NCBI RefSeq assembly: GCF_002161065.1
Contig: NZ_NFLV01000012.1
Span: forward strand, 1-64,000
Direction: 5' to 3'
DNA: 64,000 bases
DNA from: Eubacterium sp. An11
GTDB lineage: Bacteria; Bacillota; Clostridia; Lachnospirales; Lachnospiraceae
The position numbers and the translations under genes were made by a program. Shown one piece after another: positions 1 to 64,000 of this stretch (the stretch's first letter is position 1; each line of letters begins with the position of its first letter). Under the pieces are notes generated by a model that was not told where the DNA came from, did not search any database, and saw nothing but the letters and a program-made list of their open reading frames with translations.

Positions 1-17
1 CATGATAATTATTTTAG

Positions 18-98
18 GATAACATCTGATGAAGGAAGAACACCTTCTTCTGTTATCTAATCATAGAAACTTATTAACCGAGTAGTCTTATTGACTAC
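18..98. promoter_or_regulatory. Two stem-loops upstream of the VirB4-type gene
   Basis: GATAACA (18-24) pairs with TGTTATC (51-57), and inside it positions 28-35 pair with 43-50 with one mismatch, giving a long hairpin with a 3-nt bulge. A second small hairpin is formed by GTAGTC (82-87) and GACTAC (93-98). Neither is followed by a T-run, so a regulatory leader or end-of-message structure is more likely than a classic terminator. The ribosome site of the next gene (AGGGGGAAG, about 114-122) lies after both. Confidence 0.4.
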
Positions 99-125
99 AC
101 CATTATTATACTAGGGGGAAGAAGC

Positions 126-2774
126 ATGGCCATATTTAATGCCGACATCCGGTTCCGGGATCAGAAACGAATGAGCCTGCCGATCGTCAAAGTCCCGAAA
201 AATATCCGGGAAGCGTTTCATATCGATACATTATACGAAAATGGCATTGCTAAATTGGAAAAAGGAAAGAAAAACTGCCTGTATGACCGGTGTTACCTCT
301 TTGAGGAGATCAATTACATCAACAAGGACGATGGGGAGAAGACTCGTTTCTTAAATCAATTCATGAGCTGGCTGAAGGCCATGAACGTGGATTTTAAGAT
401 CACAATAGCAAACGAGTTCCAGTCTGCGGCAGAGTTCATCCGGAAATACCGTTCCAATAAAAATAAAGAAAGCTATCCGGAGACGGAAAAAGGTATCCGG
501 GATTGGATTGAGGAAAAAATGGGGGAATCTAACCCCAACGTGACCACATACCGGTATCTGACGGTGTCCTGTCGGGCAGAAACCCAGGCGGAGGCGGTCA
601 TTTTGCTAAATGCGATTGATACCGTTATCCATGACATGTTCCGGGCATGGCGGGGGCAGGTCATGCGGCTCTCGGCGAAGGAACGTCTCTTCTGCATCCA
701 TTCCCTGCTCCGTCCGGGGAAGAAAGAGGAAGAAACCTATCTTGCTTTTGGGAAGGGGCATGACTGGAAAAATGATATCCTGCCTCAGACGATCCGTCAG
801 AAAAGCAACTTTCTTATCCTGGATGATACCTATATGTCTGTCCTGTTTGGGCATAAGTACCGGGGGTCCATTGATGCGGACAGTTGTATCCGCAGCTTTT
901 CCCATATGGAGTTCCCGTCCTTCCTGACGTTGGATTATGCCCCGGTGACACCGGATATCATCGAGGATAAGTTAGGGTCTGCATCCATGAATAACGAGCG
1001 GGCCATCAGCAGTGAAGAAGACCAGAAGAGGAAAAGAAACCAGATTTCCACCGGACCGTCCTACCGTCTGCAGAAACGGAAAGAGAAAATAGAGGAGTAT
1101 GCCGACCAGATCAATGACAATGATGAGACCGGTTTTTTTGTCAACTTCCTGTTAGTTGTCACTGCCCCGGATGAGGAGATGCTGGCGGAACGCGTCGGCC
1201 AGATGGAAGCCATCGGACGAAAAGAAGGGGTGTCCATTGAGACCGCAGACTGGCATCAATTAAAGGCCTTGAACACAGCCCTTCCTTATGGCGGACGGCA
1301 GGTAGATTACATGCGCTTTTTCCTGGCATCATCGGTGGTTGCCTTACAGCCCTATTATGCGCAGGATATCATCGACCTGGGCGGATATTTTATGGGGATC
1401 AACCGGACGACAAAACGGCTGATCTTTGGAAACCGAAAACTGCTAAAAAATCCCCATGGAATCATCATCGGCCATACCGGTTCCGGAAAATCCGTCATCA
1501 TCAAGCTGACGGAAATCTTACAGACCCTCATTGCCACCGATGATGACGTGCTGGTCTTAGACCCACAGAATGAGTTCGAGGATATCATCCGTGCGCTGGG
1601 CGGTGTTTATTTTGATCTGACACCGAAAAGCGAGATGCACTTAAATGGCTTTGAGGTGACAGAAGAAGTTTTTTATGCCGATAAAAAGACAAGGGAAAAA
1701 TTTGTAGCAACGCAGACTGCCTATGCAAAGAGCCTGGTAGCTGCCACCATGAATCATATCCTCTTCACGCAGGAGCATGCCACTTTTGTGAGCCGGGCGA
1801 CAAATGTAATGTACGAAACAATCTTCGCGCAAAAACGGCTGAAAAAACAACCGACACTAAAGATGCTCCGGGAAGAGATCCATACGATTTTATCCGGGGA
1901 GACCGGGCAGGATAGCCACAACCGGGAAATCCTGCAGACCATCGATAACTGTCTGGAAGAGTATACGGAGGGAAGCTGTGACATGCTGGCCCATCCCTCC
2001 ACCATCCGGCTGGAGAATCGTCTGGTGGGGTTTGGTCTTAAGAACGTGCCGGAAGATAATTGGGAGGCGGTCATGCTGACTGTGATGCACTATACCTCTT
2101 CCCGGATCGAATATAATCAATCCCTGCAGAGGGCCGTCCATTTCGTCGTGGATGAGACTCAGGTCATCTGCCAGAAGGGAACCTCAGCGGCGCAGTTAAA
2201 CACTGCTGTTACGACTTACCGGAAATTTGGCGGGATCTGTACCATGTCGATGCAGAATCTGACGGCGGCACTTAACGATGAAAAACTGACAGAGCTGTTT
2301 TCCAACTGTGATTATAAATGTTTCTTAGATCAGGGCGGTGTGGATGCCAATGCCCTGCGGGAAATACAGGAATTATCCCAGACGGAGTTTGACGCGTTAA
2401 GCAGCGACCAGACAGGACAGGGGGTCATGGTCTGGGGGAAGAAAGTCGTGCTCTTTGATATGCGTATTTCAAAAGACAACCTCCTGTATCCCATGATCTC
2501 CACGAACTTCCACGAGCGGGCAGCACAGGCAGAAAAGGCCGGACAGGAGCTGGCGGAAGAGCCTGTTTATACAGAAGCAGACCGGACGGAGCAGATCATC
2601 CTTCAGATGGCCGATTTTGCGGAGATCAGTGCCAGAGATATTTTATCGGTGTTGGATATCACGCAGGATGAGGCAGAAGTACAGCTTGCTTATCTGGTAG
2701 AGCAGAAAAAACTTGTGGAGACCCGGACAGAGGGGATCCCACGATATAAAAAGGCAGGATGCGTATGGGAATAA
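126..2774 (+). CDS. VirB4/TraE-type conjugation ATPase
   Basis: This is the cytoplasmic ATPase that powers the type IV secretion channel of a Gram-positive conjugative element. Walker A (GHTGSGKS) lies at about residues 449-456, a Walker B-like LVLDP near 475, and a second acidic motif, VVDETQ, near 671. The N-terminal 400 residues match the VirB4 N-terminal domain in general layout. The last ~70 residues look like a small winged-helix domain. At 882 aa it is full length for the family. ATG 126 follows an AGGGGGAAG ribosome site. The next gene starts before this one stops, so the two are probably translationally coupled. Confidence 0.9.
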   Translation: MAIFNADIRFRDQKRMSLPIVKVPKNIREAFHIDTLYENGIAKLEKGKKNCLYDRCYLFEEINYINKDDGEKTRFLNQFMSWLKAMNVDFKITIANEFQSAAEFIRKYRSNKNKESYPETEKGIRDWIEEKMGESNPNVTTYRYLTVSCRAETQAEAVILLNAIDTVIHDMFRAWRGQVMRLSAKERLFCIHSLLRPGKKEEETYLAFGKGHDWKNDILPQTIRQKSNFLILDDTYMSVLFGHKYRGSIDADSCIRSFSHMEFPSFLTLDYAPVTPDIIEDKLGSASMNNERAISSEEDQKRKRNQISTGPSYRLQKRKEKIEEYADQINDNDETGFFVNFLLVVTAPDEEMLAERVGQMEAIGRKEGVSIETADWHQLKALNTALPYGGRQVDYMRFFLASSVVALQPYYAQDIIDLGGYFMGINRTTKRLIFGNRKLLKNPHGIIIGHTGSGKSVIIKLTEILQTLIATDDDVLVLDPQNEFEDIIRALGGVYFDLTPKSEMHLNGFEVTEEVFYADKKTREKFVATQTAYAKSLVAATMNHILFTQEHATFVSRATNVMYETIFAQKRLKKQPTLKMLREEIHTILSGETGQDSHNREILQTIDNCLEEYTEGSCDMLAHPSTIRLENRLVGFGLKNVPEDNWEAVMLTVMHYTSSRIEYNQSLQRAVHFVVDETQVICQKGTSAAQLNTAVTTYRKFGGICTMSMQNLTAALNDEKLTELFSNCDYKCFLDQGGVDANALREIQELSQTEFDALSSDQTGQGVMVWGKKVVLFDMRISKDNLLYPMISTNFHERAAQAEKAGQELAEEPVYTEADRTEQIILQMADFAEISARDILSVLDITQDEAEVQLAYLVEQKKLVETRTEGIPRYKKAGCVWE

Positions 2775-5173
2775 AAAAGAGCAGAGATTCTACGTTTACA
2801 GTCGTAAAGAGCGGGTTCCAGATTTCTAAGGATGGCATCCGCCTCGCTGGGAGATATGCAGATCCTATGGGACAGAAAAAAGAGGAGGAAGAACAGGACC
2901 CTGTCCAGTTCCTCCCAAAAAAGTTACAGAAAAAATGGATGAGACTGCCGGAAGACAAAAAACAAGCTTATAAAGAGCAGGCCCTCCGTGCTGTCCGCAG
3001 GAAAGCCGGGAAGAAGGGACCGGCAATCAGTGAGGAACCGCCTGGCGTATCCGGAAAGGAGGCAGGGCAGGAGACGGCCCGTCTCTTTGTAAAGGATGAA
3101 ACCTATCCGACCCATGGCTGGCGCAGGCCGAAGGATAAAAAGATCATCGGGGAAGGCGGACTGCCGGGGATGGTGTCCCGAAAAAAAGTAGGTGCGGCGG
3201 CGATCACGGGCAAGCGTCAGGCAAGGAACAGCCCGGCAGCCACTTCCGGAGAAAGTTTGAATGGCAGAACTGTAAGTACAGGGATAAACAACCAGACAGC
3301 CGTAGGAACATCCGGGCAATTTTCTATGGATAATCCTGTCCGACTATCCGATCAAGCCGGAAAAAAAGTGATGACGGTAACATCTGCCCCTTTACAGACA
3401 GGACTTGCTGTGGAGGCGGCAAAGAAAGCCGCCGGTATGTTCGCGGAGCAGATCCGGTTTCAAAATACTGCACTGGAAAATCAGCGAGTCCGCCTCCAGT
3501 CAAAGATGGACAGCGTAAAAGAATCCCATCGGCAGATGGAGACGCCGACTGACATACTGGCTTATACCGCGGCAGTGGCGGCCACAGGATTGCTGGCGGT
3601 AGCTGTTGTCGCTGTCCAGGTGTTTGCAGCCGTCCTATCTGTTTTTTTATTGCTCCTGCTCCCTCTCCTTATCCTGGCAGTCCTCGTTACGACAGTTATT
3701 GCATTGCTCACCAGTATATTTTCTGCCGTAGATACTACGTATGCATATGGCACTGGCGAAAGTATCGTGGCCGTTGCCATCGGGGAGATCGGTTATCATG
3801 AGAAAGCCGGAAACCAGACAAAGTATGGGGAGTACACCGGCACCAACGGTCTGTCCTGGTGCCATGCTTTTGTGAGCTGGTGCGCCAATGAGTGTGGGTT
3901 TGTTGATATGGAAATCTTTCCAAAGACGGCGTCTTGCGAGACGGGCCGCCAGTGGTTTATCCGCCATCAGGAATACCAGGCATCGGGTGGAACCTATGAA
4001 CCACAGCCGGGGGATATCCTCTACTTTGATTATGACCATGTGGGTGTTTCCCATCATGTAGGTATCGTAGAATATACGGAAAATGGCGTGGTACATACCA
4101 TTGAAGGAAATAAAAACGACCAGGTCATGCGGGCACACTATGATCTGAATTATGCAGGCATTATGGGATATGGCCAGCCAGCATATCCGGAAACCGGCAT
4201 CAGTGAATACGGGACAGCAGCAGAATTTTTAGCAGAATGTAAAGAGATCGCAGATACCATTGTGAGTGATGGGAACTGGATCTATTCCAATTCCGATGTG
4301 AAATCCAGTTTTTCTTCCGCCAGAAAAGCGGAGGTACGGAAGACGAATTGTGCGCTTTATGTGGGTTTTGCCATGCAAAAATTTGGTACGCTGAAAGAGG
4401 GGCAGACCTTTTACAGTGACGCCAGTGGAAGGCTGATCTGCAGCAGTACCGTCCGCGAACGGCTGGAAGAGTACTATGACATTTACCATATAGGGGATGA
4501 CTTTCCGGAGAAAGATATCAAACCTGGGGACATCTGTCTGTGGACAGGGCATACCAACATCTATGCCGGTAAAGACAGCCAGGGGGAAAAAGTCTGGTAT
4601 GATTTTGGACGAGATCAGACTTCTGACGGACAGACGGACAGTGGTCCATTTGTACGGGGCACCCGGACAGGAAACATTGGATGGGCGGGAATGACGACGG
4701 TCCTGCGCTTGAAAGGCCAGGATTCCTACGGAACCGGCAAGACGATCACTCTGCCAAAAGGACTGGGCGATGTGTATTCCTATATGGGATGGAATATGAT
4801 CACCTACCGCGGGACAAGACAGTATGAACTCCGGATCCAAAGTGGAGAACCGTATGACCGGAATAGCTTTGGTGTCATTGATGGCCGCTATGTGGTTGCC
4901 TGCACTTCTACTTTTGGAGAAATTGGAGACGAGGTTGATTTTGTTCTCGGCAATGGAAAAGTCATCCATGCCATCATTGGAGAATATAAAAGTTTTGATG
5001 ACCCGGATTGTAACACCTGGGGACATGAATACGGTCACTGTGTCGTAGAGTTTTGTGTGAATAAATCTTCCTGGTATGGTTCTGGAAAGAGCATTACAGG
5101 CTATCATCCGGAGTGGGCGGATACCACTGTTGTAAAAGCTGTGAACTTACAGAAAAACTTTTTTGATGATTAA
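2765..5173 (+). CDS. Membrane-anchored CHAP cell-wall hydrolase of the conjugation apparatus
   Basis: Likely opens peptidoglycan locally for the mating channel. Counting from ATG 2759, there is a basic, low-complexity N-terminal 260 residues, then a very hydrophobic stretch (about 265-322), then a CHAP domain with catalytic Cys near 368 (WCHAF) and His near 433 (HHVGIVE). A second NlpC/CHAP-like unit follows (TNCALYVGF, later GHTNIYAG). The last ~130 residues form a third compact unit (STFGEIGD...HCVVEF), perhaps a beta-barrel wall domain. ATG 2765 is preferred over 2759 because AAGGCAGG sits at the right distance. It overlaps the VirB4-type gene by 10 bp. Proteins of this layout are usual partners of VirB4 in Firmicute ICEs. 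Confidence 0.8.
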   Translation: MGIKKSRDSTFTVVKSGFQISKDGIRLAGRYADPMGQKKEEEEQDPVQFLPKKLQKKWMRLPEDKKQAYKEQALRAVRRKAGKKGPAISEEPPGVSGKEAGQETARLFVKDETYPTHGWRRPKDKKIIGEGGLPGMVSRKKVGAAAITGKRQARNSPAATSGESLNGRTVSTGINNQTAVGTSGQFSMDNPVRLSDQAGKKVMTVTSAPLQTGLAVEAAKKAAGMFAEQIRFQNTALENQRVRLQSKMDSVKESHRQMETPTDILAYTAAVAATGLLAVAVVAVQVFAAVLSVFLLLLLPLLILAVLVTTVIALLTSIFSAVDTTYAYGTGESIVAVAIGEIGYHEKAGNQTKYGEYTGTNGLSWCHAFVSWCANECGFVDMEIFPKTASCETGRQWFIRHQEYQASGGTYEPQPGDILYFDYDHVGVSHHVGIVEYTENGVVHTIEGNKNDQVMRAHYDLNYAGIMGYGQPAYPETGISEYGTAAEFLAECKEIADTIVSDGNWIYSNSDVKSSFSSARKAEVRKTNCALYVGFAMQKFGTLKEGQTFYSDASGRLICSSTVRERLEEYYDIYHIGDDFPEKDIKPGDICLWTGHTNIYAGKDSQGEKVWYDFGRDQTSDGQTDSGPFVRGTRTGNIGWAGMTTVLRLKGQDSYGTGKTITLPKGLGDVYSYMGWNMITYRGTRQYELRIQSGEPYDRNSFGVIDGRYVVACTSTFGEIGDEVDFVLGNGKVIHAIIGEYKSFDDPDCNTWGHEYGHCVVEFCVNKSSWYGSGKSITGYHPEWADTTVVKAVNLQKNFFDD

Positions 5174-5187
5174 TAGGATAAAAAGGA

Positions 5188-5206
5188 TGTACTGAAATTC
5201 AGTACA
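5188..5206. promoter_or_regulatory. Perfect 19-bp palindrome, operator-like
   Basis: TGTACTGAA (5188-5196) and TTCAGTACA (5198-5206) are exact inverted copies around a single A. The centre is too short for a good RNA loop, so a protein-binding dyad is a fair guess. It lies in the 81-bp gap between the CHAP gene and the next gene. Confidence 0.4.
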
Positions 5207-5254
5207 CATGAAAACATCAGTGGTAACAGATTTGAGAAAGGAAGGGAAGACCCG

Positions 5255-6085
5255 ATGAGAAAAAAAACACTGCTGTTTGGAATCCTGGTTGCTGTTATAC
5301 TTATTGCCCTGTGCATTTGCCTGGGGCTTTTTTTATTGCGGCAGGATGACGGTAGAGAAACGAACAGAACCGAAACGACAGGGGAACAGATCGGCATAAG
5401 CACAGCAGAAGAGAAAACAACAAAGGCAGCCAATGTTCTGGAAACAACGACGGAAAAAAAGGAAAATCCATATACGTTTTTGAATCTGGGAAAAATTTAT
5501 TATCTTCCGCTGGATACGACGGCTTTCAAAAATCAGGTGGCAGCCTTTATGGAAAACAATCATCTGACTGCCACAACGGTACTGGCACTGGGAAAGGTGG
5601 AAGACAATAAGGAAGACCCAGACGGAACTGCAAATTTTTATCTCCAGCTTGATGATGCGGCAGGTACGATTTTGCAAGCGGTCTATGATAAACAGACGGC
5701 AGTATTTACCCTGTCTGTTTCGGAGTCTATCCCGGATGTAGAACAGTACGGCGGCGTTGCAACGACAGAAGCCAATGAAAATATATCGGGGACAGAACCG
5801 GAGTATTCCAGTGAAGGAACAGAGATTATCAACTTTGGCGATGCCAATATCACAGATGTGGAACAGACCTTATCTCGTGTGGCAGATATGGCAACGCTGC
5901 AGCATGACCTGGGGATTTTCTTAAGAGAAAACGGAGAAGAACGAAGGAACCTGTTTGTTTCTTCTGTAGAAAAAACAGAAACAGGTTATAAAACGGTCCT
6001 GGAGTTTGAGACTGCCCGGATTGATCGGAAGAAAGTACAGGTACTTTTTGAAAACGGAAAATATCATTTTTCCCTGGTGGAGTAA
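5255..6085 (+). CDS. Single-pass membrane protein of the conjugation operon
   Basis: The 276-aa protein has a short basic start (MRKK), one hydrophobic segment at about residues 6-30, a Thr/Glu-rich linker (about 35-75) and a mixed alpha/beta outer domain in two parts separated near residue 175. There is no lipobox cysteine after the hydrophobic segment, so it should be an N-terminal anchor. The layout resembles VirB8/TcpC-like assembly factors (anchor plus NTF2-like outer domains), but I see no diagnostic motif. GGAAGG sits 9-10 bp before ATG 5255. It belongs to the ICE operon by position. Confidence 0.7.
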   Translation: MRKKTLLFGILVAVILIALCICLGLFLLRQDDGRETNRTETTGEQIGISTAEEKTTKAANVLETTTEKKENPYTFLNLGKIYYLPLDTTAFKNQVAAFMENNHLTATTVLALGKVEDNKEDPDGTANFYLQLDDAAGTILQAVYDKQTAVFTLSVSESIPDVEQYGGVATTEANENISGTEPEYSSEGTEIINFGDANITDVEQTLSRVADMATLQHDLGIFLRENGEERRNLFVSSVEKTETGYKTVLEFETARIDRKKVQVLFENGKYHFSLVE

Positions 6086-6112
6086 ACAGAAAAAAGAAAG
6101 AAGGTGAGCGTG

Positions 6113-6421
6113 ATGGACAGAGAAGATCTTATTTTCGAATCGGAGAAATATTTTCTGAATTTAATGAAAGAGAGCAAGACCAGCCTTTATATCCGGGCAG
6201 GGGAGATCGATTGCAAAAAAAATTTTTTTCAGCATTTGAAAGAAAAGGAAGATATGTTAGAGGATGGGACTTACCTGGGGCTGGTCTCTGACGCGGCAGA
6301 CCGATTTTATCTTTTCTTTTTAGAGAAGTATGAAAAAAAGCTGCAGGATCTGTATGGCAGGGCTGCGGCGGAATGGCTGCAGGAGGTGTTTTACCGGGAA
6401 ATTTCTGCCGCCGGGAAATGA
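6113..6421 (+). CDS. Small acidic hypothetical protein
   Basis: A protein of about 102 aa, predicted all-helical, with no signal peptide, membrane segment or known motif. I prefer ATG 6113 to GTG 6104, because the AAGAAAGAAGG ribosome site ends right against the GTG and lies 9 bp before the ATG. It sits between the transfer genes and the oriT-like region, so it may be a transfer accessory factor; the sequence itself does not say. Confidence 0.6.
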   Translation: MDREDLIFESEKYFLNLMKESKTSLYIRAGEIDCKKNFFQHLKEKEDMLEDGTYLGLVSDAADRFYLFFLEKYEKKLQDLYGRAAAEWLQEVFYREISAAGK

Positions 6422-6424
6422 GGT

Positions 6425-6514
6425 CTTGTGGAAACCGGGGTTTTAGGGGTGTCCCCTGACAAGAGGCATTTGTATATACAAAATGCGTATCTTGCAAAAA
6501 GCCTGCGGCTTTTT
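6425..6514. other. Candidate origin of transfer (oriT) with hairpins
   Basis: The gap ahead of the mobilisation genes holds, in order: CTTGT/ACAAG flanking a perfect hairpin (AGGGG 6445-6449, CCCCT 6453-6457); the palindrome TTTGTATATACAAA (6470-6483); the string GTATCTTGC (6487-6495), which resembles the nic core of MOBP-type oriTs (ATCCTGC); and AAAAAGCC (6496-6503) with GGCTTTTT (6507-6514). The last hairpin also has the form of an intrinsic terminator for the preceding gene. Position next to the RHH, MobC-like and relaxase genes is typical of oriT. The exact nic site is inference. Confidence 0.5.
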
Positions 6515-6662
6515 ATGGCATAGCACAGACGGTGAAAGACCAAAACCGGTATGTATTTACCATAACTGGTAGCAAAAGAATACCGGAAATGGTCCACGAT
6601 TCTACCAGGATTGGTATTCCAAACAGAGCGAAAATGGTAGGAAAACGGAGAGGAGGAGAGGG

Positions 6663-6914
6663 ATGGCGGTGCAGAAACATTTCCGACTGCCGGAAGACGT
6701 GGCGGAAAAGATTGCAAGCAGGGACAGGGAAAAATATCCGACAGAAAACAGCTATGTCAGTATGGCAATCCGGAAATTCTCGGTTTATGAGGAACAGGAA
6801 GAAATCCGAAAAGAGCTGTTGGAAATCCGGAACAGAGTGGAGGAAATCCATGCATTTTGTAGAAATGGTTTTCCTGCTGGCAGTGATATTTATGGAAAAA
6901 ATTTTTCATACTAA
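6663..6914 (+). CDS. Ribbon-helix-helix-type DNA-binding protein
   Basis: In this 83-aa protein the first ~40 residues (FRLPEDVAEKI, then NSYVSMAIRKF) fit a ribbon-helix-helix fold: a short beta strand with LP, then two helices. A heptad-rich helix follows. Such proteins bind oriT or autoregulate mobilisation operons. It starts at ATG 6663 behind GAGGAGAGGG and is the first gene after the oriT-like region. Function as a relaxosome accessory factor is inferred from context. Confidence 0.6.
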   Translation: MAVQKHFRLPEDVAEKIASRDREKYPTENSYVSMAIRKFSVYEEQEEIRKELLEIRNRVEEIHAFCRNGFPAGSDIYGKNFSY

Positions 6915-6976
6915 CGAGTACACAGTCAGGCATAGAAAAACCGTTTATTTTTGATGGATAGATGGAGGTGGAATTT

Positions 6977-7306
6977 ATGGACTGGCAGGAACAGATCATC
7001 CGGCTGGAAGAAAGATTGTATAAGATCACAGAAAAAAAGAAAAAGATCTTAGAGGAAGAAAAAGAATTATTGGAAAAACTCAAGGAGATTAAAAAGAAAA
7101 AGGAGGAAGAAGAGAACCGGAAACTGGCGGACATGGTACAGGAACAGCTGGGAGAAATGAGTGAGCAAAAGATGAAAGCGTTAAAGAATTTCCTGATGCG
7201 GCATGCAGGGGAAATCCAGGGAAATGCAGAAAGTTTTGAGGAAAAGTCACAGGAAAATAAAAAGGAAAGGAGGGAGGACCACTGGGCAGGGACCGGACAT
7301 TTTTGA
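6977..7306 (+). CDS. Coiled-coil accessory protein (DUF4315-like)
   Basis: About 109 aa, almost entirely charged heptads in the first 65 residues, followed by a short helical region and a polar tail. ATG 6977 is preferred over ATG 6962, because GGAGGTG (6964-6970) is placed 6 bp before it and overlaps the earlier ATG. Small coiled-coil proteins of this kind sit next to relaxase genes in many Clostridia elements. The stop overlaps the start region of the MobC-like gene. Confidence 0.6.
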   Translation: MDWQEQIIRLEERLYKITEKKKKILEEEKELLEKLKEIKKKKEEEENRKLADMVQEQLGEMSEQKMKALKNFLMRHAGEIQGNAESFEEKSQENKKERREDHWAGTGHF

Positions 7307-7653
7307 TCCGTTTTACACAGGAGGAATACCAGGAAATCGTGCGGCTGGCTGAGCGTGATACAGAGACAAAACAGAAGAAAACACAGGGAAAAAATGTATC
7401 CGCCTACATCCGCAAATGTGTTTTTGACAGGAATGAGAATTCGGCAGCTATCAAAAAAGAACTGAAAGAACTGGCCTACCAGGTACGCAAGATCGGTGTA
7501 AATATCAATCAGGTGGTGACAAAGATCAATGCGGGATATGCTGTGCCGATGGATATTGATACCCTGATCTTTTACATGAAAAAGGTGGAAGAAAAATTTG
7601 AATATCTGGAAAAAAATCTGGAGGGACGCGGGATATGGCCATCACAAAATTAA
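7303..7653 (+). CDS. mobC: MobC-like relaxosome protein
   Basis: Binds oriT and helps the relaxase. RFTQEEYQEIVRLA at the start and GVNINQVVTKIN in the middle are the hallmarks of the MobC family. The start is uncertain. TTG 7303 has no well-placed ribosome site, and the strong GGAGGGAGG lies at 7269-7277, just ahead of an in-frame CTG at 7282. Reading from 7282 adds GRDRTFL, which fits the basic N-terminus usual in MobC. The relaxase start lies inside its 3' end, a sign of coupled translation. Confidence 0.8.
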   Translation: MIRFTQEEYQEIVRLAERDTETKQKKTQGKNVSAYIRKCVFDRNENSAAIKKELKELAYQVRKIGVNINQVVTKINAGYAVPMDIDTLIFYMKKVEEKFEYLEKNLEGRGIWPSQN

Positions 7654-9026
7654 ATTATATTGGCATGCCAAAAGGCGGCGGGGCGGCTCACCTGAAAAAT
7701 GCCATCAACTATATCATGAACCCGGACAAGACAGAAGATGCCATGTGGATCGGCGGCAATGCTGGGAACACGCCGAAGGAAGTATACCAGACGATGCTGG
7801 ATACAAAAAGGGAGTGGGGAAAAGAAGGCGGGAGGCAGGGATATCACTTTGTCATCTCCTTTCCGCCAGGGGAAGCAACGGTACAACAAGCCTACGCGGT
7901 CATCCGTGACTTTTGCAAAGAATATCTGGGGGAAAATTATGATTACGTGTTTGCCATCCATACAGACCAGGCCCATATGCACGGTCATGTCATTTTTAAT
8001 TCGGTGAACCGGATGAGCGGATATAAATACCGTTATGAGAAAGGCGACTGGGAAACATGCATCCAGCCGATCACAGATCGCATCTGTGAAAAGTATGGGC
8101 TGCCGCCTCTTACTTATGAAAGGGAAGGAAAGAGGAAAGGAAAGACATATGCAGAGCATTTCGCAGAAAAAGAGGGAAGACCGACAGAAACAAAGATCCT
8201 CAAGGCAGATATTGACTATTTTATCAAGCGTGCAGTCAGTTGGGAAGATTTTGTGAAACAGATGCAACGGTGTGGGTATGAGATCCGGCAGAAAAAATAT
8301 GTGACCTACAAAGCGCCGGGGTATGGAAACGGACGCCGGGACTATCGGCTCGGACCGGGATATACGAAAAAAGAGATCATCGAGAGAATCGCCCAGAAAG
8401 ACAAGGAAATGCCAGGGAAGCCTTTGCTGTCCCCAGAACTTTTCCACAGATATCAGAGAGGATTGTTCCAGTATGTTTCTCCCACTCTGTCCCCATACCA
8501 GATGAAAAAACTCCGGATTTTTTACCGGGCAGGCCGTTACTTAGAGGATAGAAATCCGTATCGCAGGGACCGGGCTTATGTCCGAAAGCATGCCATCCAC
8601 ATCAACCAGCTCTATGAAGAATGCCGGTACATACTGCAAAGCGGCATCAAAAACCCAGAAGATCTGCAGGGGCGTTTGCTGGAATTAAAAAAAGAAGAAA
8701 GCATGTGGAAAAACCGACGCAGTACATCCGCGGCGGTCTATGACCAGGAGCTGGTGAAGAAGTATCAGAAGATGAAAAAAGAACTGGGCTCCCTTCCGGC
8801 CTGGGATGACCAGTTTGAGACACTGCAGGAAGAACTGGCACAGATTGAACAGGAAATGCCAGAAAACTTTTTCACTGATTTTGCAAAAGAAAAAGAAAAG
8901 ATCGACGCCAGCCTGCGGGATATCCGTAAAGAGAAAAGGCTGGTACAACGGATGCTGCGGGAAGAACAGAACAAAGAAAAATATGAGAAAAAAGAGAAAG
9001 AGGTGGAGCAAAGTCCCAAAAGGTAA
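7635..9026 (+). CDS. MOBP-type relaxase
   Basis: Nicks oriT and leads the strand into the recipient cell. The N-terminal ~200 residues form the relaxase domain. A Tyr near residue 10 (LNYIG) is the candidate nucleophile, and the metal-binding three-His motif is HTDQAHMHGH at about residues 109-118, followed by N in IFNSVN. The C-terminal half is helical and strongly charged (coiled coil from about 370 on). At 463 aa it is a normal length. It overlaps the MobC-like gene by 19 bp. No frameshift or missing motif was seen, so the protein should be active. Confidence 0.9.
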   Translation: MAITKLNYIGMPKGGGAAHLKNAINYIMNPDKTEDAMWIGGNAGNTPKEVYQTMLDTKREWGKEGGRQGYHFVISFPPGEATVQQAYAVIRDFCKEYLGENYDYVFAIHTDQAHMHGHVIFNSVNRMSGYKYRYEKGDWETCIQPITDRICEKYGLPPLTYEREGKRKGKTYAEHFAEKEGRPTETKILKADIDYFIKRAVSWEDFVKQMQRCGYEIRQKKYVTYKAPGYGNGRRDYRLGPGYTKKEIIERIAQKDKEMPGKPLLSPELFHRYQRGLFQYVSPTLSPYQMKKLRIFYRAGRYLEDRNPYRRDRAYVRKHAIHINQLYEECRYILQSGIKNPEDLQGRLLELKKEESMWKNRRSTSAAVYDQELVKKYQKMKKELGSLPAWDDQFETLQEELAQIEQEMPENFFTDFAKEKEKIDASLRDIRKEKRLVQRMLREEQNKEKYEKKEKEVEQSPKR

Positions 9027-9038
9027 TGTCTGTACTTA

Positions 9039-9884
9039 ATGGAAGGTACAGGCTTTTCTTTTTGGGAAATGGATATGGAGAATATATCAGCAATGCGTCA
9101 GCATCAGGCTGTGCTGGCCTGGGTAGACTGTGCAAAAGAAATCCAGCAGTTTATCGAAAAGATACCAGACGGGCTGCTATGCGAATTGTTTTATCTTTGT
9201 GCGCTGGATGGAATGAAATTGAATGAATTGCAGAGGCTTGATGCCTTGCCGGCAAAAGATCGGACGGAAAAAGCAGTCATGATCTGGAAAGAACGCCAGA
9301 TATTTTTACAGAAAATCTATGGAAATGATCCAGAAAGGGAGAGACATAGGGAAGCATTGCACCGGGAAATAAAGCAGATGTTCGCCAACAGTGAAAAAAT
9401 ATGGAAAAAGTTAGAGGAGGGTATGGCAGAGACACTGGAGATGCAGCACTCCTTATTAGAAGGACAAAAAGTGACCAATGAGACGGTTCTGGATGAAAAG
9501 AAAAAACAGATTCAGGAGAAAGAGCAGAAAATACAGGAGCTGGAAGGGCGGATATTCTCTTTGCAAGAACAGTGTGACCGGCTGCAGAAAGAAAACCAGC
9601 GGATCAAGGAAAATGTGAAAAGAAGAGATGTTCGTCCCAGGAGCTTCCGGGGCATATGCTGGAAAGTTCGGAGAAAAGCAAAGGCAGACGCGTTTATTGC
9701 AGCGTATCTGGAGAATAAGGAATACAGTAGGGAACAGAAGGAATATCTGCTGCAGTGTCTAGAAAGTGGGGACAGTTTCCGGGAGATCAAGACATTTGCT
9801 TCTCCGGGACTTACTATCCCCATGATGGAACGACTCCGAAATCTTAACAGGAAACCATCCGCTGGCCAAAGAAAGGAGGAATAA
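9039..9884 (+). CDS. Coiled-coil protein of the mobilisation operon
   Basis: This 281-aa protein has no recognised domain. Residues ~1-85 look globular and helical; about 105-195 form a long coiled coil rich in Lys, Glu and Gln; a basic patch follows, then a ~50-residue helical C-terminus. The start is uncertain: ATG 9039, 9069 and 9075 are in frame and none has a strong ribosome site. The stop is 1 bp before the GTG start of the ArdC-like gene, and that gene's AAGGAGG lies inside this 3' end. Role unknown. Confidence 0.65.
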   Translation: MEGTGFSFWEMDMENISAMRQHQAVLAWVDCAKEIQQFIEKIPDGLLCELFYLCALDGMKLNELQRLDALPAKDRTEKAVMIWKERQIFLQKIYGNDPERERHREALHREIKQMFANSEKIWKKLEEGMAETLEMQHSLLEGQKVTNETVLDEKKKQIQEKEQKIQELEGRIFSLQEQCDRLQKENQRIKENVKRRDVRPRSFRGICWKVRRKAKADAFIAAYLENKEYSREQKEYLLQCLESGDSFREIKTFASPGLTIPMMERLRNLNRKPSAGQRKEE

Positions 9885-9885
9885 C

Positions 9886-10953
9886 GTGGGAAGACCGATG
9901 GAACCGCAGCCGGTACGGCCCCTCCTCCTTACCTCCCGTGATCCGTCTGACAGGATGAAAGAACTGACAGACCGCCTGGAACAGGGAATCCGGGATGTAT
10001 TCCAAAGCAGGCAGTACCAGGAGTACCTGCAGGTCATGGCCAGGTTTTATGATTACAGTTTCAACAACGTGCTCCTGATCGCCATGCAGAAACCGGATGC
10101 CTCTCTGGTTGCCGGATATGCAGCCTGGCAGAAACAGTTTGGACGGTATGTGAAAAAAGGGGAAAAAGGAATCAAGATTCTGGCGCCGATGTTCCGAAAA
10201 ACGAAAAAAGAGGAGGAAAGCAGAGAGACAGCAGAGCTTGCGGCAGAGCAGCCGGGGGAAGAAGAAAAGACAGAAAAGATCCTCACGGGTTTTAAGGTAG
10301 TATCTGTTTTTGATATTTCCCAGACAGAAGGGAAGGAGCTTCCCACGTATGGTGTTCCTATGCTGCAGGGAGATGTGGAAGGATACGCGGAATTTTTTCA
10401 GGCAGCTAGGGAGATATCGCCGGTTCCGGTATCCTTTGAGACCATACAAGGGGAAGTCCATGGGTATTACCACCAGATGGAAAAGCGGATCGCTGTGGCA
10501 GAAGGGATGAGCGAACTGCAGAATGTAAAGACTCTCCTTCACGAAATTGCCCACGCAAAACTGCATGCCATGGATCCGGATGCCCCAAAAGGGCAGGAGA
10601 CATTGGACCGGCATACAAAGGAAGTCCAGGCGGAGAGTGTCGCTTACGTGGTCTGCCAGCATTATGGCCTGGACACCTCGGAATATTCGTTTGCGTATGT
10701 GGCGGGATGGAGTTCGGGGAAGGAATTGCCGGAGCTGCGCTCTTCCCTGGAAACGATCCGGAGTACAGCCAGGGAAATGATCACAGGGATCGATATCCGG
10801 CTGCCGTTGTTATGGGAACAGAAAAAGCAAGAAAGGAAGAATGAAAATGAAAGAGTATATCACAGAAACACAGGATATCAGGAAATGGGGAAAAAGACAG
10901 AAGGAAAGGCTGTCGGCGTATCAGGCAAGGATAAAAGGGTACACAAACAGTGA
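9886..10953 (+). CDS. ArdC-like antirestriction protein with metallopeptidase motif
   Basis: ArdC-type proteins coat or protect incoming single-stranded DNA and blunt host restriction. The N-terminal ~130 residues match the ArdC ssDNA-binding domain (NVLLIAMQKPDAS, then WQKQFGRYVKKGEKGI). An Ala/Glu-rich linker follows, then a zinc-peptidase-like part with HEIAH at residues 219-223 and a downstream EVQAESVAYV that can supply the third ligand. The start is GTG 9886 behind AAAGGAGGAATAAC. Placement right after the relaxase genes fits early expression in the recipient. Confidence 0.85.
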   Translation: MGRPMEPQPVRPLLLTSRDPSDRMKELTDRLEQGIRDVFQSRQYQEYLQVMARFYDYSFNNVLLIAMQKPDASLVAGYAAWQKQFGRYVKKGEKGIKILAPMFRKTKKEEESRETAELAAEQPGEEEKTEKILTGFKVVSVFDISQTEGKELPTYGVPMLQGDVEGYAEFFQAAREISPVPVSFETIQGEVHGYYHQMEKRIAVAEGMSELQNVKTLLHEIAHAKLHAMDPDAPKGQETLDRHTKEVQAESVAYVVCQHYGLDTSEYSFAYVAGWSSGKELPELRSSLETIRSTAREMITGIDIRLPLLWEQKKQERKNENERVYHRNTGYQEMGKKTEGKAVGVSGKDKRVHKQ

Positions 10954-10984
10954 AAACAAAACACAGGGAGGAAAGAAGGCATGA
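10841..10984 (+). CDS. Possible small basic protein (47 aa)
   Basis: A short frame starts at ATG 10841 behind GAAAGGAAGA, overlaps the end of the ArdC-like gene and stops with TGA inside ATGATG at the start of the next gene (4-bp-type coupling). The peptide is Lys/Arg-rich (about a quarter of residues) and likely helical. The precise stop-start overlap argues for translation, but the case rests only on layout; it could be chance reading of the ArdC tail. Confidence 0.35.
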   Translation: MKMKEYITETQDIRKWGKRQKERLSAYQARIKGYTNSENKTQGGKKA

Positions 10985-12237
10985 TGGATAAAAATGAATT
11001 TTTTGATTATATGAGAGAACATATCCGTACCTATCTCCCGGCAGAGTATGCCAATGCAAAGATCACGACAGAAGAAACCGTAAAGCATAATGATGTACAT
11101 CTGACAGCGCTGCTGATCCGGCAGGAAGGGATACCCGTCGTACCGAGCATCTACATGGATGACCTGTTTCAGGATTACCGGAATGGGCGGCCGATAGAAG
11201 ATTGTCTGGAAGCAGTTGCACAGCTGCGAGTCCGGGAAGAACAGAACATACGGGTACATATGGATAGGATCAAAGGCATCATGGATTATGACAATATAAA
11301 AGACCGCCTGCAGCTGCGGGTCTGTGATTATGAGGATAACAAAGAACGGTTACAGGGGACGGTCTATCAAAGACAGGGAGATCTTGCTCTGACGTGCCAT
11401 GTGCTTTTGGAAAGCAGCCAGGAGATGGAGGCAGGATTCCGGGTAATGGAAAGCATGCTGGAACAGTGGGGCGTAGACCGCGATACCGTTTATCAGGATG
11501 CCCTGGCAGCTGATGCAAAAAGAGGACCGGTCCTTCACAACATGGATGATGCACTGGGAATCGTCCTGTACGGCAACCCGAGCTGGGGAAACCTGCTGGA
11601 AAGGGAAGGAATATTGGATATGGAAAGATGGAACCTGCCGTTATTTGTCCTGACCAGCCAGTCAGGAAAAAACGGAGCGGGCATGCTGTATCAGCCGGGG
11701 ATGATGGAAAAACTCTCGGAACTCTTGGGAGGGGATTATTACGTACTCCCTTCTTCTGTCCACGAACTGCTGGTCGTCCCGGCTGACGGGGCAGTCGATG
11801 CAAAGACATTGGAATCCTTTGTCCAGGAGATTAATGCAAAGGAAGTCGATATCCAGGACCGGCTCTCCAATAAAGTCCAGTATTATGATGCGGCAGGTAA
11901 GACACTGGTAAATGCCGTGGCTTTTGAACAAAAAGACAGGAAGCTGGATGTACAGAAGGTCAGTCCAGTCTTACGCTCGATCATCCTGGCATGTGCGGAG
12001 ATAGATGCTGATACCTATACTGTAAAAAAGGGAACCCTGCACTTTGGGGAACTGCAGGCACTGCAGCAGGAATGCCGGCAGGAAGGACTGGGAGAATATA
12101 TACAGTTTGGCCAGGAAGGAAATGATGTCCAGTGCAAAAAGACAGTGACAGAAAGATTTGACATTCCGGCAGCTATGGAAAAGAAAACGGGCGGCCGGAC
12201 ACCAGAGAAGACACAGGAAAAAATGCGGCAGTTATGA
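10981..12237 (+). CDS. DUF5688-like protein
   Basis: A 418-aa soluble protein matching by eye the DUF5688 family of Clostridia mobile elements: an N-terminal segment with helical pairs, a central ALGIVLYGNPSWGNLL region, and a PLFVLTSQSG...GGDYYVLPSSVHELLVV core. No catalytic motif is visible. ATG 10981 lies behind GGGAGGAAAG. It is part of the same cotranscribed string as the ArdC-like gene. Function is unknown in the family. Confidence 0.65.
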   Translation: MMDKNEFFDYMREHIRTYLPAEYANAKITTEETVKHNDVHLTALLIRQEGIPVVPSIYMDDLFQDYRNGRPIEDCLEAVAQLRVREEQNIRVHMDRIKGIMDYDNIKDRLQLRVCDYEDNKERLQGTVYQRQGDLALTCHVLLESSQEMEAGFRVMESMLEQWGVDRDTVYQDALAADAKRGPVLHNMDDALGIVLYGNPSWGNLLEREGILDMERWNLPLFVLTSQSGKNGAGMLYQPGMMEKLSELLGGDYYVLPSSVHELLVVPADGAVDAKTLESFVQEINAKEVDIQDRLSNKVQYYDAAGKTLVNAVAFEQKDRKLDVQKVSPVLRSIILACAEIDADTYTVKKGTLHFGELQALQQECRQEGLGEYIQFGQEGNDVQCKKTVTERFDIPAAMEKKTGGRTPEKTQEKMRQL

Positions 12238-12254
12238 AACAGGGGGAACCAACA

Positions 12255-12473
12255 ATGCGGGTATTTTTGAAATTGAATCAGGTGATGTTTTCTCCTGCTT
12301 TGGTACAGAGTGTGGAGAAGGAATATAATACCAGCTGTATCATCACTTTTGAAAACGGAAGACGCCTCCGGGTAGAGGAATCCTATCCAGACGTGTGCCG
12401 AAAGATCCAGGAATCTTTTACAAAAGCTTCCGGATCTGCAGAGGGAAAGGAGGGGGGAGACCATGGAGATTGA
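12255..12473 (+). CDS. Small hypothetical protein
   Basis: 72 aa. ATG 12255 has a GGGGG ribosome site 8 bp upstream; the earlier in-frame ATG 12234 lies within the end of the preceding gene. The core (SVEKEYNTSCIITFENGRRLRVEESY) suggests a small beta sheet. The tail is Gly/Glu-rich and its coding sequence holds the ribosome site of the next gene, which starts 11 bp before this one ends. No family recognised. Confidence 0.55.
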   Translation: MRVFLKLNQVMFSPALVQSVEKEYNTSCIITFENGRRLRVEESYPDVCRKIQESFTKASGSAEGKEGGDHGD

Positions 12474-13800
12474 CCAGGAAACGCAGCAGATCTTTTTAGG
12501 TATCCAGCGGGCGGCTGCCTGGATGGATCCTTTTCTCAAGCTGACAGCCATGGGCGGTATCCTGCTCTTACAGTATTTTGCCCGCATGGTCACGGAAAAG
12601 AAGCTGCGGGCAGGTACTTTTCAGGATTTTCAACAGTTTATCCATCTGACGGACGGAAAATATGACATCATGAACATACCCGCAGTGGATACAGAAGGAA
12701 TCAGTTTGGAGTTACATGACCTTGGTGTGCGCCATATGGTGCTGCCGGATCTTGATAAGGAAGACGGGATGCTGCAGGTGGCTGTATATCAGCCGGACAG
12801 GGATAAGTTTGGTGCCTGGTACCAACGGCACATCCTCCATCAAATGCAGGGAGGGGAACAGGAAGTCTGTGACCTTAGAAACCTGACTGCTGGCAGGACG
12901 AGTATCCTTTCCCTGCCTGTGGCGGCGCTGGATATAGGATGGAAGGAAGATTTCAAGAACATGGGGGTGAATTATGCTTCCCTGCCGGATCTTCGGGTCG
13001 GGGATGGACAGATACAGGTCATTGTCGCAAACAGTGACCTGCCGCAGGTGGAGCAGTGGTATCAGTTAAAAAGGGAAGATTTAAAAAAAGAAGGTATCGC
13101 TCTGGATGATTACAGCACCATCTCCATGACAGAGTATTCCCAGATGGGGCAGATGACGGAACAATCCTATCTTGACAGCGCATCTTCCGAATACCAGGAA
13201 GCAAACCGGAAGTATGAAGGGGCAGAAAAAGGAGAGATAGAAAAAACAGTAGAAAATAACCAGAGGATCAAAGACGAAACAGCAGTATCCTTTGAAAAAT
13301 ATAAGAACGATCCAGAGTATATTCCCCTGAGCATTGACCGCACGACCCTGGTGGAGCAGGCATCCAGGAACCTGCAGGATTTCTGGAAAGAAGGGAAGTT
13401 TGCCTGCCGGATTCCCGGAACCTGGGGCAGCAGGGAGTACCTACTCCTCCTGCCCTTACAGCAGGTGTTTATCCAGAAGGAAAAGAATTCTTATCTGGCA
13501 TTTATCAGCAAAAATAATCCTCCCACTGTGATTCATGCAGGAACTGGGGAAGCCATGCAGGGGATCAAGAAAATGTCCGGCCGTGCTTTTGCCAAAAAGT
13601 ATTTTGACCCTGTGATGGGATCATCCATGGAGAGAGGACAGAATCTGGCAGATGCGGATAGAAAACAGGATCCTTCTCCGGAAAGAATCGATCGTTCTTC
13701 TAAAAATCAAGAAAAGAAACAGCCGGATCTGTCTATTCATTATAAGCCAGACCTTGGCCGACCGAAGCGTACTTTGCCGCCGCCAGTCTTAAAAAAATAA
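12463..13800 (+). CDS. PcfB-like (DUF3801-like) protein with two tandem repeats
   Basis: PcfB-type proteins help load the relaxosome onto the coupling protein. After a short N-terminus with a hydrophobic patch (TAMGGILLLQYF), two units of about 100 residues repeat the pattern of an LxxLGV or FKNMGV helix, a strand with LPDL, a turn with DG, a strand QVAV or QVIV, and a W-Y helix (roughly residues 50-125 and 140-205). A second domain follows (about 280-390), then a basic Pro-rich tail. The coupling-protein gene lies directly downstream, which is the expected partner order. Assignment to PcfB is by pattern, not by a search. Confidence 0.55.
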   Translation: MEIDQETQQIFLGIQRAAAWMDPFLKLTAMGGILLLQYFARMVTEKKLRAGTFQDFQQFIHLTDGKYDIMNIPAVDTEGISLELHDLGVRHMVLPDLDKEDGMLQVAVYQPDRDKFGAWYQRHILHQMQGGEQEVCDLRNLTAGRTSILSLPVAALDIGWKEDFKNMGVNYASLPDLRVGDGQIQVIVANSDLPQVEQWYQLKREDLKKEGIALDDYSTISMTEYSQMGQMTEQSYLDSASSEYQEANRKYEGAEKGEIEKTVENNQRIKDETAVSFEKYKNDPEYIPLSIDRTTLVEQASRNLQDFWKEGKFACRIPGTWGSREYLLLLPLQQVFIQKEKNSYLAFISKNNPPTVIHAGTGEAMQGIKKMSGRAFAKKYFDPVMGSSMERGQNLADADRKQDPSPERIDRSSKNQEKKQPDLSIHYKPDLGRPKRTLPPPVLKK

Positions 13801-13806
13801 AACATA

Positions 13807-13836
13807 CGCCAGCCGGATGTGGGACTTCGGCTGGCG
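13807..13836 (+). terminator. Perfect 9-bp stem-loop before the coupling-protein gene
   Basis: CGCCAGCCG (13807-13815) pairs with CGGCTGGCG (13828-13836), with a 12-nt loop. There is no T-run, so it is either a weak terminator/attenuator or an RNA-stability element. The ribosome site GGGAAAGGA follows at once, leading to ATG 13849; this rules out the in-frame ATG inside the loop (13819) as the normal start. Confidence 0.45.
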
Positions 13837-13848
13837 GGAAAGGAAATC

Positions 13849-16062
13849 ATGACGCAAAAAAAGAAAATACCATGGGGAGTTTTTTTCATTATCCTGGCTG
13901 CTGTTTTATTGGGGGCCTATCTGGTTTCCGGTCTGTTTATGATGGATGGAGTGACAGTGAAGAACTATCAGGAAAAACTTTCTTATATTCTTTTCCATCC
14001 ATTTACGCCATGGTGGAATGAGAGGACTCCCGCATTCATGGGAGTGGGAGTGATCCTGTGGGTGATGGGAGTCTCTTATTATCTGACCTATCATCGGAAT
14101 TTTCATCCGGAAAGCGAGCACGGTGTGGCAGAATGGGAAGATGTGAGAAAGGCAGCAAAACGGCTGCGGGATAAGGAAGAAACGAGGAATACCTATGTCA
14201 GCCGGAATATAAGGATCGGATTTGACGCATTATCCAATATGAACATGCTCATTATCGGCGGTTCCGGTTCCGGTAAGACAACCTCTGAACTGATCCCGAA
14301 CCTGCTCCATATCAACATGACAAATATCATCCTGGATATCAAAGGGGATCTTCTAAAAAAATATGGAGCGTACCTGAAACACATCGGTGTGACAGTGAAA
14401 GCTATCAATTTTAAGAATCCCCTGGAATCCCACCGTTTTAACCCGTTTTGTTACATCAAAAACTACAGTGACCTGATCGGTATCATCACCAACATCCAGC
14501 AGTCCGTCAAACCGCCGGATGCTATGAAAGGAGACCCGTTCTGGGATGACGGCGTTGCCCTCTACCTGCAGTCTTTGTTTGAATATGAATGGCTCCTTTC
14601 ACAAAAACAAGGATACACCGGGACAATGAACCATATCTTAGACCTGGTGAACATGGAAACAAAGACTGTGGATGAGGATGGTACGACCGCCCTGCAGCAG
14701 GAAATGGACAGCCTGGCAAGAGTATATGGGGAGGATTATCCCCCGGTGCGGGATTACCGGAAGTTAAAAGAAGGGGCAACAGAGACGGTACGCTCGATTA
14801 TCATTATGGTAAATGCGCAGCTGAAACTTTTTGAGATCCCGGAGATCCGGCGGATCTTTGAGGATGACGATATTGATATCCCATCCCTGGGGTTGGGCAT
14901 AGACAACAACCCGGAAAAAAAGACGGCTTTATTTTTAGTCATGCGTTCGGGAGATACTTCCTATAATCTCTTCATCAATATGTTCTATACTCTGCTTTTC
15001 CGTGTCCTCCGTGACATTGCAGATAACGACTGTCCGGGAGGAAAGCTGCCAATCCATGTGCGGCTGTGGGCGGATGAATTCTACGCCGGTCCGAAACCGG
15101 CAGATGCCGAAATGCTCCTGGGGGAGATCCGCAGCCGGAATATGTCCATGGTGCCAATCCTTCAGGACATCGCACAGATCAAGACCCTTTTTCCCAACGA
15201 TAAGTGGGAGATATTTACCGGAAACTGCGCCGCCATGATCTATCTGGGTTCCGGACCGACGGCCCATACCACCCATCAATGGATCTCCGACATGTTAGAA
15301 GATATGACCATTGACACCCGTTCTGAGAGCATGGGATATGTACTGGCAGCTAACAGCAATTCCAACCTGCAGATGCAAAAGGCGGGGATGAAGTTGATGA
15401 CACCGGGCCAGGTCAGCCGGATGCCCAAAGATGACTGTATCCTGTTCCTGGAGGGATACCGCCCTATCTATGATAAGAAGAACTGGCCCTTCCATACCAA
15501 AGAATTCCAACAGGCAGAAAGAGCAGCAGGAAAACAGGGGTATACCAATCCTGTCCGGGTCATCTATAATGAAAAAACAGGCCAGTATAAAACACTGGAA
15601 GGGGAAGAAAAACTCCGTATCTTATCAGAAGAGGAATTTGCTTTCTTTAAAGAAGCGGAAAAGACGGATGATTCCATCAAGACCTTTGAAATGGACATGC
15701 AGCAGTTTTTGTATACCAACTGGAAGGAGATACCGCATCCAACAGAAGAGGAGATACGTAACATGATTCAGAATATCCCCAAAAAAGATATCACGAAGAT
15801 GGAGCCGCCGGAAGATGTGTATCCATTTTTGGAAGAAGAAGATTATGATAGAGAAAGTGAAGAAGAAAAGCCGTGGGATTTGTCCGGGAGTGTGGTAGAT
15901 TGTCTGCTTCGTTATGCGGAACAACTGTCCCCAGAAGAGATTGAGGAGATCATTGGCGGGATGGAAGATGGATTGAGTGATAAAGAGATAAAGAAATACT
16001 TTGCATTGCATGATGTGGAGAAGATGAGGCAGTATCATCGGGCAGTGACTGCCGGGTGGTAA
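13849..16062 (+). CDS. VirD4/TcpA/PcfC-type coupling protein
   Basis: Membrane ATPase that brings the relaxase-DNA complex to the transfer channel. Two hydrophobic segments occur near the N-terminus (about residues 8-28 and 62-80). Walker A is GGSGSGKT at residues 137-144. The Walker B region ends in LWADEFYAG near 405. An acidic, Pro-containing tail of ~120 residues is typical of Gram-positive versions. ATG 13849 has GGGAAAGGA right upstream. It is full length (737 aa). It is the last intact gene of the transfer block before the insertion-sequence remnants. Confidence 0.9.
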   Translation: MTQKKKIPWGVFFIILAAVLLGAYLVSGLFMMDGVTVKNYQEKLSYILFHPFTPWWNERTPAFMGVGVILWVMGVSYYLTYHRNFHPESEHGVAEWEDVRKAAKRLRDKEETRNTYVSRNIRIGFDALSNMNMLIIGGSGSGKTTSELIPNLLHINMTNIILDIKGDLLKKYGAYLKHIGVTVKAINFKNPLESHRFNPFCYIKNYSDLIGIITNIQQSVKPPDAMKGDPFWDDGVALYLQSLFEYEWLLSQKQGYTGTMNHILDLVNMETKTVDEDGTTALQQEMDSLARVYGEDYPPVRDYRKLKEGATETVRSIIIMVNAQLKLFEIPEIRRIFEDDDIDIPSLGLGIDNNPEKKTALFLVMRSGDTSYNLFINMFYTLLFRVLRDIADNDCPGGKLPIHVRLWADEFYAGPKPADAEMLLGEIRSRNMSMVPILQDIAQIKTLFPNDKWEIFTGNCAAMIYLGSGPTAHTTHQWISDMLEDMTIDTRSESMGYVLAANSNSNLQMQKAGMKLMTPGQVSRMPKDDCILFLEGYRPIYDKKNWPFHTKEFQQAERAAGKQGYTNPVRVIYNEKTGQYKTLEGEEKLRILSEEEFAFFKEAEKTDDSIKTFEMDMQQFLYTNWKEIPHPTEEEIRNMIQNIPKKDITKMEPPEDVYPFLEEEDYDRESEEEKPWDLSGSVVDCLLRYAEQLSPEEIEEIIGGMEDGLSDKEIKKYFALHDVEKMRQYHRAVTAGW

Positions 16063-16204
16063 AATGTAAGGAAATGTAGAACAGAGTTATTTAGTCGATG
16101 AGAACCGATATCAGTATAAATAATGAAATGAAGTGATATACTAGCGTTGTAACAGTAGTGGCTAATAAGATATAATCAATTTATCAAAGAAAGAAGGAAT
16201 TATT

Positions 16205-16501
16205 ATGCCACAAAGTTACACATCTGAGTTTAAAAAGAAAATTGTCCGTCTCCATCTAGAAGAAGGACGCACTTACAATAGTATCACTGCCGAATATGGC
16301 GTATCGAAAGCCAGCATCTCCAAGTGGTGCAGAGAATTCAGCGAAGAATGCCAGGAAAAAGCCATCAAAAACCCAGATACTACAAATGAAATGGATCTTA
16401 TGAAAGAAAATCTCCGGTTACGAAAAGAATTGGAAGAGGCAAAAAAGGAAAATCTCTTCTTAAAAAAAGCCGCGGCATTCTTTGCAAAGGAAATCGATTA
16501 G
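16205..16501 (+). CDS. IS3-family transposase OrfA
   Basis: 98 aa with a helix-turn-helix (residues ~10-45: YTSEFKKKIVRLHLEEG, then YGVSKASISKWCREF) and a leucine-zipper tail used for dimerisation. ATG 16205 lies behind GAAAGAAGGAATT. Near the end, TTA AAA AAA G (16460-16469) is a typical IS3 slippery run; a -1 shift there leads into the OrfB frame. Because OrfB is cut short, no active transposase can be made from this copy. Confidence 0.85.
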   Translation: MPQSYTSEFKKKIVRLHLEEGRTYNSITAEYGVSKASISKWCREFSEECQEKAIKNPDTTNEMDLMKENLRLRKELEEAKKENLFLKKAAAFFAKEID

Positions 16502-16860
16502 AGGCTTATCGATTTATAGAACAACACCATGTTCAATTTGGCCTGCGTTGGCTCCTACGACATTTTCACATTTACCCAAATGCTTATTACAATTACCGAA
16601 AACATCGGAAGGCGGATTACTATGCGCAACGCAAGAATGCTTTGTCAAAAATTACAGATATTTATCATAAACATCATGGCATAGATGGTTACCGCCAAAT
16701 GCAGGTATACTTAGAACGCGAGGGATTCCCATATAGTAAAACGACTATTCATAAATATATGAATTCCATGCTTGGATTGAAATCGATCGTGTGCCCCAGG
16801 AAACCGAAATATGAGAAGGGAAAGCCGCATAAAGTATTCGAAAACAAAATCCAACATCAT
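16462..16860 (+). pseudogene. IS3-family transposase OrfB, truncated
   Basis: Read in the -1 frame after the A7 slippery run, the text gives the OrfB N-terminal region (HHGIDGYRQMQVYL, HKYMNSMLGLKS, KGKPHKVFENKI). It stops matching the family right where the DDE catalytic core should begin. The frame closes at 16914 after passing into unrelated sequence. The catalytic core is entirely absent. Confidence 0.75.
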
Positions 16861-16901
16861 GTCCTTCCTGTACCGAAGGATATCATCTTGACCAGAACGA
16901 T

Positions 16902-17978
16902 TATAAATTTGTGAAATCTGTTGTGCCGCCTGCCCTGCTCCCGCACAGTCCTGCGTCTGCTTCTATCGTGTCCTGGTGCATCTATCAAAAATACAGCCTG
17001 TCCCTGCCATTGTACCGCCAGGAAAAAGACTGGTAGCAGTTCGGTGTGGAAATTTTCAGGACGACAATGGCAAACTGGATCATAAACTGTGTTGCCAGAT
17101 ATTTTATCCATCTATATAGATACTTTCGGAAAGAACTTCTCAAAAGAGAGTTCCTGATGGCCGATGAGACCAGGGTACAGGTACTAAAAGAACCGGAGAG
17201 GCGTGCACAATCCCAATCCTATATGTGGCTGGTAAGGTCTGGGGAAGACGGCCAGCCGCCGATCATTATCTTCGGATATACACAGACCAGGGCCAGATAC
17301 CATATCGAAAAGTTTTTATCAGGATATCCGGGAGGTTATCTTGAAACAGACGGGTATCAGGGCTACAATAACCTGAAAAATATCAAACGGTGCTGCTGCT
17401 GGTCGCATGTCCGAAGGTATTTCCTGGATGCCATTCCAAAAGGGAAACAGGATGACTTGAGCATCCCGGCTGTCCAGGGCGTCCAGTACTGCGACAAGCT
17501 GTTTATACACGAAAGATACTGTAAGGAACACGGATATTCGTTTGAACAGCGCAAAGAATATCGATCAAAAAAATCCAAACCAGTCATCGACAGTTTCTTT
17601 GCGTGGCTGGAAAAGCAGCATCCGGCCGTAAATTCCCGGTTTGATAAAGCGGTGAAGTATGCCCAAAATCGAAAACAATACTCGTATACTTATCTGGAAG
17701 ATGGACGATGCAGTCTGTCAAACAATTTAAGCGAGAATTCCATCCGGCCTTTTACAGTGGGCAGAAAGAACTGGCTTTTTTGTGCAACCCCGGAAGGGGC
17801 ACACGCAAGCGCTGTGGCAGATACCATGGTTGAGATGGCAAAAGCCCATGATTTAAATATTTTTAGATACCTGACTTATGTCCTGGAGAACCGGCCAAAT
17901 GAAGATATGGGCGATGAACAGTTGGCATTATTGGCTCTATGGAATGAGGAAGTCAAAAAAACTTGTAAAAATAAATAG
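16902..17978 (+). pseudogene. IS66-family transposase (TnpC), 5'-truncated with an internal stop
   Basis: The text from FVKSVVPPALLPHS through MADETRVQVL, YLETDGYQGYNN, CWSHVRRYF and the C-terminal NNLSENSIRPFTVGRKNW follows IS66 TnpC. The first ~150-200 residues are missing, and an in-frame TAG at 17034-17036 interrupts the rest, where a CAG (Gln) codon would restore the frame. An ATG at 17046 could still start a 310-aa piece that keeps much of the DDE core, but without the N-terminal zinc and helical regions it is unlikely to work. Confidence 0.85.
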
Positions 17979-18027
17979 AGTAAAATACTCGCATCCAGAT
18001 GCTCTAGCATTTGGGTGTTATTTTTTT

Positions 18028-18054
18028 GCTAGCACCTTGAGATAAGGCGCTTAC
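18028..18054. repeat. IS66-type terminal inverted repeat
   Basis: Read on the minus strand, 18054-18028 begins GTAAGCGCCTTATCTC, the form expected of IS66-family ends. It marks the right border of the element. The first bases of this end create the TAA stop of the neighbouring padR-like gene on the minus strand. Confidence 0.7.
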
Positions 18055-18317
18055 AGTTCATCTAAATATTTTCTTCCGCTTTCTTCCAAATGATAATAGA
18101 CGCGAACCTTTCTTCCCACAATTTTATCATAGCTAGATACAAAGCCTTCGTCCATCATCTTATACAAAATATTATACATTGTTCCGTCGCCAACACTTAT
18201 CACTCCTTTTGAACGCTCTTTTATAGATTTTGTAATTTGATAACCGTAACAATCTTCTTTTTTCAAAATGCTCAGAATTAACATTTCCAGTTTATAAAAA
18301 TTACTTCGATTAGCCAT
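18051..18317 (-). CDS. PadR-family regulator, C-terminus cut by IS66
   Basis: 88 aa. A winged helix spans nearly all of it (LEMLILSILKKEDCYGYQI, then GDGTMYNILYKMMDEGFV, then RVYYHLEESGRKYL). PadR proteins usually carry another ~15-25 residues of dimerisation helix. Here the reading ends in DEL-stop, and that stop is the first TAA of the IS66 end, so the tail is lost. DNA binding may persist but dimer stability is doubtful. It is divergent from the secreted-protein operon and may have controlled it. Confidence 0.75.
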   Translation of the reverse strand: MANRSNFYKLEMLILSILKKEDCYGYQITKSIKERSKGVISVGDGTMYNILYKMMDEGFVSSYDKIVGRKVRVYYHLEESGRKYLDEL

Positions 18318-18332
18318 AACACAATTCCTAAC

Positions 18333-18344
18333 ATATCATGATAT
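18333..18344. promoter_or_regulatory. 12-bp palindrome upstream of padR
   Basis: ATATCATGATAT lies 16-27 bp before the padR start. It is a perfect dyad in a very AT-rich stretch. It is a fair candidate for the regulator's own operator, although chance palindromes are common in such DNA. Confidence 0.35.
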
Positions 18345-18406
18345 TATTTTTGATTATATTAAAACGGTATTTTGATAAAATAAATACCTTTTTAAAAAAT
18401 ATATAA

Positions 18407-18435
18407 TTGACAAAATGATATATTTAATATATTAT
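18407..18435 (+). promoter_or_regulatory. Sigma-A promoter of the secreted-protein operon
   Basis: TTGACA (18407-18412), a 17-bp spacer and TATTAT (18430-18435); TATAAT also occurs at 18433-18438. It points towards the 18706 gene and predicts an untranslated leader of about 260 nt, which contains the inverted repeat at 18534-18635. Confidence 0.6.
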
Positions 18436-18533
18436 AATAACAAACAATTATGCAATTAAAAATATATAAAATTATCTGTATTCTTATGTATTGTAATCAG
18501 AGGAATTTTATTAAACGGGAGAGGGTGATTCCA

Positions 18534-18635
18534 TTGTATACATAAAAAATCCTCATAAAACCGAAAGAGCCATTACGGCCATTTACTGCAGCCGGAATTA
18601 TGAGGATAGTGTAATTATAATATAATTATATACAA
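18534..18635. repeat. 102-bp imperfect inverted repeat in the leader
   Basis: The ends TTGTATA (18534-18540) and TATACAA (18629-18635) are inverted copies. Inside them ATCCTCATAA (18549-18558) pairs with TTATGAGGAT (18598-18607), with CCG/CGG further in. It could be a small MITE-like insertion or a folded 5' leader. The rest of the 18318-18705 gap is AT-rich and shows nothing else beyond the palindrome, the promoter and the GGAGAGG ribosome site before 18706. Confidence 0.45.
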
Positions 18636-18705
18636 ATAAATAGTAACGAGGAGAAAATCAAGGCTTTTGTTAAACTTGTACTAAAAAGAATGGAGAGGTA
18701 ATATT

Positions 18706-19131
18706 ATGGATAAAAAATATTCAATAATTGCTGGTGTTGTTTTTTCTTTGATGATAATTGTAGGTGTTACAGTTTCAGTTGATGCACAAACAGTGGGTTA
18801 CCGATACAACTTAAAAGTAGGGGAAAGTGAAACGAATTATGGCGCTACAAAAGCAGGTGGCAGTAAATTTGAAAATAAATTTTATGTGTCACATGAGTTT
18901 ACTGCTGGACCATCTAATAAAGGATTAGAATTTGTGTATCATCCTAGATATAATGGAGCTAAAGTAGGAAAGAATTTGTCATTGAAAAGTCAAGAAATAG
19001 AAGCAAAAGGAAACAAAGAATATTTGTCAGGACAAGCTGTTGCCGGTAGAAAATATAAATTGCGTTGCAAAGCTAAATGCAGTAGTGCTCAGGGAGTTAA
19101 TACTACAGTAACCGGAAGATGGACACCGTAA
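18706..19131 (+). CDS. Small secreted protein (signal peptide, unknown family)
   Basis: 141 aa. Signal peptide: MDKK, a hydrophobic core to about residue 22, then VSVDAQ with a likely cut after VDA. The mature ~113 residues are polar, Gly/Lys/Tyr-rich, predicted mostly beta, with two close cysteines (LRCKAKCSS) and an ending GRWTP. It recalls secreted DUF2712-like proteins that sit beside ABC transporter genes, but that is memory of a pattern, not a match. First gene of a five-gene string. A hairpin just after it may limit read-through, so this protein may be made in excess of the transporter. Confidence 0.65.
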   Translation: MDKKYSIIAGVVFSLMIIVGVTVSVDAQTVGYRYNLKVGESETNYGATKAGGSKFENKFYVSHEFTAGPSNKGLEFVYHPRYNGAKVGKNLSLKSQEIEAKGNKEYLSGQAVAGRKYKLRCKAKCSSAQGVNTTVTGRWTP

Positions 19132-19143
19132 ATAAATTTCACA

Positions 19144-19172
19144 CAGCAGGCGCAAAACAATTGCGCCTGCTG
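19144..19172 (+). terminator. Perfect 12-bp hairpin between secreted protein and lipoprotein
   Basis: CAGCAGGCGCAA (19144-19155) and TTGCGCCTGCTG (19161-19172) pair fully with a 5-nt loop. No T-run follows, and the next gene's AAGGAGG lies 15 bp on. An attenuator or 3'-end protecting stem is likely, a common device after the first gene of peptide operons. Confidence 0.6.
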
Positions 19173-19196
19173 CACGTTAATATTGAAGGAGGTAAT

Positions 19197-20333
19197 ATGA
19201 AAAAATCGATTTTTATTCTGAGTATATTTCTGTGTGCTTCTTTAGTATCTGCTTGTAATCAGGCTGGACAAAAGGAATCGGATCTCTCTGGAAACGGGAC
19301 AGAAAATATACATAAAGTAGCTGCAAATTCAGCGATAAACGAAGATGAGATAGTATTATCTTTGGATGAAAATACACAGGTGAACGCGGAAGTATCGATA
19401 CCGGAATCTTTGCAAAATATGAAAATGAATCTGGTAAAAGCCCATCGTCCAACGATGAAGGAAGAGGATGTCAAAAAGCTTTTTGCCACAGAGATAAATG
19501 TTAATAAAAAAGTGATGGACAAAGGATATAAATCTCGGGAACTGGGGGAATATGATATTGCTTTATTATACGGTAAACAGGGAGAGTTTATGGAAGTTTC
19601 ACCAACCGATATTTATTTTCATACTCCCGATTATGATTTTTATCTGAACTGTCTATTTACAGATCCTGCTATTGAAGGCTATAATCTCTCACGTTTCTCC
19701 CTTACAAAAGAATTACCTTTTGCATCCCGGGAAAATGTATTTCAAGTTATAAAGAATTACTTTGATATGATTGGGGTTAGTATATCGGATGATTATGAAG
19801 CTTATTCCTTAAATCATAAAAAACTTCAAAAAGAGGAGAAACCGATGGACGCTGATGGAAAGATTTTGGAAGAAGATAAAAAGGAAAGCTGGACGAAAAA
19901 AGACGACGCTTATTATTTTATCTTCCATCAAGAGGTAGATGGTGTTCCCATTCGGCAGGTACAGTATGGAGATGGTTTTCAGGGAACTGGTATTGAACAG
20001 ACGGAACTGATGGCTATTTACGGCGCCAGAGGTATGATTGCTTTTCGGGAATATTGGGGATATGTACTGGAAAAAACTACGGAAGGTAAAGAAATCATTT
20101 CTTTGGATCGCGCGCTGGAATCCCTGCAAATGAAATACGATATGTTGCTCACAGAGGACTCCACATTATTTGATGAAATTGCTCTGGAACTGATGCCTGT
20201 ATTTATCAAGGATAATGAATATGAGATTCATCCGATTTGGTCATTTCGGGGACAGATTCAGGTTGAAGGCTGGCAGAGTAGTGATATAGAAATATTGTTT
20301 GATGGATTTAACGGGAAAGAAATCACATCCTAA
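19197..20333 (+). CDS. Lipoprotein of the secreted-protein/ABC operon
   Basis: 378 aa from ATG 19197, behind AAGGAGGTAAT; the frame is open upstream but without a ribosome site. A signal peptide with lipobox VSAC (Cys 20) predicts a lipid-anchored outer-face protein. The mature part is acidic and mixed alpha/beta, with a patch of Lys/Glu (LQKEEKPMDADGKILEED) and a C-terminal EYEIHPIWSF region. No named domain recognised. By context it may bind the secreted protein or its target, in an immunity or sensing role. Confidence 0.7.
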   Translation: MKKSIFILSIFLCASLVSACNQAGQKESDLSGNGTENIHKVAANSAINEDEIVLSLDENTQVNAEVSIPESLQNMKMNLVKAHRPTMKEEDVKKLFATEINVNKKVMDKGYKSRELGEYDIALLYGKQGEFMEVSPTDIYFHTPDYDFYLNCLFTDPAIEGYNLSRFSLTKELPFASRENVFQVIKNYFDMIGVSISDDYEAYSLNHKKLQKEEKPMDADGKILEEDKKESWTKKDDAYYFIFHQEVDGVPIRQVQYGDGFQGTGIEQTELMAIYGARGMIAFREYWGYVLEKTTEGKEIISLDRALESLQMKYDMLLTEDSTLFDEIALELMPVFIKDNEYEIHPIWSFRGQIQVEGWQSSDIEILFDGFNGKEITS

Positions 20334-20373
20334 TTTATATATGCAATAAATTTAACAGACAGGAGATTATATC

Positions 20374-21165
20374 GTGATGAAACTTTTTAATGTTTTGTGG
20401 GCTGATAGCATGCGATGGTTTGGACGTAGGAAAATGTGGGCTGCTATTATTGGAATTGTTGTAGTTGATTATCTTATGCTGGGGCAGGACGCGACGACAA
20501 TTCCTGACTCCTCTGTATTGGACATGGTTTATTTATACACCGATGATCCATTTTTTATTCTTTGTCTTATGTTGTCTGCTGCTGTGATGGGAACTTCTTA
20601 TTGCGATGAAAGAGAAACAGGCTGTTTCTTTTTTTGGATGAAAAGATGTAGCAGGAAAGAATATGTCATTTCAAAGATTATGCATACATTTTTCAGTGCT
20701 TTGTTTATTCTGACTGCCGGAACGTTTATATGGATTTGTAGTATGCGGTTTTTTATGCCCTGGGCCAATCCTCAGGAAGATTTCTTTCATTCCATGACGT
20801 CAAATGGGATGGGAGAACTTTTACTCGGACAGAAGTATTTTCTTTATTTTTTTCTTCATTCTCTTGGATATGGAATGATAGGAGGGATAGTGTCTGCGGC
20901 AACCTTTTTAATCTCTATGATATTAAAAGATAAGATGATGGTGCAGGTTGTGCCAATATTTCTATATTATATCAATACTATTTTCTTTCCGTCGTATTCG
21001 CAACAATGGTATGATTATCGTTTATCAAATATTTTTTGTTTTATTAACAGCAGTATCTCTTCCACAAAATTGCTCTTAGTCAGAGGCGGTGGTGTCTGTA
21101 CGGTTCTGCTTTTCATTTTTGGTACGGTGTCTTATTGGGTATTGGGGAGGAATGGATATGATTAG
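20374..21165 (+). CDS. ABC-2-like membrane protein, first of two
   Basis: 263 aa with about six hydrophobic segments (near residues 20-35, 60-78, 105-130, 150-185, 190-215, 235-255) and a short cytoplasmic stretch CDERETGCFFFWMKRCSRKEYVISK, like the coupling region of ABC-2 permeases. GTG 20374 and ATG 20377 are both possible behind AGGAG. The end overlaps the next gene by 8 bp. Together with the next protein it should form the membrane part of the exporter. Confidence 0.7.
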   Translation: MMKLFNVLWADSMRWFGRRKMWAAIIGIVVVDYLMLGQDATTIPDSSVLDMVYLYTDDPFFILCLMLSAAVMGTSYCDERETGCFFFWMKRCSRKEYVISKIMHTFFSALFILTAGTFIWICSMRFFMPWANPQEDFFHSMTSNGMGELLLGQKYFLYFFLHSLGYGMIGGIVSAATFLISMILKDKMMVQVVPIFLYYINTIFFPSYSQQWYDYRLSNIFCFINSSISSTKLLLVRGGGVCTVLLFIFGTVSYWVLGRNGYD

Positions 21166-21988
21166 AATGACCATACATCTACTTTACTGCCAGTTCAGGC
21201 AATGGCGCGCCAAGAAAAATATATGGGTTTTCTGGATGCTTATTCTACTTCTTGCAGATTTATATCTGCGTCCGACTCGACGGCTCATCAATCTTTTGGG
21301 TGTTTCGCCGGATACGACTGTGTTTCCTCTCATCTGGAACAACACTTTCTTTTTGATGCTGTTTTACTTCGGGGTGATTCTGTATTTCAGTGATGTCCCT
21401 TTTCAGAATACCATGTCACAATTCTTGTTGATCCGATGCGGCAAATACCGGTATGCCTGTTCTCATATCCTTTATATTTTCTGCTCTGGCGTGATCATAT
21501 CAGGATTGTTTTTTCTTATTCAGTGGGCTATGCTTCCGGCTCCGTTTTTTGGAAGCTGGGGAAAGTTCTGGGGAACAGTAGCGCAGACATCAGTTGCGTA
21601 TGAAGTGGGGAGCGGAATTGAATTTCAGTATCATATTTTGTGGGACTTTACCCCGGAGGAAGCACTTGCCATTTCTTTTGTTGTTTCTATTTTACTAAAT
21701 GTACTTAGCGGATTATTTTTATATTTTTGCAGCCTTTTTGGACAGAAAACAACAGGAATGTGCATTGTCGCCGTGTTTGCCGTGTTGCCTCACATTGTGA
21801 GCTGGCTGGATTTCACAACTTTTTATTGGTTTTCTCCGTATTCTTGGCTTTGCCTGGATACTACTATGAAAAATTATAATGGTTCATTACCGTCTTTGTC
21901 CTATGCGTTTCCTATACTGATTTTTCTGAATGTAATTCTGATAGTGGCCATCCTCATTCGGATATGGCTAAAGAAAGATATGGATTGA
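21158..21988 (+). CDS. ABC-2-like membrane protein, second of two
   Basis: 276 aa with about six membrane segments. ATG 21158 is chosen because GGGGAGG (21144-21150) lies 7 bp before it; ATG 21152 is too close. It starts inside the end of the first membrane gene. Between two helices there is a short outward loop with an acidic patch (GIEFQYHILWDFTPEE). It shares layout but little visible sequence with the first membrane protein, so the pair may work as a heterodimer. Confidence 0.7.
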   Translation: MIRMTIHLLYCQFRQWRAKKNIWVFWMLILLLADLYLRPTRRLINLLGVSPDTTVFPLIWNNTFFLMLFYFGVILYFSDVPFQNTMSQFLLIRCGKYRYACSHILYIFCSGVIISGLFFLIQWAMLPAPFFGSWGKFWGTVAQTSVAYEVGSGIEFQYHILWDFTPEEALAISFVVSILLNVLSGLFLYFCSLFGQKTTGMCIVAVFAVLPHIVSWLDFTTFYWFSPYSWLCLDTTMKNYNGSLPSLSYAFPILIFLNVILIVAILIRIWLKKDMD

Positions 21989-22087
21989 TTGGCTGGTGTG
22001 ATGGGAAAAGTGAAAGCCATCAACGTATGGACAATGAAATTTCAACAGATATTGCTCTGTTTAGAGAATAGGAAAGGATAATATTTC

Positions 22088-22729
22088 ATGAAAATAATTG
22101 AAATAGAAAATGTGTCAAAGAGCTTTTCCAATAGGAAAGTTCTTGACGGAGTATCTCTTGCAATAGAAAAGGGAACTATTTGTGGACTCATTGGCAGGAA
22201 TGGTTCGGGGAAAACTGTATTGATGAAATGTATTTGTGGTTTTCTTACTCCGGATTTTGGTAATATCCGCATAAGAGGTCGGGAACAAAATCGAAAACAG
22301 AATGTATCTGGTAATATGGGAATCATCATTGAGTCTCCTGGGTTTCTGGAATATGAATCTGCCTACAGAAATCTTCTTTATCTGGCGCGTTTGCGTGGTC
22401 TGATTGGAAAAAAGGAAGTAAAAGAGGCTATCGAGCAAGTAGGCTTATGCCCTAAAGACCGGAAAAAAGTAAAAAAATATTCTATGGGTATGCGTCAGCG
22501 ACTGGGAATTGCTCAGGCTATTATGGAAAAGCCAGATATCCTGCTTTTGGATGAGCCTATGAATGGGCTTGATGAACAAGGAGTCGCTGATATGAGGAAA
22601 TTGTTTCTTTCTTTGAAAGAAAACGGCGTTACAATTTTACTTGCAAGTCACAATTCAGAAGATATTAATTTTCTTTGCGATAGTGTGTATCGGATAGATG
22701 GGGGTAAGATAAAGTGTGAGGATGAATGA
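22088..22729 (+). CDS. ABC transporter ATP-binding protein
   Basis: 213 aa with all ABC motifs: Walker A GRNGSGKT (about 36-43), signature YSMGMRQR, Walker B ILLLDEP, H-loop LLASH. The signature has SMGMRQ in place of LSGGQ, as is common in lantibiotic-immunity and ABC-2-type ATPases. It powers the two membrane proteins upstream. It starts 99 bp after the second membrane gene, behind GAAAGGATAATA. Last gene before a strong terminator. Confidence 0.88.
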   Translation: MKIIEIENVSKSFSNRKVLDGVSLAIEKGTICGLIGRNGSGKTVLMKCICGFLTPDFGNIRIRGREQNRKQNVSGNMGIIIESPGFLEYESAYRNLLYLARLRGLIGKKEVKEAIEQVGLCPKDRKKVKKYSMGMRQRLGIAQAIMEKPDILLLDEPMNGLDEQGVADMRKLFLSLKENGVTILLASHNSEDINFLCDSVYRIDGGKIKCEDE

Positions 22730-22810
22730 CTTGTGAGAAAGTGTTTTAAAAAGGAGATTGATAAAAAGTAATCATGTTAGTTATAGTATGAAAAATTGTA
22801 TCTAAATATA

Positions 22811-22848
22811 AAGCCAGAAAGCCTAGAATACTTTCTGGCTTTTTCTTT
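22811..22848 (+). terminator. Intrinsic terminator after the ABC operon
   Basis: AAGCCAGAAAG (22811-22821) pairs fully with CTTTCTGGCTT (22831-22841), then TTTCTTT. In the whole 22730-23043 gap this is the only clear signal. A short hydrophobic frame crossing it (from 22796) has no ribosome site and was not accepted as a gene. Confidence 0.85.
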
Positions 22849-23043
22849 GTTAAATTTTGCGATTTTTTATCAGGATAGTTCAAAAACGTGGTCCGCCATC
22901 TATCAAAAACTAATACACGAGCAGAAAAAATTAAATAAAATTTTTCTTTTTTCGATTTTTTTCTGCTTTTTACCTGTTCTCGCTATGAAAGGGAGGATCA
23001 GGTATCTTTTATTACGGCTATATGCAGAGGGGAGGTGATCCCC

Positions 23044-23454
23044 TTGAAATTAAACCGGCGTGAAAAGGAAATCGTGCGAAGAAAATTCTGTGCTTACTGT
23101 ATAAAAGTATTGCGCGGTGAAGTTTTGAACTATCTTGATGAGTTAAAAAAACAACTGGAAAGAGAAATCAGTTTTTCTGACCTTTTACAAAAAGATTGGA
23201 ACCTGCTGTGTTCTTACGATGATTATGAAATAGCAGAAGAGTTTACAGTCATGGGGCAAAAAGTTTTTGTCCATGATGAATGGCTCAGCGAGGCTTTAAA
23301 AAAATTGCCGGCAAAGAAACGAGAAATTATTCTCATGCTTTTCTTTCTGGATATGACGGAACAGGAAATTGCTGCATATTTGAAGTTGGTGCAGAGTACG
23401 ATACATTACCACAAAGATGATTCGTTGAAACGATTAAAAAAATACATGGAGTAA
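23044..23454 (+). CDS. Sigma-70-like factor of ICE type
   Basis: About 136 aa. The C-terminal half is a sigma region 4 helix-turn-helix (ALKKLPAKKREIILMLFFLDMTEQEIAAYL, then STIHYHKDDSLKRLKKYME); the N-terminal half is a shorter region-2-like part. TTG 23044 is preferred because a near-perfect GGGGAGGTGATC (23029-23040) lies just before it; GTG 23035 would sit inside that ribosome site. Factors of this size are standard control genes at the integration end of Firmicute ICEs. It sits 6 bp before the HTH_16-type gene, with which it is likely coexpressed. Confidence 0.75.
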   Translation: MKLNRREKEIVRRKFCAYCIKVLRGEVLNYLDELKKQLEREISFSDLLQKDWNLLCSYDDYEIAEEFTVMGQKVFVHDEWLSEALKKLPAKKREIILMLFFLDMTEQEIAAYLKLVQSTIHYHKDDSLKRLKKYME

Positions 23455-23460
23455 AAGCAT

Positions 23461-23700
23461 ATGAAATCACGAAAGCATAGAGAAATGCCGGAATTTGAAA
23501 CAATTGAGATGGCTATCCAGGGAGATGCCGAGGCAATCAACCGTATTGTTTACTATTTCCAACCGTTCATCAATCAAAAAGCCAAAAGAAAATGTGAAGA
23601 TGAATATGGAAGAACATATTATGTGACTGATGAATATATGAAACGGCGGATGGAAACAAAGTTGATTACAAAAATCCTGGATTTTAAGATTCAGGTCTAA
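23461..23700 (+). CDS. HTH_16-type ICE regulatory protein
   Basis: 79 aa following the HTH_16 pattern of conjugative transposons: AIQGDAEAINRIVYYFQPFINQ, then a YGRTYYVTDEYMKRRMETKLITKIL segment. It pairs with the sigma-like gene just upstream, as in Tn916-like control regions. ATG 23461 is close behind the preceding stop. It probably acts on excision or transfer genes. Confidence 0.75.
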   Translation: MKSRKHREMPEFETIEMAIQGDAEAINRIVYYFQPFINQKAKRKCEDEYGRTYYVTDEYMKRRMETKLITKILDFKIQV

Positions 23701-23702
23701 TT

Positions 23703-23739
23703 AGTAAGCAGAAGCATTCCCTTTCTGCTTCTGCTTACT
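23703..23739 (+). terminator. Strong 14-bp hairpin after the HTH_16-type gene
   Basis: AGTAAGCAGAAGCA (23703-23716) pairs fully with TGCTTCTGCTTACT (23726-23739) over a 9-nt loop. A T-run appears only ~9 bp later (ATTTTTT), so termination may be partial. Confidence 0.7.
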
Positions 23740-23784
23740 GAAGAATATTTTTTGGGGACGCATGTGTATCTTGAGTTATTCTCA

Positions 23785-23807
23785 CTTTGCGACAACATGT
23801 CGCAAAG
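23785..23807. promoter_or_regulatory. 10-bp inverted repeat, TTTGCGACA type
   Basis: CTTTGCGACA (23785-23794) and TGTCGCAAAG (23798-23807) are exact inverted copies around ACA. It stands alone in the gap ahead of the excision/recombination genes. The 3-nt centre fits a protein-binding dyad better than an RNA loop. It may be an operator for a regulator of the recombinase module or a recombination-related site. Confidence 0.5.
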
Positions 23808-23914
23808 CTCACTAATAAAAAGAACGTAAAAAAAACTGCTTAGTAATATCATCAGAGGAATAATTTATATTAGAAAAGGAAAGAATTAGTCATTAAAGGA
23901 AGGAGGGGTATTTT

Positions 23915-24163
23915 ATGGAAAAAATGATTACAGCGACAGTGAATCGTTCTGAATTAAAAGACATTCATGATGTGGTAATTGATACAAAAAAACCATGTCG
24001 GGAAAGGATTAAAGATTTTATTTCACAGATGGGATCTCCGTATTGTTATCTGGATGATGGTGTAGTGGTTGAAATAGGATATGCGAACACACAAGTGAGC
24101 CTGCAGGATCGACTGGTTTCTTATGTGAGTGGAGTAGATCAGGAAATTGGAAATTTAAAGTAA
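23915..24163 (+). CDS. Small DUF6870-like protein
   Basis: 82 aa, acidic, with the pattern HDVVIDTKKPCRERIKDFISQMGSPY and a VVVEIGYANTQVSLQDRLVSYV second half. Small proteins with this pattern (DUF6870-like) commonly lie directly before tandem serine recombinases in Lachnospiraceae elements. ATG 23915 lies behind GGAAGGAGGGG. It could act as a recombination accessory or excision factor; this is inference. Confidence 0.65.
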   Translation: MEKMITATVNRSELKDIHDVVIDTKKPCRERIKDFISQMGSPYCYLDDGVVVEIGYANTQVSLQDRLVSYVSGVDQEIGNLK

Positions 24164-24177
24164 TGTGTAAGAGTATG

Positions 24178-24206
24178 TTGACATGTAGTTTAAAATTCGC
24201 CATAAT
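24178..24206 (+). promoter_or_regulatory. Sigma-A promoter of the recombinase operon
   Basis: TTGACA (24178-24183), 17-bp spacer, CATAAT (24201-24206). It predicts transcription starting near 24213, about 85 nt before the first recombinase start at 24299. The three recombinase genes are packed head to tail behind it. Confidence 0.65.
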
Positions 24207-24298
24207 AAGTATGGTTAATGAGGGCTGCTTTGTCAGCTGCTATGGATAATGTACCGGAAACAAATTTCCTGATGATTTTGGAATTAAGGAGGTTTGTT

Positions 24299-25939
24299 AT
24301 GGTTGCAGATACAATTTTTCATTCTAAATCAGATTTAAATCTTTATGATGCAATGGCTTATTACCGTTTGTCCAAAGAAGATGGAGAAGGGGAGGTCAGT
24401 GACAGCATATCTAATCAACGTAAGCTTATTCATGCTTATATTGAAAATCACCCTAATATTACTTTAATAGAAGAAGCATATGATGATGGATACACAGGGA
24501 CAAATTTTGATCGTCCAGGATTTCAAGCCGTTATTGAAGCAGTGAAATCAGGACGAGTAAACTGTGTTATAGTAAAGGATTTGTCCCGGTTGGGAAGGGA
24601 ATATATAGAAACTGGAAAATATCTGGAAATGATATTCCCTTCCTTTGGAGTACGTTTTATTGCAATCAACGACGATATCGACAGTGAGAAGACAACGACT
24701 GGAGAGGATATCATCATTCCTATAAAAAATATTATGAATGAATCCTATTGCCGTGAATTGTCAAAAAAATTAAGAAATCAATTTCGGATACAGCGAAGCA
24801 AGGGAGAGTATTTAGGAGCGTTTGTTTGCTTTGGATATCACAAATCTTTGAAGGATAAACATAAACTTGTCATTGATGAGTATGCTGCAGAAATAGTACG
24901 AAGTATTTTTTCTATGAAGATAAAGGGATACAGCCAGGCTCAGATTGCAAATTTTTTAAATAAAGAACAGATTTTGCCACCAGCTGAGTATAAGAAAAGC
25001 ATTGGACTAAAATATCAAAGTGGTTTTCAGGGTACTTCCCAGACAGGATGGAGGGCTGTCACGGTCAGTAGAATTCTGAAAAATCCTATTTACATTGGAA
25101 CATTAGTGCAGGGTAAACGTGGTACACCGAATTATAAAATAAAAAAAATGAGGGTGCGCGATGAAAATGAATGGGTCGTTGTTGAACATAATCATCCTCC
25201 TATTATTGATTCATTGATTTTTTCTACCGTGCAAAAACTGATGGAACGAGATACACGTCGATCTCCGTATCGGAATACGGTCCTTCCTTTAGCAGGGACA
25301 TTGTTTTGTCCAGACTGTCATCGTGCGATGCAGCTTAGAAATGTGAAAAGAGGAAATCGAAAATATTATTATTACGTTTGTGCAACATATAAAAATGGAA
25401 AAGGGTGTAGCAGCCATAGCATTGAGCAAAAAAAATTAGAAAATATTGTTCTCCGGACAGTCATCAATCAGATTCAAATGATTGTGGAAATGGATCAGCT
25501 GATACAGAAAATGGATGCACAGATAGCCGTAAATTTTAGGGTAAAAGGTCTTGACATTAAGATTGCAAAAAAGAATGAGGATCTGGACGGTCTGAAAGAA
25601 TACCGTGCAAAGTTATATGAAGCATTGACAGAAGATTTGATAGACCGTGATGAATATAATAAAATGCGTCAGAAATATACCATCCAGATTCAGGAAACAG
25701 AAGAAACTATCCGTAAACTGAATTTGCAGAGAGAGAACATACTGCTAAAACCAGATATGGATCGGAATTGGGTACTGCAATTTGCAAAATATCAGAATAT
25801 GCAGGAATTATCCAGAGAAGCAGTTGTCACGATGATTGACCGTATTTATGTATACGGAAACAGCAGAATTAAGATTGATTTTAACTATAGAGATGAAATT
25901 GCCCGATATCAGAATCTTTTGGATCAGGAGGTAATGTAA
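24299..25939 (+). CDS. Large serine recombinase 1
   Basis: 546 aa from ATG 24299, six bases after a perfect AAGGAGG; upstream in-frame starts lack one. The N-terminal catalytic domain shows YYRLSKEDGEG (nucleophile Ser), GYTGTNFDRPGF and VKDLSRLGRE (catalytic Arg). Then come the recombinase domain (QAQIANFLNKEQILPP), a zinc ribbon (CPDC near CATYKNGKGC) and a C-terminal coiled coil. No defect seen. It should catalyse integration or excision, alone or with its two neighbours. Its stop codon TAA is directly followed by the ATG of recombinase 2. Confidence 0.92.
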   Translation: MVADTIFHSKSDLNLYDAMAYYRLSKEDGEGEVSDSISNQRKLIHAYIENHPNITLIEEAYDDGYTGTNFDRPGFQAVIEAVKSGRVNCVIVKDLSRLGREYIETGKYLEMIFPSFGVRFIAINDDIDSEKTTTGEDIIIPIKNIMNESYCRELSKKLRNQFRIQRSKGEYLGAFVCFGYHKSLKDKHKLVIDEYAAEIVRSIFSMKIKGYSQAQIANFLNKEQILPPAEYKKSIGLKYQSGFQGTSQTGWRAVTVSRILKNPIYIGTLVQGKRGTPNYKIKKMRVRDENEWVVVEHNHPPIIDSLIFSTVQKLMERDTRRSPYRNTVLPLAGTLFCPDCHRAMQLRNVKRGNRKYYYYVCATYKNGKGCSSHSIEQKKLENIVLRTVINQIQMIVEMDQLIQKMDAQIAVNFRVKGLDIKIAKKNEDLDGLKEYRAKLYEALTEDLIDRDEYNKMRQKYTIQIQETEETIRKLNLQRENILLKPDMDRNWVLQFAKYQNMQELSREAVVTMIDRIYVYGNSRIKIDFNYRDEIARYQNLLDQEVM

Positions 25940-27646
25940 ATGGCACGAAAAAGCAGAGTAGCAATCCGGGTAGAACAACAAAAGAAACCAAATAGGATTA
26001 TTTTGGCAGGCCAGTATGGACGTCTTTCTGTGGAGGACGGAGACAACATAGAACAAAATTCTATTGGGAATCAGCAAAAGATGTGCATACACTATCTGGA
26101 TGCTCATCCAGAAATCAAACTGGTCGATCAATATTTTGATAATGGATATACGGGGATGAATTATGTTCGTCCAGGTTTTCAACGTATGATGGAAGATATA
26201 AGGAAAGGGCGTATCAACTGTATTATAGTGAAAGATATTTCGCGTATCGGAAGACATTTTGTCATGACTTCCGAATTGGTAGAACGTATATTTCCAGAGA
26301 TGGGCATTCGTCTGATCTGTATCAATGATAATTATGACAGTGAAGAAGTAAACGCAGATAGTTCTGCATTAATGATGCCGTTAAAAATGGTCATGAATGA
26401 TTATTATGTCAAGGATATTTCCAGGAAAATTCGTTCCAGTATTTCAGCAAAAATGAAAAATGGAGAATATCTTCCTTCTTCATCCAGTATCCCATATGGT
26501 TATATTCGAAATCAAGATGCACTTACGTACGATATCGACATAGAAACTGCTGAAGTAGTAAAGCGGATTTATGCATGCCGTGCAGCTGGTCAAAGTATTA
26601 GCCAGATTGCACGTCAGCTGAATGAGGATAATATTCCATCTCCTGGACATCTTCGATATTTAAGAGGGATGACAACCGCACAGAAGTATGAAAATGCAGT
26701 ATGGATACGAATAACCGTAAGAAAGATACTCCATAATCCAGTATATGTTGGATGGCGTATCCACGGATCTGTAAAAAGTACGAAGGTTGGGCAGAAAAAA
26801 GAATGTCGTCCTGAAAATGAATGGCAGATTATCAAAGATTCTCATCCTCCCATTATCTCAAAAGAGCTTTTTGATCAAGTGCAGCAGGTGAACAAAGAAG
26901 AATTGCAAAAGCGAAAGAATTTTACGAAAAGAAATAAGGTGTTTGAAAATCATAAAGAACTGTTCCAGGGAAAAGTGTTCTGTGATGAATGTGGCAGTAT
27001 TATGGGAGCTGCTAAGGGGTGTGCTCGAGCAGGGGCAAAAACATCCAGCAGACTTTTTTTTGATTGTAACCGATATCGGGATTCTGGACGCACAAAGTGT
27101 GACAGTCATTATATTCGACAGGAAAAACTACTGCAGATTGTTACAAATCTTCTGAATCAGCAAGTTAAGATGGCCGTGGATGCAGAACAGTTCATAGAAA
27201 AAGTGCAAAAGATGACAAAAGTCCAATTATATCAAAAAGAAGCTTCCAGTAAATATGCAAGAATATCTATAAAAAGAAAAAATCTGGAAATGAGATTACA
27301 GAGGATGATGGAAGATTTGATCCAAGGAATTATTGATAAAGAAGAATTTCAATATATGAAAACTAAATATGACCGGGAATATGAAAACTTGATAGAAGAA
27401 GAGACAAAAGCATCTGCAGATATGCAGTCATTATCTTCAGCCATAGGAAGTACTCAAAAATGGATAGAAGCAGTAAAAAAATACCAAGACTTACCAGAAT
27501 TGAACCGGGAAGTTATGGATCTTTTGATAAAGGAAATCCGAGTTACAAAAACACGGCAGGTCAAGATCATACTGAATTATGCAGATCCTTATCAGCCAAT
27601 CCATCAGTATCTACAGAAAATTGAGGTGATGGAGTATGCTATCTAA
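25940..27646 (+). CDS. Large serine recombinase 2
   Basis: 568 aa with a catalytic domain (GQYGRLSVEDGD, GYTGMNYVRPGF, VKDISRIGRH), recombinase domain, zinc ribbon (CDECGSIMGAA...CNRYRDSGRTKC) and coiled coil. It starts right after the preceding stop, behind CAGGAGGTAATG. It is clearly a different lineage from recombinase 1 (basic N-terminal extension ARKSRVAIRVEQQKK before the catalytic strand). All motifs are present, so it should be functional. Confidence 0.92.
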   Translation: MARKSRVAIRVEQQKKPNRIILAGQYGRLSVEDGDNIEQNSIGNQQKMCIHYLDAHPEIKLVDQYFDNGYTGMNYVRPGFQRMMEDIRKGRINCIIVKDISRIGRHFVMTSELVERIFPEMGIRLICINDNYDSEEVNADSSALMMPLKMVMNDYYVKDISRKIRSSISAKMKNGEYLPSSSSIPYGYIRNQDALTYDIDIETAEVVKRIYACRAAGQSISQIARQLNEDNIPSPGHLRYLRGMTTAQKYENAVWIRITVRKILHNPVYVGWRIHGSVKSTKVGQKKECRPENEWQIIKDSHPPIISKELFDQVQQVNKEELQKRKNFTKRNKVFENHKELFQGKVFCDECGSIMGAAKGCARAGAKTSSRLFFDCNRYRDSGRTKCDSHYIRQEKLLQIVTNLLNQQVKMAVDAEQFIEKVQKMTKVQLYQKEASSKYARISIKRKNLEMRLQRMMEDLIQGIIDKEEFQYMKTKYDREYENLIEEETKASADMQSLSSAIGSTQKWIEAVKKYQDLPELNREVMDLLIKEIRVTKTRQVKIILNYADPYQPIHQYLQKIEVMEYAI

Positions 27647-29219
27647 AAAAGGAGAATTTTATTATCTCAGATTGTCTAAAGAAGATGGTGATAAGGAAAA
27701 TGGATCGGATGAGGAAAGCTACAGTATTACCTCCCAAAGAAAATGTATAAAAAATTTTTTGAAAAAGAATGGATTTTTTGCAGATAATTTTGAAGAGATC
27801 ATTGACGACGGATATTCTGGAACAAACATGGATCGGCCTGGAATGCAGCGGTTGTTGAAGATGGTACGAAAAGGTCAGGTAAAAACGATCATTGTCCGTG
27901 ACCTGTCAAGATTTGCGCGTAATTACTTAGAAGTTGGTCATTATCTGGAATTTGTATTTCCGGTATATCAAGTCCGATTTATTTCGGTTATTGATCAGTT
28001 TGACAGCCAGTCAGTTGGAGAAACGACGGGAGGTTTTGAAATAGCAGTAAAAAATCTCCTCAATCAGATGTACAGCAGAGACCTTTCAAGAAAGATTAAA
28101 AGTGTAATGGATTTGAAAAAGATAAACGGCGAATATGTTTATGGCACGGCACCTTATGGGTACAGAAAAGGAGAAAAGAAAAACACCATTTTGATTGATC
28201 CGCCGGCAGCTAAGGTAGTAAAACAGATCTTCGAATGGGCAGCCACAGGCATGACTGTTACCCAAATTGCAAGAAAACTGAATGAGGAGCATGTAACAAC
28301 ACCATCTGTTTATCTAGCATCGGTACGGGGAAACTATAAAACCTGTGCACAGTGGTCATATGTGTCAGTGCATAATATTTTGGAGAATCGAATTTATACA
28401 GGAGATACGGTCCCGTTCAAATCCCATGTGGTGCGGGTAGGAAGTAATTTGGTGAAGCAGGTTCCCGAAGAGCTTTGGGAAATCATACCGGATACACATG
28501 AAGCTGTCATATCCCGTGAACTATATTATCAGGCAAAAAAAGTAATTAAGTCAAATAAGAAGTCAAAACCGTCATCCCATAAAAATCCATTTACTTCTCT
28601 TTTGATTTGTGGATGCTGCGGGAAACGAATGATAAAAGGAAAGGCTCAAAACAAAAACTGGATATGTGTTTCCCATCGGTATTATCCGGATTCCGACTGT
28701 AAAAAAGTACGTTTTCCTGAAGAAAAACTAAAAGAAATCGTTTTGAGAGCCATCATAACTCAGTGCAAATTGATGGATGTCAAAATAAAACAAATCCGGG
28801 AAGAAAATAAAGATATGAAGTTGGAAAACAATCTTCTTCAAAAAGAATTTAAAAAACTAAAGGGACAGCTGGACCATTTGGAAGCTACAAAACTCCAATA
28901 TTATGAAGAATATGTTCAAGGAGCTATCACTAAAGATGAATTTTTCTGTAAGAAACAAGGGACAGCAAAAAAGGTGGAAGAATTTAAACTGCAGATAAAC
29001 ATCCTTGCTCAGAAAATAGAGGAGGAAAAGAAAAAAGAAAAAGATCGAGAATGTCAAATTTCTATTGTAGAACCGGTGACGAAATATCAGGAGATCACAG
29101 AATTAACCCCAAAACTGACCAAAGAGTTAATCCGTGAGATTGTAATTAATCCAAATGGAAGTATTCATATTGAGTGGAATTTTTGTGATGAATTGATGGG
29201 AGAAGGGAATGGTGAATGA
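27636..29219 (+). CDS. Large serine recombinase 3
   Basis: 527 aa, overlapping recombinase 2 by 11 bp. It has YYLRLSKEDGD, GYSGTNMDRPGM and VRDLSRFARN, a recombinase domain (TQIARKLNEEHVTTPS), a shorter zinc ribbon (CGCCGKRM...CVSHRYYPDSDC) and a long coiled coil (about residues 370-470). Three such genes in a row are a repeated arrangement in Clostridia mobile elements; which one joins the DNA ends cannot be told from sequence. Confidence 0.92.
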   Translation: MLSKKGEFYYLRLSKEDGDKENGSDEESYSITSQRKCIKNFLKKNGFFADNFEEIIDDGYSGTNMDRPGMQRLLKMVRKGQVKTIIVRDLSRFARNYLEVGHYLEFVFPVYQVRFISVIDQFDSQSVGETTGGFEIAVKNLLNQMYSRDLSRKIKSVMDLKKINGEYVYGTAPYGYRKGEKKNTILIDPPAAKVVKQIFEWAATGMTVTQIARKLNEEHVTTPSVYLASVRGNYKTCAQWSYVSVHNILENRIYTGDTVPFKSHVVRVGSNLVKQVPEELWEIIPDTHEAVISRELYYQAKKVIKSNKKSKPSSHKNPFTSLLICGCCGKRMIKGKAQNKNWICVSHRYYPDSDCKKVRFPEEKLKEIVLRAIITQCKLMDVKIKQIREENKDMKLENNLLQKEFKKLKGQLDHLEATKLQYYEEYVQGAITKDEFFCKKQGTAKKVEEFKLQINILAQKIEEEKKKEKDRECQISIVEPVTKYQEITELTPKLTKELIREIVINPNGSIHIEWNFCDELMGEGNGE

Positions 29220-29309
29220 AATTTTTTTGGATAAGGTCATGTGAGTATTAGGATTTATATTAAAGTGGAAAATGAACGATAATCCAATTCGTGTACATTG
29301 TTGGTAGAG

Positions 29310-29357
29310 AAGAAGTATTGGGTACCGCAATTTACAGCTGTACCCAGTGTACTTCTT
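29310..29357. terminator. Stem-loop after the recombinase operon
   Basis: AAGAAGT (29310-29316) pairs with ACTTCTT (29351-29357), and GGGTAC (29320-29325) with GTACCC (29340-29345), separated by small internal mismatches. It lies about 90 bp after the last recombinase stop. It may end that transcript; a weak TTAATTTA follows. Confidence 0.5.
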
Positions 29358-29563
29358 AATTTAATAATGCCAGAATATAATTGTGTATTAGAAATATGTG
29401 ATAGGTAATAGAAAAGAAATATTTATATTATAATATGTAGAAAGTGTATTCCAAAAGCAAAAATGAATTGATAGGTTACCACATACAATGCATGTGGAGA
29501 CAGTTGTCTTGATGTCAAAAGTCAAAGAATAAGATAGCGAAAAAGTGTAGAAAACAAGGGATT

Positions 29564-29613
29564 TCCGGGAGTCGGGGCTTGTCAGAGGACAGGTTTTGGC
29601 TCCCGGATTTTTT
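29564..29613 (+). terminator. Intrinsic terminator with branched loop
   Basis: TCCGGGAG (29564-29571) pairs with CTCCCGGA (29600-29607), followed at once by six T. The 28-nt loop contains a small inner pair (TGTC/GACA). No accepted gene lies just upstream; it ends whatever reads through 29220-29560, an AT-rich stretch in which I see nothing else. Confidence 0.7.
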
Positions 29614-29687
29614 CGTTTTATGGGTAAGTGGGAACTGGTCTACTGTGAAAAATGGCGGAGAGTGGAGTGGTTGATTTTGATATTGGG

Positions 29688-29733
29688 GGTGTTGAGTTGA
29701 CAGGTTGGATAAAAGAGGTGTCGAGTTGACAGG
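29688..29733. repeat. Two 17-bp direct repeats, period 29 bp
   Basis: GGTGTTGAGTTGACAGG (29688-29704) and GGTGTCGAGTTGACAGG (29717-29733) differ at one base. Each contains TTGACA. They sit between the terminator and the MerR promoter, near the probable right side of the recombinase-bearing element. They could be binding sites for a regulator or recombinase, or a small duplication. Confidence 0.5.
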
Positions 29734-29816
29734 ATTGTTAAATCAGATAAAACTTGCAATTCTTTTTATATTCGATTAATATGCGACTACCTTGAAAATG
29801 CGTATGAAAAGTGCCG

Positions 29817-29847
29817 TTGACTTTTCCCTTGGGGCAAAGTTTATACT
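29817..29847 (+). promoter_or_regulatory. MerR-type promoter with 19-bp spacer and dyad
   Basis: TTGACT (29817-29822), a spacer of exactly 19 bp, then TATACT (29842-29847). Within the spacer, ACTTTTCCC and GGGGCAAAGT (29820-29840) form a near dyad. A long spacer plus dyad is the hallmark of promoters twisted open by MerR-family activators, so the regulator at 29872 probably activates itself here. Confidence 0.75.
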
Positions 29848-29871
29848 GGTACTGGAAAGGAGGCCTATTAT

Positions 29872-30702
29872 ATGTTGACGATTGGAGAATTTTCGAGTAT
29901 ATGCCGAGTATCCACAAAAACACTTCGGTATTATGCAGAAATAGGATTGATACTTCCAGAAGAAATCAATCCAGAAAATGGGTATCGTTATTATTCTATT
30001 AATCAGTTGGAGACGATGCTGTTTATTAATCGGCTGAAAGCGTATCATTTTTCGTTGGAAGAGATTAAGGCAATTCTTGAGTCAGAGGAGGCAATGGATG
30101 ACAAACTATATGCGGCCCTTAGTAAAAAGAAAAAAGAGATTTCAATGCAAATGATGATGTATAAAAATATGTTGGAGCAGATAGATGCTGATATGTCTGC
30201 CATAAGAAAGGGCAAGTCGATTATGTCATATATGGAAGATATTGGTATAGAACTGGTGGAGGTGCCAAAGATGTATCTTCTGTCCATACGAAAGATGATT
30301 CAGGAACAGGATTTTCCTGATGAGTATGGGTATTGCTTTGAAAAGCTGTTTAAGAAAATGAAGGAAAAGAACCTGACAGCATCCGCTCCACCAATGGTTT
30401 TATTCCATAGTGATGAATATAGTCCATTTGGACTGGATACAGAATTTGCTGTCCCAATCAACGAGTATGCAACGGGAACAAGGGATTTTTATCCTGGACT
30501 TTGTTTGAAAACTGTTGTGCATGGTTCCTACTCTCAGCTCTCTTCTGTTTATGCGAAGCAAATTGAATGGGCAGAAAAAGAAGGGTACGAAAATTGTAAT
30601 GCACTTTATGAAGTTTATGTAACAAGTCCTTCGGAGGTTTTGCAGGAGAGCGATTTCATTACAGAGGTCTATTATCCAGTAAAAAAGATATTAAAAAAAT
30701 AA
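29872..30702 (+). CDS. MerR-family regulator with GyrI-like effector domain
   Basis: 276 aa. The N-terminal winged helix is typical of MerR (LTIGEFSSICRVSTKTLRYYAEIGLILPE, then NGYRYYSINQLETML). A linker coiled coil (about 75-120) follows, then a GyrI/effector-binding-like domain (about 125-276) that usually binds drugs or other small molecules, as in BmrR and TipA. ATG 29872 lies behind AAAGGAGG. It is probably self-activated through the 29817-29847 promoter and may also control the serine hydrolase gene 47 bp downstream. Confidence 0.85.
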   Translation: MLTIGEFSSICRVSTKTLRYYAEIGLILPEEINPENGYRYYSINQLETMLFINRLKAYHFSLEEIKAILESEEAMDDKLYAALSKKKKEISMQMMMYKNMLEQIDADMSAIRKGKSIMSYMEDIGIELVEVPKMYLLSIRKMIQEQDFPDEYGYCFEKLFKKMKEKNLTASAPPMVLFHSDEYSPFGLDTEFAVPINEYATGTRDFYPGLCLKTVVHGSYSQLSSVYAKQIEWAEKEGYENCNALYEVYVTSPSEVLQESDFITEVYYPVKKILKK

Positions 30703-30748
30703 AGCAGAAAAAATGCGTTTACAAATAGGTTAAAGGAAAGGAGATATC

Positions 30749-31720
30749 ATGGATCAGAAAAGAATTAGAGAACTCGAACAAAAAATCAGCACTGATTATG
30801 GGAATACCACAGGTGTGGCGGTATTAAAAGAAGGAAAATTGGTATATGAAAAATATTTCAAGGGATGTACAAGAGAAAGCCAGGTTCATGTTTATTCTGT
30901 AACAAAAAGTATTATTTCAATACTGATTGGGATTGCAGTAGATAGAGGATATATCCAAAGTGTTGATCAGAAAGTGCTGGATTTTTTCCCTGGATACATA
31001 GTAAGAAAGAGAGAAAACACCATCCAAAATATCACAGTCAAGGATATGCTGACAATGACAGCACCTTATAAGTATCGTTTTTTTGCTCCATATGTGAAAT
31101 ATTTTACTAGTGAGGATTGGGTGAAATTTTCTTTAGACCAGCTAGGGGGCCGGGGGAAGATCGGAACATTCCGATATGCACCTCTGATTGGTCCGGATAT
31201 TTTTTCAGGAATATTAGTAAAAGCAACAGGGCAGTCAGTATTTGAGTTTGCAGATGAAAATTTATTTTCACCATTAGAAATTCATGTAGATGGAGATTTG
31301 ATGTTTAAAAGCAAGGAGGAACAACTGGCATTTAATGAATCTATAGATACCAGCGGATGGGTACGGGACTCATTAGGGATTCATACAGCGGGTTGGGGAC
31401 TTACACTTTCCCCTATGGATATGGCAAAAATTGGTCAGTTATATTTGAATAAAGGCATATGGAACGGAAAACGAATTGTATCAGAAAAATGGGTGGAAGA
31501 AAGTACGAGAGAGCATAGCCGATGGAAGAAACATGATTTATCGTATGGATATTTATGGTGGGTAAATGAAGATGGTTATGCAGCGATGGGGGATGGAGGA
31601 AATATAATTTATGTGAATACAAAAGATAAAATAGTTGTGTCATCTTCTGCGCTTTTTGTGCCAAAGATAAGGGATAGGATAGACTTAATCAAAACATATA
31701 TTGAACCAATATTTAGATAG
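30749..31720 (+). CDS. Serine hydrolase of the beta-lactamase/PBP4* family
   Basis: 323 aa. It has the SxxK motif SVTK (about residues 50-53), a likely Tyr motif in the middle region (YAPLIGPD) and a C-terminal GDGGNIIYVN in the position of the third KTG-like motif. No signal peptide is seen, so it should be cytoplasmic, acting as an esterase or peptidase rather than a wall enzyme or penicillinase. ATG 30749 lies behind AAGGAAAGGAGA. It is probably cotranscribed with the MerR/GyrI-type regulator. Confidence 0.8.
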   Translation: MDQKRIRELEQKISTDYGNTTGVAVLKEGKLVYEKYFKGCTRESQVHVYSVTKSIISILIGIAVDRGYIQSVDQKVLDFFPGYIVRKRENTIQNITVKDMLTMTAPYKYRFFAPYVKYFTSEDWVKFSLDQLGGRGKIGTFRYAPLIGPDIFSGILVKATGQSVFEFADENLFSPLEIHVDGDLMFKSKEEQLAFNESIDTSGWVRDSLGIHTAGWGLTLSPMDMAKIGQLYLNKGIWNGKRIVSEKWVEESTREHSRWKKHDLSYGYLWWVNEDGYAAMGDGGNIIYVNTKDKIVVSSSALFVPKIRDRIDLIKTYIEPIFR

Positions 31721-31764
31721 ACTGAGAATAAACTTGCTATTCAGGGCATTCTACGGTAAACTAA

Positions 31765-31786
31765 AAAACCCTACATTATAACACCA
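31765..31786. promoter_or_regulatory. Shared box upstream of the double-MerR gene
   Basis: AAAACCCTACA, six bases, then CACCA. The same string with the same spacing is found at 32581-32602 upstream of the ABC transporter genes. Two copies in front of a regulator and its neighbour suggest a common operator. Confidence 0.45.
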
Positions 31787-31828
31787 GACTTATAAAATAT
31801 GACATAATGAGGGATGGAGGTGCGTTGA

Positions 31829-32581
31829 ATGAATACATATAAGACAATAGACATAGCAAGGATAATCGGCATACATGTAAATACGGTACGTTTATATGAA
31901 AAGTGCGGTTTAATTCCAAAACCAGAGCGGTTAGAGAATGGTTACCGGGTATTTACTGACCTGCATATCGAACAATTTAAATTAGCGCGGGCGGCTCTCC
32001 AGGTGGAAGTTCTTCAAAATGGACTTCGTAAACAAGCGGTTGACATTATTAAGGTTTCTGCTTTGAGGAATTATGAGAAAGCTATGGAATTGACCAGGCG
32101 ATACATTGCTCAGATAGACATCGAAAAAGCCAATGCAGAAGAAGCGATACGGATTACCCATAGTATTTTATCGGGTATGAGTGAAAGCAATGTTGGAGTG
32201 CAGAGGACATATAGAAGAAAGGAAGCAGCAGATATATTAGGGGTAACGATCGATACATTAAGAAATTGGGAGCTGAATGGTCTGTTTACCATCAAGCGAA
32301 CTGAAAACAGATACCGAGTGTACACAGAAGAAGATATGCTTCGCTTGAAAATTATACGCTCTCTTCGTTGTGCAAACTATTCTCTCTCTGCTATTTTAAG
32401 AATGCTTCAGGCCTTATCGGATGATCCGCAAACTAATATCCGAATAGCTATTAATACACCAAAGGAAGATGATGATATCATAAGGGCTTGCGATAAGCTA
32501 TTGACTTCATTGAATGAGGCAAAAAACAATGCTTTTTATGTAACTTGTCAGATTGAGAAGATGAAAAAAATATCAGAATAA
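31829..32581 (+). CDS. Regulator with two MerR-type DNA-binding domains
   Basis: 250 aa. Domain 1 (residues ~1-70): YKTIDIARIIGIHVNTVRLYEKCGLIP and NGYRVFTDLHIEQFKLARA. After a helical linker, a second domain (about 130-200): RRKEAADILGVTIDTLRNWELNGLF and NRYRVYTEEDMLRLKIIR. Two MerR-type heads in one chain is unusual; MerR proteins normally bring two heads together by dimerising. No separate effector domain is left. ATG 31829 lies behind GATGGAGGTG. It probably controls the ABC transporter 77 bp downstream. Confidence 0.8.
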   Translation: MNTYKTIDIARIIGIHVNTVRLYEKCGLIPKPERLENGYRVFTDLHIEQFKLARAALQVEVLQNGLRKQAVDIIKVSALRNYEKAMELTRRYIAQIDIEKANAEEAIRITHSILSGMSESNVGVQRTYRRKEAADILGVTIDTLRNWELNGLFTIKRTENRYRVYTEEDMLRLKIIRSLRCANYSLSAILRMLQALSDDPQTNIRIAINTPKEDDDIIRACDKLLTSLNEAKNNAFYVTCQIEKMKKISE

Positions 32582-32602
32582 AAACCCTACAGTTACCCAC
32601 CA
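32581..32602. promoter_or_regulatory. Shared box upstream of the ABC transporter genes
   Basis: Second copy of AAAACCCTACA-N6-CACCA (first at 31765-31786). It begins at the last base of the double-MerR gene and ends 55 bp before the ATPase start. No sure -35/-10 pair was found around it. Confidence 0.45.
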
Positions 32603-32657
32603 TAGTTGGATTGGATGCTAATCTTTATTTCAGAATTAAAATAAGGAGGCATACGAA

Positions 32658-33386
32658 ATGGAAAAAACAATCCAAATTTCCGGGCTGAGTAAATCTTATG
32701 ATGGAAAGAAAGTGATTGAGAATCTCAGCTTCTCAGTTGCTGCGGGTGAAGTGTACGGTCTGCTTGGAGCAAATGGCGTAGGCAAGAGTACTACAATAGA
32801 ATGTATCCTTGGGACAAAGAAAGCGGATTCGGGAACGGTTCGCATTTTGGGGCTAGACCCGTGGACGGAGCGAAAGCAACTTTTTAAGCAGGTTGGGGTA
32901 CAGTTCCAGGAAGCAAATTATCCAGACAAGATCAAGGTAAAAGAATTGTGTGAGGAAACGATCTGCCTTTATAGGTATCCACTGGCATATAAAGAGTTGC
33001 TGCACAAATTTGGTCTGGCAGATAAGGAAAACGCTTTTGTAAACGAGTTATCTGGAGGTCAGAAGCAAAGATTATTCATTGTGTTGTCTCTTATCCCTAA
33101 TCCTAGGGTGGTCTTTTTGGATGAGCTTACCACAGGGCTTGATACAAAAGCGAGAAGAGGTGTTTGGAAAAGCCTGCAGGAGTTAAAGAAACATGGCCTG
33201 ACAATATTTCTGTCTTCTCATTTCATGGACGAGGTGGAAATTCTCTGTGACCGGATTGGTATCCTGAAGGATGGCGGATTCGCCTTTGAAGGGACTGTGG
33301 AAGAAGCGGTGGCATTAAGTCCCTATGAGAAATTGGAAGATGCGTATTTGTGGTTTACTGGAGAGGAGGAAGAAGACAATGAATAA
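32658..33386 (+). CDS. ABC transporter ATP-binding protein (multidrug/ABC-2 type)
   Basis: 242 aa with Walker A GANGVGKST (about 38-46), Q-loop QFQEANY, signature ELSGGQKQR, Walker B VVFLDEL and H-loop SSHFMDE. In Walker B the usual DEP is DEL. It pairs with the ABC-2 membrane protein that overlaps its end by 8 bp. ATG 32658 lies behind ATAAGGAGG. The substrate is not evident; regulation by a MerR-type protein hints at a drug or lipid-active compound. Confidence 0.88.
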   Translation: MEKTIQISGLSKSYDGKKVIENLSFSVAAGEVYGLLGANGVGKSTTIECILGTKKADSGTVRILGLDPWTERKQLFKQVGVQFQEANYPDKIKVKELCEETICLYRYPLAYKELLHKFGLADKENAFVNELSGGQKQRLFIVLSLIPNPRVVFLDELTTGLDTKARRGVWKSLQELKKHGLTIFLSSHFMDEVEILCDRIGILKDGGFAFEGTVEEAVALSPYEKLEDAYLWFTGEEEEDNE

Positions 33387-34122
33387 ATTTTTTACAATGT
33401 TGAAAACAGAACTGAAGTTATCCTTCCGGGGAATGGACATGGTTATTTTTGCTCTCTGTATGCCGGTAGTGGTTGCTGTAATTTTGGGAGTCATTTATGG
33501 AGCAAAAACAGCGGCTCCCGAAGTAAAATATACCTTTTTGGAACAGTCCTTCGGGGCATTATCGACCATTGCGATTTGTGCAGGTGGTGTGATGGGGCTT
33601 CCGCTGTTGATTTCCGATTATCGTCAGAAAAAGATATTAAAAAGATATAAAGTTACGCCTACAAGTCCGGCATTTCTGCTCGCAGTGTGGGTGACGATTT
33701 ATGCAATCTACTCGTTGCTGTCCTTGTGCCTTGTTTTTGGAGTTTTGTCCATCTTTTTTGGATGCAGGTTCAACGGATCGATAGGAATTTTCTTGTTCAT
33801 GTATCTTCTGGTGATGTTTTCGATGTTCAGCATCGGACTTATGGTAGGAGGTGTTGCGCCTGATACGAAAACAGCCAGTGTGGCTGCCAGCCTCCTGTAT
33901 TTTCCGATGCTCATTTTTTCAGGGGCAACCTTACCTTATGAAGTGATGCCGTCTGCATTGCAGAAAATTGCAGATGTTTTGCCTTTGACACAGGGAATTA
34001 AGTTGCTGAAAGCAACTTCGTTGGGCCTACCGTTAGAATCAGTCTGGTTTCCAATTGCAATCATGGCGGTGGTCACAGTGGTCTGTGGAGGTATTGCCAT
34101 ACGTTTTTTCAAATGGGAATAG
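33379..34122 (+). CDS. ABC-2 type membrane protein
   Basis: 247 aa with six membrane segments and the ABC-2 conserved region VGGVAPDTKTASVAASLLYFPMLIFSGATLPYEVMP, where PDTKTA...FPMLIFSG matches the family signature. ATG 33379 has AGGAGGAAG upstream; the earlier frame reading into the ATPase gene lacks a ribosome site. Dimers with the ATPase should form a complete exporter. Confidence 0.85.
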   Translation: MNKFFTMLKTELKLSFRGMDMVIFALCMPVVVAVILGVIYGAKTAAPEVKYTFLEQSFGALSTIAICAGGVMGLPLLISDYRQKKILKRYKVTPTSPAFLLAVWVTIYAIYSLLSLCLVFGVLSIFFGCRFNGSIGIFLFMYLLVMFSMFSIGLMVGGVAPDTKTASVAASLLYFPMLIFSGATLPYEVMPSALQKIADVLPLTQGIKLLKATSLGLPLESVWFPIAIMAVVTVVCGGIAIRFFKWE

Positions 34123-34177
34123 ATACGGAATTTGTATTTAACTTTCTAATGACAATTTAAATTGCCACCTACCAAAG

Positions 34178-34220
34178 TACGAGAGTCGTTTGACTCTCGT
34201 ATAATGTGAAGTTTTATAAT
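34178..34220 (+). promoter_or_regulatory. Hairpin and 19-bp-spacer promoter ahead of the decayed merR
   Basis: TACGAGAGTC (34178-34187) pairs fully with GACTCTCGTA (34192-34201), likely ending the ABC transcript. Overlapping it, TTGACT (34190-34195), 19 bp and TATAAT (34215-34220) form a MerR-type promoter, pointing at the merR remnant that follows. Confidence 0.5.
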
Positions 34221-34264
34221 GAAGAGCAGGTGGTTTCTTTGTTAAAATAGGACAATTTTCAGTC

Positions 34265-34445
34265 CTATTTCAAATCAGTATCTACATGTTGAGGCATTAT
34301 AATGAAATTGGTCTGTTGATTCCGGAGCAGGTAGATGAGCTTATAGGGTTACAGATATTACAGTGAAGGGCTGCCGCTAATTGCGGGGAAGATACAGGCA
34401 TTGAAAAGTATGGACCTGAGTCTGAATTTGATTAAGGAAATATAG
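34265..34445 (+). pseudogene. Decayed MerR-family regulator
   Basis: Two frames together give a MerR head. SIYMLRHYNEIGLLIPEQVDE reads from about 34277 to 34339; the frame then changes within GAGCTTATAGG and continues as GYRYYSEGLPLIAGKIQALK up to a stop at 34443-34445. Further degraded linker text follows to about 34530. The start and effector part are gone. The remaining non-coding DNA from 34123 to 34571 holds only this and the hairpin/promoter. Confidence 0.7.
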
Positions 34446-34571
34446 ACAAAGTATTTGGACAACAAAGGTTTAAAAATTATTTTGAACTCCAGGCTATAGA
34501 GCAAAAAGAGAAGATAAAATAGAAACTGCAATTTTGTTCTTATGATTTTAGCGGCACAGCGAGGTGAGTAT

Positions 34572-35000
34572 GTGGGAAAGCTGATTGTACTTTCGTTGGA
34601 TGAATCAGAAAAAATTATATATGACAAAATAATGAAAATCGTAGGAGAATCAGATATTTGTGTGGATAAAACATTATTAAAAGAGCAGGAACCAATGCGA
34701 ATCGGCGAATTATATATTCAGTCGGAGCAGCATAAAGTTTTGAAACGAGATCAGGAAGTGAGACTGACAAATATTGAGTTCCGAATTCTGTATGTACTGG
34801 CTCTTCATCAAGGTAGCATTCTTTCTAAAGAACAAATTTATAACTTCGTCTGGAATGGGGAGTATCTCCGGGATGACAGCAACATCACTTCCCATATCCG
34901 CCGCCTTCGAAAGAAAATTGAAGATGACCCTAGCCGGCCTGAGTATATCCAGACTGTACGAGGGGTTGGTTATCGAATGAATATGGTAAAAAAGGAATAG
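34572..35000 (+). CDS. Orphan winged-helix (OmpR/PhoB-type) DNA-binding protein
   Basis: The C-terminal ~95 residues are a Trans_reg_C domain (VRLTNIEFRILYVLALHQGSILSKEQIYNFVW, then SNITSHIRRLRKKIEDD and IQTVRGVGYRM). The N-terminal ~45 residues are too short for, and unlike, a receiver domain, so there is no phosphorylation site. GTG 34572 is preferred over ATG 34542 because GAGGTGAG stands just before it. It may be a stand-alone regulator or the remainder of a response regulator fused to new upstream DNA. No kinase gene is nearby. Confidence 0.65.
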   Translation: MGKLIVLSLDESEKIIYDKIMKIVGESDICVDKTLLKEQEPMRIGELYIQSEQHKVLKRDQEVRLTNIEFRILYVLALHQGSILSKEQIYNFVWNGEYLRDDSNITSHIRRLRKKIEDDPSRPEYIQTVRGVGYRMNMVKKE

Positions 35001-35047
35001 GCAGTGTTCTGAAGCGTAACGCTTGGAATGCTGCCTATTCCTTTTTT
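34991..35047. terminator. Strong 14-bp intrinsic terminator
   Basis: AAAGGAATAGGCAG (34991-35004) pairs fully with CTGCCTATTCCTTT (35031-35044), followed by TTT; the minus strand also ends in A/T, so it may work both ways. The stop codon of the winged-helix gene is inside the first arm. Confidence 0.85.
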
Positions 35048-35123
35048 AGGAACGAGTAGGGTTTGGTATGGTGTAATATCTGCGGATATATTAATAATAA
35101 TTAGCAGACTGGAGGAATGGAAT

Positions 35124-35459
35124 ATGCAGAACAAAGTATGGGAACAGGTTGGATGTTTTTTGAATAAGCTTCGTTGTGAAAATGTGACGAGGGACACCGC
35201 AGTTGAGGTGCCGGGATATAGAGATACACAGCAGGAATTAGAGGAGATGCGTGAAACGTGTGAGGAGATAGTTCGTAGTCTTCCTGAAGATCAGTGGCAA
35301 ACGCTGTTGGAGTGGATGGCAAAGCTGGAAGATATGAATTCTATGGAGGGGCAGAAGGCATACTGTCAAGGATATGTAGACTGCATCCTTCTATTAAGCG
35401 GTCTGGGACTTTTCCGGCAGGAGATATCTCCAGAGGAATTGATTAAACAGATACAGTGA
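35124..35459 (+). CDS. Small helical protein (DUF6809-like)
   Basis: 111 aa from ATG 35124, behind TGGAGGAATGGAAT; the frame is open further upstream but lacks a ribosome site. It is all-helical, with the pattern QQELEEMRETCEEIVRSLPEDQW and a C-terminal GYVDCILLLSGLGLF helix. It resembles in outline the small protein at 55803, which also ends in a GFRLGVQL helix. Function unknown. Confidence 0.55.
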   Translation: MQNKVWEQVGCFLNKLRCENVTRDTAVEVPGYRDTQQELEEMRETCEEIVRSLPEDQWQTLLEWMAKLEDMNSMEGQKAYCQGYVDCILLLSGLGLFRQEISPEELIKQIQ

Positions 35460-35561
35460 CGAAAAGGCTCATTTTTGCAGGAGGATTCCGGTGCAGGGAT
35501 GAGCCTTGAAAATTACAGGAAAAATGTGATGTAAACACCGCCTGAATACCGCCTTTATCTG

Positions 35562-35906
35562 TTACTCTGAATCTGAAGGCATTTCACTCTCGGACAGCAA
35601 CGCTTCTGTGGTGGCAAGGATGACACGGAGTTGCCCTTCATCACAGCGTGTAAGTAGACGCTCAATCTGCTGATATGTAGTATTGGTCAGATTCTCGTTT
35701 GGATAGATAACAGTATCTGCTGACAGGTTGAAGTAGCGGATTACTTTTTCGAAGACATCGTAGCTCGGATTGTTCCGGAAGCGCTCCAGGTCTTTGAGAT
35801 ATGGTAAAGAAATATCCAGTATTTCAGCTAATTCTGCTTGTGTGAGTTTTTTATCCATTCGTGCATTTTTCAGCACGATGCCGAACTGTCTTGGATGAAT
35901 AGCCAT
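35562..35906 (-). CDS. Xre-type helix-turn-helix regulator
   Basis: 114 aa. The HTH spans residues ~8-62 (FGIVLKNARMDKKLTQAELAEILDISLPYLKDLERFRNNPS). The rest is a short acidic helix region without a peptidase or other effector domain. It is transcribed leftwards, opposite to the neighbouring phage-like genes. It may be a repressor of the mobile DNA to its right. It starts behind AGGAGGTGAT on the minus strand. Confidence 0.8.
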   Translation of the reverse strand: MAIHPRQFGIVLKNARMDKKLTQAELAEILDISLPYLKDLERFRNNPSYDVFEKVIRYFNLSADTVIYPNENLTNTTYQQIERLLTRCDEGQLRVILATTEALLSESEMPSDSE

Positions 35907-36332
35907 GATATCACCTCCTGTAAGTATGTTAGTGCCATACCTTTGAAAAGTAAAAATGGCGATACAAGACTTTTTGAGAATGGTACAACCATACTTGCTG
36001 GAAGAATGGAGATGTTTTTGATGGATAGAGGAGTGGTTTTACGGTTAAAAAAATTCAGGCAGTATCCGTAGAGAACTGCACCATCAATAGTATGGAAGAG
36101 CCATACTTCCACAAAATTATTATCTCACATAGGGAAAAGGCGTGAATGCAGTGGTGTCTGCAGGAACGCCTTTTCCCTATTTTGTATTTCAGGGAGTATG
36201 GGACACGGGAAAGGAGTGAGGAAGAAATGGGACCATAGAAATAATAGTCAGTTATATGAATACATGAGATAGAGTGCCATTGGAAGAGATTGGACGGTGG
36301 AAAATACAGATTGTTATGAAAGGAACATAAGA
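35907..36332. promoter_or_regulatory. Non-coding gap with repeated CCATAC motifs
   Basis: CCATAC or its inverse GTATGG occurs several times: GCCATACC (35934-35941), ACCATACTT (about 35988-35996) and a hairpin GTATGG/CCATAC (about 36089-36106). These could be operators of the divergent Xre regulator. The right part holds the terminator-like hairpin described separately. No convincing gene was seen on either strand. Confidence 0.4.
36129..36180. terminator. Long hairpin (15-bp plus 5-bp stem)
   Basis: ATAGGGAAAAGGCGT (36129-36143) pairs fully with ACGCCTTTTCCCTAT (36166-36180); inside, TGCAG and CTGCA pair again. A short TTTTG follows. It probably insulates the Xre region from the next genes. 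Confidence 0.7.
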
Positions 36333-37142
36333 ATGATAGAAACGGATTTATTTGATTTTGCTTATGTGCCGGACTGGTACGGACAATTGGATGAGTTGTC
36401 GAAACTGGCTCTGCCGGAGCCATGGCGGTTCAAGAAGCCAATTTATAAGACGAAAAATGAGGATACCCCCATACTGGAGCGGTACATACATATTGTTTTC
36501 CGAAAGCAGAGCATTGATTTTAATTCAGAAAGGGATGCCAGGAAAGCGGCAGGTTATTTTCATGTGGAAAATGAGTGTGCCTGTTTTCATACAGGATTAT
36601 ACACATCCCGATACAAAGGGATTTATGCCTGCTTTGATCGGAACCATAAAAAGACTTCGATGAAAGATTGGTACTTCAGGGGATTCTGCGATGAACTGTC
36701 ACCGTTTCTGAAATATGTGCAGCCATTGCCGCAGATGCCCTCCTACTATATGGCGCAGAACGGCGCAGGTTTTCAACCAGACTGGCCTATCAGGGTCAAC
36801 GTGGAACACATATTGGGAGACACAGAAAATCTGGAGCGTATTCCAGCGAAAATCCGTAAAGCCAGGAATCTGCCACTTTTATTTGAAACGGCAGTGGAAC
36901 TTGGCAGGAGAAAGACAGTAGTTGAGCCGGGGCTTATAGTGCCGCAAGGGTATCAGGGAAAGATGCAGTATCTTCTCCCGATATATCTGACGAATGAGAA
37001 AAAGCCTGATCTTGCCCTGACACTGACAGTTATGGAAGGATATTATTTGGGTAATACATGCCTGACACTGGAAATGGCTTATTTGAATGCCAGAGTAATA
37101 TCAAGGCCGATAGCTCCCTGGCTGACAGAACTTGTAAAATAA
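36333..37142 (+). CDS. DUF3825-domain protein
   Basis: 269 aa from ATG 36333, behind GAAAGGAAC. The body follows the DUF3825 pattern: CACFHTGLYTSRYKGIYACF, then WYFRGFCDELSPFLKYV, LPQMPSYYM, VNVEHILGD and a LPLLFETAVELGRR helix with a beta-rich C-terminus (VPQGYQGKMQYLLPIYL). The family is widespread but of unsettled role, often beside mobile DNA. It is separated from the Xre region by a terminator. Confidence 0.75.
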   Translation: MIETDLFDFAYVPDWYGQLDELSKLALPEPWRFKKPIYKTKNEDTPILERYIHIVFRKQSIDFNSERDARKAAGYFHVENECACFHTGLYTSRYKGIYACFDRNHKKTSMKDWYFRGFCDELSPFLKYVQPLPQMPSYYMAQNGAGFQPDWPIRVNVEHILGDTENLERIPAKIRKARNLPLLFETAVELGRRKTVVEPGLIVPQGYQGKMQYLLPIYLTNEKKPDLALTLTVMEGYYLGNTCLTLEMAYLNARVISRPIAPWLTELVK

Positions 37143-37215
37143 AAGGAATCAAGATGATTCATATACTCCCTACCCCTGAATGCCGGATAGCAGCCAAGAA
37201 AGGAGTGTATGTGAT

Positions 37216-37419
37216 ATGCAAAGAAAGAAGGAGGTACAGGCCAATGGACTAGAGAAGAAAAGGAGATCCATTCTATGTCCAAAATGCGGACACAGGCTAT
37301 TGGATGCATCTGTAAATACAAAAGCACAGTTGGTTACCCCGACAAGGAACTGTAATCCCGATTTCGTGATAAAGTGCAGGCATTGCAGTTCAGAAATCGG
37401 GGTAATTAAAACTGAATAG
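37216..37419 (+). CDS. Com-like zinc-finger protein
   Basis: 67 aa from ATG 37216, behind AAAGGAG. Two CxxC pairs (CPKCGHRLLDAS and IKCRHCSSEIG) frame a ~30-residue core, as in the phage Mu Com translational regulator and related small zinc ribbons. It is likely RNA- or DNA-binding. It lies just before the structured leader of the phage block, and may act there; this is inference. Confidence 0.65.
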   Translation: MQRKKEVQANGLEKKRRSILCPKCGHRLLDASVNTKAQLVTPTRNCNPDFVIKCRHCSSEIGVIKTE

Positions 37420-37429
37420 AGGAAATCTG

Positions 37430-37690
37430 ATTCGCTCCAAATGTTTACGCAGGGAGCTGACCGAGGCGCTACGGTAATACGGCAAGTCCCATAAGGAATG
37501 TATATGGGATAGGGAAACGGATAGCTAAATCGGGACAAGGATCATTCGTTTGTTTGAGCATGATGCACGAGGGGGAAATTTCATTCCTTAGTTATCGGTT
37601 AAACCCTCATGATACCATCTGAAAGATGATGGAGACGACATTGAGCCTGGCAAGCGGCACTTTTGTGCTGCTTGTCAGGCTCTTTTTTAT
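37430..37690 (+). ncRNA. Candidate structured RNA or leader ahead of the phage early operon
   Basis: A gene-free stretch of about 260 bp with several pairable elements: TCCCATA (37487-37493)/TATGGGA (37503-37509), ATCAT/ATGAT (37541-37545, 37560-37564), GAGGG/CCCTC (37569-37573, 37604-37608), CATC/GATG (37616-37628). It ends in a strong terminator. It is not tRNA, tmRNA, RNase P or SRP RNA by eye. The compact string of stems plus a terminator suggests a stand-alone RNA or an attenuator for the sigma-like gene. I could not assign a family. Confidence 0.4.
37643..37688 (+). terminator. 18-bp intrinsic terminator
   Basis: GAGCCTGGCAAGCGGCAC (37643-37660) pairs with 37665-37682 with two G-T wobbles and a TTTT loop, followed by TTTTTT (37683-37688). 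Very strong; it ends the candidate RNA and isolates the phage genes from upstream transcription. Confidence 0.85.
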
Positions 37691-37739
37691 TTTAGCGGCT
37701 CAGGTGCCGCCTGCCGGGCTCCGAAAGGAGAACGGCAAA

Positions 37740-38126
37740 TTGAAAATCAATTACACATTTGCAAATGGTGAGACTTCTGACGTAGAGGTCAGAGAAGAAA
37801 TCGGAAACTTGATTCTGGATTCCAGACGGGAGGAAAGCAATCAGGATCGGAAAGAGCGGTACCATTGCTATTCCCTGGATGCGGCGGAATATGAAGGCGC
37901 GGATTATGCGGACGGCAGTACGCCGGAGACAGAACTTTTTCTGCAGCTTGAAAACCAGCGGATCAAAAAGGCGTTCGAGCAGCTCTCGGAAGTACAGCGG
38001 CGCAGGCTGCTGATGCTGGCCGAAGGGGTATCCCTTCGGGAGATCGCCCGCAGGGAGGGCAAGGATATCAAGTCCATCCGGGAATCCATCGAAGGGGCCA
38101 GAAAAAAGTTTTTGAAATATTTCTGA
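37740..38126 (+). CDS. Phage sigma-70-like regulator
   Basis: 128 aa from TTG 37740, with AAAGGAG 9 bp upstream; the in-frame ATG at 37626 would place the start before the terminator hairpin and is rejected. The N-terminus is MKINYTFANGETSDVEV; the C-terminal part is a sigma region-4 helix-turn-helix (AFEQLSEVQRRRLLMLAEGVSLREIARREG, then IRESIEGARKKFLKYF). First gene of the phage rightward string; likely directs phage early or middle transcription. Confidence 0.75.
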   Translation: MKINYTFANGETSDVEVREEIGNLILDSRREESNQDRKERYHCYSLDAAEYEGADYADGSTPETELFLQLENQRIKKAFEQLSEVQRRRLLMLAEGVSLREIARREGKDIKSIRESIEGARKKFLKYF

Positions 38127-38208
38127 GATACCCCCTCAAAACAGCCTTCCAATCTCCGTATGTTGAAGGACATCCCGATACCGTCCTTCAGAAAGCAGAG
38201 GTGATGAG

Positions 38209-38409
38209 ATGAAACACACATTACAGATCCGTGTTTCAAAAAAGCCTGTGAACAGCGGCGCGGTCAGTGTACGGAATGTCTCTGTGCGGGAGCGGTTCAT
38301 GCGTTTCCTGCTGGGTGACAAGGTCAGGCTGACGGTCATCGTTCCGGGCAGTTCCGTGGAGGAACTGTCCATCCGGGAGGTTGCGGAAGGAGGGCTGGCG
38401 CATGAGTAA
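38209..38409 (+). CDS. Small phage protein
   Basis: 66 aa, predicted beta-rich, from ATG 38209 behind GCAGAGGTGATGAG. No known domain (VSVRERFMRFLLGDKVRLTVIVPG is its most distinctive text). The stop overlaps the start of the next gene by 8 bp, so the early operon is tightly coupled. Function unknown. Confidence 0.6.
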   Translation: MKHTLQIRVSKKPVNSGAVSVRNVSVRERFMRFLLGDKVRLTVIVPGSSVEELSIREVAEGGLAHE

Positions 38410-38764
38410 GATGAAACTTCTTCTGGACGTGGTATCCGATCTCCGTTCCCTGGCAGACAGTTTGCAGGCGGTGGCGGACGCTGTCGCACAGGGCGGACAG
38501 GAGCAGCCGGACCAAACCACGGAGGAAAAGCCGGCTCAGAAACCAGAAAAGAAAAATGCTGCAAAGCAAGTGGAGCCACCAGTGGAGAAGCCAGAGCCAA
38601 AGCCGCTGACGCTGGAACAGGTGCGGGCGGCTCTGGCGGAGAAGTCCCGTGCCGGACACACATCGGAAGTAAAGGCGCTCCTGATCAAGCACGGTGCGGA
38701 TAAGCTGTCGGACATTGACCCGGCGGAGTATCCGGCGCTCCTTGCGGAAGCGGAGGTGCTGTGA
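38402..38764 (+). CDS. Phage protein with conserved C-terminal helical module
   Basis: 120 aa. Helical N-terminus, a Lys/Pro/Glu-rich linker (about 40-70), then a compact C-terminal module LEQVRAALAEKSRAGHTSEVKALLIKHGADKLSDID. This module recurs in early operons of Firmicute phages next to DUF2800/DUF2815 genes. ATG 38402 overlaps the preceding stop; its own TGA shares one base with the ATG of the next gene. Role unknown, perhaps recombination or replication support. Confidence 0.6.
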   Translation: MSKMKLLLDVVSDLRSLADSLQAVADAVAQGGQEQPDQTTEEKPAQKPEKKNAAKQVEPPVEKPEPKPLTLEQVRAALAEKSRAGHTSEVKALLIKHGADKLSDIDPAEYPALLAEAEVL

Positions 38765-39882
38765 TGGGAAAACACGCATTGCTTTCCGCATCCTCCAGCC
38801 ACCGGTGGCTGAATTGCCCGCCTTCCGCAAGGCTTTGCGAGAAGTATGAGGATGCGGGCAGCGAGTATGCCCAGGAAGGGACGGACGCCCACAGCCTGTG
38901 TGAATACAAGCTGAGACAGGCGCTCGGCATGGATGCCGCTGACCCCACGGAGAACCTTTCCTTCTACAACGAGGAAATGGAGCAGTGCGCTTTGGACTAT
39001 GCGGCCTATGTGCTGGAACTGGTGGAAGGCGCAAAGAAATCCTGCAAAGACCCGGTGGTGCTGATTGAGCAGCGTCTGGACTTTTCCCGTTTCGTCAAAG
39101 ACGGCTTCGGAACCGGCGACTGCGTCATCATTGCAGACGGTACTCTCGATATTGTGGATTACAAGCATGGGAAAGGCGTGGAGGTGTCTGCGGTAGAAAA
39201 TCCCCAGATGATGCTGTATGCCCTGGGCGCTCTGGAATTGTTTGACGGCATCTATGACATTGATACCGTCCGCATGACCATCTTCCAGCCACGCCGGGAT
39301 AACGTGAGTGTCTGTGTCATGGCAAAGGATGATCTTTTGCAGTGGGCCTATAACGACTTGACCTATAAGGCGAAACTGGCCTATGAGGGCGGCGGGGAGT
39401 TTGCCTGCGGGGACTGGTGCCGGTTCTGCAAGGCGAAGGCGGTCTGCCGGAAGAGGGCGGAGTACAACCTGGAACTGGCGAAATACGATTTTGAGATGCC
39501 CGACACACTGGAGGACGCGGAGATCGCTGCCATCCTGGACAAGGCGGATGAACTGGCCGCCTGGGCTGCGGATGTGAAGGAATACGCGCTCCGGCAGGCA
39601 CTCAGCGGGACAGAGTATCCCGGCTACAAGGTGGTGGAGGGGCGCTCCAACCGCCGGTATATCAGCGAGGACGCGGTGGCCGATGCCGTTTCCCAGGCAG
39701 GATATGATCCCTACGCCAAAAAGGTGCTGGGCCTTACGGAGATGCAGAAGCTCCTGGGTAAAAAGAAGTTTGATGAGCTGCTGGGCGGCCTGATTGAAAA
39801 GCCACAGGGCAAGCCCGTCCTTGTGCCATTGTCCGATAAGCGGCAGCCTATGAATACGGCACAGAATGATTTTAAAGATTGA
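38764..39882 (+). CDS. DUF2800 RecB-like nuclease
   Basis: 372 aa. PD-(D/E)XK-type core: DGTLDIVDYKHGKG (about residues 123-136) carries the D...DxK catalytic set, and a downstream cluster CGDWCRFCKAKAVC fits an Fe-S-binding cysteine group as in RecB/Cas4-like exonucleases. Phage recombination or end-processing is the likely job, next to the DUF2815 single-strand-binding candidate. ATG 38764 shares a base with the preceding stop. Length is normal and no defect was seen. Confidence 0.85.
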   Translation: MGKHALLSASSSHRWLNCPPSARLCEKYEDAGSEYAQEGTDAHSLCEYKLRQALGMDAADPTENLSFYNEEMEQCALDYAAYVLELVEGAKKSCKDPVVLIEQRLDFSRFVKDGFGTGDCVIIADGTLDIVDYKHGKGVEVSAVENPQMMLYALGALELFDGIYDIDTVRMTIFQPRRDNVSVCVMAKDDLLQWAYNDLTYKAKLAYEGGGEFACGDWCRFCKAKAVCRKRAEYNLELAKYDFEMPDTLEDAEIAAILDKADELAAWAADVKEYALRQALSGTEYPGYKVVEGRSNRRYISEDAVADAVSQAGYDPYAKKVLGLTEMQKLLGKKKFDELLGGLIEKPQGKPVLVPLSDKRQPMNTAQNDFKD

Positions 39883-39895
39883 GGAGGAAACCAGA

Positions 39896-40458
39896 ATGTC
39901 AAATAAAGTCAAGAACCCGATGAAAGTGATCACCGGCCCCAATACCAGATGGAGCTATTGCAACGTGTGGCAGCCCAAGTCCATCAACGCGGCACCCCCA
40001 AGTACAGTGTCAGCCTGATCATCCCCAAGTCGGATACGGTCACCATCAACAAGATCAAAGCGGCTATCGAAGCAGCTTATAAGGAGGGCGAGGCCAAGCT
40101 GAAAGGCAACGGCCGGAGCGTACCGGCGCTTTCCGTCTTAAAGACGCCGCTCCGTGACGGGGATGCGGAGCGCCCGGACGATGAAGCCTACGCAAACGCC
40201 TACTTCGTCAACGCCAACAGCGCCACGGCTCCGGGCATTGTGGACGCGGACCGCCAGCCGATCCTGGATACTTCCGAGGTTTACAGCGGTGTGTACGGCA
40301 GGGCGAGCATCAACTTTTATGCGTTCAATTCCAATGGCAATAAGGGGATTGCCTGTGGCTTGAATAACCTGCAGAAGATCCGTGACGGTGAACCGCTGGG
40401 CGGCAAGTCCCGCCCGGAGGATGACTTTGCGGATGAGGACGAGGATTTCCTCTCCTGA
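39896..40458 (+). pseudogene. DUF2815 ssDNA-binding-type gene with a frameshift
   Basis: From ATG 39896 (behind GAGGAGGAAACCAGA) the text reads MSNKVKNPMKVITGPNT and on to WQPKSIN, as expected for DUF2815. After 39988 one base appears missing: the family-like text GTPKYSVSLIIPKSDTVTI continues in the next frame to 40458, while the original frame hits TGA at 40016-40018. The protein would be cut at ~40 of ~188 residues. A real mutation and a base-call error both fit. The family binds ssDNA beside the DUF2800 nuclease. Confidence 0.75.
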
Positions 40459-40536
40459 CACAGAAAACCGCTGGAACCGGGTGGCGGGGGTATCAGCCCC
40501 TGCTGCCCCTTTGGCGGTTGAAGGGAGATGATAAAC

Positions 40537-42477
40537 TTGAAATCTATATCATGGGATTTGGAAACGTACAGCAGTGTGGATCTTACGAAATGTGGGGTGT
40601 ACCGATACTGCGAGAGCGAAGATTTTGAAATCCTGCTTGCCGCATATTCCATCGATGGCGGGGCGGTACAGGTGACCGACCTTGCCTGTGGGGAGAAACT
40701 CCCGCAAGAGATTCTGGATGTGCTGGAAGATGAAACTGTAGAGAAGTGGTCATACAACTCGCAATTTGAACGGATTTGTCTCTCACGGCTCCTCGGCTAT
40801 CCGGCCGGTGACTATCTTGCTCCGGAATCCTGGCGCTGCTCTATGGTGTGGGCCTCAACACTGGGCCTTCCACGTTCCCTGGAAAGCGTGGGCGTAGTGC
40901 TGGGGCTGGAGAAGCAGAAGTTGACGGAGGGCAAAGACCTGATCCGCTATTTCTGTGTCCCCTGCAGACCGACCAAAGCAAACGGAGGCAGGATGCGGAA
41001 CTTGCCGGAGCATGACCCGGAGAAATGGGAACGGTTCAAGGCATATAACGTCCGGGATGTGGAGACGGAAATGCAGATACAGAAAAGGCTCTCCAATTTT
41101 CCGGTACCGGATACCATCTGGGAAGAATACCATCTCGACCAGGAGATCAATGACCGGGGAATCGGCGTGGATATGGAACTGGTCCGGCAGGCCATCGCCA
41201 TGGATGCCCGTTCCCGTGAACGGCTGACCGCCGCTATGCGGGAACTGACGGAACTGGAAAACCCGAATTCCGTACAGCAGATGAAACAGTGGCTGGCAGA
41301 CCACGGGCTGGAAACGGACACCCTGGGGAAAAAGGCAGTGGCGGAATTGCTTAAGACCGCGCCGGGGCCGCTCCGGGAGGTTCTCTCCCTCCGGCAGCAG
41401 CTCGCTAAGAGCAGCGTGAAGAAATACACGGCAATGGAGAACGCGGTCTGCGCCGACAGCCGGGCCCATGGAATGTTCCAGTTTTACGGGGCCAACCGCA
41501 CCGGCCGGTTCTCCGGGCGGCTGATCCAGTTGCAAAATCTGTATAAGAATACCATGCCAGATCTGGCACAGGCACGGGCTCTGGTGCGGAGTGGTAATTA
41601 CGAAGCCCTTTCCTTGCTCTACGAAGATATCCCAGATACCCTATCACAGTTGATCCGCACGGCATTTGTGCCGCAGGATGGCAGGAAACTCATCGTAGCG
41701 GATTTCTCCGCCATCGAAGCAAGGGTACTGGCCTGGTTCGCTGGAGAGAAATGGGTATTGGAGGTCTTTGAAAAAGGCGGAGACATTTACTGTGAGACTG
41801 CTGCCCGTATGTTCCACTGCAGGGTGGAAAAGCATGGGGAGAACGCAGAGTTGCGTCAAAAGGGGAAACAGGCCACTTTATCCTGCGGGTACGGCGGAAG
41901 CGTCGGTGCGCTGAAAGCAATGGGTGCATTGGAGGCAGGAATGACGGAGGAGGAACTGCAGCCCCTGGTGGACAGCTGGAGAGAGGCAAATCCCAATATC
42001 GTCCGTTTCTGGTGGGATGTAGACCGGGCAGTGAAGGACTGTATCAGGCAGAGAGTCCCCACGGAGACACACGGGCTCCATTTTGATTACCGGAGTGCTA
42101 TGCTCTTTATCACGCTTCCTTCCGGCCGGCGGCTTGCCTATGTGAAACCGAGGATCGGAGAGAACCAGTTTGGCGGGGAGTCGGTGACTTACATGGGTGT
42201 AGGCGGTACGAAGAAATGGGAACGGCTGGAAAGCTATGGCCCCAAGTTTGTAGAGAACATCGTCCAGGGTACCGCCCGCGATATTCTTTGCTATGCCATG
42301 CAGACCTTAAAAAACTGCTCCATTGTCGCCCATGTGCATGACGAGATTATCATCGAGGCCGACCGACGGATGTCGGTTGCAGCGGTGTGCGAACAGATGG
42401 GAAGGACGCCGCCCTGGGCGAAAGGGCTGAAGCTCCGGGCGGACGGATACGAATGCGAGTTTTATCAGAAGGATTAG
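40537..42477 (+). CDS. Phage family-A DNA polymerase
   Basis: About 646 aa. A 3'-5' exonuclease domain at the start (SWDLETYSSVDL carries the DxE pair; YNSQFERICL follows), then the polymerase domain: motif A ADFSAIEARVLAWF near residue 390, a finger-helix region (QKGKQATLSCGYGG), motif C HVHDEI near 600. TTG 40537 (MKSISWDLE) is preferred to ATG 40528, because AAGGGAG ends directly against that ATG. The upstream gap 40459-40527 has GC-rich repeats that can fold. Replicates the phage genome with the VapE helicase. Confidence 0.92.
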   Translation: MKSISWDLETYSSVDLTKCGVYRYCESEDFEILLAAYSIDGGAVQVTDLACGEKLPQEILDVLEDETVEKWSYNSQFERICLSRLLGYPAGDYLAPESWRCSMVWASTLGLPRSLESVGVVLGLEKQKLTEGKDLIRYFCVPCRPTKANGGRMRNLPEHDPEKWERFKAYNVRDVETEMQIQKRLSNFPVPDTIWEEYHLDQEINDRGIGVDMELVRQAIAMDARSRERLTAAMRELTELENPNSVQQMKQWLADHGLETDTLGKKAVAELLKTAPGPLREVLSLRQQLAKSSVKKYTAMENAVCADSRAHGMFQFYGANRTGRFSGRLIQLQNLYKNTMPDLAQARALVRSGNYEALSLLYEDIPDTLSQLIRTAFVPQDGRKLIVADFSAIEARVLAWFAGEKWVLEVFEKGGDIYCETAARMFHCRVEKHGENAELRQKGKQATLSCGYGGSVGALKAMGALEAGMTEEELQPLVDSWREANPNIVRFWWDVDRAVKDCIRQRVPTETHGLHFDYRSAMLFITLPSGRRLAYVKPRIGENQFGGESVTYMGVGGTKKWERLESYGPKFVENIVQGTARDILCYAMQTLKNCSIVAHVHDEIIIEADRRMSVAAVCEQMGRTPPWAKGLKLRADGYECEFYQKD

Positions 42478-42492
42478 AAGGAGGTGCAGCCT

Positions 42493-42927
42493 ATGGGTAT
42501 TAACAAATATAACAGCGAGGGCTACTATGACCCAACGGTCTATGAAGCCCTTGTCAATATTGAGAAAGCGGAAAAATCGGCAAGGCGTGTATACCGGCCT
42601 CTGGTCTATATATGCTCTCCCTACGCTGGTGATGTGGAACGGAACGTGAACATGGCAAGGGCATACAGCCGCTTTGCGGTACGGAATACCTGTATTCCCA
42701 TTACCCCTCACCTGCTCTATCCGCAGTTCATGGATGACGCCGTCCCAGCAGAGCGGGAACTTGCCCTGTTCATGGGAATGGTGCTGCTCACAAAATGTGA
42801 GCAGGTGTGGGTGTTCGGCAGCGTCATATCATCGGGGATGCGGGCAGAGATTGCGAAAGCGGAAAAGAAGAACATACCGGTGCGGTATTTTACGGAGGAA
42901 TTGGAGGAGATGCCATGCGCGAATTAA
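42493..42927 (+). CDS. DUF7768/DUF4406-type protein
   Basis: 144 aa from ATG 42493, behind GGAGGTGCAGCCT. The core YICSPYAGDVERNVNMARAYSRFAV, then PHLLYPQFMDD and VWVFGSVISSGMRAEIAKAEKKNI, resembles nucleoside 2-deoxyribosyltransferase-like folds (DUF4406/DUF7768). It may act on nucleotides; the substrate is unknown. Its 3' end overlaps the VapE-type gene by 13 bp, so it sits within the replication operon. Confidence 0.7.
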   Translation: MGINKYNSEGYYDPTVYEALVNIEKAEKSARRVYRPLVYICSPYAGDVERNVNMARAYSRFAVRNTCIPITPHLLYPQFMDDAVPAERELALFMGMVLLTKCEQVWVFGSVISSGMRAEIAKAEKKNIPVRYFTEELEEMPCAN

Positions 42928-45257
42928 ACATTGCCTGCGCCAACAGCCGCAGCACGAAACAGTTGACGAACAAGAAGATCGAACTCTCCGCTTTGAAGGA
43001 ACGGCTGAAAGTGACAATCCGCACAACGGAGTCCGCAGAGGAATACGCCCGGCTCCCCAGGTCGAAACGGGACGCCGCGAAGGACCACGGCGGCATTGTA
43101 GCTGGCGTGCTAAAGGACGGGAGGCGCAAGATCGACACGGTGGTCTCCCGGTCCATGGTAACGCTGGACGGGGACCGGATCGAGGCGGAATTCCTGGAGG
43201 ACTATGAACGCCGGGTTCCCTACACCTCCATCCTCTACAGCACCCACAGCCACACGCCGGAGACGCCGCGGGTGCGGATACTGGTTCCCCTGACGAGGGA
43301 TGTAACGCCGGAGGAGTATGTGGCGGTGGCAAGATACCTGGCCCAGTCCCTGGGCATGGACTATTTTGATGAATGCTCCTACCTGCCCAACCAGCTCATG
43401 TACTGGCCCAGCACACCGGCCAACGGGGAGTTTGTCTATAAGGAGACGGACGGGCCGTGGCTTGACCCGGACGAAATCCTGTCGGCGCATCCGGAATGGA
43501 CAGACCCTACCAGGCTGCCTACCTCCTCCAGGGAGAGCCGGGCGAAGGGGATCGGGGATAAGAAACAGGCAGATCCGCTGGAAAAGGAAGGTATTGTTGG
43601 AGTTTTCAATAACGCCTACTTTCCTATAAACCTCGCCATGGAAAAATTCCTGAGTGACATTTATGAGCTTTCAGCGGATGGGACACGCTACCGCTTTAAG
43701 GAGTCGAGCAGCCAGCCGGGTGTGGAGATCAAGGAGGGCGGCAAATTTGTATACAGCCACCACGCCAAAGACCCGGCATATCTGAAGCTGTGCAGCGCCT
43801 TTGACATTGTTCGCATCCATCTCTTTGGCGATGAGGACGAGAAGAAGACGTTCCGTGCGATGGCGGATTTTGCCAGCAGGGACGAGACGGTCAAAATGCT
43901 GATCCTTGAGAAAAAGCAGCAGGCGGCAGAAACGGACTTTTGTTTCACGGACGGGGACGATACCTGGAAGAAAAAGCTGGAGTATGAGTCTCGTTCTATG
44001 GTGTTAAAAAACAACCTCCATAACATTACCCTGATTATGGAGAACGATCCCAACCTCAAAGGAATCGTGTTTAACCAGTTGGCAGACGGCATGGAGATCA
44101 AAGGCGAGGTGCCATGGAAACATCCGGCAAGGTTCTGGCGGGATGCGGATGACGCGCAGCTCATCAGTTTTGTAGATTCCCATTATGGCTCGTTTTCAGA
44201 ACGTAATTACCGTATCGCAGTTACCAAGGTGACGGACGACCGTTCCTATCACCCGATCCGGGAAATGTTCGAGTCCCTTCCGCCATGGGATAAGGTCAGG
44301 CGGGCAGAGACCGTGCTGATCGATTATCTCGGTGCGGAGGACAACCGCTATGTCAGGGCGGTCACCAGGAAGTCGCTGTGCGCAGCGTATATGAGGGTAC
44401 ATTATCCCGGCATCAAGTTTGACAACATGATTGTTTTAAACGGGGCTCAAGGTATTGGCAAAAGCACCCTCATTTCCGCCCTTGGTGGGGAGTGGTTCTC
44501 AGACAGCCTTGCCCTTTCTGACATGAACGATAAAACAGCCGCTGAGAAACTGCAGGGGTACTGGATTCTGGAGATCGGCGAACTTGCGGGCATGAAAAAG
44601 GCGGACATCGACAAGGTCAAAGCCTTTATTTCCAGACAGGACGACAAATACCGCGCCAGTTTTGGGCGGAGGGTGACTCCGCACCCAAGGCAATGTGTGT
44701 TCTTCGGCACGACCAACAGCGAGAACGGGTATCTCCGCGATATTACCGGAAACCGCAGGTTCTGGAACGTCAAGGTTACCGGCCAGGGAAAGTGCAAGCC
44801 CTGGGAAATGACCGCCGAGGTGGTCCGGCAGATATGGGCGGAGGTCGCCGAGATCGCCAGGTCGGGAGAAAAGCTGTATCTTGATGCTGACATTGAGGCT
44901 TACGCCAGGCAGGAACAGCGGGAAGCGATGGAGCAGGACGACCGCGAGGGCATCGTGCGGAATTATCTGGATATGCTTCTTCCCGATGATTGGGACAGCA
45001 TGGATTATTACAGGCGCAGGGAGTATATCCGAGATATTGATGATCCGACCAGGGCTGAGGGTACTGTAAAGCGGCAGACCGTGAGCAACATCGAGATCTG
45101 GTGCGAATGCTTCGGCAAAAGCAAGGAGGAGATGCGCCCCTCGGACTCCTATGCCATATCTGCCATTATGGTGCGGATCGAGGGCTGGGAGAAATGCGGG
45201 ATGCGGCAGATGCTCCCCATCTATGGGCGGCAGCGCATATATACGAGGACAACCTGA
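42915..45257 (+). CDS. VapE-type replication helicase with primase-like N-terminus
   Basis: 780 aa from ATG 42915, behind TTGGAGGAG. The N-terminal ~200 residues look like a primase/initiator domain (VSRSMVTLDGD, then YSTHSHTPETPRVRILVPL, then YLPNQLMYWP). The C-terminal ~400 residues are the virulence-associated E (AAA-type) helicase: Walker A GAQGIGKST at 510-518, Walker B-like WILEIGELAGM, then FFGTTNSENGYLRDITGNRRFW. The likely main phage initiator and helicase. The repeat cluster directly downstream is the likely origin. Confidence 0.88.
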   Translation: MRELNIACANSRSTKQLTNKKIELSALKERLKVTIRTTESAEEYARLPRSKRDAAKDHGGIVAGVLKDGRRKIDTVVSRSMVTLDGDRIEAEFLEDYERRVPYTSILYSTHSHTPETPRVRILVPLTRDVTPEEYVAVARYLAQSLGMDYFDECSYLPNQLMYWPSTPANGEFVYKETDGPWLDPDEILSAHPEWTDPTRLPTSSRESRAKGIGDKKQADPLEKEGIVGVFNNAYFPINLAMEKFLSDIYELSADGTRYRFKESSSQPGVEIKEGGKFVYSHHAKDPAYLKLCSAFDIVRIHLFGDEDEKKTFRAMADFASRDETVKMLILEKKQQAAETDFCFTDGDDTWKKKLEYESRSMVLKNNLHNITLIMENDPNLKGIVFNQLADGMEIKGEVPWKHPARFWRDADDAQLISFVDSHYGSFSERNYRIAVTKVTDDRSYHPIREMFESLPPWDKVRRAETVLIDYLGAEDNRYVRAVTRKSLCAAYMRVHYPGIKFDNMIVLNGAQGIGKSTLISALGGEWFSDSLALSDMNDKTAAEKLQGYWILEIGELAGMKKADIDKVKAFISRQDDKYRASFGRRVTPHPRQCVFFGTTNSENGYLRDITGNRRFWNVKVTGQGKCKPWEMTAEVVRQIWAEVAEIARSGEKLYLDADIEAYARQEQREAMEQDDREGIVRNYLDMLLPDDWDSMDYYRRREYIRDIDDPTRAEGTVKRQTVSNIEIWCECFGKSKEEMRPSDSYAISAIMVRIEGWEKCGMRQMLPIYGRQRIYTRTT

Positions 45258-45554
45258 GCCGTCCCACACCTGTCCTGGGGTTGTCCATGGCCGGAAAACG
45301 CAGTCAGCACAAGGGTTTCCGGTATCTTACTGGACAACTGGACAGAAAAACCTATATAAGACAAAAACATGAATTTATATGGATATAGATCCCGTCCTGC
45401 ACACGCGCGAACACGCGTATTTCGCGCGTAAGGGAATTTTCCGTCCACTTGTCCGCAGAAGCGGCAAAAACGCAGTGATTTCAAGGGTTTTTGCTGTGGA
45501 CAGGCCCTGTGGACAAGGGCTGGACGGGACAACTTCTGAAAGGAGAAATCGGAA
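45245..45554. other. Candidate phage replication origin
   Basis: About 300 bp without a gene, rich in TGGACA/TGTCCA strings. Examples: GTTGTCCATGG (45280-45290), tandem ACTGGACA (45329-45344), GTCCACTTGTCC (about 45443-45454), CTGTGGACA twice (45494-45502, 45507-45515), then GGACGGGACAAC. A perfect inverted repeat ACGCGCGAA (45403-45411)/TTCGCGCGT (45421-45429) lies in the middle. CTGTGGACA is close to an inverted DnaA box (TTATCCACA). Position right after the helicase gene supports an origin. Confidence 0.5.
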
Positions 45555-46073
45555 ATGATCAAAAATGGAAGGCCTTATACGAATGAGAACGGATTTACCG
45601 ATGGGGCGCTGATCACCGGCCGTGAGGATGCTGTGGTTACCGCGGTTGACGGATGGATCAGAAAGAATATTCGAGCCGGGAAGAAGATCCTACAGGGACA
45701 CACGAGTTACGGGATGAAACACCTGCTGGAACATGATACGGGCGTTTACCTTACCAACAACGAGTTCAAGGACGCCATGCTGCTTGCCGGATACCGGCCC
45801 GTGAATCCGAACAGCCTGAACTGGAAGTACCGCATTGAGCTGACACGAGAGATCAATGACAATCCCAGCCCGTTCTTCCGCTGGGCGAGGAACTTCGGGG
45901 CGGACGCCACGCCATGCGGGGATTTTGTCCGGGATATGCTCCGCGACTTTGAATTCCCGGTTCTGGCAGAACATGATGTTATTGCGCGGTACCTTGGCCG
46001 TATCGGCGCCTGCAGCGGAGCGGTGGAGGCATTTGAGGTGTTATGGAGGGAATATGCGGGAGCGGCAGATTGA
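45555..46073 (+). CDS. Phage protein with YozE/SAM-like C-terminus
   Basis: 172 aa. The C-terminal ~60 residues (FFRWARNFGADATPCGDFVRDMLRDFEFP, then IARYLGRIGACSGAVEAFEVLWREY) match the small helical YozE-type fold. The N-terminal part is conserved-looking (IRAGKKILQGHTSYGMKHLLEHDTG) but unnamed. ATG 45555 lies behind GAAAGGAG. It overlaps the VRR-NUC gene by 20 bp. Probably a DNA-binding replication accessory. Confidence 0.6.
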   Translation: MIKNGRPYTNENGFTDGALITGREDAVVTAVDGWIRKNIRAGKKILQGHTSYGMKHLLEHDTGVYLTNNEFKDAMLLAGYRPVNPNSLNWKYRIELTREINDNPSPFFRWARNFGADATPCGDFVRDMLRDFEFPVLAEHDVIARYLGRIGACSGAVEAFEVLWREYAGAAD

Positions 46074-46335
46074 ACAGACCCTGGCAAAAGCCGTAAAAGC
46101 GGCAGGCGGCATCGCACCGAAATTTACCTCTCCCGGATTTGCCGGGATGCCCGACCGCTTAGTGCTGATGCCGGGCGGACACATCGGCTTTGTGGAGGTA
46201 AAAGCACCGGGAGAAAAACCGAGGCCCCTGCAGCTTTCCAGGCACAGGCTCCTTCGGCGATTGGGCTTTAAGGTGTATGTGCTGGATGACGAGGGGCAGA
46301 TTGGAGGGATCATGGATGAAATACAGTCCCCATGA
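46054..46335 (+). CDS. VRR-NUC nuclease
   Basis: 93 aa, a minimal VRR-NUC (PD-(D/E)XK) domain: FAGMPDRLVLMPGGHIGFVEVKAPGEKP carries the D...ExK set, then QLSRHRLLRRLGFKVYVLDD. ATG 46054 lies behind TATGGAGGG. It is encoded just before an SNF2-type helicase, a standing pair in Firmicute phages that probably handles branched or damaged DNA. It overlaps the helicase gene by 20 bp. Confidence 0.88.
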   Translation: MRERQIEQTLAKAVKAAGGIAPKFTSPGFAGMPDRLVLMPGGHIGFVEVKAPGEKPRPLQLSRHRLLRRLGFKVYVLDDEGQIGGIMDEIQSP

Positions 46336-47680
46336 GTATCAGAGCCATGCCACGGAGTATATCGAGACACACCCTGTTGCGGCGGTGCTTTTGTCGATGG
46401 GGCTTGGCAAGACGAGCATTACCCTGACCGCTTTGAACGACCTGCTGTTTGACCGCTTTGAGATCCACAAAGCCATCGTGATCGCACCCCTGCGTGTGGC
46501 ACGGGATACCTGGCCGGCAGAGATTGAGAAATGGGACCACCTGGGCGGCCTGATCTATTCCGTGGCTGTGGGAACAGAGGCGGAGCGGCGGGCGGCGCTG
46601 AGACGGCAGGCAGACATTTACATCATCAACCGGGAGAACGTGCAGTGGCTGGTGGAGGCAAGCGGCATCCCCTTTGATTACGACATGGTGGTGGTTGATG
46701 AGTTATCTTCTTTCAAGAATCACCAGTCCAAGCGGTTCCGTGCCATGATGAAGGTGCGGCCGAAGGTGGGACGGATCGTGGGACTGACCGGGACGCCCAG
46801 CAGCAACGGGCTGATGGATCTATGGGCTGAGTTTAAGCTGCTGGATATGGGGCAGCGGCTGGGGAGGTTTATTGGGCAGTACCGCACCCGGTTCTTCCTG
46901 CCGGACAAGCGCAATGGGCAGGTGGTGTTTTCCTACAAGCCCCTTCCAGGGGCGGAGGAACAGATCTACCGGCTGATCTCCGACATCACGATTTCCATGA
47001 AATCCACAGATTACCTGCATATGCCACAGTTCGTTTCCTCCGGCTATGAAGTGTATCTCTCTGAGGAGGAAACGCAACGGTATGTTTCCTTCAAGCGGGA
47101 TCTGTTGCTGCAGCTCCCGGACGGGGAAATCACCGCCGCCAATGCTGCGGCTCTTTCCGGGAAGCTCTCCCAGATGGCGAATGGCGCGGTATACACAGAT
47201 GAAGGAGAGACCATTGCCATCCATGACCGGAAACTGGATGCCTTGGAGGACATCATCGAGAGTATGGGAGGGAAACCGCTCCTGGTGGCTTACTGGTTCC
47301 GGCACGACCTGGAACGGATCAGGTCGCGGCTCCATAAGCTGAAGATCCCATTTTCCAGGCTGGATTCTTCGGAAAGCATCCGTAGATGGAATGCAGGGGA
47401 ACTTCCAGTGGCACTGATTCACCCGGCATCGGCGGGACACGGGCTGAATCTTCAAAGCGGGGGTTCCACCCTTGTGTGGTTTGGACTGACCTGGTCCCTG
47501 GAACTTTACCAGCAGACCAACGCCCGTCTCTGGCGGCAGGGCCAGCAGTCCGATACCGTGGTGGTGCAGCATATCATCACGAAAGGTACGATTGACGAGC
47601 GGATCATGAAGGCCCTGTCGGAAAAGGACACCACACAGGCAGCGTTGATCGAAGCCGTGAAAGCGGATCTGAAAATCTGA
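46316..47680 (+). CDS. SNF2-type DEAD-like helicase
   Basis: 454 aa. Motif I MGLGKTSITL (about 26-35), motif II DELSSFK near 125, motif III GLTGTPSSNG, and C-terminal motifs V-VI (GHGLNLQSGG, QTNARLWRQGQ). ATG 46316 is 7 bp after GGAGGG; ATG 46312 is in another frame. Translocates on double-stranded DNA; with VRR-NUC it likely forms a nuclease-helicase unit for replication or recombination. Confidence 0.9.
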   Translation: MKYSPHEYQSHATEYIETHPVAAVLLSMGLGKTSITLTALNDLLFDRFEIHKAIVIAPLRVARDTWPAEIEKWDHLGGLIYSVAVGTEAERRAALRRQADIYIINRENVQWLVEASGIPFDYDMVVVDELSSFKNHQSKRFRAMMKVRPKVGRIVGLTGTPSSNGLMDLWAEFKLLDMGQRLGRFIGQYRTRFFLPDKRNGQVVFSYKPLPGAEEQIYRLISDITISMKSTDYLHMPQFVSSGYEVYLSEEETQRYVSFKRDLLLQLPDGEITAANAAALSGKLSQMANGAVYTDEGETIAIHDRKLDALEDIIESMGGKPLLVAYWFRHDLERIRSRLHKLKIPFSRLDSSESIRRWNAGELPVALIHPASAGHGLNLQSGGSTLVWFGLTWSLELYQQTNARLWRQGQQSDTVVVQHIITKGTIDERIMKALSEKDTTQAALIEAVKADLKI

Positions 47681-47766
47681 GCCAAACCATGAAAACAAGG
47701 AGCCAATCAAAGACAATCTGTGAAAATCCGGGGGAATAAAAAAATCTTTGATTGGAGGTACCGGGT

Positions 47767-48228
47767 ATGAGCATTATCTGGAAGTATCTTGATAAACGGT
47801 CGGCGGCTGTGGACGCCTTGAAGGATTTCGGCAGCATGAAATTTATTATCGGCCACACGGATGACGAAATCAAAAGAGCCTATGAGAAAATGGAAGGCAT
47901 CAGCAGCCCGCAGCTTGACGGGATGCCCCGCAGCCATAATCCGCAGGCTTCAGAGGAGAGGATCGTCAAGGGCATTGAGGAGATCGATGTTTTGAAGGAA
48001 CGATACCGGCAGGCGGTGGAATACATGGCGTGGTTCGTCCCAGCCTGGAAAGAACTGACAGAGGATGAACGGTATGTGCTGGAAGCGTTCTATGGTGAGG
48101 ACAACCAGTACGGAAGTAATGCCGCTGACGATGTGGCAGACTATTTCCAGATTGAACGGGCTTCCGCATACCGCAGGAAGAACCGGGCGCTGGAGCGCCT
48201 GACCATCCTCCTGTTTGGGAAAGCCTGA
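47767..48228 (+). CDS. ArpU-like late-gene regulator
   Basis: 153 aa from ATG 47767, behind TTGGAGGTACCGGGT. Its C-terminal sigma region-4-like helix-turn-helix (AWKELTEDERYVLEAFYGE, then ADDVADYFQIERASAYRRKNRALERLTILLFG) fits the ArpU/DUF1492 group that switches on phage late genes. Position just before the packaging genes is as expected. The N-terminal part is helical. Confidence 0.7.
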   Translation: MSIIWKYLDKRSAAVDALKDFGSMKFIIGHTDDEIKRAYEKMEGISSPQLDGMPRSHNPQASEERIVKGIEEIDVLKERYRQAVEYMAWFVPAWKELTEDERYVLEAFYGEDNQYGSNAADDVADYFQIERASAYRRKNRALERLTILLFGKA

Positions 48229-48357
48229 TGTCCACTCTGTGAGATGAAGTTTCCATTTGGACATGGTACGATAGTAACATCGAAAACTGCATAAAGACAG
48301 CCAGCCTCATGGGAGAAATCCTGTGGGGCTTTCTTTATGCCCGGAGGAGGTGAGCCG

Positions 48358-48717
48358 ATGCCAAGGAAACCAAAGCGGCCGTGTTCCTACCCCGGCTGTC
48401 CCAAGCTGACGGATGGCAGGTTCTGTGAGGAACATCAAAAGCTGGAGAATCAACGGTACGAAAAGTATGACCGGGACCCGGCAGCCAAGCGCAGGTACGG
48501 ACGGGCATGGAAACGCATCCGTGACCGGTACATGAATGCGCACCCGCTTTGTGAGCGGTGCCAACGGGAAGGCAGGCTCGTAAAAGCGGAGCAGGTGCAT
48601 CACATCAAGCCTCTGGCAGAGGGCGGTGATCACAGCGAAACAAATCTTATGTCCTTATGTTCTTCTTGTCATGCGAAAATTCATGCAGAACGTGGGGATC
48701 GCTGGCACAATCACTAA
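48358..48717 (+). CDS. HNH endonuclease of the packaging module
   Basis: 119 aa from ATG 48358, behind GGAGGAGGTGAGCC. Zinc-binding Cys pairs (SYPGCPK, CERCQ, CSSCH) and the HNH core HHIKPLAEGGDHSETNLMSLC. HNH proteins encoded next to the small terminase are needed for cos cleavage in HK97-like phages. The GC-rich gap after it would then hold the cos site. Confidence 0.9.
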   Translation: MPRKPKRPCSYPGCPKLTDGRFCEEHQKLENQRYEKYDRDPAAKRRYGRAWKRIRDRYMNAHPLCERCQREGRLVKAEQVHHIKPLAEGGDHSETNLMSLCSSCHAKIHAERGDRWHNH

Positions 48718-48861
48718 AGGCCCCAAGGGCGGTCAAAATCTCTACGGCAGAGCGGCCGGGGAACGGGCGCGGGGGCTCGCGTGCGAAAAAGGCGAAATCA
48801 AAAGGGTAATAAAGGGTGGCCGGCTGCGGCTGCTTTACTTTTCGAGGAAAGGGGTGAGAAA
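48718..48861. other. Candidate cos (DNA end) region
   Basis: The gap between HNH and small terminase starts with GGCCCCAAGGGCGGTCAAAA and then becomes very GC-rich (GGCCGGGGAACGGGCGCGGG, about 48755-48774, and on to 48790). In many Firmicute cos phages a CCCC...GGTCAAAA string followed by a GC-rich patch lies exactly here. The cut position cannot be told from sequence. Confidence 0.4.
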
Positions 48862-49410
48862 ATGCCGACAAAATCCAACAACACAGGCGGGCGCGGCGGT
48901 GCAAGACCCGGTGCGGGAAGAAAAAAGTCTGCGGTCAAGGAAAAAGCCGAGAATGGCAATCCGGGCGGACGCAGGCTGGAAGTGCTGGATATTCCCGAAG
49001 TCGAGGGTGTCGATATGCCAAAGCCCCATGAATTCCTTTCTGCCGAGCAGCGTGACGGGAGTACGCTCCAGGCGGAGGAGATATACACGGAAACCTGGGA
49101 GTGGCTGAAAAAGGTGGGCTGTGCGGCGAAAGTGTCTCCCCAGCTATTAGAACGGTATGCTATGTGCTCCGCCCGGTGGATTCAGTGCGAGGAGATGACT
49201 AACCGTATGGGCTTCCTATCCAAGCACCCGACCACCCAGAAGCCAATCCCGTCTCCGTTCATCAATATCGGCATCAACTATATGAACCAGGCGGTGCGGC
49301 TCTGGAACGAGATTTTCCAAATCGTGAAAGAAAACTGCAGCACCGATTACGGGGAGGTTTCTCCCCAGGACGATCTGATGGAGCGCCTGCTCCGCGCAAG
49401 GAAGGGGTGA
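48862..49410 (+). CDS. terS: Phage terminase small subunit (P27-like)
   Basis: 182 aa from ATG 48862, behind GGAAAGGGGTGAG. It opens with the Gly/Arg-rich GGRGGARPGAGRKK tract typical of P27-type small terminases, then a helical core (YTETWEWLKKVGCAAKVSPQLLERYAMCSARW) and a C-terminal helix. Recognises the packaging site and recruits the large subunit, whose gene lies ~9 kb away at 58865. The accessory island between them is thus an insertion into the packaging module. Confidence 0.85.
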   Translation: MPTKSNNTGGRGGARPGAGRKKSAVKEKAENGNPGGRRLEVLDIPEVEGVDMPKPHEFLSAEQRDGSTLQAEEIYTETWEWLKKVGCAAKVSPQLLERYAMCSARWIQCEEMTNRMGFLSKHPTTQKPIPSPFINIGINYMNQAVRLWNEIFQIVKENCSTDYGEVSPQDDLMERLLRARKG

Positions 49411-49415
49411 AACCT

Positions 49416-50201
49416 ATGTTTGAAAAAGTAAATCCGTGCCACCCGGATAAGGTGGCGGACCGTATCGCCGGCGCTCTGGTGGATGCGGCGTATAGGAAAG
49501 AGGAAAATCCCAGGATCGCCGTGGAAGTCCTCATCGGCCACGGCGTCTGCCACATCATTGCGGAGAGTTCCGTACACATCCCGCTGGATGAGGTGGATGC
49601 CATTGTGAAGCGTATCGGCGGGAATCTGCACACAGATTATGTGGAAGTCCCGCAGGACGGACGCCTCGCCGATAACCAGGCGGAAGGAATCCGCTGCGGC
49701 GACAACGGTATCTTTAAGGGGATGCCGGTCACGGAGGAGCAGAAAGTTCTCTGTGAGATTGCAAAAAGTGTGTATCACACTTACCCCACAGATGGGAAGT
49801 ACATCATTGATGAAGCAAGGCTGACCCTCTGCCAGAGCCATGCCCCTGCCGCCAAGCTGCAGAAGCGGTATCCGGGCGCCGAGGTCAATCCCCTGGGCGA
49901 CTGGACAGGCGGCACGGATGTGGACGCAGGCGCCACCAATCGGAAACTGGGTAGCGACATGGCCGATTCGGTGACGGGCGGCGGGCTTCATGGGAAAGAC
50001 CTCTCCAAAGCGGATGTGTCTGTGAACATCTACGCTTGGCTCAAAGCGCAGGAAACCGGAAAGCCAGTGGAACTGTGCTGCGCCATCGGGGATGATACAG
50101 TGGACGGTGTTCCCTACGCTGAGATCGTGGAGACGGCCCGGAGATACATCCAGATCCTTGGCGGTTTTGAGAAATTTGCGGAATGGGGGCTGGTGCGATG
50201 A
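49416..50201 (+). CDS. Short phage-type S-adenosylmethionine synthetase
   Basis: Would make SAM, the methyl donor for the methyltransferases downstream. 261 aa against ~380-400 for cellular MetK. Seen: CHPDKVADRIAGALVDA (like GHPDK), EVLIGHG, CGDNGIFKGMP (in the place of GAGDQG), TGGTDVDAGATNRKLGSDM and GGGLHGKDLSKADVS (like the GGGAFSGKDPSKVDRS P-loop-like motif). The middle domain is largely missing. ATG 49416 follows the small terminase by 5 bp. It may be active as a compact enzyme or may bind SAM only. Confidence 0.85.
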   Translation: MFEKVNPCHPDKVADRIAGALVDAAYRKEENPRIAVEVLIGHGVCHIIAESSVHIPLDEVDAIVKRIGGNLHTDYVEVPQDGRLADNQAEGIRCGDNGIFKGMPVTEEQKVLCEIAKSVYHTYPTDGKYIIDEARLTLCQSHAPAAKLQKRYPGAEVNPLGDWTGGTDVDAGATNRKLGSDMADSVTGGGLHGKDLSKADVSVNIYAWLKAQETGKPVELCCAIGDDTVDGVPYAEIVETARRYIQILGGFEKFAEWGLVR

Positions 50202-50812
50202 AAACTACATCTCATTCGGAAGGAGCATTAATTTGGGTTGATGAACAGATGAAGACTCTCGGTGTGGATGATTATCATTTTTGCCCAGAGAACGATTGTT
50301 ATGTTTGTGATCGCTACGGGAACTTCTATTCAATTTGTCACAGACAGTATTCCAAGGCAGGAAATTTAGTTGAAAAATACAGGATAATGAAACTAAACGG
50401 ATCAATCGATAAGTATGGCTATGTTACGTATCGCATCACGATAGATGGAATCAAAAAACATCTTAAGGCACATAGAATGATGCTAAATGCGTGGATTGGA
50501 GAAAGGCAAAATCTTGTAGTAAACCATAAAGATGGCAACAAACAGAATAATGCCCTCTCAAATCTCGAATGGTGTACAGTTGCTGAAAATAATGCTCATG
50601 CGATTAGTACGGGATTGTTTGATCCGCATGCCGCCAAACATGAATTAGCCATACCGTTAGCAGACTGGCTCACATTATATATTCTGTATGAGCATTTCGG
50701 AATGTCTATGTGCGAATTAGGGCGGATAAATAATGTTTCACATTCGACTATTTCAAAAATCGTCCAAAGAATCCGTACAATTCTGCCGAAGGAGGTGCAG
50801 CATGGAACATAA
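50198..50812 (+). CDS. HNH homing endonuclease (NUMOD4-type)
   Basis: 204 aa. An N-terminal NUMOD4-like region (VCDRYGNFYSICHRQY, then GYVTYRI), an HNH core (LKAHRMMLNAWIGERQNLVVNHKDGNKQNNALSNLEW) and a C-terminal helix-turn-helix (MSMCELGRINNVSHSTISKIVQRIR). It is clearly more AT-rich than its neighbours, a sign of recent arrival. It is wedged between the SAM synthetase (4-bp overlap) and the ParB-methyltransferase (11-bp overlap) without breaking either. Confidence 0.88.
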   Translation: MKTTSHSEGALIWVDEQMKTLGVDDYHFCPENDCYVCDRYGNFYSICHRQYSKAGNLVEKYRIMKLNGSIDKYGYVTYRITIDGIKKHLKAHRMMLNAWIGERQNLVVNHKDGNKQNNALSNLEWCTVAENNAHAISTGLFDPHAAKHELAIPLADWLTLYILYEHFGMSMCELGRINNVSHSTISKIVQRIRTILPKEVQHGT

Positions 50813-52076
50813 AACAATTACAGAATTCCAGTTGGTTGATATTAATCGGCTTGTCCCATATATCAATAATGCAAGGACACACAGCCCGGAGCAGATAAAC
50901 AAGCTTCGGGCTTCTTTACGGGAGTTTGGATTTGTAAATCCGATTATTGTTGATAGAGATTACAACGTTCTGGCAGGACACGGACGTCTTATCGGCGCAA
51001 AGGCAGAAGGATACAAAGAAGTTCCGTGCGTTTTTGTGGATGAAATGACGGAAGCGCAGAAGAAAGCCTATATCATTGCGGACAACCGCATGGCGATGGA
51101 TGCCGGATGGGATGAGGAACTTCTGCGGGTGGAGATTGAGTCCTTGCAGGGTATGGACTTTGATCCCCTGCTGACCGGTTTTGATGAAAAGGAACTGGCA
51201 GACCTGTTTGGTACAGATGATGAGGCGAAGGAAGATGACTTCGATGTGGAAGCGGAACTGGAGAAGCCCTGCTTTTCCAAAGCAGGTGACATCTGGCGGC
51301 TTGGAAAACATACCGTCATCTGCGGGGATTCCACAGACCCGGAGACGTTCCGTTTGCTTCTTAGAGACACGAAGGTCAACCTGGTCTGCACGGACGCCCC
51401 GTATTTTGTTAAACTGGAGAGCCAGTCCGGGCGGATCGCAAACGACGATCTGGAGGATGCCCAGGCCTACGAGTTCCTCATGAAAGCATTTACGAACTTC
51501 AAAGATGCCATGGCCATTGACGCTTCTATCTATGAATTTTACGCCACTATGAAAGCGCGTGTGTTTTATGACGCCTTTGAGGATGCCGGGTTCAAGGTCG
51601 GCGCCGGACTCATCTGGAAAAAGCCCAGGGCTCCGCTGATGCGGACAGACTGGAAGTTCAACATGGAACCGATCATCTTTGGCTGGAGAAAGGATGGAAA
51701 GCACAAGTGGTATGGAGACCAGAAACAGAAAGCCGTCTTTGAATTTGATGGAATCAAGAATTCAAAAGAGGACGGACATGGTCATCCTTCCAGTAAACCT
51801 GTTCCTCTCATTGCGTATCTGATACAGCAAAGCACACAGGTAAATGGAATCGTACTGGATGGGTTTCTGGGTTCAGCATCCACGCTGATTGCCTGTGACC
51901 AGATCGGGCGGATCTGTTATGGGGTGGAACTGGAACCAAAGTTTGTAGATGTGGCAGTTATGCGTTACATGAACCAGCATGGCAACAGTGCGGATGGTGT
52001 GCTGTTGATCCGGGATGGAAAGGAACATACCTACGAACAGGCACTTGATATGGCGGAGGTAATTGCAGATGAGTAA
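50802..52076 (+). CDS. ParB-methyltransferase fusion
   Basis: 424 aa from ATG 50802, behind AAGGAGGTGCAGC. N-terminal ParB-like domain (residues ~10-100: YINNARTHSPEQINKL, NPIIVDRDYNVLAGHGR, VPCVFVDEMTEAQKKAYIIADNR). C-terminal amino-methyltransferase (N4/N6 type): motif IV-like TDAPYFV near residue 200 (DAPY where DPPY is usual) and motif I-like DGFLGSASTLIACDQIGRICYGVELEP. Such fusions modify phage DNA, often to evade restriction. SAM could come from the synthetase upstream. Two homing endonuclease genes flank it. Confidence 0.88.
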   Translation: MEHKTITEFQLVDINRLVPYINNARTHSPEQINKLRASLREFGFVNPIIVDRDYNVLAGHGRLIGAKAEGYKEVPCVFVDEMTEAQKKAYIIADNRMAMDAGWDEELLRVEIESLQGMDFDPLLTGFDEKELADLFGTDDEAKEDDFDVEAELEKPCFSKAGDIWRLGKHTVICGDSTDPETFRLLLRDTKVNLVCTDAPYFVKLESQSGRIANDDLEDAQAYEFLMKAFTNFKDAMAIDASIYEFYATMKARVFYDAFEDAGFKVGAGLIWKKPRAPLMRTDWKFNMEPIIFGWRKDGKHKWYGDQKQKAVFEFDGIKNSKEDGHGHPSSKPVPLIAYLIQQSTQVNGIVLDGFLGSASTLIACDQIGRICYGVELEPKFVDVAVMRYMNQHGNSADGVLLIRDGKEHTYEQALDMAEVIADE

Positions 52077-52686
52077 TGTAAAATATCGGTTTTCTGAAGA
52101 CGGCCTTGTAGCCTATGGGGAACTGGCAAGCGGTCAGATTTTTGTGATAGATGCCGATATGGTCGAAAAGATTCGTACAGTTAAATTTTATCTGGGCAGC
52201 AAAGGAAATGGCAGCCAATATTATGTGATTGACTGTAAGGGACGAACCCTCCATGATTATCTGTTTGAACACAGGCCAGGCTATGAAATAGACCATATAA
52301 ATCTGGACACATTTGACAATCGCAGGTGCAATATCCGTTATTGTACACATCAGCAGAACCAGATGAACCAGCCGCTGCAGAAAAATAATACTTCCGGTGT
52401 CAGTGGCGTGAGTTATTATCCGCCAAGGCGCAAATTCCGGGCAAGAATAAAAATCTGCCAGCAAGAGATACACCTTGGCTATTTTGATACCTTTGAAGAT
52501 GCAGTAAAAGCGCGGAATATTGGAATGCTTTGTATGTTTGGACAGTATGGGAGATATAACGATACTGGAAAAGCACCGGATTGGATTGAAAGAAAAGTCG
52601 CTGGAAAATGTGCGCGTTATGCGGAACTCTCGCAGAACAGCGCATTTTTTGATTTCTGGGATGGGGGTGTTGTCAATGATCCATGA
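52069..52686 (+). CDS. HNH-AP2 homing endonuclease
   Basis: 205 aa from ATG 52069, behind GGAGGTAATTGC. HNH core YEIDHINLDTFDNRRCNIR (about 78-96) followed by an AP2 DNA-binding domain (NTSGVSGVSYYPPRRKFRARI, then HLGYFDTFEDAVKAR). AT-rich compared with its neighbours. It overlaps the preceding methyltransferase gene by 8 bp and the following one by 11 bp. It probably targets the methyltransferase region of related phages. Confidence 0.88.
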   Translation: MSNVKYRFSEDGLVAYGELASGQIFVIDADMVEKIRTVKFYLGSKGNGSQYYVIDCKGRTLHDYLFEHRPGYEIDHINLDTFDNRRCNIRYCTHQQNQMNQPLQKNNTSGVSGVSYYPPRRKFRARIKICQQEIHLGYFDTFEDAVKARNIGMLCMFGQYGRYNDTGKAPDWIERKVAGKCARYAELSQNSAFFDFWDGGVVNDP

Positions 52687-54619
52687 CAAACTGACCCTCG
52701 GCAGCCTCTTTGACGGCTCCGGCGGCTTCCCCCTGGGCGGCTTGCTCTCCGGCATTACCCCCGTTTGGGCATCGGAGATTGAGCCGTTCCCCATCCGGGT
52801 GACCACAAAGCGGCTGCCTTTTATGAAGCATTACGGCGATGTCTCCCGGATGGACGGCGCAGAGGTAGAGCCGGTGGACATCATCACCTTCGGCTCGCCC
52901 TGCCAGGATATGAGCATTGCCGGGAAAAGAGCCGGGCTTGGCGGCTCACGGAGTAACCTCTTTTATGAGGCAATACGGATTGTAAAAGAAATGAGGTGTG
53001 CAACCGATGGAAAATATCCGAGGTATATCGTCTGGGAGAACGTCCCTGGCGCGTTCAGTTCCAACAAGGGCGCGGACTTCCAGTCCGTCCTCGAAGAGGT
53101 CTGCTCGGTCAAAGGATACGAAATTCATACTCCTCGACCTGAGAGATGGGCAAACGCCGGGGAGATCATGGCAGACGATTTCAGTCTCGCATGGCGGGTA
53201 TTTGATGCGCAGTACTGGGGAGTTCCCCAGCGCAGAAAACGTATCTACCTTGTCGCAGATTTTGCAGGCGGGAGTGCCGGAAAAATACTATTTGAGTCCG
53301 AAGGCGTGTCTGGGTATACTCCGCAGGGCTTCCGCCCGTGGCAAGGAACTGCCGGAACTTTTGCGGAAGGCGCTGGAGCGTCAGGCTGCGTCTGCTTAAA
53401 CGACCAGGGCGGCAGCCGCATGGATGTGACGGAGGACGTTGCGGCAACGCTCCGGGCAGAAAACCACGGGCATCCTCCCTGCGTGATGGGGGCAGCCGGT
53501 TTCTGTACCGAGCATTCCGCACAGGCCAGGGGCATCGGGTATGAGGAGGAGACCTCGCCTACTCTCCGTACCGGTACGGTGCCGGCGGCGGTTTATGAAA
53601 ACCATAGCCAGGACACCAGATACACCGGCCCGCTGGAGACAGCCCCCACGGTTATGTCTACCTATGGCACAGGCGGAAACAACCAGCCCTTTGTGGTGGA
53701 GACACCCAAGACGCTGAAGATCCGCTCTGGCTGTGAGGGCGGCGGCAAAGGTGCACTGATCCAGGATAACAAATCCGCTACGCTTGGCTGCAACAACGAC
53801 CAGACGGTATTCGTGCCGTTTGTGAAAGGTACCCGGCCCCACTCTCCCGATGAAGAACCGCAGTGGAAAGCCTCCGATGTGGCGAACACACTGAATACCT
53901 GCGATGTGGGCGAGACCCGGTGTAATGAACTGGCGGTCAAAGTATATGGCATCTGCTCTAAAGACAGCAACGCCATGAAATCCGAGAATCCCAAGAGCGG
54001 CTTCTACGAAGCGGAAACTTCCAGATGCCTGGATGCGAACGGCGGAAATCCTACCTGCAATCAGGGAGGCATGGCCGTGGTGGCCCTGCAGGGTTCCATG
54101 ATTGGCAGGGCGGAAAAGAACGGTCCCCAGGGCAGCGGCGTGAATGAGGATGTATCCTTTACGCTGGATGCTGCTGATCGTCACGCCGTAGCCTACTGCA
54201 TGACCACCGGCACTTACACCCAGATGCTTAAGGAACAGTCCCCGACCTTGATGGCAAGGGACTATAAAGACCCGCCTGTAGTGAACGAGACAGAGCCGGA
54301 ATACATTGTACGCAGGCTGATGCCCACCGAGTGCGCAAGGCTGCAGGGGTTCCCGGACTGGTGGTGCACCGGGCTTGAAACCGATGAGCCGTCTGAGGAG
54401 GAGATCGAGTTCTGGACAGAGGTGTTTGAGATACACCGCTCCGTCATGGGGAAGTCCTCCAGACCCAAGAGCCGGAACCAGATCATCAAGTGGCTGAAAA
54501 ATCCCCACTCCGACAGCGCAGAATATAAAATGTGGGGCAACGGCGTGGCGCTCCCCAACGTCTATTTCGTGCTTTCCGGCATTGTGTACTACTCACAATT
54601 CCCGGAATTTTTGTTGTGA
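52676..54619 (+). CDS. DNA (cytosine-5) methyltransferase
   Basis: 647 aa from ATG 52676; long in-frame text upstream belongs to the shadow of the homing endonuclease gene. C5 motifs in order: I LGSLFDGSGGFPLGG, IV FGSPCQDMSIAG (catalytic Cys in PCQ), VI WENVPGAF, VIII PQRRKRIYLVADF, IX-X PTECARLQGFPDWW and WGNGVALPN. Between VIII and IX there is a very long target-recognition region of ~300 residues containing short repeat-like elements (DVAATLRAENHG, SPTLRTGT, DVANTLNTCD). Modifies phage DNA against host restriction. Confidence 0.92.
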   Translation: MIHDKLTLGSLFDGSGGFPLGGLLSGITPVWASEIEPFPIRVTTKRLPFMKHYGDVSRMDGAEVEPVDIITFGSPCQDMSIAGKRAGLGGSRSNLFYEAIRIVKEMRCATDGKYPRYIVWENVPGAFSSNKGADFQSVLEEVCSVKGYEIHTPRPERWANAGEIMADDFSLAWRVFDAQYWGVPQRRKRIYLVADFAGGSAGKILFESEGVSGYTPQGFRPWQGTAGTFAEGAGASGCVCLNDQGGSRMDVTEDVAATLRAENHGHPPCVMGAAGFCTEHSAQARGIGYEEETSPTLRTGTVPAAVYENHSQDTRYTGPLETAPTVMSTYGTGGNNQPFVVETPKTLKIRSGCEGGGKGALIQDNKSATLGCNNDQTVFVPFVKGTRPHSPDEEPQWKASDVANTLNTCDVGETRCNELAVKVYGICSKDSNAMKSENPKSGFYEAETSRCLDANGGNPTCNQGGMAVVALQGSMIGRAEKNGPQGSGVNEDVSFTLDAADRHAVAYCMTTGTYTQMLKEQSPTLMARDYKDPPVVNETEPEYIVRRLMPTECARLQGFPDWWCTGLETDEPSEEEIEFWTEVFEIHRSVMGKSSRPKSRNQIIKWLKNPHSDSAEYKMWGNGVALPNVYFVLSGIVYYSQFPEFLL

Positions 54620-54627
54620 CATATTTT

Positions 54628-54683
54628 GTGCCGGATTCGCTTGCTATTTCCGCTGCTTAGAGTGATTAATGTAGTACCGAAAA
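54628..54683. repeat. Leader element, copy A (most diverged)
   Basis: GTGCCGGATTCGCTTGCTAT, then CTTAGAG and TACCGAAA, up to the ribosome site of the 54701 gene. It aligns with copies at 56124 and 58162 along ~55 bp. It lies between the C5-methyltransferase stop and the next gene. Confidence 0.5.
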
Positions 54684-54700
54684 ACAAGGAGGTACAGGGA

Positions 54701-55423
54701 ATGCGAATTGAATTTCACAGAACAGGAGCGGAAAGGAAGGCGCTGGTAACAGCCATCGGGGAAATCCTGGAGGTCAGGCCGCAGTACAAAGGAATGCCGA
54801 GCGCCGCTTACGAAATCGGCTACTTTACAGTAACGAAAGAAGGTACGCTGGAATTTGATGACCGGGCCGACAGCGGGGAGGTGGAAAACCTGCTGGAGCA
54901 GCTTGCTGACCGGGGGATCGTTGCAGCACCCGCAGAAATGGCACAGGCATGGCTTAACGCAAGGGCAGAGGAATTATCCAAGGCAAGTGAAAACGAGCCA
55001 CAGGAGGCGAACGTGGGGCTTACGGTGGAAATCCCGCTTGATAAGGTATCGTTGGGCAATCTTACTAAGCTGCTGGAAGCCAAGGGCAAACTGATACGGA
55101 AAGCTTTGGGGATCAGCGAGCTTTCCTTTGAAATCATGGAGGACCGGGTGGCGTTTCCTTGGTTCGAGGAACTGCCCGATTCCGATGCTGCTAAAGCCTA
55201 CACCCACTTCATTTCCGCACTCTGCGAGATGAGCAGGAATGCCAAGCGGGTAACAGCGACTGAGAAACCGGTGGAGAATGAGAAATACGCATTCCGCTGT
55301 TTTCTGCTGCGGTTGGGATTTATCGGCAGCGAATATAAAGCGGAGCGCAAGATCCTGCTGAAGAATCTGACCGGGTCCTCGGCTTTCAAGGATGGGGGTG
55401 TGAACCATGAAGTTTCCAAGTAG
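54701..55423 (+). CDS. Phage protein sharing its C-terminal module with the amidoligase
   Basis: 240 aa from ATG 54701, behind AAGGAGGTACAGGG. Residues ~1-90 are a mixed alpha/beta part (IGYFTVTKEGTLEFDDR), then a helical middle. The last ~70 residues, including YAFRCFLLRLGFIGSEYKA and NLTGSSAFKDG, closely follow the C-terminus of the amidoligase at 56224 (YAMRTWLLRLGFIGEEF, NLSGDTAF). Proteins like this have been loosely called virulence-related; no function is known. The shared module suggests joint action or a common partner. Confidence 0.65.
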   Translation: MRIEFHRTGAERKALVTAIGEILEVRPQYKGMPSAAYEIGYFTVTKEGTLEFDDRADSGEVENLLEQLADRGIVAAPAEMAQAWLNARAEELSKASENEPQEANVGLTVEIPLDKVSLGNLTKLLEAKGKLIRKALGISELSFEIMEDRVAFPWFEELPDSDAAKAYTHFISALCEMSRNAKRVTATEKPVENEKYAFRCFLLRLGFIGSEYKAERKILLKNLTGSSAFKDGGVNHEVSK

Positions 55424-55799
55424 AGAGATTGTGGAAAGCATCCGCCGGGAATATCCCGCCGGCACCCGTGTGGAATTGGTGCAGATGGATGATGTGCAGG
55501 CTCCGCCTGCCGGTACAAAAGGCACCGTCAAAGGTGTGGATGACACCGGTTTCCTCCTTATGCGCTGGGATAATGGCAGTGGCCTGAACGTGGTCTATGG
55601 GGAGGATATTGTCCGGAAAATTCCTGTGGTCAAAACAGTTTGTTATGGCAGAACCAAAGAATGGTACAGCCGTGCGGAGGCAGAGCAGTTTTTCTTTCAC
55701 GCAATGATGAACTCCGAAGGCAGTGAGCAAAATCGGTACATGAAAATATATACGGAATTGAAATTGGGGAAAGCATTCTGTACGGATGAGGAGGAATGA
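55407..55799 (+). CDS. DUF4314-domain protein
   Basis: 130 aa. The first ~70 residues (REIVESIRREYPAGTRVELVQMDD, GTKGTVKGVDDTGFLLMRWDNG, LNVVYGED) match DUF4314, a small SH3-like fold of phage and ICE proteins. The rest is a short helical tail with a CYGRTKEWYSRAEAEQFF segment. It overlaps the preceding gene by 17 bp. Role unknown. Confidence 0.8.
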   Translation: MKFPSREIVESIRREYPAGTRVELVQMDDVQAPPAGTKGTVKGVDDTGFLLMRWDNGSGLNVVYGEDIVRKIPVVKTVCYGRTKEWYSRAEAEQFFFHAMMNSEGSEQNRYMKIYTELKLGKAFCTDEEE

Positions 55800-55802
55800 G
55801 CA

Positions 55803-56084
55803 ATGGAACAGGATATTTTGGAGCAGCTCTATTTTGGCAGGATTGTGCCATGGGAGAACCGGAATGATAAGACTCCTGAGATGGAACAATGCAGTGAGCA
55901 GGTTTATCGGGATACAGAGCATTTGACACAGCTACTGGATGAGGACGGGAAAAAGATCCTTGAGCGGCTCATGGATAACCGTTCTGAACTGGAAAGCCAT
56001 CAGATCCTGGAGGGCTTTAAGGATGGGTTCCGGCTGGGGGTTCAGCTTACGGCAGCAGGTTTTGGAAATAAAAATAAGCTGTAA
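55803..56084 (+). CDS. DUF6809-like small protein
   Basis: 93 aa, all-helical, acidic. LEQLYFGRIVPWENR at the start, then LLDEDGKKILERLMDNRSELESHQILEGFKDGFRLGVQL. This pattern is common in Clostridia phages and mobile elements (DUF6809). It starts 4 bp after the DUF4314 stop. Similar in outline to the protein at 35124. Function unknown. Confidence 0.7.
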   Translation: MEQDILEQLYFGRIVPWENRNDKTPEMEQCSEQVYRDTEHLTQLLDEDGKKILERLMDNRSELESHQILEGFKDGFRLGVQLTAAGFGNKNKL

Positions 56085-56123
56085 AACACACAAATTCTGC
56101 CCGGAATCATTGTGTAATATATA

Positions 56124-56187
56124 GTGCGGAATTAACTTGCTATTATCCTCTTTTAGAGCGAATATGTGTACACCGAAAGGGAAAACA
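56124..56187. repeat. Leader element, copy B
   Basis: GTGCGGAATTAACTTGC, then TTTTAGAGCGAATATGT and ACACCGAAAGGGAAAACA. The last two strings are identical in copy C. It lies 37 bp before the amidoligase start, whose ACGGAGG ribosome site follows. Confidence 0.65.
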
Positions 56188-56223
56188 CACAGCCGCAGGG
56201 CAGAAAAAACGGAGGATTTCAGA

Positions 56224-57174
56224 ATGAATGAGAAAACAGCAAGGCAGATTGCAGAGATGAAAACGCAGACTATCGGGGTTGAGGTGGAAATGAACAATAT
56301 CACCCGGCAGAAGGCTGCGAAGGTTGCCGCCACCTACTTCGGCACAGGCAGATATGAGAACACTGCCGGCCGCAACGGGTACAGCACTTGGAGCGCATGG
56401 GACAGTCAGGGACGCGAGTGGAAATTCCAGAAGGACGTTTCCATCGCAGGACCGGAAGAACAGGAATGCGAACTGGTCACCCCGATCCTGACCTACGGCG
56501 ACATCGAAACCCTGCAGGAGCTTTGCAGGCAGCTCAGACATGCCGGAGCGAAAAGCGACGCCAGCCGTGGCTGTGGAGTTCACATCCACATCGGAGCGCA
56601 GGGGCACACGCCGCAGAGCCTTCGGAACCTTGCCAATATTATGGCGAGCCATGAAAGCCTGATCGCCGAGGCACTGAAACTTGACCGGGGCCGCATGAAC
56701 CGTTACTGCCGCACGGTAGACCCACAGTTTTTGGAGCAGGTCAATCGCAGGAAGCCCCGCACAATGTCACAGCTTGCAGACATCTGGTACAACAGCAACG
56801 GCGCAAGCTACGGAAGAAACCACCATTACAACGACAGCCGCTACCATATGCTCAACCTCCACGCCACCTTTACCAAAGGCACGGTCGAGTTCCGGCTCTT
56901 CCAGTTTGATGAGCCGACAGCCGAGCGCAGGGGCGGCATCCACGCGGGGCAGCTTAAAAGCTACATCCAGCTTTGCCTGGCCTTAAGCCAAATGGCAAAG
57001 GATGTGCGGACGGCAAGCCCTAAGCCCCAGCAGAACGAGAACCCCAAATACGCCATGCGCACCTGGCTCCTCCGCCTGGGCTTCATCGGCGAGGAGTTCG
57101 CAACGGCCAGAGATTTTCTGACCCGCAATCTTTCTGGGGACACAGCCTTCCGGCACGGTAGAGCAGCCGCTTGA
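56224..57174 (+). CDS. Phage amidoligase (glutamine-synthetase-like fold)
   Basis: Amidoligases join a carboxyl and an amine with ATP, for example attaching amino acids or amines to peptides or wall parts. 316 aa from ATG 56224, behind ACGGAGG. Motifs: GVEVEM (18-23), ELVTPIL (83-89), CGVHIHI (117-123), RYHMLNLHA (206-214), GTVEFRLF (219-226); the acidic and His residues fit metal and ATP sites. Residues ~245-311 are a helical C-terminal module shared with the 54701 protein. A cyclotransferase-like gene 290 bp downstream is the partner known for phage amidoligases. The substrate is unknown. Confidence 0.88.
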   Translation: MNEKTARQIAEMKTQTIGVEVEMNNITRQKAAKVAATYFGTGRYENTAGRNGYSTWSAWDSQGREWKFQKDVSIAGPEEQECELVTPILTYGDIETLQELCRQLRHAGAKSDASRGCGVHIHIGAQGHTPQSLRNLANIMASHESLIAEALKLDRGRMNRYCRTVDPQFLEQVNRRKPRTMSQLADIWYNSNGASYGRNHHYNDSRYHMLNLHATFTKGTVEFRLFQFDEPTAERRGGIHAGQLKSYIQLCLALSQMAKDVRTASPKPQQNENPKYAMRTWLLRLGFIGEEFATARDFLTRNLSGDTAFRHGRAAA

Positions 57175-57199
57175 AGGACACGCAGGAGTTAGCCTCCTG

Positions 57200-57254
57200 C
57201 CACCTTACCCTTGACCGCCTCGGCGGTCTTAAGGTGGTAGAAGGGTGATCCCTT
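57200..57254 (+). promoter_or_regulatory. Nested hairpins between amidoligase and the next gene
   Basis: CCACCTTA (57200-57207) pairs with TAAGGTGG (57230-57237) around an inner perfect stem GACCGCC (57213-57219)/GGCGGTC (57222-57228). A second small hairpin AAGGG/CCCTT (57241-57254) follows. No T-run. It may tune expression of the small genes relative to the amidoligase. Confidence 0.55.
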
Positions 57255-57272
57255 CGGAAAGGAGATGCGGAT

Positions 57273-57461
57273 ATGCATTTGACAATTAAGGATACTGCGA
57301 AAATGAGGAGAATGGGATATACCGTTAAGGCGATGTACGAAACGGCGAAAGGCATCCCGTTCCTAAAGTATTTCATGGACAAGGCAGAAATGGACAGATT
57401 TACCGCAAATGCGGAAGAAGAGGGTTCAAGGCTGGTGGCTTGGGCAGAAAGGGGTGCTTGA
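57273..57461 (+). CDS. Small protein of the amidoligase cassette
   Basis: 62 aa, helical and slightly basic at the start (MHLTIKDTAKMRRMGYTVKAMYETAKGIPFLKYF), ending AEEEGSRLVAWAERGA. ATG 57273 lies behind AAAGGAG. It sits between the amidoligase and the cyclotransferase-like gene, 4 bp before the latter. No family recognised; it could be the peptide substrate or an adaptor, but nothing in the sequence proves it. Confidence 0.55.
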   Translation: MHLTIKDTAKMRRMGYTVKAMYETAKGIPFLKYFMDKAEMDRFTANAEEEGSRLVAWAERGA

Positions 57462-57464
57462 AAG

Positions 57465-57935
57465 ATGAAGAGATATTACATTGCTTATGGAAGTAACCTC
57501 AATGTTGGTCAGATGCGGATGCGCTGCCCGCACGCCACAATCCTCGGTACGGCAAATCTTAAGGGCTGGGAACTGCTTTTTAAGGGGAGTAAGACCGGCT
57601 CCTACCTGACCATCGAGAAAAGCGAAGGCGGTACGGTCCCTGTGGTGATCTGGGAGGTGACGGCGACCGATGAAGCCGCCCTCGACCGCTACGAGGGATT
57701 CCCCAATTTCTATTACAAGCGGGACATTAAACTTCAGTACAAAGGCATCCGCACGGGGAAGCGCAGGACGGTGACGGCCTTTGCCTACATCATGCATGAG
57801 GACAGGCCGATTGGCATTCCGAGTAATTTCTACATGAGGACTTGCTTGGAAGGGTATGATACCTTCTGCTTCGACAAAAACATTCTGGTTGACGCTTACG
57901 ACAAATGCAGGGAGGTATGCGGATATGAAGGATAA
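57465..57935 (+). CDS. Gamma-glutamylcyclotransferase-like (AIG2/GGCT) protein
   Basis: 156 aa. Opens with YYIAYGSNLN (YGSN at 8-11, the substrate loop) and carries RYEGFP with the catalytic-type Glu 77. The GGCT fold splits gamma-glutamyl amines, releasing 5-oxoproline. In phages such genes travel with amidoligases, which suggests that one adds and the other trims a gamma-glutamyl group. It starts 4 bp after the small gene and overlaps the next gene by 11 bp. Confidence 0.88.
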   Translation: MKRYYIAYGSNLNVGQMRMRCPHATILGTANLKGWELLFKGSKTGSYLTIEKSEGGTVPVVIWEVTATDEAALDRYEGFPNFYYKRDIKLQYKGIRTGKRRTVTAFAYIMHEDRPIGIPSNFYMRTCLEGYDTFCFDKNILVDAYDKCREVCGYEG

Positions 57936-58125
57936 TGTGATCCGGATAGCGGTTTGCCCACTGTGTGGCAGAACCTACCATGGCGTTCCGGCGCTTTCAC
58001 GGGAGGACAACAAAACGTTCATCTGCCCAGACTGCGGCACCCGGCAGGCGCTCCAGTCCATCGGTGTGGAGCCATCTGAACAGGAACAGATCATCGAGAC
58101 GATCCACCGTCATACACAGGAGTGA
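57925..58125 (+). CDS. Zinc-ribbon protein
   Basis: 66 aa from ATG 57925, within the end of the cyclotransferase-like gene. Two CxxCG knuckles (CPLCGRTYHGVP and CPDCGTRQALQSIG) make a compact zinc ribbon; a short helix follows. Frequently seen as small phage proteins of unknown role. Overlap with the cyclotransferase-like gene suggests coexpression. Confidence 0.7.
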   Translation: MKDNVIRIAVCPLCGRTYHGVPALSREDNKTFICPDCGTRQALQSIGVEPSEQEQIIETIHRHTQE

Positions 58126-58161
58126 TATACACAATTTGTTCCTCCCATCTTTGTGCAGATT

Positions 58162-58227
58162 ATGCTCAGAATTGACTTGATAATATGTGCTTTTAGAGCG
58201 AATATGTACACACCGAAAGGGAAAACA
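58162..58227. repeat. Leader element, copy C
   Basis: TGCTCAGAATTGACTTG, then TTTTAGAGCGAATATGT and ACACCGAAAGGGAAAACA as in copy B. It lies just before the ribosome site (ACGGAGG) of the 58249 gene. Confidence 0.65.
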
Positions 58228-58248
58228 AAGAAAACGGAGGACGCCAAC

Positions 58249-58440
58249 ATGAAAGCCTACAACGCCTTTAGAACACAGGTTGAGAACATCAAGACTGAGA
58301 AGGACCTCAAAGATGCCCACATTAGCATTTGCCGCGCATACAGCGCCTACCGCATCAGCTACGAGCAGTTCATGGAGCTCCGGAAGATGATGATTTCCAA
58401 GAGAGCCGAAAAAGGCTTTTCTTGGGGCAAGGGCATTTAA
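58249..58440 (+). CDS. Small helical phage protein
   Basis: 63 aa from ATG 58249, behind ACGGAGG. Predicted two or three helices (FRTQVENIKTEKDLKDAHISICRAYSAYRISYEQFMELRKMM), net basic. No family recognised. It is the third gene in this island that follows a copy of the leader element, so it may belong with the amidoligase cassette in regulation. Confidence 0.55.
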   Translation: MKAYNAFRTQVENIKTEKDLKDAHISICRAYSAYRISYEQFMELRKMMISKRAEKGFSWGKGI

Positions 58441-58470
58441 AAAACGGCGCAGGACACGGAGGGTAAAATC

Positions 58471-58758
58471 ATGACGATCAACGAAGCGATGAAAAAGTAC
58501 AGACTGCCGAACCCCACAACAACCGAGGATTTGGAGATGCGGTTCTCAGGCATGGACGGCAAAACGCTGAATTTTGGAGACAAGGTTCTTCTTGCCGGAT
58601 ACTACTACAACGGGAGAAACAAGCCCTGCTACTTCGGCGCAGCATACGAGTTCCTTACCGATGATCACACCTGCGAAGGGATGATCGGGCTGAGAGCAGC
58701 CAGCGGGGTTGAGTTCGAGGATGACGGCCACGCCATCGCCTGGGCGATGCAGCAGTAA
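58471..58758 (+). CDS. Hypothetical phage protein
   Basis: 95 aa from ATG 58471, behind CACGGAGGG. Mixed alpha/beta (MTINEAMKKYRLP, then LNFGDKVLLAGYYYNGR and GHAIAWAMQQ). No known motif. Located between the accessory island and the large terminase gene. Function unknown. Confidence 0.55.
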   Translation: MTINEAMKKYRLPNPTTTEDLEMRFSGMDGKTLNFGDKVLLAGYYYNGRNKPCYFGAAYEFLTDDHTCEGMIGLRAASGVEFEDDGHAIAWAMQQ

Positions 58759-58864
58759 AGAAAACCAACAGAGAACGAGCCGCATGGCTCTTTCTCTCGT
58801 ACAGAACCATTTTGAAAGTCGCAGCAATGCGGCTTATTTTTATGCCATTCGGGAGGTGGTGTCT

Positions 58865-60466
58865 ATGCGAAAGCTGAAGAAATACAAGCCCACAAAGTTC
58901 ATGGCGAAGACCTCGCACTACGATAAAGACGCCGCCGATTATGCGGTGATGTTCATCGAGTCTCTCTGTCATACAAAGGGTACCTGGGCGGGAAAGCCCT
59001 TTGAACTGATCGACTGGCAGGAACAGATCATCCGTGACCTGTTCGGCGTGTTAAAGCCTAATGGCTACCGTCAGTTCAATACAGCGTATATCGAGATCCC
59101 CAAGAAACAGGGCAAGTCGGAACTTGCCGCCGCTGTGGCGCTCCTGCTCCTGTGTGGGGACGGCGAGGAACGGGCCGAGGTGTATGGGTGTGCCGCCGAC
59201 CGTAACCAGGCAAAGATTGTGTTTGATGTGGCTGTGGATATGGTGCGGTTCTGCCCAGCGCTTTCCAAGCGGGTAAAGATCCTGGAATCCCAGAAGAAGA
59301 TCACCTATCTGCCCACCAATTCCTCCTATCAGGTGCTGTCGGCAGATGTAGCCAACAAACATGGTTTCAATACACACGGTGTGATTTTTGATGAGCTGCA
59401 TACCCAGCCCAACCGAAAGCTCTTTGACGTCATGCTCCAAGGCTCCGGGGACGCCAGGATGCAGCCGCTGTATTTTCTGATCACCACAGCAGGTAACGAT
59501 ACCAACTCTATCTGTTACGAGGTACACCAGAAAGCTATCGACATAGCGGAAGGCCGGAAGGTTGACCCCACTTTTTACTCTGTCATTTACGGAGCGGCAG
59601 AGGATGAGGATTGGACAGACCCCAAGGTGTGGAAAAAGGCCAATCCCTCCCTCGGTATCACGGTGGGCATCGACAAGGTCAAAGCGGCCTGTGAATCTGC
59701 GAAACAGAACCCCGGTGAGGAGAACGCTTTCCGGCAGCTCCGGCTGAACCAGTGGGTGAAGCAGTCCGTCCGCTGGATGCCGATGGACAAGTGGGACGCC
59801 TGCGCCTTCCCGGTTTCTGAGGACGATCTGGAGGGGCGCGTCTGCTACGGCGGTCTGGATTTGTCCTCCACTACGGACATCACGGCTTTCGTGCTGGTGT
59901 TCCCGCCGCTGGATGAGGAGGATAAATACTACATCCTGCCATACTTTTGGATACCGGAAGAAACTCTCGACCTTCGTGTCCGGCGAGACCATGTCCCCTA
60001 TGATCTGTGGGAGCGCCAAGGGACGCTGATGACTACCGAGGGCAATGTGGTTCATTACGGCTATATCGAGAAATTCATCGAACAGTTGGGCGAGAGGTTC
60101 AATATCCGGGAAATCGCCTTTGACCGCTGGGGCGCTGTGCAGATGGTGCAGAACCTGGAGGGCATGGGCTTTACGGTAGTCCCATTCGGGCAAGGCTTTA
60201 AGGATATGTCCCCGCCGACCAAGGAACTGATGAAGCTGGTGCTGGAGGAGAAAATTGCCCACGGCGGACACCCAGTGCTGCGGTGGATGATGGATAACAT
60301 CTTCATCCGTAGCGACCCGGCAGGCAATATCAAAGCGGACAAGGAAAAATCCACAGAGAAAATTGACGGCGCAATCGCTACCATCATGGGGCTTGACCGT
60401 GCGATCCGATGTGGAAATGATATGGGAGCTTCGGTTTATGACAGCCGGGGCCTTTTGTTTATCTGA
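58865..60466 (+). CDS. terL: Phage terminase large subunit
   Basis: 533 aa from ATG 58865, behind GGGAGGTGGTG. ATPase: Walker A-type PKKQGKSELAAA (about 79-90), Walker B VIFDELHTQ (about 173-181). Nuclease: GLDLSSTTDITAF and later acidic residues (IAFDRWGAVQM, STEKIDGAIATIMG). Cuts and pumps DNA into the HK97-type head. The small subunit gene is 9.5 kb upstream, because the modification and amidoligase island lies between them. Confidence 0.93.
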   Translation: MRKLKKYKPTKFMAKTSHYDKDAADYAVMFIESLCHTKGTWAGKPFELIDWQEQIIRDLFGVLKPNGYRQFNTAYIEIPKKQGKSELAAAVALLLLCGDGEERAEVYGCAADRNQAKIVFDVAVDMVRFCPALSKRVKILESQKKITYLPTNSSYQVLSADVANKHGFNTHGVIFDELHTQPNRKLFDVMLQGSGDARMQPLYFLITTAGNDTNSICYEVHQKAIDIAEGRKVDPTFYSVIYGAAEDEDWTDPKVWKKANPSLGITVGIDKVKAACESAKQNPGEENAFRQLRLNQWVKQSVRWMPMDKWDACAFPVSEDDLEGRVCYGGLDLSSTTDITAFVLVFPPLDEEDKYYILPYFWIPEETLDLRVRRDHVPYDLWERQGTLMTTEGNVVHYGYIEKFIEQLGERFNIREIAFDRWGAVQMVQNLEGMGFTVVPFGQGFKDMSPPTKELMKLVLEEKIAHGGHPVLRWMMDNIFIRSDPAGNIKADKEKSTEKIDGAIATIMGLDRAIRCGNDMGASVYDSRGLLFI

Positions 60467-60483
60467 AAGGACGGTGATTCGAT

Positions 60484-61845
60484 ATGGGTATCTTTTCCGG
60501 GCTTTTCCGTTCCAGGGATAAGCCCCAGAACCGCACTACGGGCAGCGCTTACAGCTTTTTCTTCGGAGGAAGCACTGCGGGCAAGAGGGTGAATGAACGG
60601 TCTGCTATGCAGATGACGGCGGTGTATTCCTGCGTCCGCATCCTGGCAGAAGCAGTGGCAGGTCTTCCTCTGCACCTTTACCACTATAAGGAGGACGGAG
60701 GCAAGGAGAAAGCCATTGACCATCCGTTGTATCTGCTCTTGCATGACGAACCAAACCCGGAGATGAGTTCCTTCGTGTTCCGGGAGACGCTCATGACCCA
60801 TCTTTTGCTGTGGGGCAATGCTTATGCACAGATTATCCGCAACGGAAAAGGTGAAGTGATTGCTCTCTATCCGCTGATGCCGGACCGGATGACGGTGAAT
60901 CGTGACAGCAATGGACAGCTTTATTACGAATACACTGTCAGCATGGATGATGCGCCTACGGTCAAAGGCAGTCTTGTCCGGCTGAATCCTTCCGATGTGC
61001 TGCATATCCCAGGGCTTGGTTTTGACGGGCTGGTGGGGTATTCCCCTATCGCTATGGCAAAGAACGCCATCGGTATGGCGATTGCCTGTGAGGAATATGG
61101 GGCGAAGTTCTTTGCAAACGGTGCAGCCCCTGGCGGTGTCCTGGAGCATCCGGGTACCATCAAAGACCCGCAGCGTGTCCGGGAAAGCTGGCAGTCCACC
61201 TTTGGAGGCAGCGGTAATGCTAATAAGATCGCTGTCTTAGAGGAAGGAATGAAATATACGCCGATTGGCATCTCGCCGGAACAGGCACAGTTTTTGGAAA
61301 CCAGAAAATTTCAAATCAATGAAATTGCTCGAATTTTCCGGGTGCCGCCCCACATGGTGGGCGACCTGGAGAAGTCGAGCTTTTCTAATATTGAGCAGCA
61401 GTCTCTGGAGTTCGTGAAATACACGCTGGAACCCTGGCTGGTGCGATGGGAGCAGTCCATTCAGAGGATACTGCTTTCCCCGGAGGAAAAGAAGAGTTAT
61501 TTTGCCAAGTTCAATGTGGAGGGGCTGCTCCGGGGCGATTATGCCAGCAGGATGACCGGCTACGCTACGGCAAGGCAGAACGGCTGGATGAGCGCCAACG
61601 ACATCCGGGAACTGGAGAACATGGACCGCATCCCTGCCGAGGAAGGCGGAGACTTGTACCTGATCAATGGCAATATGCTCCCGCTTGGAAACGCCGGGGC
61701 TTTTGCAAATACCGAAGTTAGCGATGACGGAAAGGAGGAAAACCCCGATGAAGAAGTTCTGGAAGTGGAAGAACCAGGCGGAAACAGCTCCGGCGGAACG
61801 GACGCTGTTCCTGAACGGCACCATCGCCGAGGAAAGCTGGTTTGA
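60484..61845 (+). CDS. HK97-type portal protein
   Basis: 453 aa. The N-terminal part (AYSFFFGGSTAGKRVNERSAMQMTAVYSCVRILAEAVAGLPLHLY) and the stem helix region (FLETRKFQINEIARIFRVPPHMVGDLEKSSFSNIEQQ) are the classic HK97 portal signatures. Forms the ring through which DNA enters. Its 3' end overlaps the protease gene by 98 bp, an unusually long but common overlap in this phage group. Confidence 0.93.
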   Translation: MGIFSGLFRSRDKPQNRTTGSAYSFFFGGSTAGKRVNERSAMQMTAVYSCVRILAEAVAGLPLHLYHYKEDGGKEKAIDHPLYLLLHDEPNPEMSSFVFRETLMTHLLLWGNAYAQIIRNGKGEVIALYPLMPDRMTVNRDSNGQLYYEYTVSMDDAPTVKGSLVRLNPSDVLHIPGLGFDGLVGYSPIAMAKNAIGMAIACEEYGAKFFANGAAPGGVLEHPGTIKDPQRVRESWQSTFGGSGNANKIAVLEEGMKYTPIGISPEQAQFLETRKFQINEIARIFRVPPHMVGDLEKSSFSNIEQQSLEFVKYTLEPWLVRWEQSIQRILLSPEEKKSYFAKFNVEGLLRGDYASRMTGYATARQNGWMSANDIRELENMDRIPAEEGGDLYLINGNMLPLGNAGAFANTEVSDDGKEENPDEEVLEVEEPGGNSSGGTDAVPERHHRRGKLV

Positions 61846-62482
61846 CGATGACGTCACGCCGCAGCTTTTTAAAGAGGAACTGATGGGCGGAAGCGGAGAC
61901 ATCACGGTCTGGATCAACAGCCCCGGTGGCGACTGCGTAGCGGCTGCCCAGATCTATAACATGCTGATGGACTATCCGCACAATGTCACGGTCAAGATTG
62001 ACGGCATCGCAGCATCCGCTGCAAGCGTGATTGCTATGGCAGGGACCCGTGTGCTGGTATCGCCGGTGTCCATGATGATGATCCACAATCCTATGACCGT
62101 GGCCATGGGTGATACCGCAGAAATGCAGAAAGCCATCGAGATGCTTTCAAGCGTGAAGGATTCCATCATCAACGCCTATGAGATCAAGACCGGGCTGTCC
62201 CGTGCCAAGCTGTCCCACCTCATGGATGCGGAAACCTGGATGGACGCGAACAAGGCGGTGGAGCTTGGCTTTGCCGATGATGTCCTGGCACGGGCGGAGA
62301 TTCCGGAGGACATGGAGCCGCCTGCGGTGTCCATGCTGTATTCCAAAGCAGCTGTGGTCAACTCCCTCGTGGATAAGATCGCAGCCAAGTGCAGGACTAA
62401 CCCTAAGAAAATTGAAGATTCCAAACCCAAGGGCCGCTCCGTAGACAGTCTCTATGAGCGGCTCAATCTTTTGAAAAATTAA
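61748..62482 (+). CDS. ClpP-like head maturation protease
   Basis: 244 aa from ATG 61748, behind AAAGGAGGAAA. ClpP fold: WINSPGGDCVAAAQIYNML, catalytic Ser in GIAASAASVIAMAG, catalytic His in MMMIHNPM, with an Asp further on. It replaces the S78 protease found in other HK97-like phages. It should trim scaffold or capsid N-termini; the capsid protein downstream has a ~100-residue charged N-terminal delta-like region fitting removal. Confidence 0.92.
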   Translation: MKKFWKWKNQAETAPAERTLFLNGTIAEESWFDDDVTPQLFKEELMGGSGDITVWINSPGGDCVAAAQIYNMLMDYPHNVTVKIDGIAASAASVIAMAGTRVLVSPVSMMMIHNPMTVAMGDTAEMQKAIEMLSSVKDSIINAYEIKTGLSRAKLSHLMDAETWMDANKAVELGFADDVLARAEIPEDMEPPAVSMLYSKAAVVNSLVDKIAAKCRTNPKKIEDSKPKGRSVDSLYERLNLLKN

Positions 62483-62495
62483 GGAGGATACCACA

Positions 62496-63704
62496 ATGAC
62501 GATTCTTGAACTGCGCGAGAAGCGCGCCAAAGCCTGGGAAGCTGCAAAAGCATTTCTGGATTCCCATAGAAACGATAAAGGCGTCTTGTCCGCCGAGGAT
62601 GACGCCGCCTACACCCGCATGGAGCAGGAGATCACTGACCTGGGCAAGGAGATCGCCCGTTTGGAACGCCAGGAGGCACTGGATGCAGAACTGAACCGCC
62701 CGGTGAACAAGCCCTTGACGGGTAAGCCTATGAACGGCAAGGAAGATGCCAAGACTGGCCGTGCGGCGGATGAGTACCGTACAAACTTTTGGAACATGAT
62801 GCGTTCCAAAGCACCGATGCCTTCTGTGGTGAATGCGCTGCAGATCGGGACGGATTCCGAGGGAGGTTATCTGGTACCGGATGAATATGAGCGTACTCTG
62901 GTAGAGGCGCTGGAAGAAGAAAACATCTTCCGCCAGCTTGCAAAGGTGATCCAGACCTCCAGCGGCGACCGGAAGATCCCGGTGGTGGCATCTAAGGGAA
63001 CTGCCTCCTGGATCGATGAAGAAGGAGCCTACACGGAAAGCGATGACTCCTTTGCGCAGGTATCCATTGGAGCCTACAAGCTGGGAACGATGATCAAGGT
63101 TTCCGAGGAACTGTTAAATGACAGTGTATTTGACCTGGAGTCCTATATTGCCAGGGAGTTTGCGAGAAGGATCGGAACCAAAGAGGAGGAAGCCTTCTTT
63201 ACCGGGGACGGTACTGGAAAGCCTCTGGGAATCCTGGCTGCCTCTGGCGGTGCGGAAACTGGTGTGACGGCTGCATCCGCTACTGCGGTGACAGCGGATG
63301 AATTGATGGATCTGTTCTATTCTCTGAAATCCCCGTACCGAAAAAATGCGGTGTGGATTTTGAATGACTCCACCATCAAAGCCATCCGTAAGCTGAAGGA
63401 TAATAACGGCCAGTACCTGTGGCAACCGTCCCTGGTAGCCGGTACGCCGGATACGATCCTTGGCCGGCCGGTGAAAACCTCTGCTTATATGCCTGCCATT
63501 GCGGCCGGGGCGAAGACCATCGCTTTTGGTGATTTCTCTTATTACTGGATTGCAGACCGCCAGGGCCGTTCCTTTAAGCGGCTGAACGAGCTGTATGCGG
63601 CAAACGGTCAGGTAGGTTTCCTTGGCTCTCAGAGAGTGGACGGAAAGCTGATCCTTTCTGAAGCCGTGAAGGTACTGGCGCAGAAGGCTGGATCTGCAGG
63701 TTAA
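62496..63704 (+). CDS. HK97-type major capsid protein
   Basis: 402 aa. Residues ~1-100 are a charged helical delta-like domain (ITDLGKEIARLERQEALDAEL). The fold then starts at about 110 (SEGGYLVPDEYERTLVEALEEENIFRQLAKVI) with the P-domain region AYKLGTMIKVSEELLNDSVFDLESYI and FFTGDGTGKPLGIL. ATG 62496 lies behind TTAAGGAGG. Complete and without visible defects. Confidence 0.93.
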   Translation: MTILELREKRAKAWEAAKAFLDSHRNDKGVLSAEDDAAYTRMEQEITDLGKEIARLERQEALDAELNRPVNKPLTGKPMNGKEDAKTGRAADEYRTNFWNMMRSKAPMPSVVNALQIGTDSEGGYLVPDEYERTLVEALEEENIFRQLAKVIQTSSGDRKIPVVASKGTASWIDEEGAYTESDDSFAQVSIGAYKLGTMIKVSEELLNDSVFDLESYIAREFARRIGTKEEEAFFTGDGTGKPLGILAASGGAETGVTAASATAVTADELMDLFYSLKSPYRKNAVWILNDSTIKAIRKLKDNNGQYLWQPSLVAGTPDTILGRPVKTSAYMPAIAAGAKTIAFGDFSYYWIADRQGRSFKRLNELYAANGQVGFLGSQRVDGKLILSEAVKVLAQKAGSAG

Positions 63705-63720
63705 GGACACAGATAGATAT

Positions 63721-63754
63721 GGAAGGGCGTGAAGGATAGAATCTATGCCCTTCC
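63721..63754 (+). terminator. Hairpin after the capsid gene
   Basis: GGAAGGGC (63721-63728) pairs with GCCCTTCC (63747-63754), with an inner ATAGA/TCTAT pair. It has no T-run, so it is probably a partial terminator or RNA-stabilising stem, letting capsid mRNA exceed that of the genes behind it. Confidence 0.6.
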
Positions 63755-63772
63755 TCCCTGTTGGAGGTGAGG

Positions 63773-64000
63773 ATGATGGTGGTAACGCTGGAAGAGATGA
63801 AACAGTATCTTCGGGTTGATTATGAAGATGAAGACCAGTTGATTACGGGTTTTATAGCATCTGCCGAGCAGCTTTGCCGGGATATTCTCCGGGCCGATGA
63901 AACAGCGGATTTGGAAAAGGATGAGACCGTAAAAGTTGCTATCATGTATGCAGCCGCATATTTCTATGAACACCGGGAGGAAGCGGACCATCATGATTTG
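63773..64000 (+). CDS. Head-tail connector protein (gp6-like), cut by window end
   Basis: 76 residues visible. VTLEEMKQYLRVDYEDEDQLITGFIASAEQLC is the usual opening of phage gp6/YqbG-like adaptors that join the portal to the tail. ATG 63773 (or 63776) lies behind TTGGAGGTG. The frame is open at the last base of the window. Confidence 0.85.
   Translation, partial: MMVVTLEEMKQYLRVDYEDEDQLITGFIASAEQLCRDILRADETADLEKDETVKVAIMYAAAYFYEHREEADHHDL

Follow-up and report, generated by a model that had tools for sequence, protein, structure and literature searches.

The 64,000-nucleotide window analysed here covers part of a prophage of the gut bacterium Eubacterium sp. An11, and we found that this prophage is home to a defined gut-phage unit that consists of an amidoligase, a dead partner, an RNA leader, a GGCT and a zinc ribbon, together with a predicted promoter and a candidate activator. 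On balance, we lean slightly towards reading the whole as a late-expressed writer and eraser pair of the gamma-glutamyl type, with control of the eraser at the RNA level. According to the portions of the literature consulted, the amidoligase–GGCT gene pair is already published; to the preliminary description we add the dead amidoligase relative, the shared promoter-like element and the structured RNA leader absent from Rfam. Since both a promoter and an activator can be proposed for the unit, its timing, stoichiometry and substrate are directly testable. The genes discussed below are:

47752..48228, plus strand: candidate late activator, between helicase and TerS; best family phrog_8834 (function unknown)
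54701..55423, plus strand: pseudo-amidoligase ("virulence-related" type), a relative of the amidoligase without catalytic motifs
55407..55799, plus strand: DUF4314 protein (PF14192), in 89/107 loci
55803..56084, plus strand: DUF6809 protein (PF20648), in 20/107 loci
56224..57174, plus strand: Amidoligase_2, a ligase of the glutamine-synthetase superfamily (PF12224, phrog_2443)
57273..57461, plus strand: 62-aa protein, between leader and GGCT, no family match
57465..57935, plus strand: GGCT-fold gamma-glutamyl cyclotransferase (PF06094, phrog_2520)
57925..58125, plus strand: small zinc-ribbon protein, overlapping the GGCT stop (phrog_2945, E 3.2e-24)
58471..58758, plus strand: Nmad4-domain protein (PF18756), weakly linked, in 29/84 loci
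58865..60466, plus strand: terminase large subunit (TerL; PF20441 and PF03354), first of the packaging and structural genes

The preliminary description had placed an amidoligase, a 62-aa protein, a GGCT and a zinc ribbon in a tight string inside a phage, and all four reading frames were confirmed at their positions, the zinc ribbon by its phrog_2945 match. The phage location is borne out on both sides: polymerase, helicases and TerS lie upstream, while terminase, portal, Clp-type protease and capsid genes lie downstream, with serine recombinases at 78.6-82.2 kb of contig NZ_NFLV01000012.1. The claimed co-occurrence of amidoligase and GGCT in phages proved tight and widespread, with GGCT as the gene that follows the amidoligase in 112/114 testable distinct loci. 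The gene order, proposed earlier as a check, is conserved, and the lack of linkage in related phages that would have counted as a refutation did not occur. The zinc ribbon is linked to the amidoligase in 111/114 loci, and TerL lies downstream of the amidoligase locus in 80/84. In FP_Taranis the amidoligase is present, and the 9.4 kb examined showed no GGCT. A distant clade of three loci (L064-L066; 38-39% identity) keeps the pair without the promoter-like element described below. In PADLOC the cassette was unmatched apart from a weak match of the zinc ribbon (E 0.0073).

As far as the sources consulted go, such pairs are described in the Firmicutes phages C. clostridioforme LM41 phi13 and Terrisporobacter TPDSL_ph1 and in C. 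difficile Tn6164, and the order printed for Tn6164 (DNA methylase, virulence-related, amidoligase, AIG2/GGCT, terminase) is that of An11. The TPDSL_ph1 sequence, which we examined, has the same pair. A promoter element, an RNA leader and a dead relative, all present here, are not mentioned in the parts of those reports that were seen.

The 62-aa gene sits directly between ligase and GGCT, after the leader, a position that would suit a ribosomal peptide serving as the amidoligase's substrate. However, other than in this genome it was found in only one near-identical viral contig (1/114 loci), and the phages collection contains no match or relative. With such a distribution it has no general role as substrate or adaptor, so the role proposed for it earlier is not supported, and we consider the peptide-substrate reading very improbable.

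For the writer, the earlier assignment of a complete amidoligase-type protein holds. The protein matches PF12224 nearly over its full length (E 5.9e-59, 200 bits against a cut-off of 22, profile positions 2-244 of 245) and phrog_2443 (E 1.5e-118). Residues E20, E22, H120, H122, H208, N211, H213, E222 and R224 are invariant in 38/38 amidoligases, all of which have the motifs ExE, HxH, H..N.H and ExR, which we take to be the catalytic residues of Amidoligase_2; none is lost. The structure model (pLDDT 89.9) has glutamine synthetase, glutathione or gamma-glutamylcysteine synthetase types and Dop as its top 26 Foldseek rows. Judged by its sequence, the protein probably makes amide bonds.

The eraser was likewise recognized correctly as a GGCT/AIG2-type protein with YGSN and Glu 77. 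It matches PF06094 (E 1.7e-12, 48.4 bits, cut-off 22.8), phrog_2520 (E 2.5e-52) and human GGCT 2pn7 (E 3e-13), and both the YGSN loop (Y8 G9 S10 N11, residues 8-11) and the catalytic glutamate E77 are invariant in 31/31 GGCTs. The protein probably cleaves glutamyl bonds. Searches of the host genome found no second Amidoligase_2, no second GGACT and no GCS2 or Glu_cys_ligase match, so that, among the families searched, both halves come from the phage only. The arrangement resembles the gamma-glutamyl cycle, in which gamma-glutamylcysteine synthetase and GGCT likewise combine a ligase of the glutamine-synthetase superfamily with a GGCT; the likeness is suggested by the matches of the amidoligase model to GshF and gamma-GCS structures and of the GGCT to human GGCT. 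Unlike in that cycle, the An11 pair is phage-borne and its ligase belongs to another family (PF12224).

The "virulence-related" protein at 54701..55423 is labelled as an amidoligase in PHROGs. By sequence comparison, it shares fold-core descent with the amidoligase but is without its catalytic motifs: each of the four is present in 0/39 members (a looser E[FL]R in 3/39), and the Amidoligase_2 profile matched only 1/39, weakly (E 0.0059), with the window member unmatched. When the C-terminal segment common to both proteins was removed, core against core hhalign scored 94.4% (E 9e-8) against a maximum of 2.3% in 60 permuted controls. The order of strands and helices, judged by eye, is the same in the two models; the pseudo-amidoligase model had no significant fold match in the PDB. 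Accordingly, the annotation of "two amidoligases" in TPDSL_ph1 is corrected: the one that comes first (L221:6527-7255) is the pseudo-amidoligase and hence a dead relative.

Between amidoligase and GGCT lies a structured RNA leader with the following parts:

57175..57263, plus strand: the whole leader
57213-57228: P2 hairpin
57229-57239: near-invariant stretch UUAAGGUGGUA
57240-57255: P3 hairpin
57256-57263: Shine-Dalgarno-like GGAAAGGA

In a blind motif search of viral contigs the leader occurs solely between these two genes, with GGCT downstream of 79/79 testable matches and an amidoligase upstream of 79/79. The mean folding z is -3.3 over 70 leaders, and the covariation score beats all 500 shuffles. 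The core motif is missing from 17/136 amidoligase–GGCT gaps, and L065 and L066 have no room for a leader, since their amidoligase and GGCT genes share 1 base. Searches of Rfam gave no covariance-model match at E 1 for positions 50000-62000, and at E 10 for 57100-57520 just two microRNA models (E 3.3 and 6.5), far below gathering score. The stretch UUAAGGUGGUA resembles AGGGUGGNA, which we take to be the T-box core. Unlike T-box leaders, the An11 leader is without a T-box or other bacterial Rfam match, and no stem I was seen.

Intercistronic hairpins often protect or process mRNA, and the leader may be a processing or stability hairpin only and no regulator, a reading that we regard as possible, if doubtful. 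A near-invariant stretch between two hairpins and a distance of 3 nt from P3 to AAGG in 49/65 leaders exceed what simple stability would call for. More speculatively, and with rather little confidence, we suggest that the leader represents a cis-regulatory RNA of a new class that controls the GGCT eraser, perhaps as a riboswitch or by sensing what the module itself produces, and that the ligase is complexed with its dead relative. If so, the unit would run a feedback-controlled cycle of amide tagging in late infection of gut Clostridia.

Upstream of the amidoligase is a promoter-like element that recurs in the prophage:

56073..56226, plus strand: element of the amidoligase unit, with half-sites, -35 and -10
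56087-56093: left half-site, one mismatch to TACACAA
56110-56116: right half-site TTGTGTA
56137-56142 and 56160-56165: -35 TTGCTA and -10 GAATAT, with a 17-nt spacer
58114..58251, plus strand: second copy (106 bits), ahead of a 63-aa gene, Nmad4 and the terminase operon
54594..54703, plus strand: third, weaker copy (31.7 bits), ahead of the pseudo-amidoligase gene and overlapping the end of a methyltransferase gene

A further copy lies ahead of the integrase/recombinase, which brings the An11 prophage to 4 copies; PV036426 has 4 and PP197246 has 3. The element, with activator-type half-sites, is found upstream of the amidoligase in 126/131 loci and is absent in 5/131. Distances between half-sites step by ~10.5 bp, with clusters at 9, 19-20 and 30 nt, measured against a weak scrambled-motif control (totals mean 51, highest 163 vs 176 observed; top bin 48 vs 55). 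Matches with a single half-site mismatch also cluster at 52-53 (20) and 62-63 (10). An upstream open reading frame within the element (M[CY]TPKGKT) was apparent in the loci examined first and was rejected because the wider set does not conserve its ATG.

The candidate activator also matches the transcription regulators phrog_36 (E 3.5e-12) and phrog_248 (E 1e-7). A phrog_36-type regulator is present in 9/10 records with the element before the amidoligase versus 0/8 without it there, a count that pools two queries and includes the second query's own record (the window protein alone as query: 1/18 records). In L052, L055 and L115 the element lies elsewhere in the stretch and the regulator was not found. 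A sigma-like protein at 37626-38126, considered as the common factor, was rejected with 1 weak match in 18 records. Late transcriptional regulators of Gram-positive phages are described, in the part of the source consulted, as using repeats upstream of the late promoter (PMC13123087). As with these Ltr, RinA and Alt regulators, the phrog_36/248-type candidate lies between early genes and terS; unlike them, we see inverted half-sites at helical steps, several copies of the element, among them one that precedes the amidoligase unit and one that precedes the integrase, and a candidate regulator gene not adjacent to the repeats.

The reactions, late timing, activator identity and RNA control that we infer run as follows. 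The amidoligase–GGCT pair would form a separate transcription unit, turned on in lytic growth by a phage activator that would also drive the terminase operon and the integrase. The amidoligase would use ATP to join a carboxyl to an amine; its resemblance to gamma-glutamylcysteine synthetase suggests that this carboxyl is the gamma one of glutamate. GGCT would take off the gamma-glutamyl group as 5-oxoproline. The pseudo-amidoligase is probably a partner or regulatory subunit, acting via the common C-terminal segment, and the structured RNA in the mRNA between the genes would tune the amount of GGCT relative to the ligase. As control would be in common with the packaging genes, the target would be met late in infection; candidates are, on the phage side, a component of the virion or of packaging and, on the host side, an amine (of a protein or wall peptide, or a polyamine).

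Annotations of phage amidoligases exist for many genomes, and the literature consulted, seen in part, names no proven target. A wall or surface change leading to superinfection exclusion is in print for amidoligase-type enzymes, as a proposal for phiEco32 in the portion seen. Pfam shows no wall-binding domain in the four cassette proteins, and the element common to packaging genes suggests lytic late expression, whereas superinfection exclusion by a prophage usually requires lysogenic expression; we judge this target unlikely.

Alternatively, the pair may modify DNA or nucleotides, with the amidoligase coupling an amine or an amino acid to a base that the methyltransferases and the Nmad4 protein nearby have made, and GGCT trimming it. 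A ParB-type N4/N6 methyltransferase is present in 77/84 loci, a C5 methyltransferase in 61/84 and Nmad4 in 29/84. However, most loci are thus without Nmad4, the methyltransferase genes are located upstream and do not belong to the transcription unit proposed for the amidoligase, and the scanned window proteins, which cover part of the prophage, include no oxygenase, hydroxymethylase or other maker of carboxyl- or amine-bearing bases, all of which makes this quite unlikely in our estimation.

The tagged molecule may instead be a virion or packaging protein modified in assembly, since the terminase operon is preceded by the same promoter-like element and TerL so regularly follows the locus. We know of no modified virion protein, however, and the distant clade has the pair without the element, and we rate this target as rather improbable. 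Conservation in these loci is high for amidoligase and TerL alike (median identities 77-82% and 82-88%, respectively), which also fits a virion target; TerL is usually the more conserved of the two, the amidoligase being ahead in 6/20 GGCT-seeded and 0/7 element-seeded loci.

We found that the four-ORF string, read in the preliminary description as an amidoligase, a 62-aa protein, a GGCT-type protein and a zinc ribbon, stands where it had been placed, with the Amidoligase_2, GGCT and zinc-ribbon families confirmed by Pfam and PHROGs:

56224-57174, same direction as the other three ORFs, amidoligase (Amidoligase_2; Pfam, PHROGs)
57273-57461, same direction, 62-aa protein (no family in Pfam or PHROGs)
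57465-57935, same direction, GGCT (Pfam, PHROGs)
57925-58125, same direction and overlapping the GGCT stop, zinc ribbon (zinc-ribbon family)

Upstream lie genes for the terminase small subunit (TerS), an S-adenosylmethionine-synthetase-like protein, a ParB-type and a C5 methyltransferase, a ‘virulence-related’ protein, DUF4314 and DUF6809, and downstream those for Nmad4, the terminase large subunit (TerL), portal, Clp-type protease and capsid, with two serine recombinases farther on at 78.6-82.2 kb of the contig. Of the phage records inspected, four in number, two are labelled Ca. Heliusvirales; Ca. Heliusviridae are described in PMC9226167, the accessible text of which contains neither ‘amidoligase’ nor ‘cyclotransferase’.

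The co-occurrence of the two enzymes, noted in the preliminary description, extends to a conserved linkage. We seeded 160 loci on the amidoligase, taking 80 of 403 viral matches and 80 of 266 from genomes; 133 were distinct, and the set represents the closest relatives, at about 79% identity and up. Here the amidoligase is followed by GGCT in 112/114 testable loci, by the zinc ribbon in 111/114 and by TerL in 80/84. It is preceded by the ‘virulence-related’ protein in 97/107, DUF4314 in 89/107, the ParB-type methyltransferase in 77/84 and the C5 methyltransferase in 61/84; Nmad4 is present in 29/84 and the 62-aa protein in 1/114. In the reverse direction, 34 of the 35 GGCT-seeded loci with room have an amidoligase upstream (median identities: amidoligase 77%, GGCT 69%, TerL 82%). 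A distant clade (38-39% identity) keeps the pair, and in FP_Taranis an amidoligase is present with no GGCT found within the stretch read. In the parts of the sources available, the pair is already published for Firmicutes phages, where the functions suggested rest on analogy to phiEco32, following Iyer 2009 (PMC11318856, PMC11253131, PMC3485107).

Both enzymes retain their active-site residues. Amidoligase E20, E22, H120, H122, H208, N211, H213, E222 and R224 are constant in 38/38 aligned sequences and GGCT Y8-G9-S10-N11 and E77 in 31/31, positions that we take to be catalytic. For the predicted amidoligase structure (pLDDT 89.9, pTM 0.89), the first 26 PDB matches are glutamine-synthetase-superfamily chains, Dop among them, four with E below 0.001; the 26 include the bifunctional glutathione synthetase 3ln7 (E 4e-5), the presumably YbdK-like 1tt4 (E 1.9e-4), glutamine synthetase 8fbp (E 8.4e-4) and gamma-GCS 2d32 (E 0.0057). 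By sequence, the amidoligase profile matched nothing in the PDB (a single chance row, E 0.77), and the GGCT profile is nearer human GGCT (2pn7, E 3e-13) than chain 1vkb (E 0.0022). Searches of the host genome gave neither a second Amidoligase_2 nor a second GGACT, and two gamma-GCS families had no match there.

Between amidoligase and GGCT lies a gap of usually 80-120 nt that folds strongly and, in 119 of 136 distinct cases, carries a GGTGGTAGA-like core. Since the RNA leaders taken forward were chosen by this core, its constancy among them is by selection. Mean folding z was -3.3 in 70 nonredundant leaders (40 shuffles each), with 50 below -2; the leader in the window folds at -45 kcal/mol (z -4.1), and there the 62-aa gene sits between leader and GGCT. 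The layout is a hairpin (P2, found in 65/68 leaders), a near-invariant UUAAGGUGGUA, a second hairpin (P3), GGAAAGGA and the start. The P3 stem passes threshold in 62/68 leaders, with 28 distinct stems, compared to 6.5% with shuffled tails. Covariation over a 27-row alignment scores 0.191 against 0.098 shuffled (0 of 500) and exceeds slid versions, narrowly at +3 (0.183), while 79% of cells are paired against at most 56% when slid. A blind search of viral contigs with a 22-nt leader piece gave 101 stretches, 80 of them retrieved, on contigs overlapping the earlier ones; wherever sequence sufficed, GGCT lay downstream (79/79) and amidoligase upstream (79/79). Because at one comparison locus, L058, a GGCT without adjoining amidoligase retains the core motif, the RNA goes with GGCT. 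Rfam has no match to the leader. The main text of a microbiome RNA survey (PMC8040213) names neither amidoligase nor GGCT, and as the supplements lie outside that text, the survey may contain this RNA unnamed.

The ‘virulence-related’ protein (54701-55423) matches phrog_2443, a PHROG named amidoligase enzyme that also matches the amidoligase itself, and the two proteins share a C-terminal segment (46% over 70 aa). Without this segment their cores still align (hhalign 94.4%, E 9e-8; at most 2.3% in 60 column-permuted controls), most of the signal lying in the second part (amidoligase residues 95-165, 92.7%; N-terminal part alone 18.9%). Nevertheless, the Amidoligase_2 domain is missing from 38 of 39 members, the remaining one being weak (E 0.0059), and none of the four catalytic motifs occurs in any of the 39; three members have a looser E[FL]R. 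Its model (pLDDT 90.4, pTM 0.57) has no significant Foldseek match in the PDB, and by eye its strand and helix order matches the amidoligase with ~60 residues missing. In the text available, two amidoligases are printed for the Terrisporobacter phage TPDSL_ph1; the first is a row of our pseudo-amidoligase alignment, and because this family lacks the catalytic motifs, that published ‘amidoligase’ (PP197246.1 CDS0065) is, judged by sequence, a catalytically dead relative. Two ORFs are likewise given as amidoligase, as known here from annotation, for the C. clostridioforme strain LM41. Neither the RNA leader nor the dead relative is reported in the titles and passages of the literature searched.

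Ahead of both the amidoligase and the next operon lies a 59-nt repeat, with 86% identity between its copies; allowing ≤3 mismatches, the host genome has its 27-nt core in two places. For a DNA profile we used 118 of the 131 distinct upstream regions, excluding 13 by eye; at ≥8 bits it matched 745 times across 225 overlapping loci, and never on reversed sequence. This promoter-like element precedes the amidoligase in 126/131 amidoligase-seeded loci, partly by construction as most loci trained the profile, and is absent from the distant clade. Weaker copies precede the pseudo-amidoligase and recombinase/integrase genes, with four copies in the An11 prophage, four in PV036426 and three in PP197246. 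A -35/-10 pair fits 286/362 distinct elements, always with a 17-nt spacer (15-19 allowed). In 194 nonredundant elements, with one mismatch allowed, the half-site TTGTGTA lies 9 (21), 19-20 (87) or 30 (3) nt and TACACAA 32 (17), 42-43 (91) or 53-54 (22) nt from the -35, further peaks being present and the scrambled-motif control weak. Such steps of ~10.5 are as expected for a protein bound to one DNA face.

A candidate regulator gene of the phrog_36/248 kind lies between helicase and TerS, a genome place similar to that from which late transcriptional regulators of Gram-positive phages are described to act (PMC13123087, seen in part). Two pooled queries found it in 9/10 records with the element before the amidoligase, a count that includes the second query's own record, and in 0/8 lacking the element at that position (Fisher p 4e-4; the records include fragments, and their lineages are not independent). 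Three of those eight (L052, L055, L115) carry the element elsewhere in the stretch; against the five clean element-free records p is 0.002.

We propose that these parts probably form one module, in which the ligase would form a gamma-glutamyl-type amide, GGCT would remove it, the RNA leader would tune this eraser and the dead relative would steer or regulate the ligase, all expressed late. A late target, in virion or host, is in keeping with the putative control that module and packaging genes have in common.

A shortened element stands directly ahead of the serine recombinase/integrase gene (prophage contig 78588-78650; PV036426 52272-52337; PP197246 17840-17900), which would tie integrase expression to the same putative control. 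Phages differ in which gene comes first behind the second element (63 aa, Nmad4, 105 aa, 59 aa; window 58249-58758 and other loci), as if the repeat marked a cassette exchange point. Four loci without the element before the amidoligase (L104, L115, L174, L052) show by eye another repeated stretch, GTTATCG...GTTATC, ~100 nt upstream, perhaps the site of another activator. The S-adenosylmethionine-synthetase N-terminal-like gene (49407-50201; PF00438, phrog_1569) adjoins the phage methyltransferases. Between both methyltransferase genes lies an HNH/AP2 gene (52063-52686), perhaps a homing endonuclease, with relatives of 32-99% identity in L022, L028, L047, L189 and L220.
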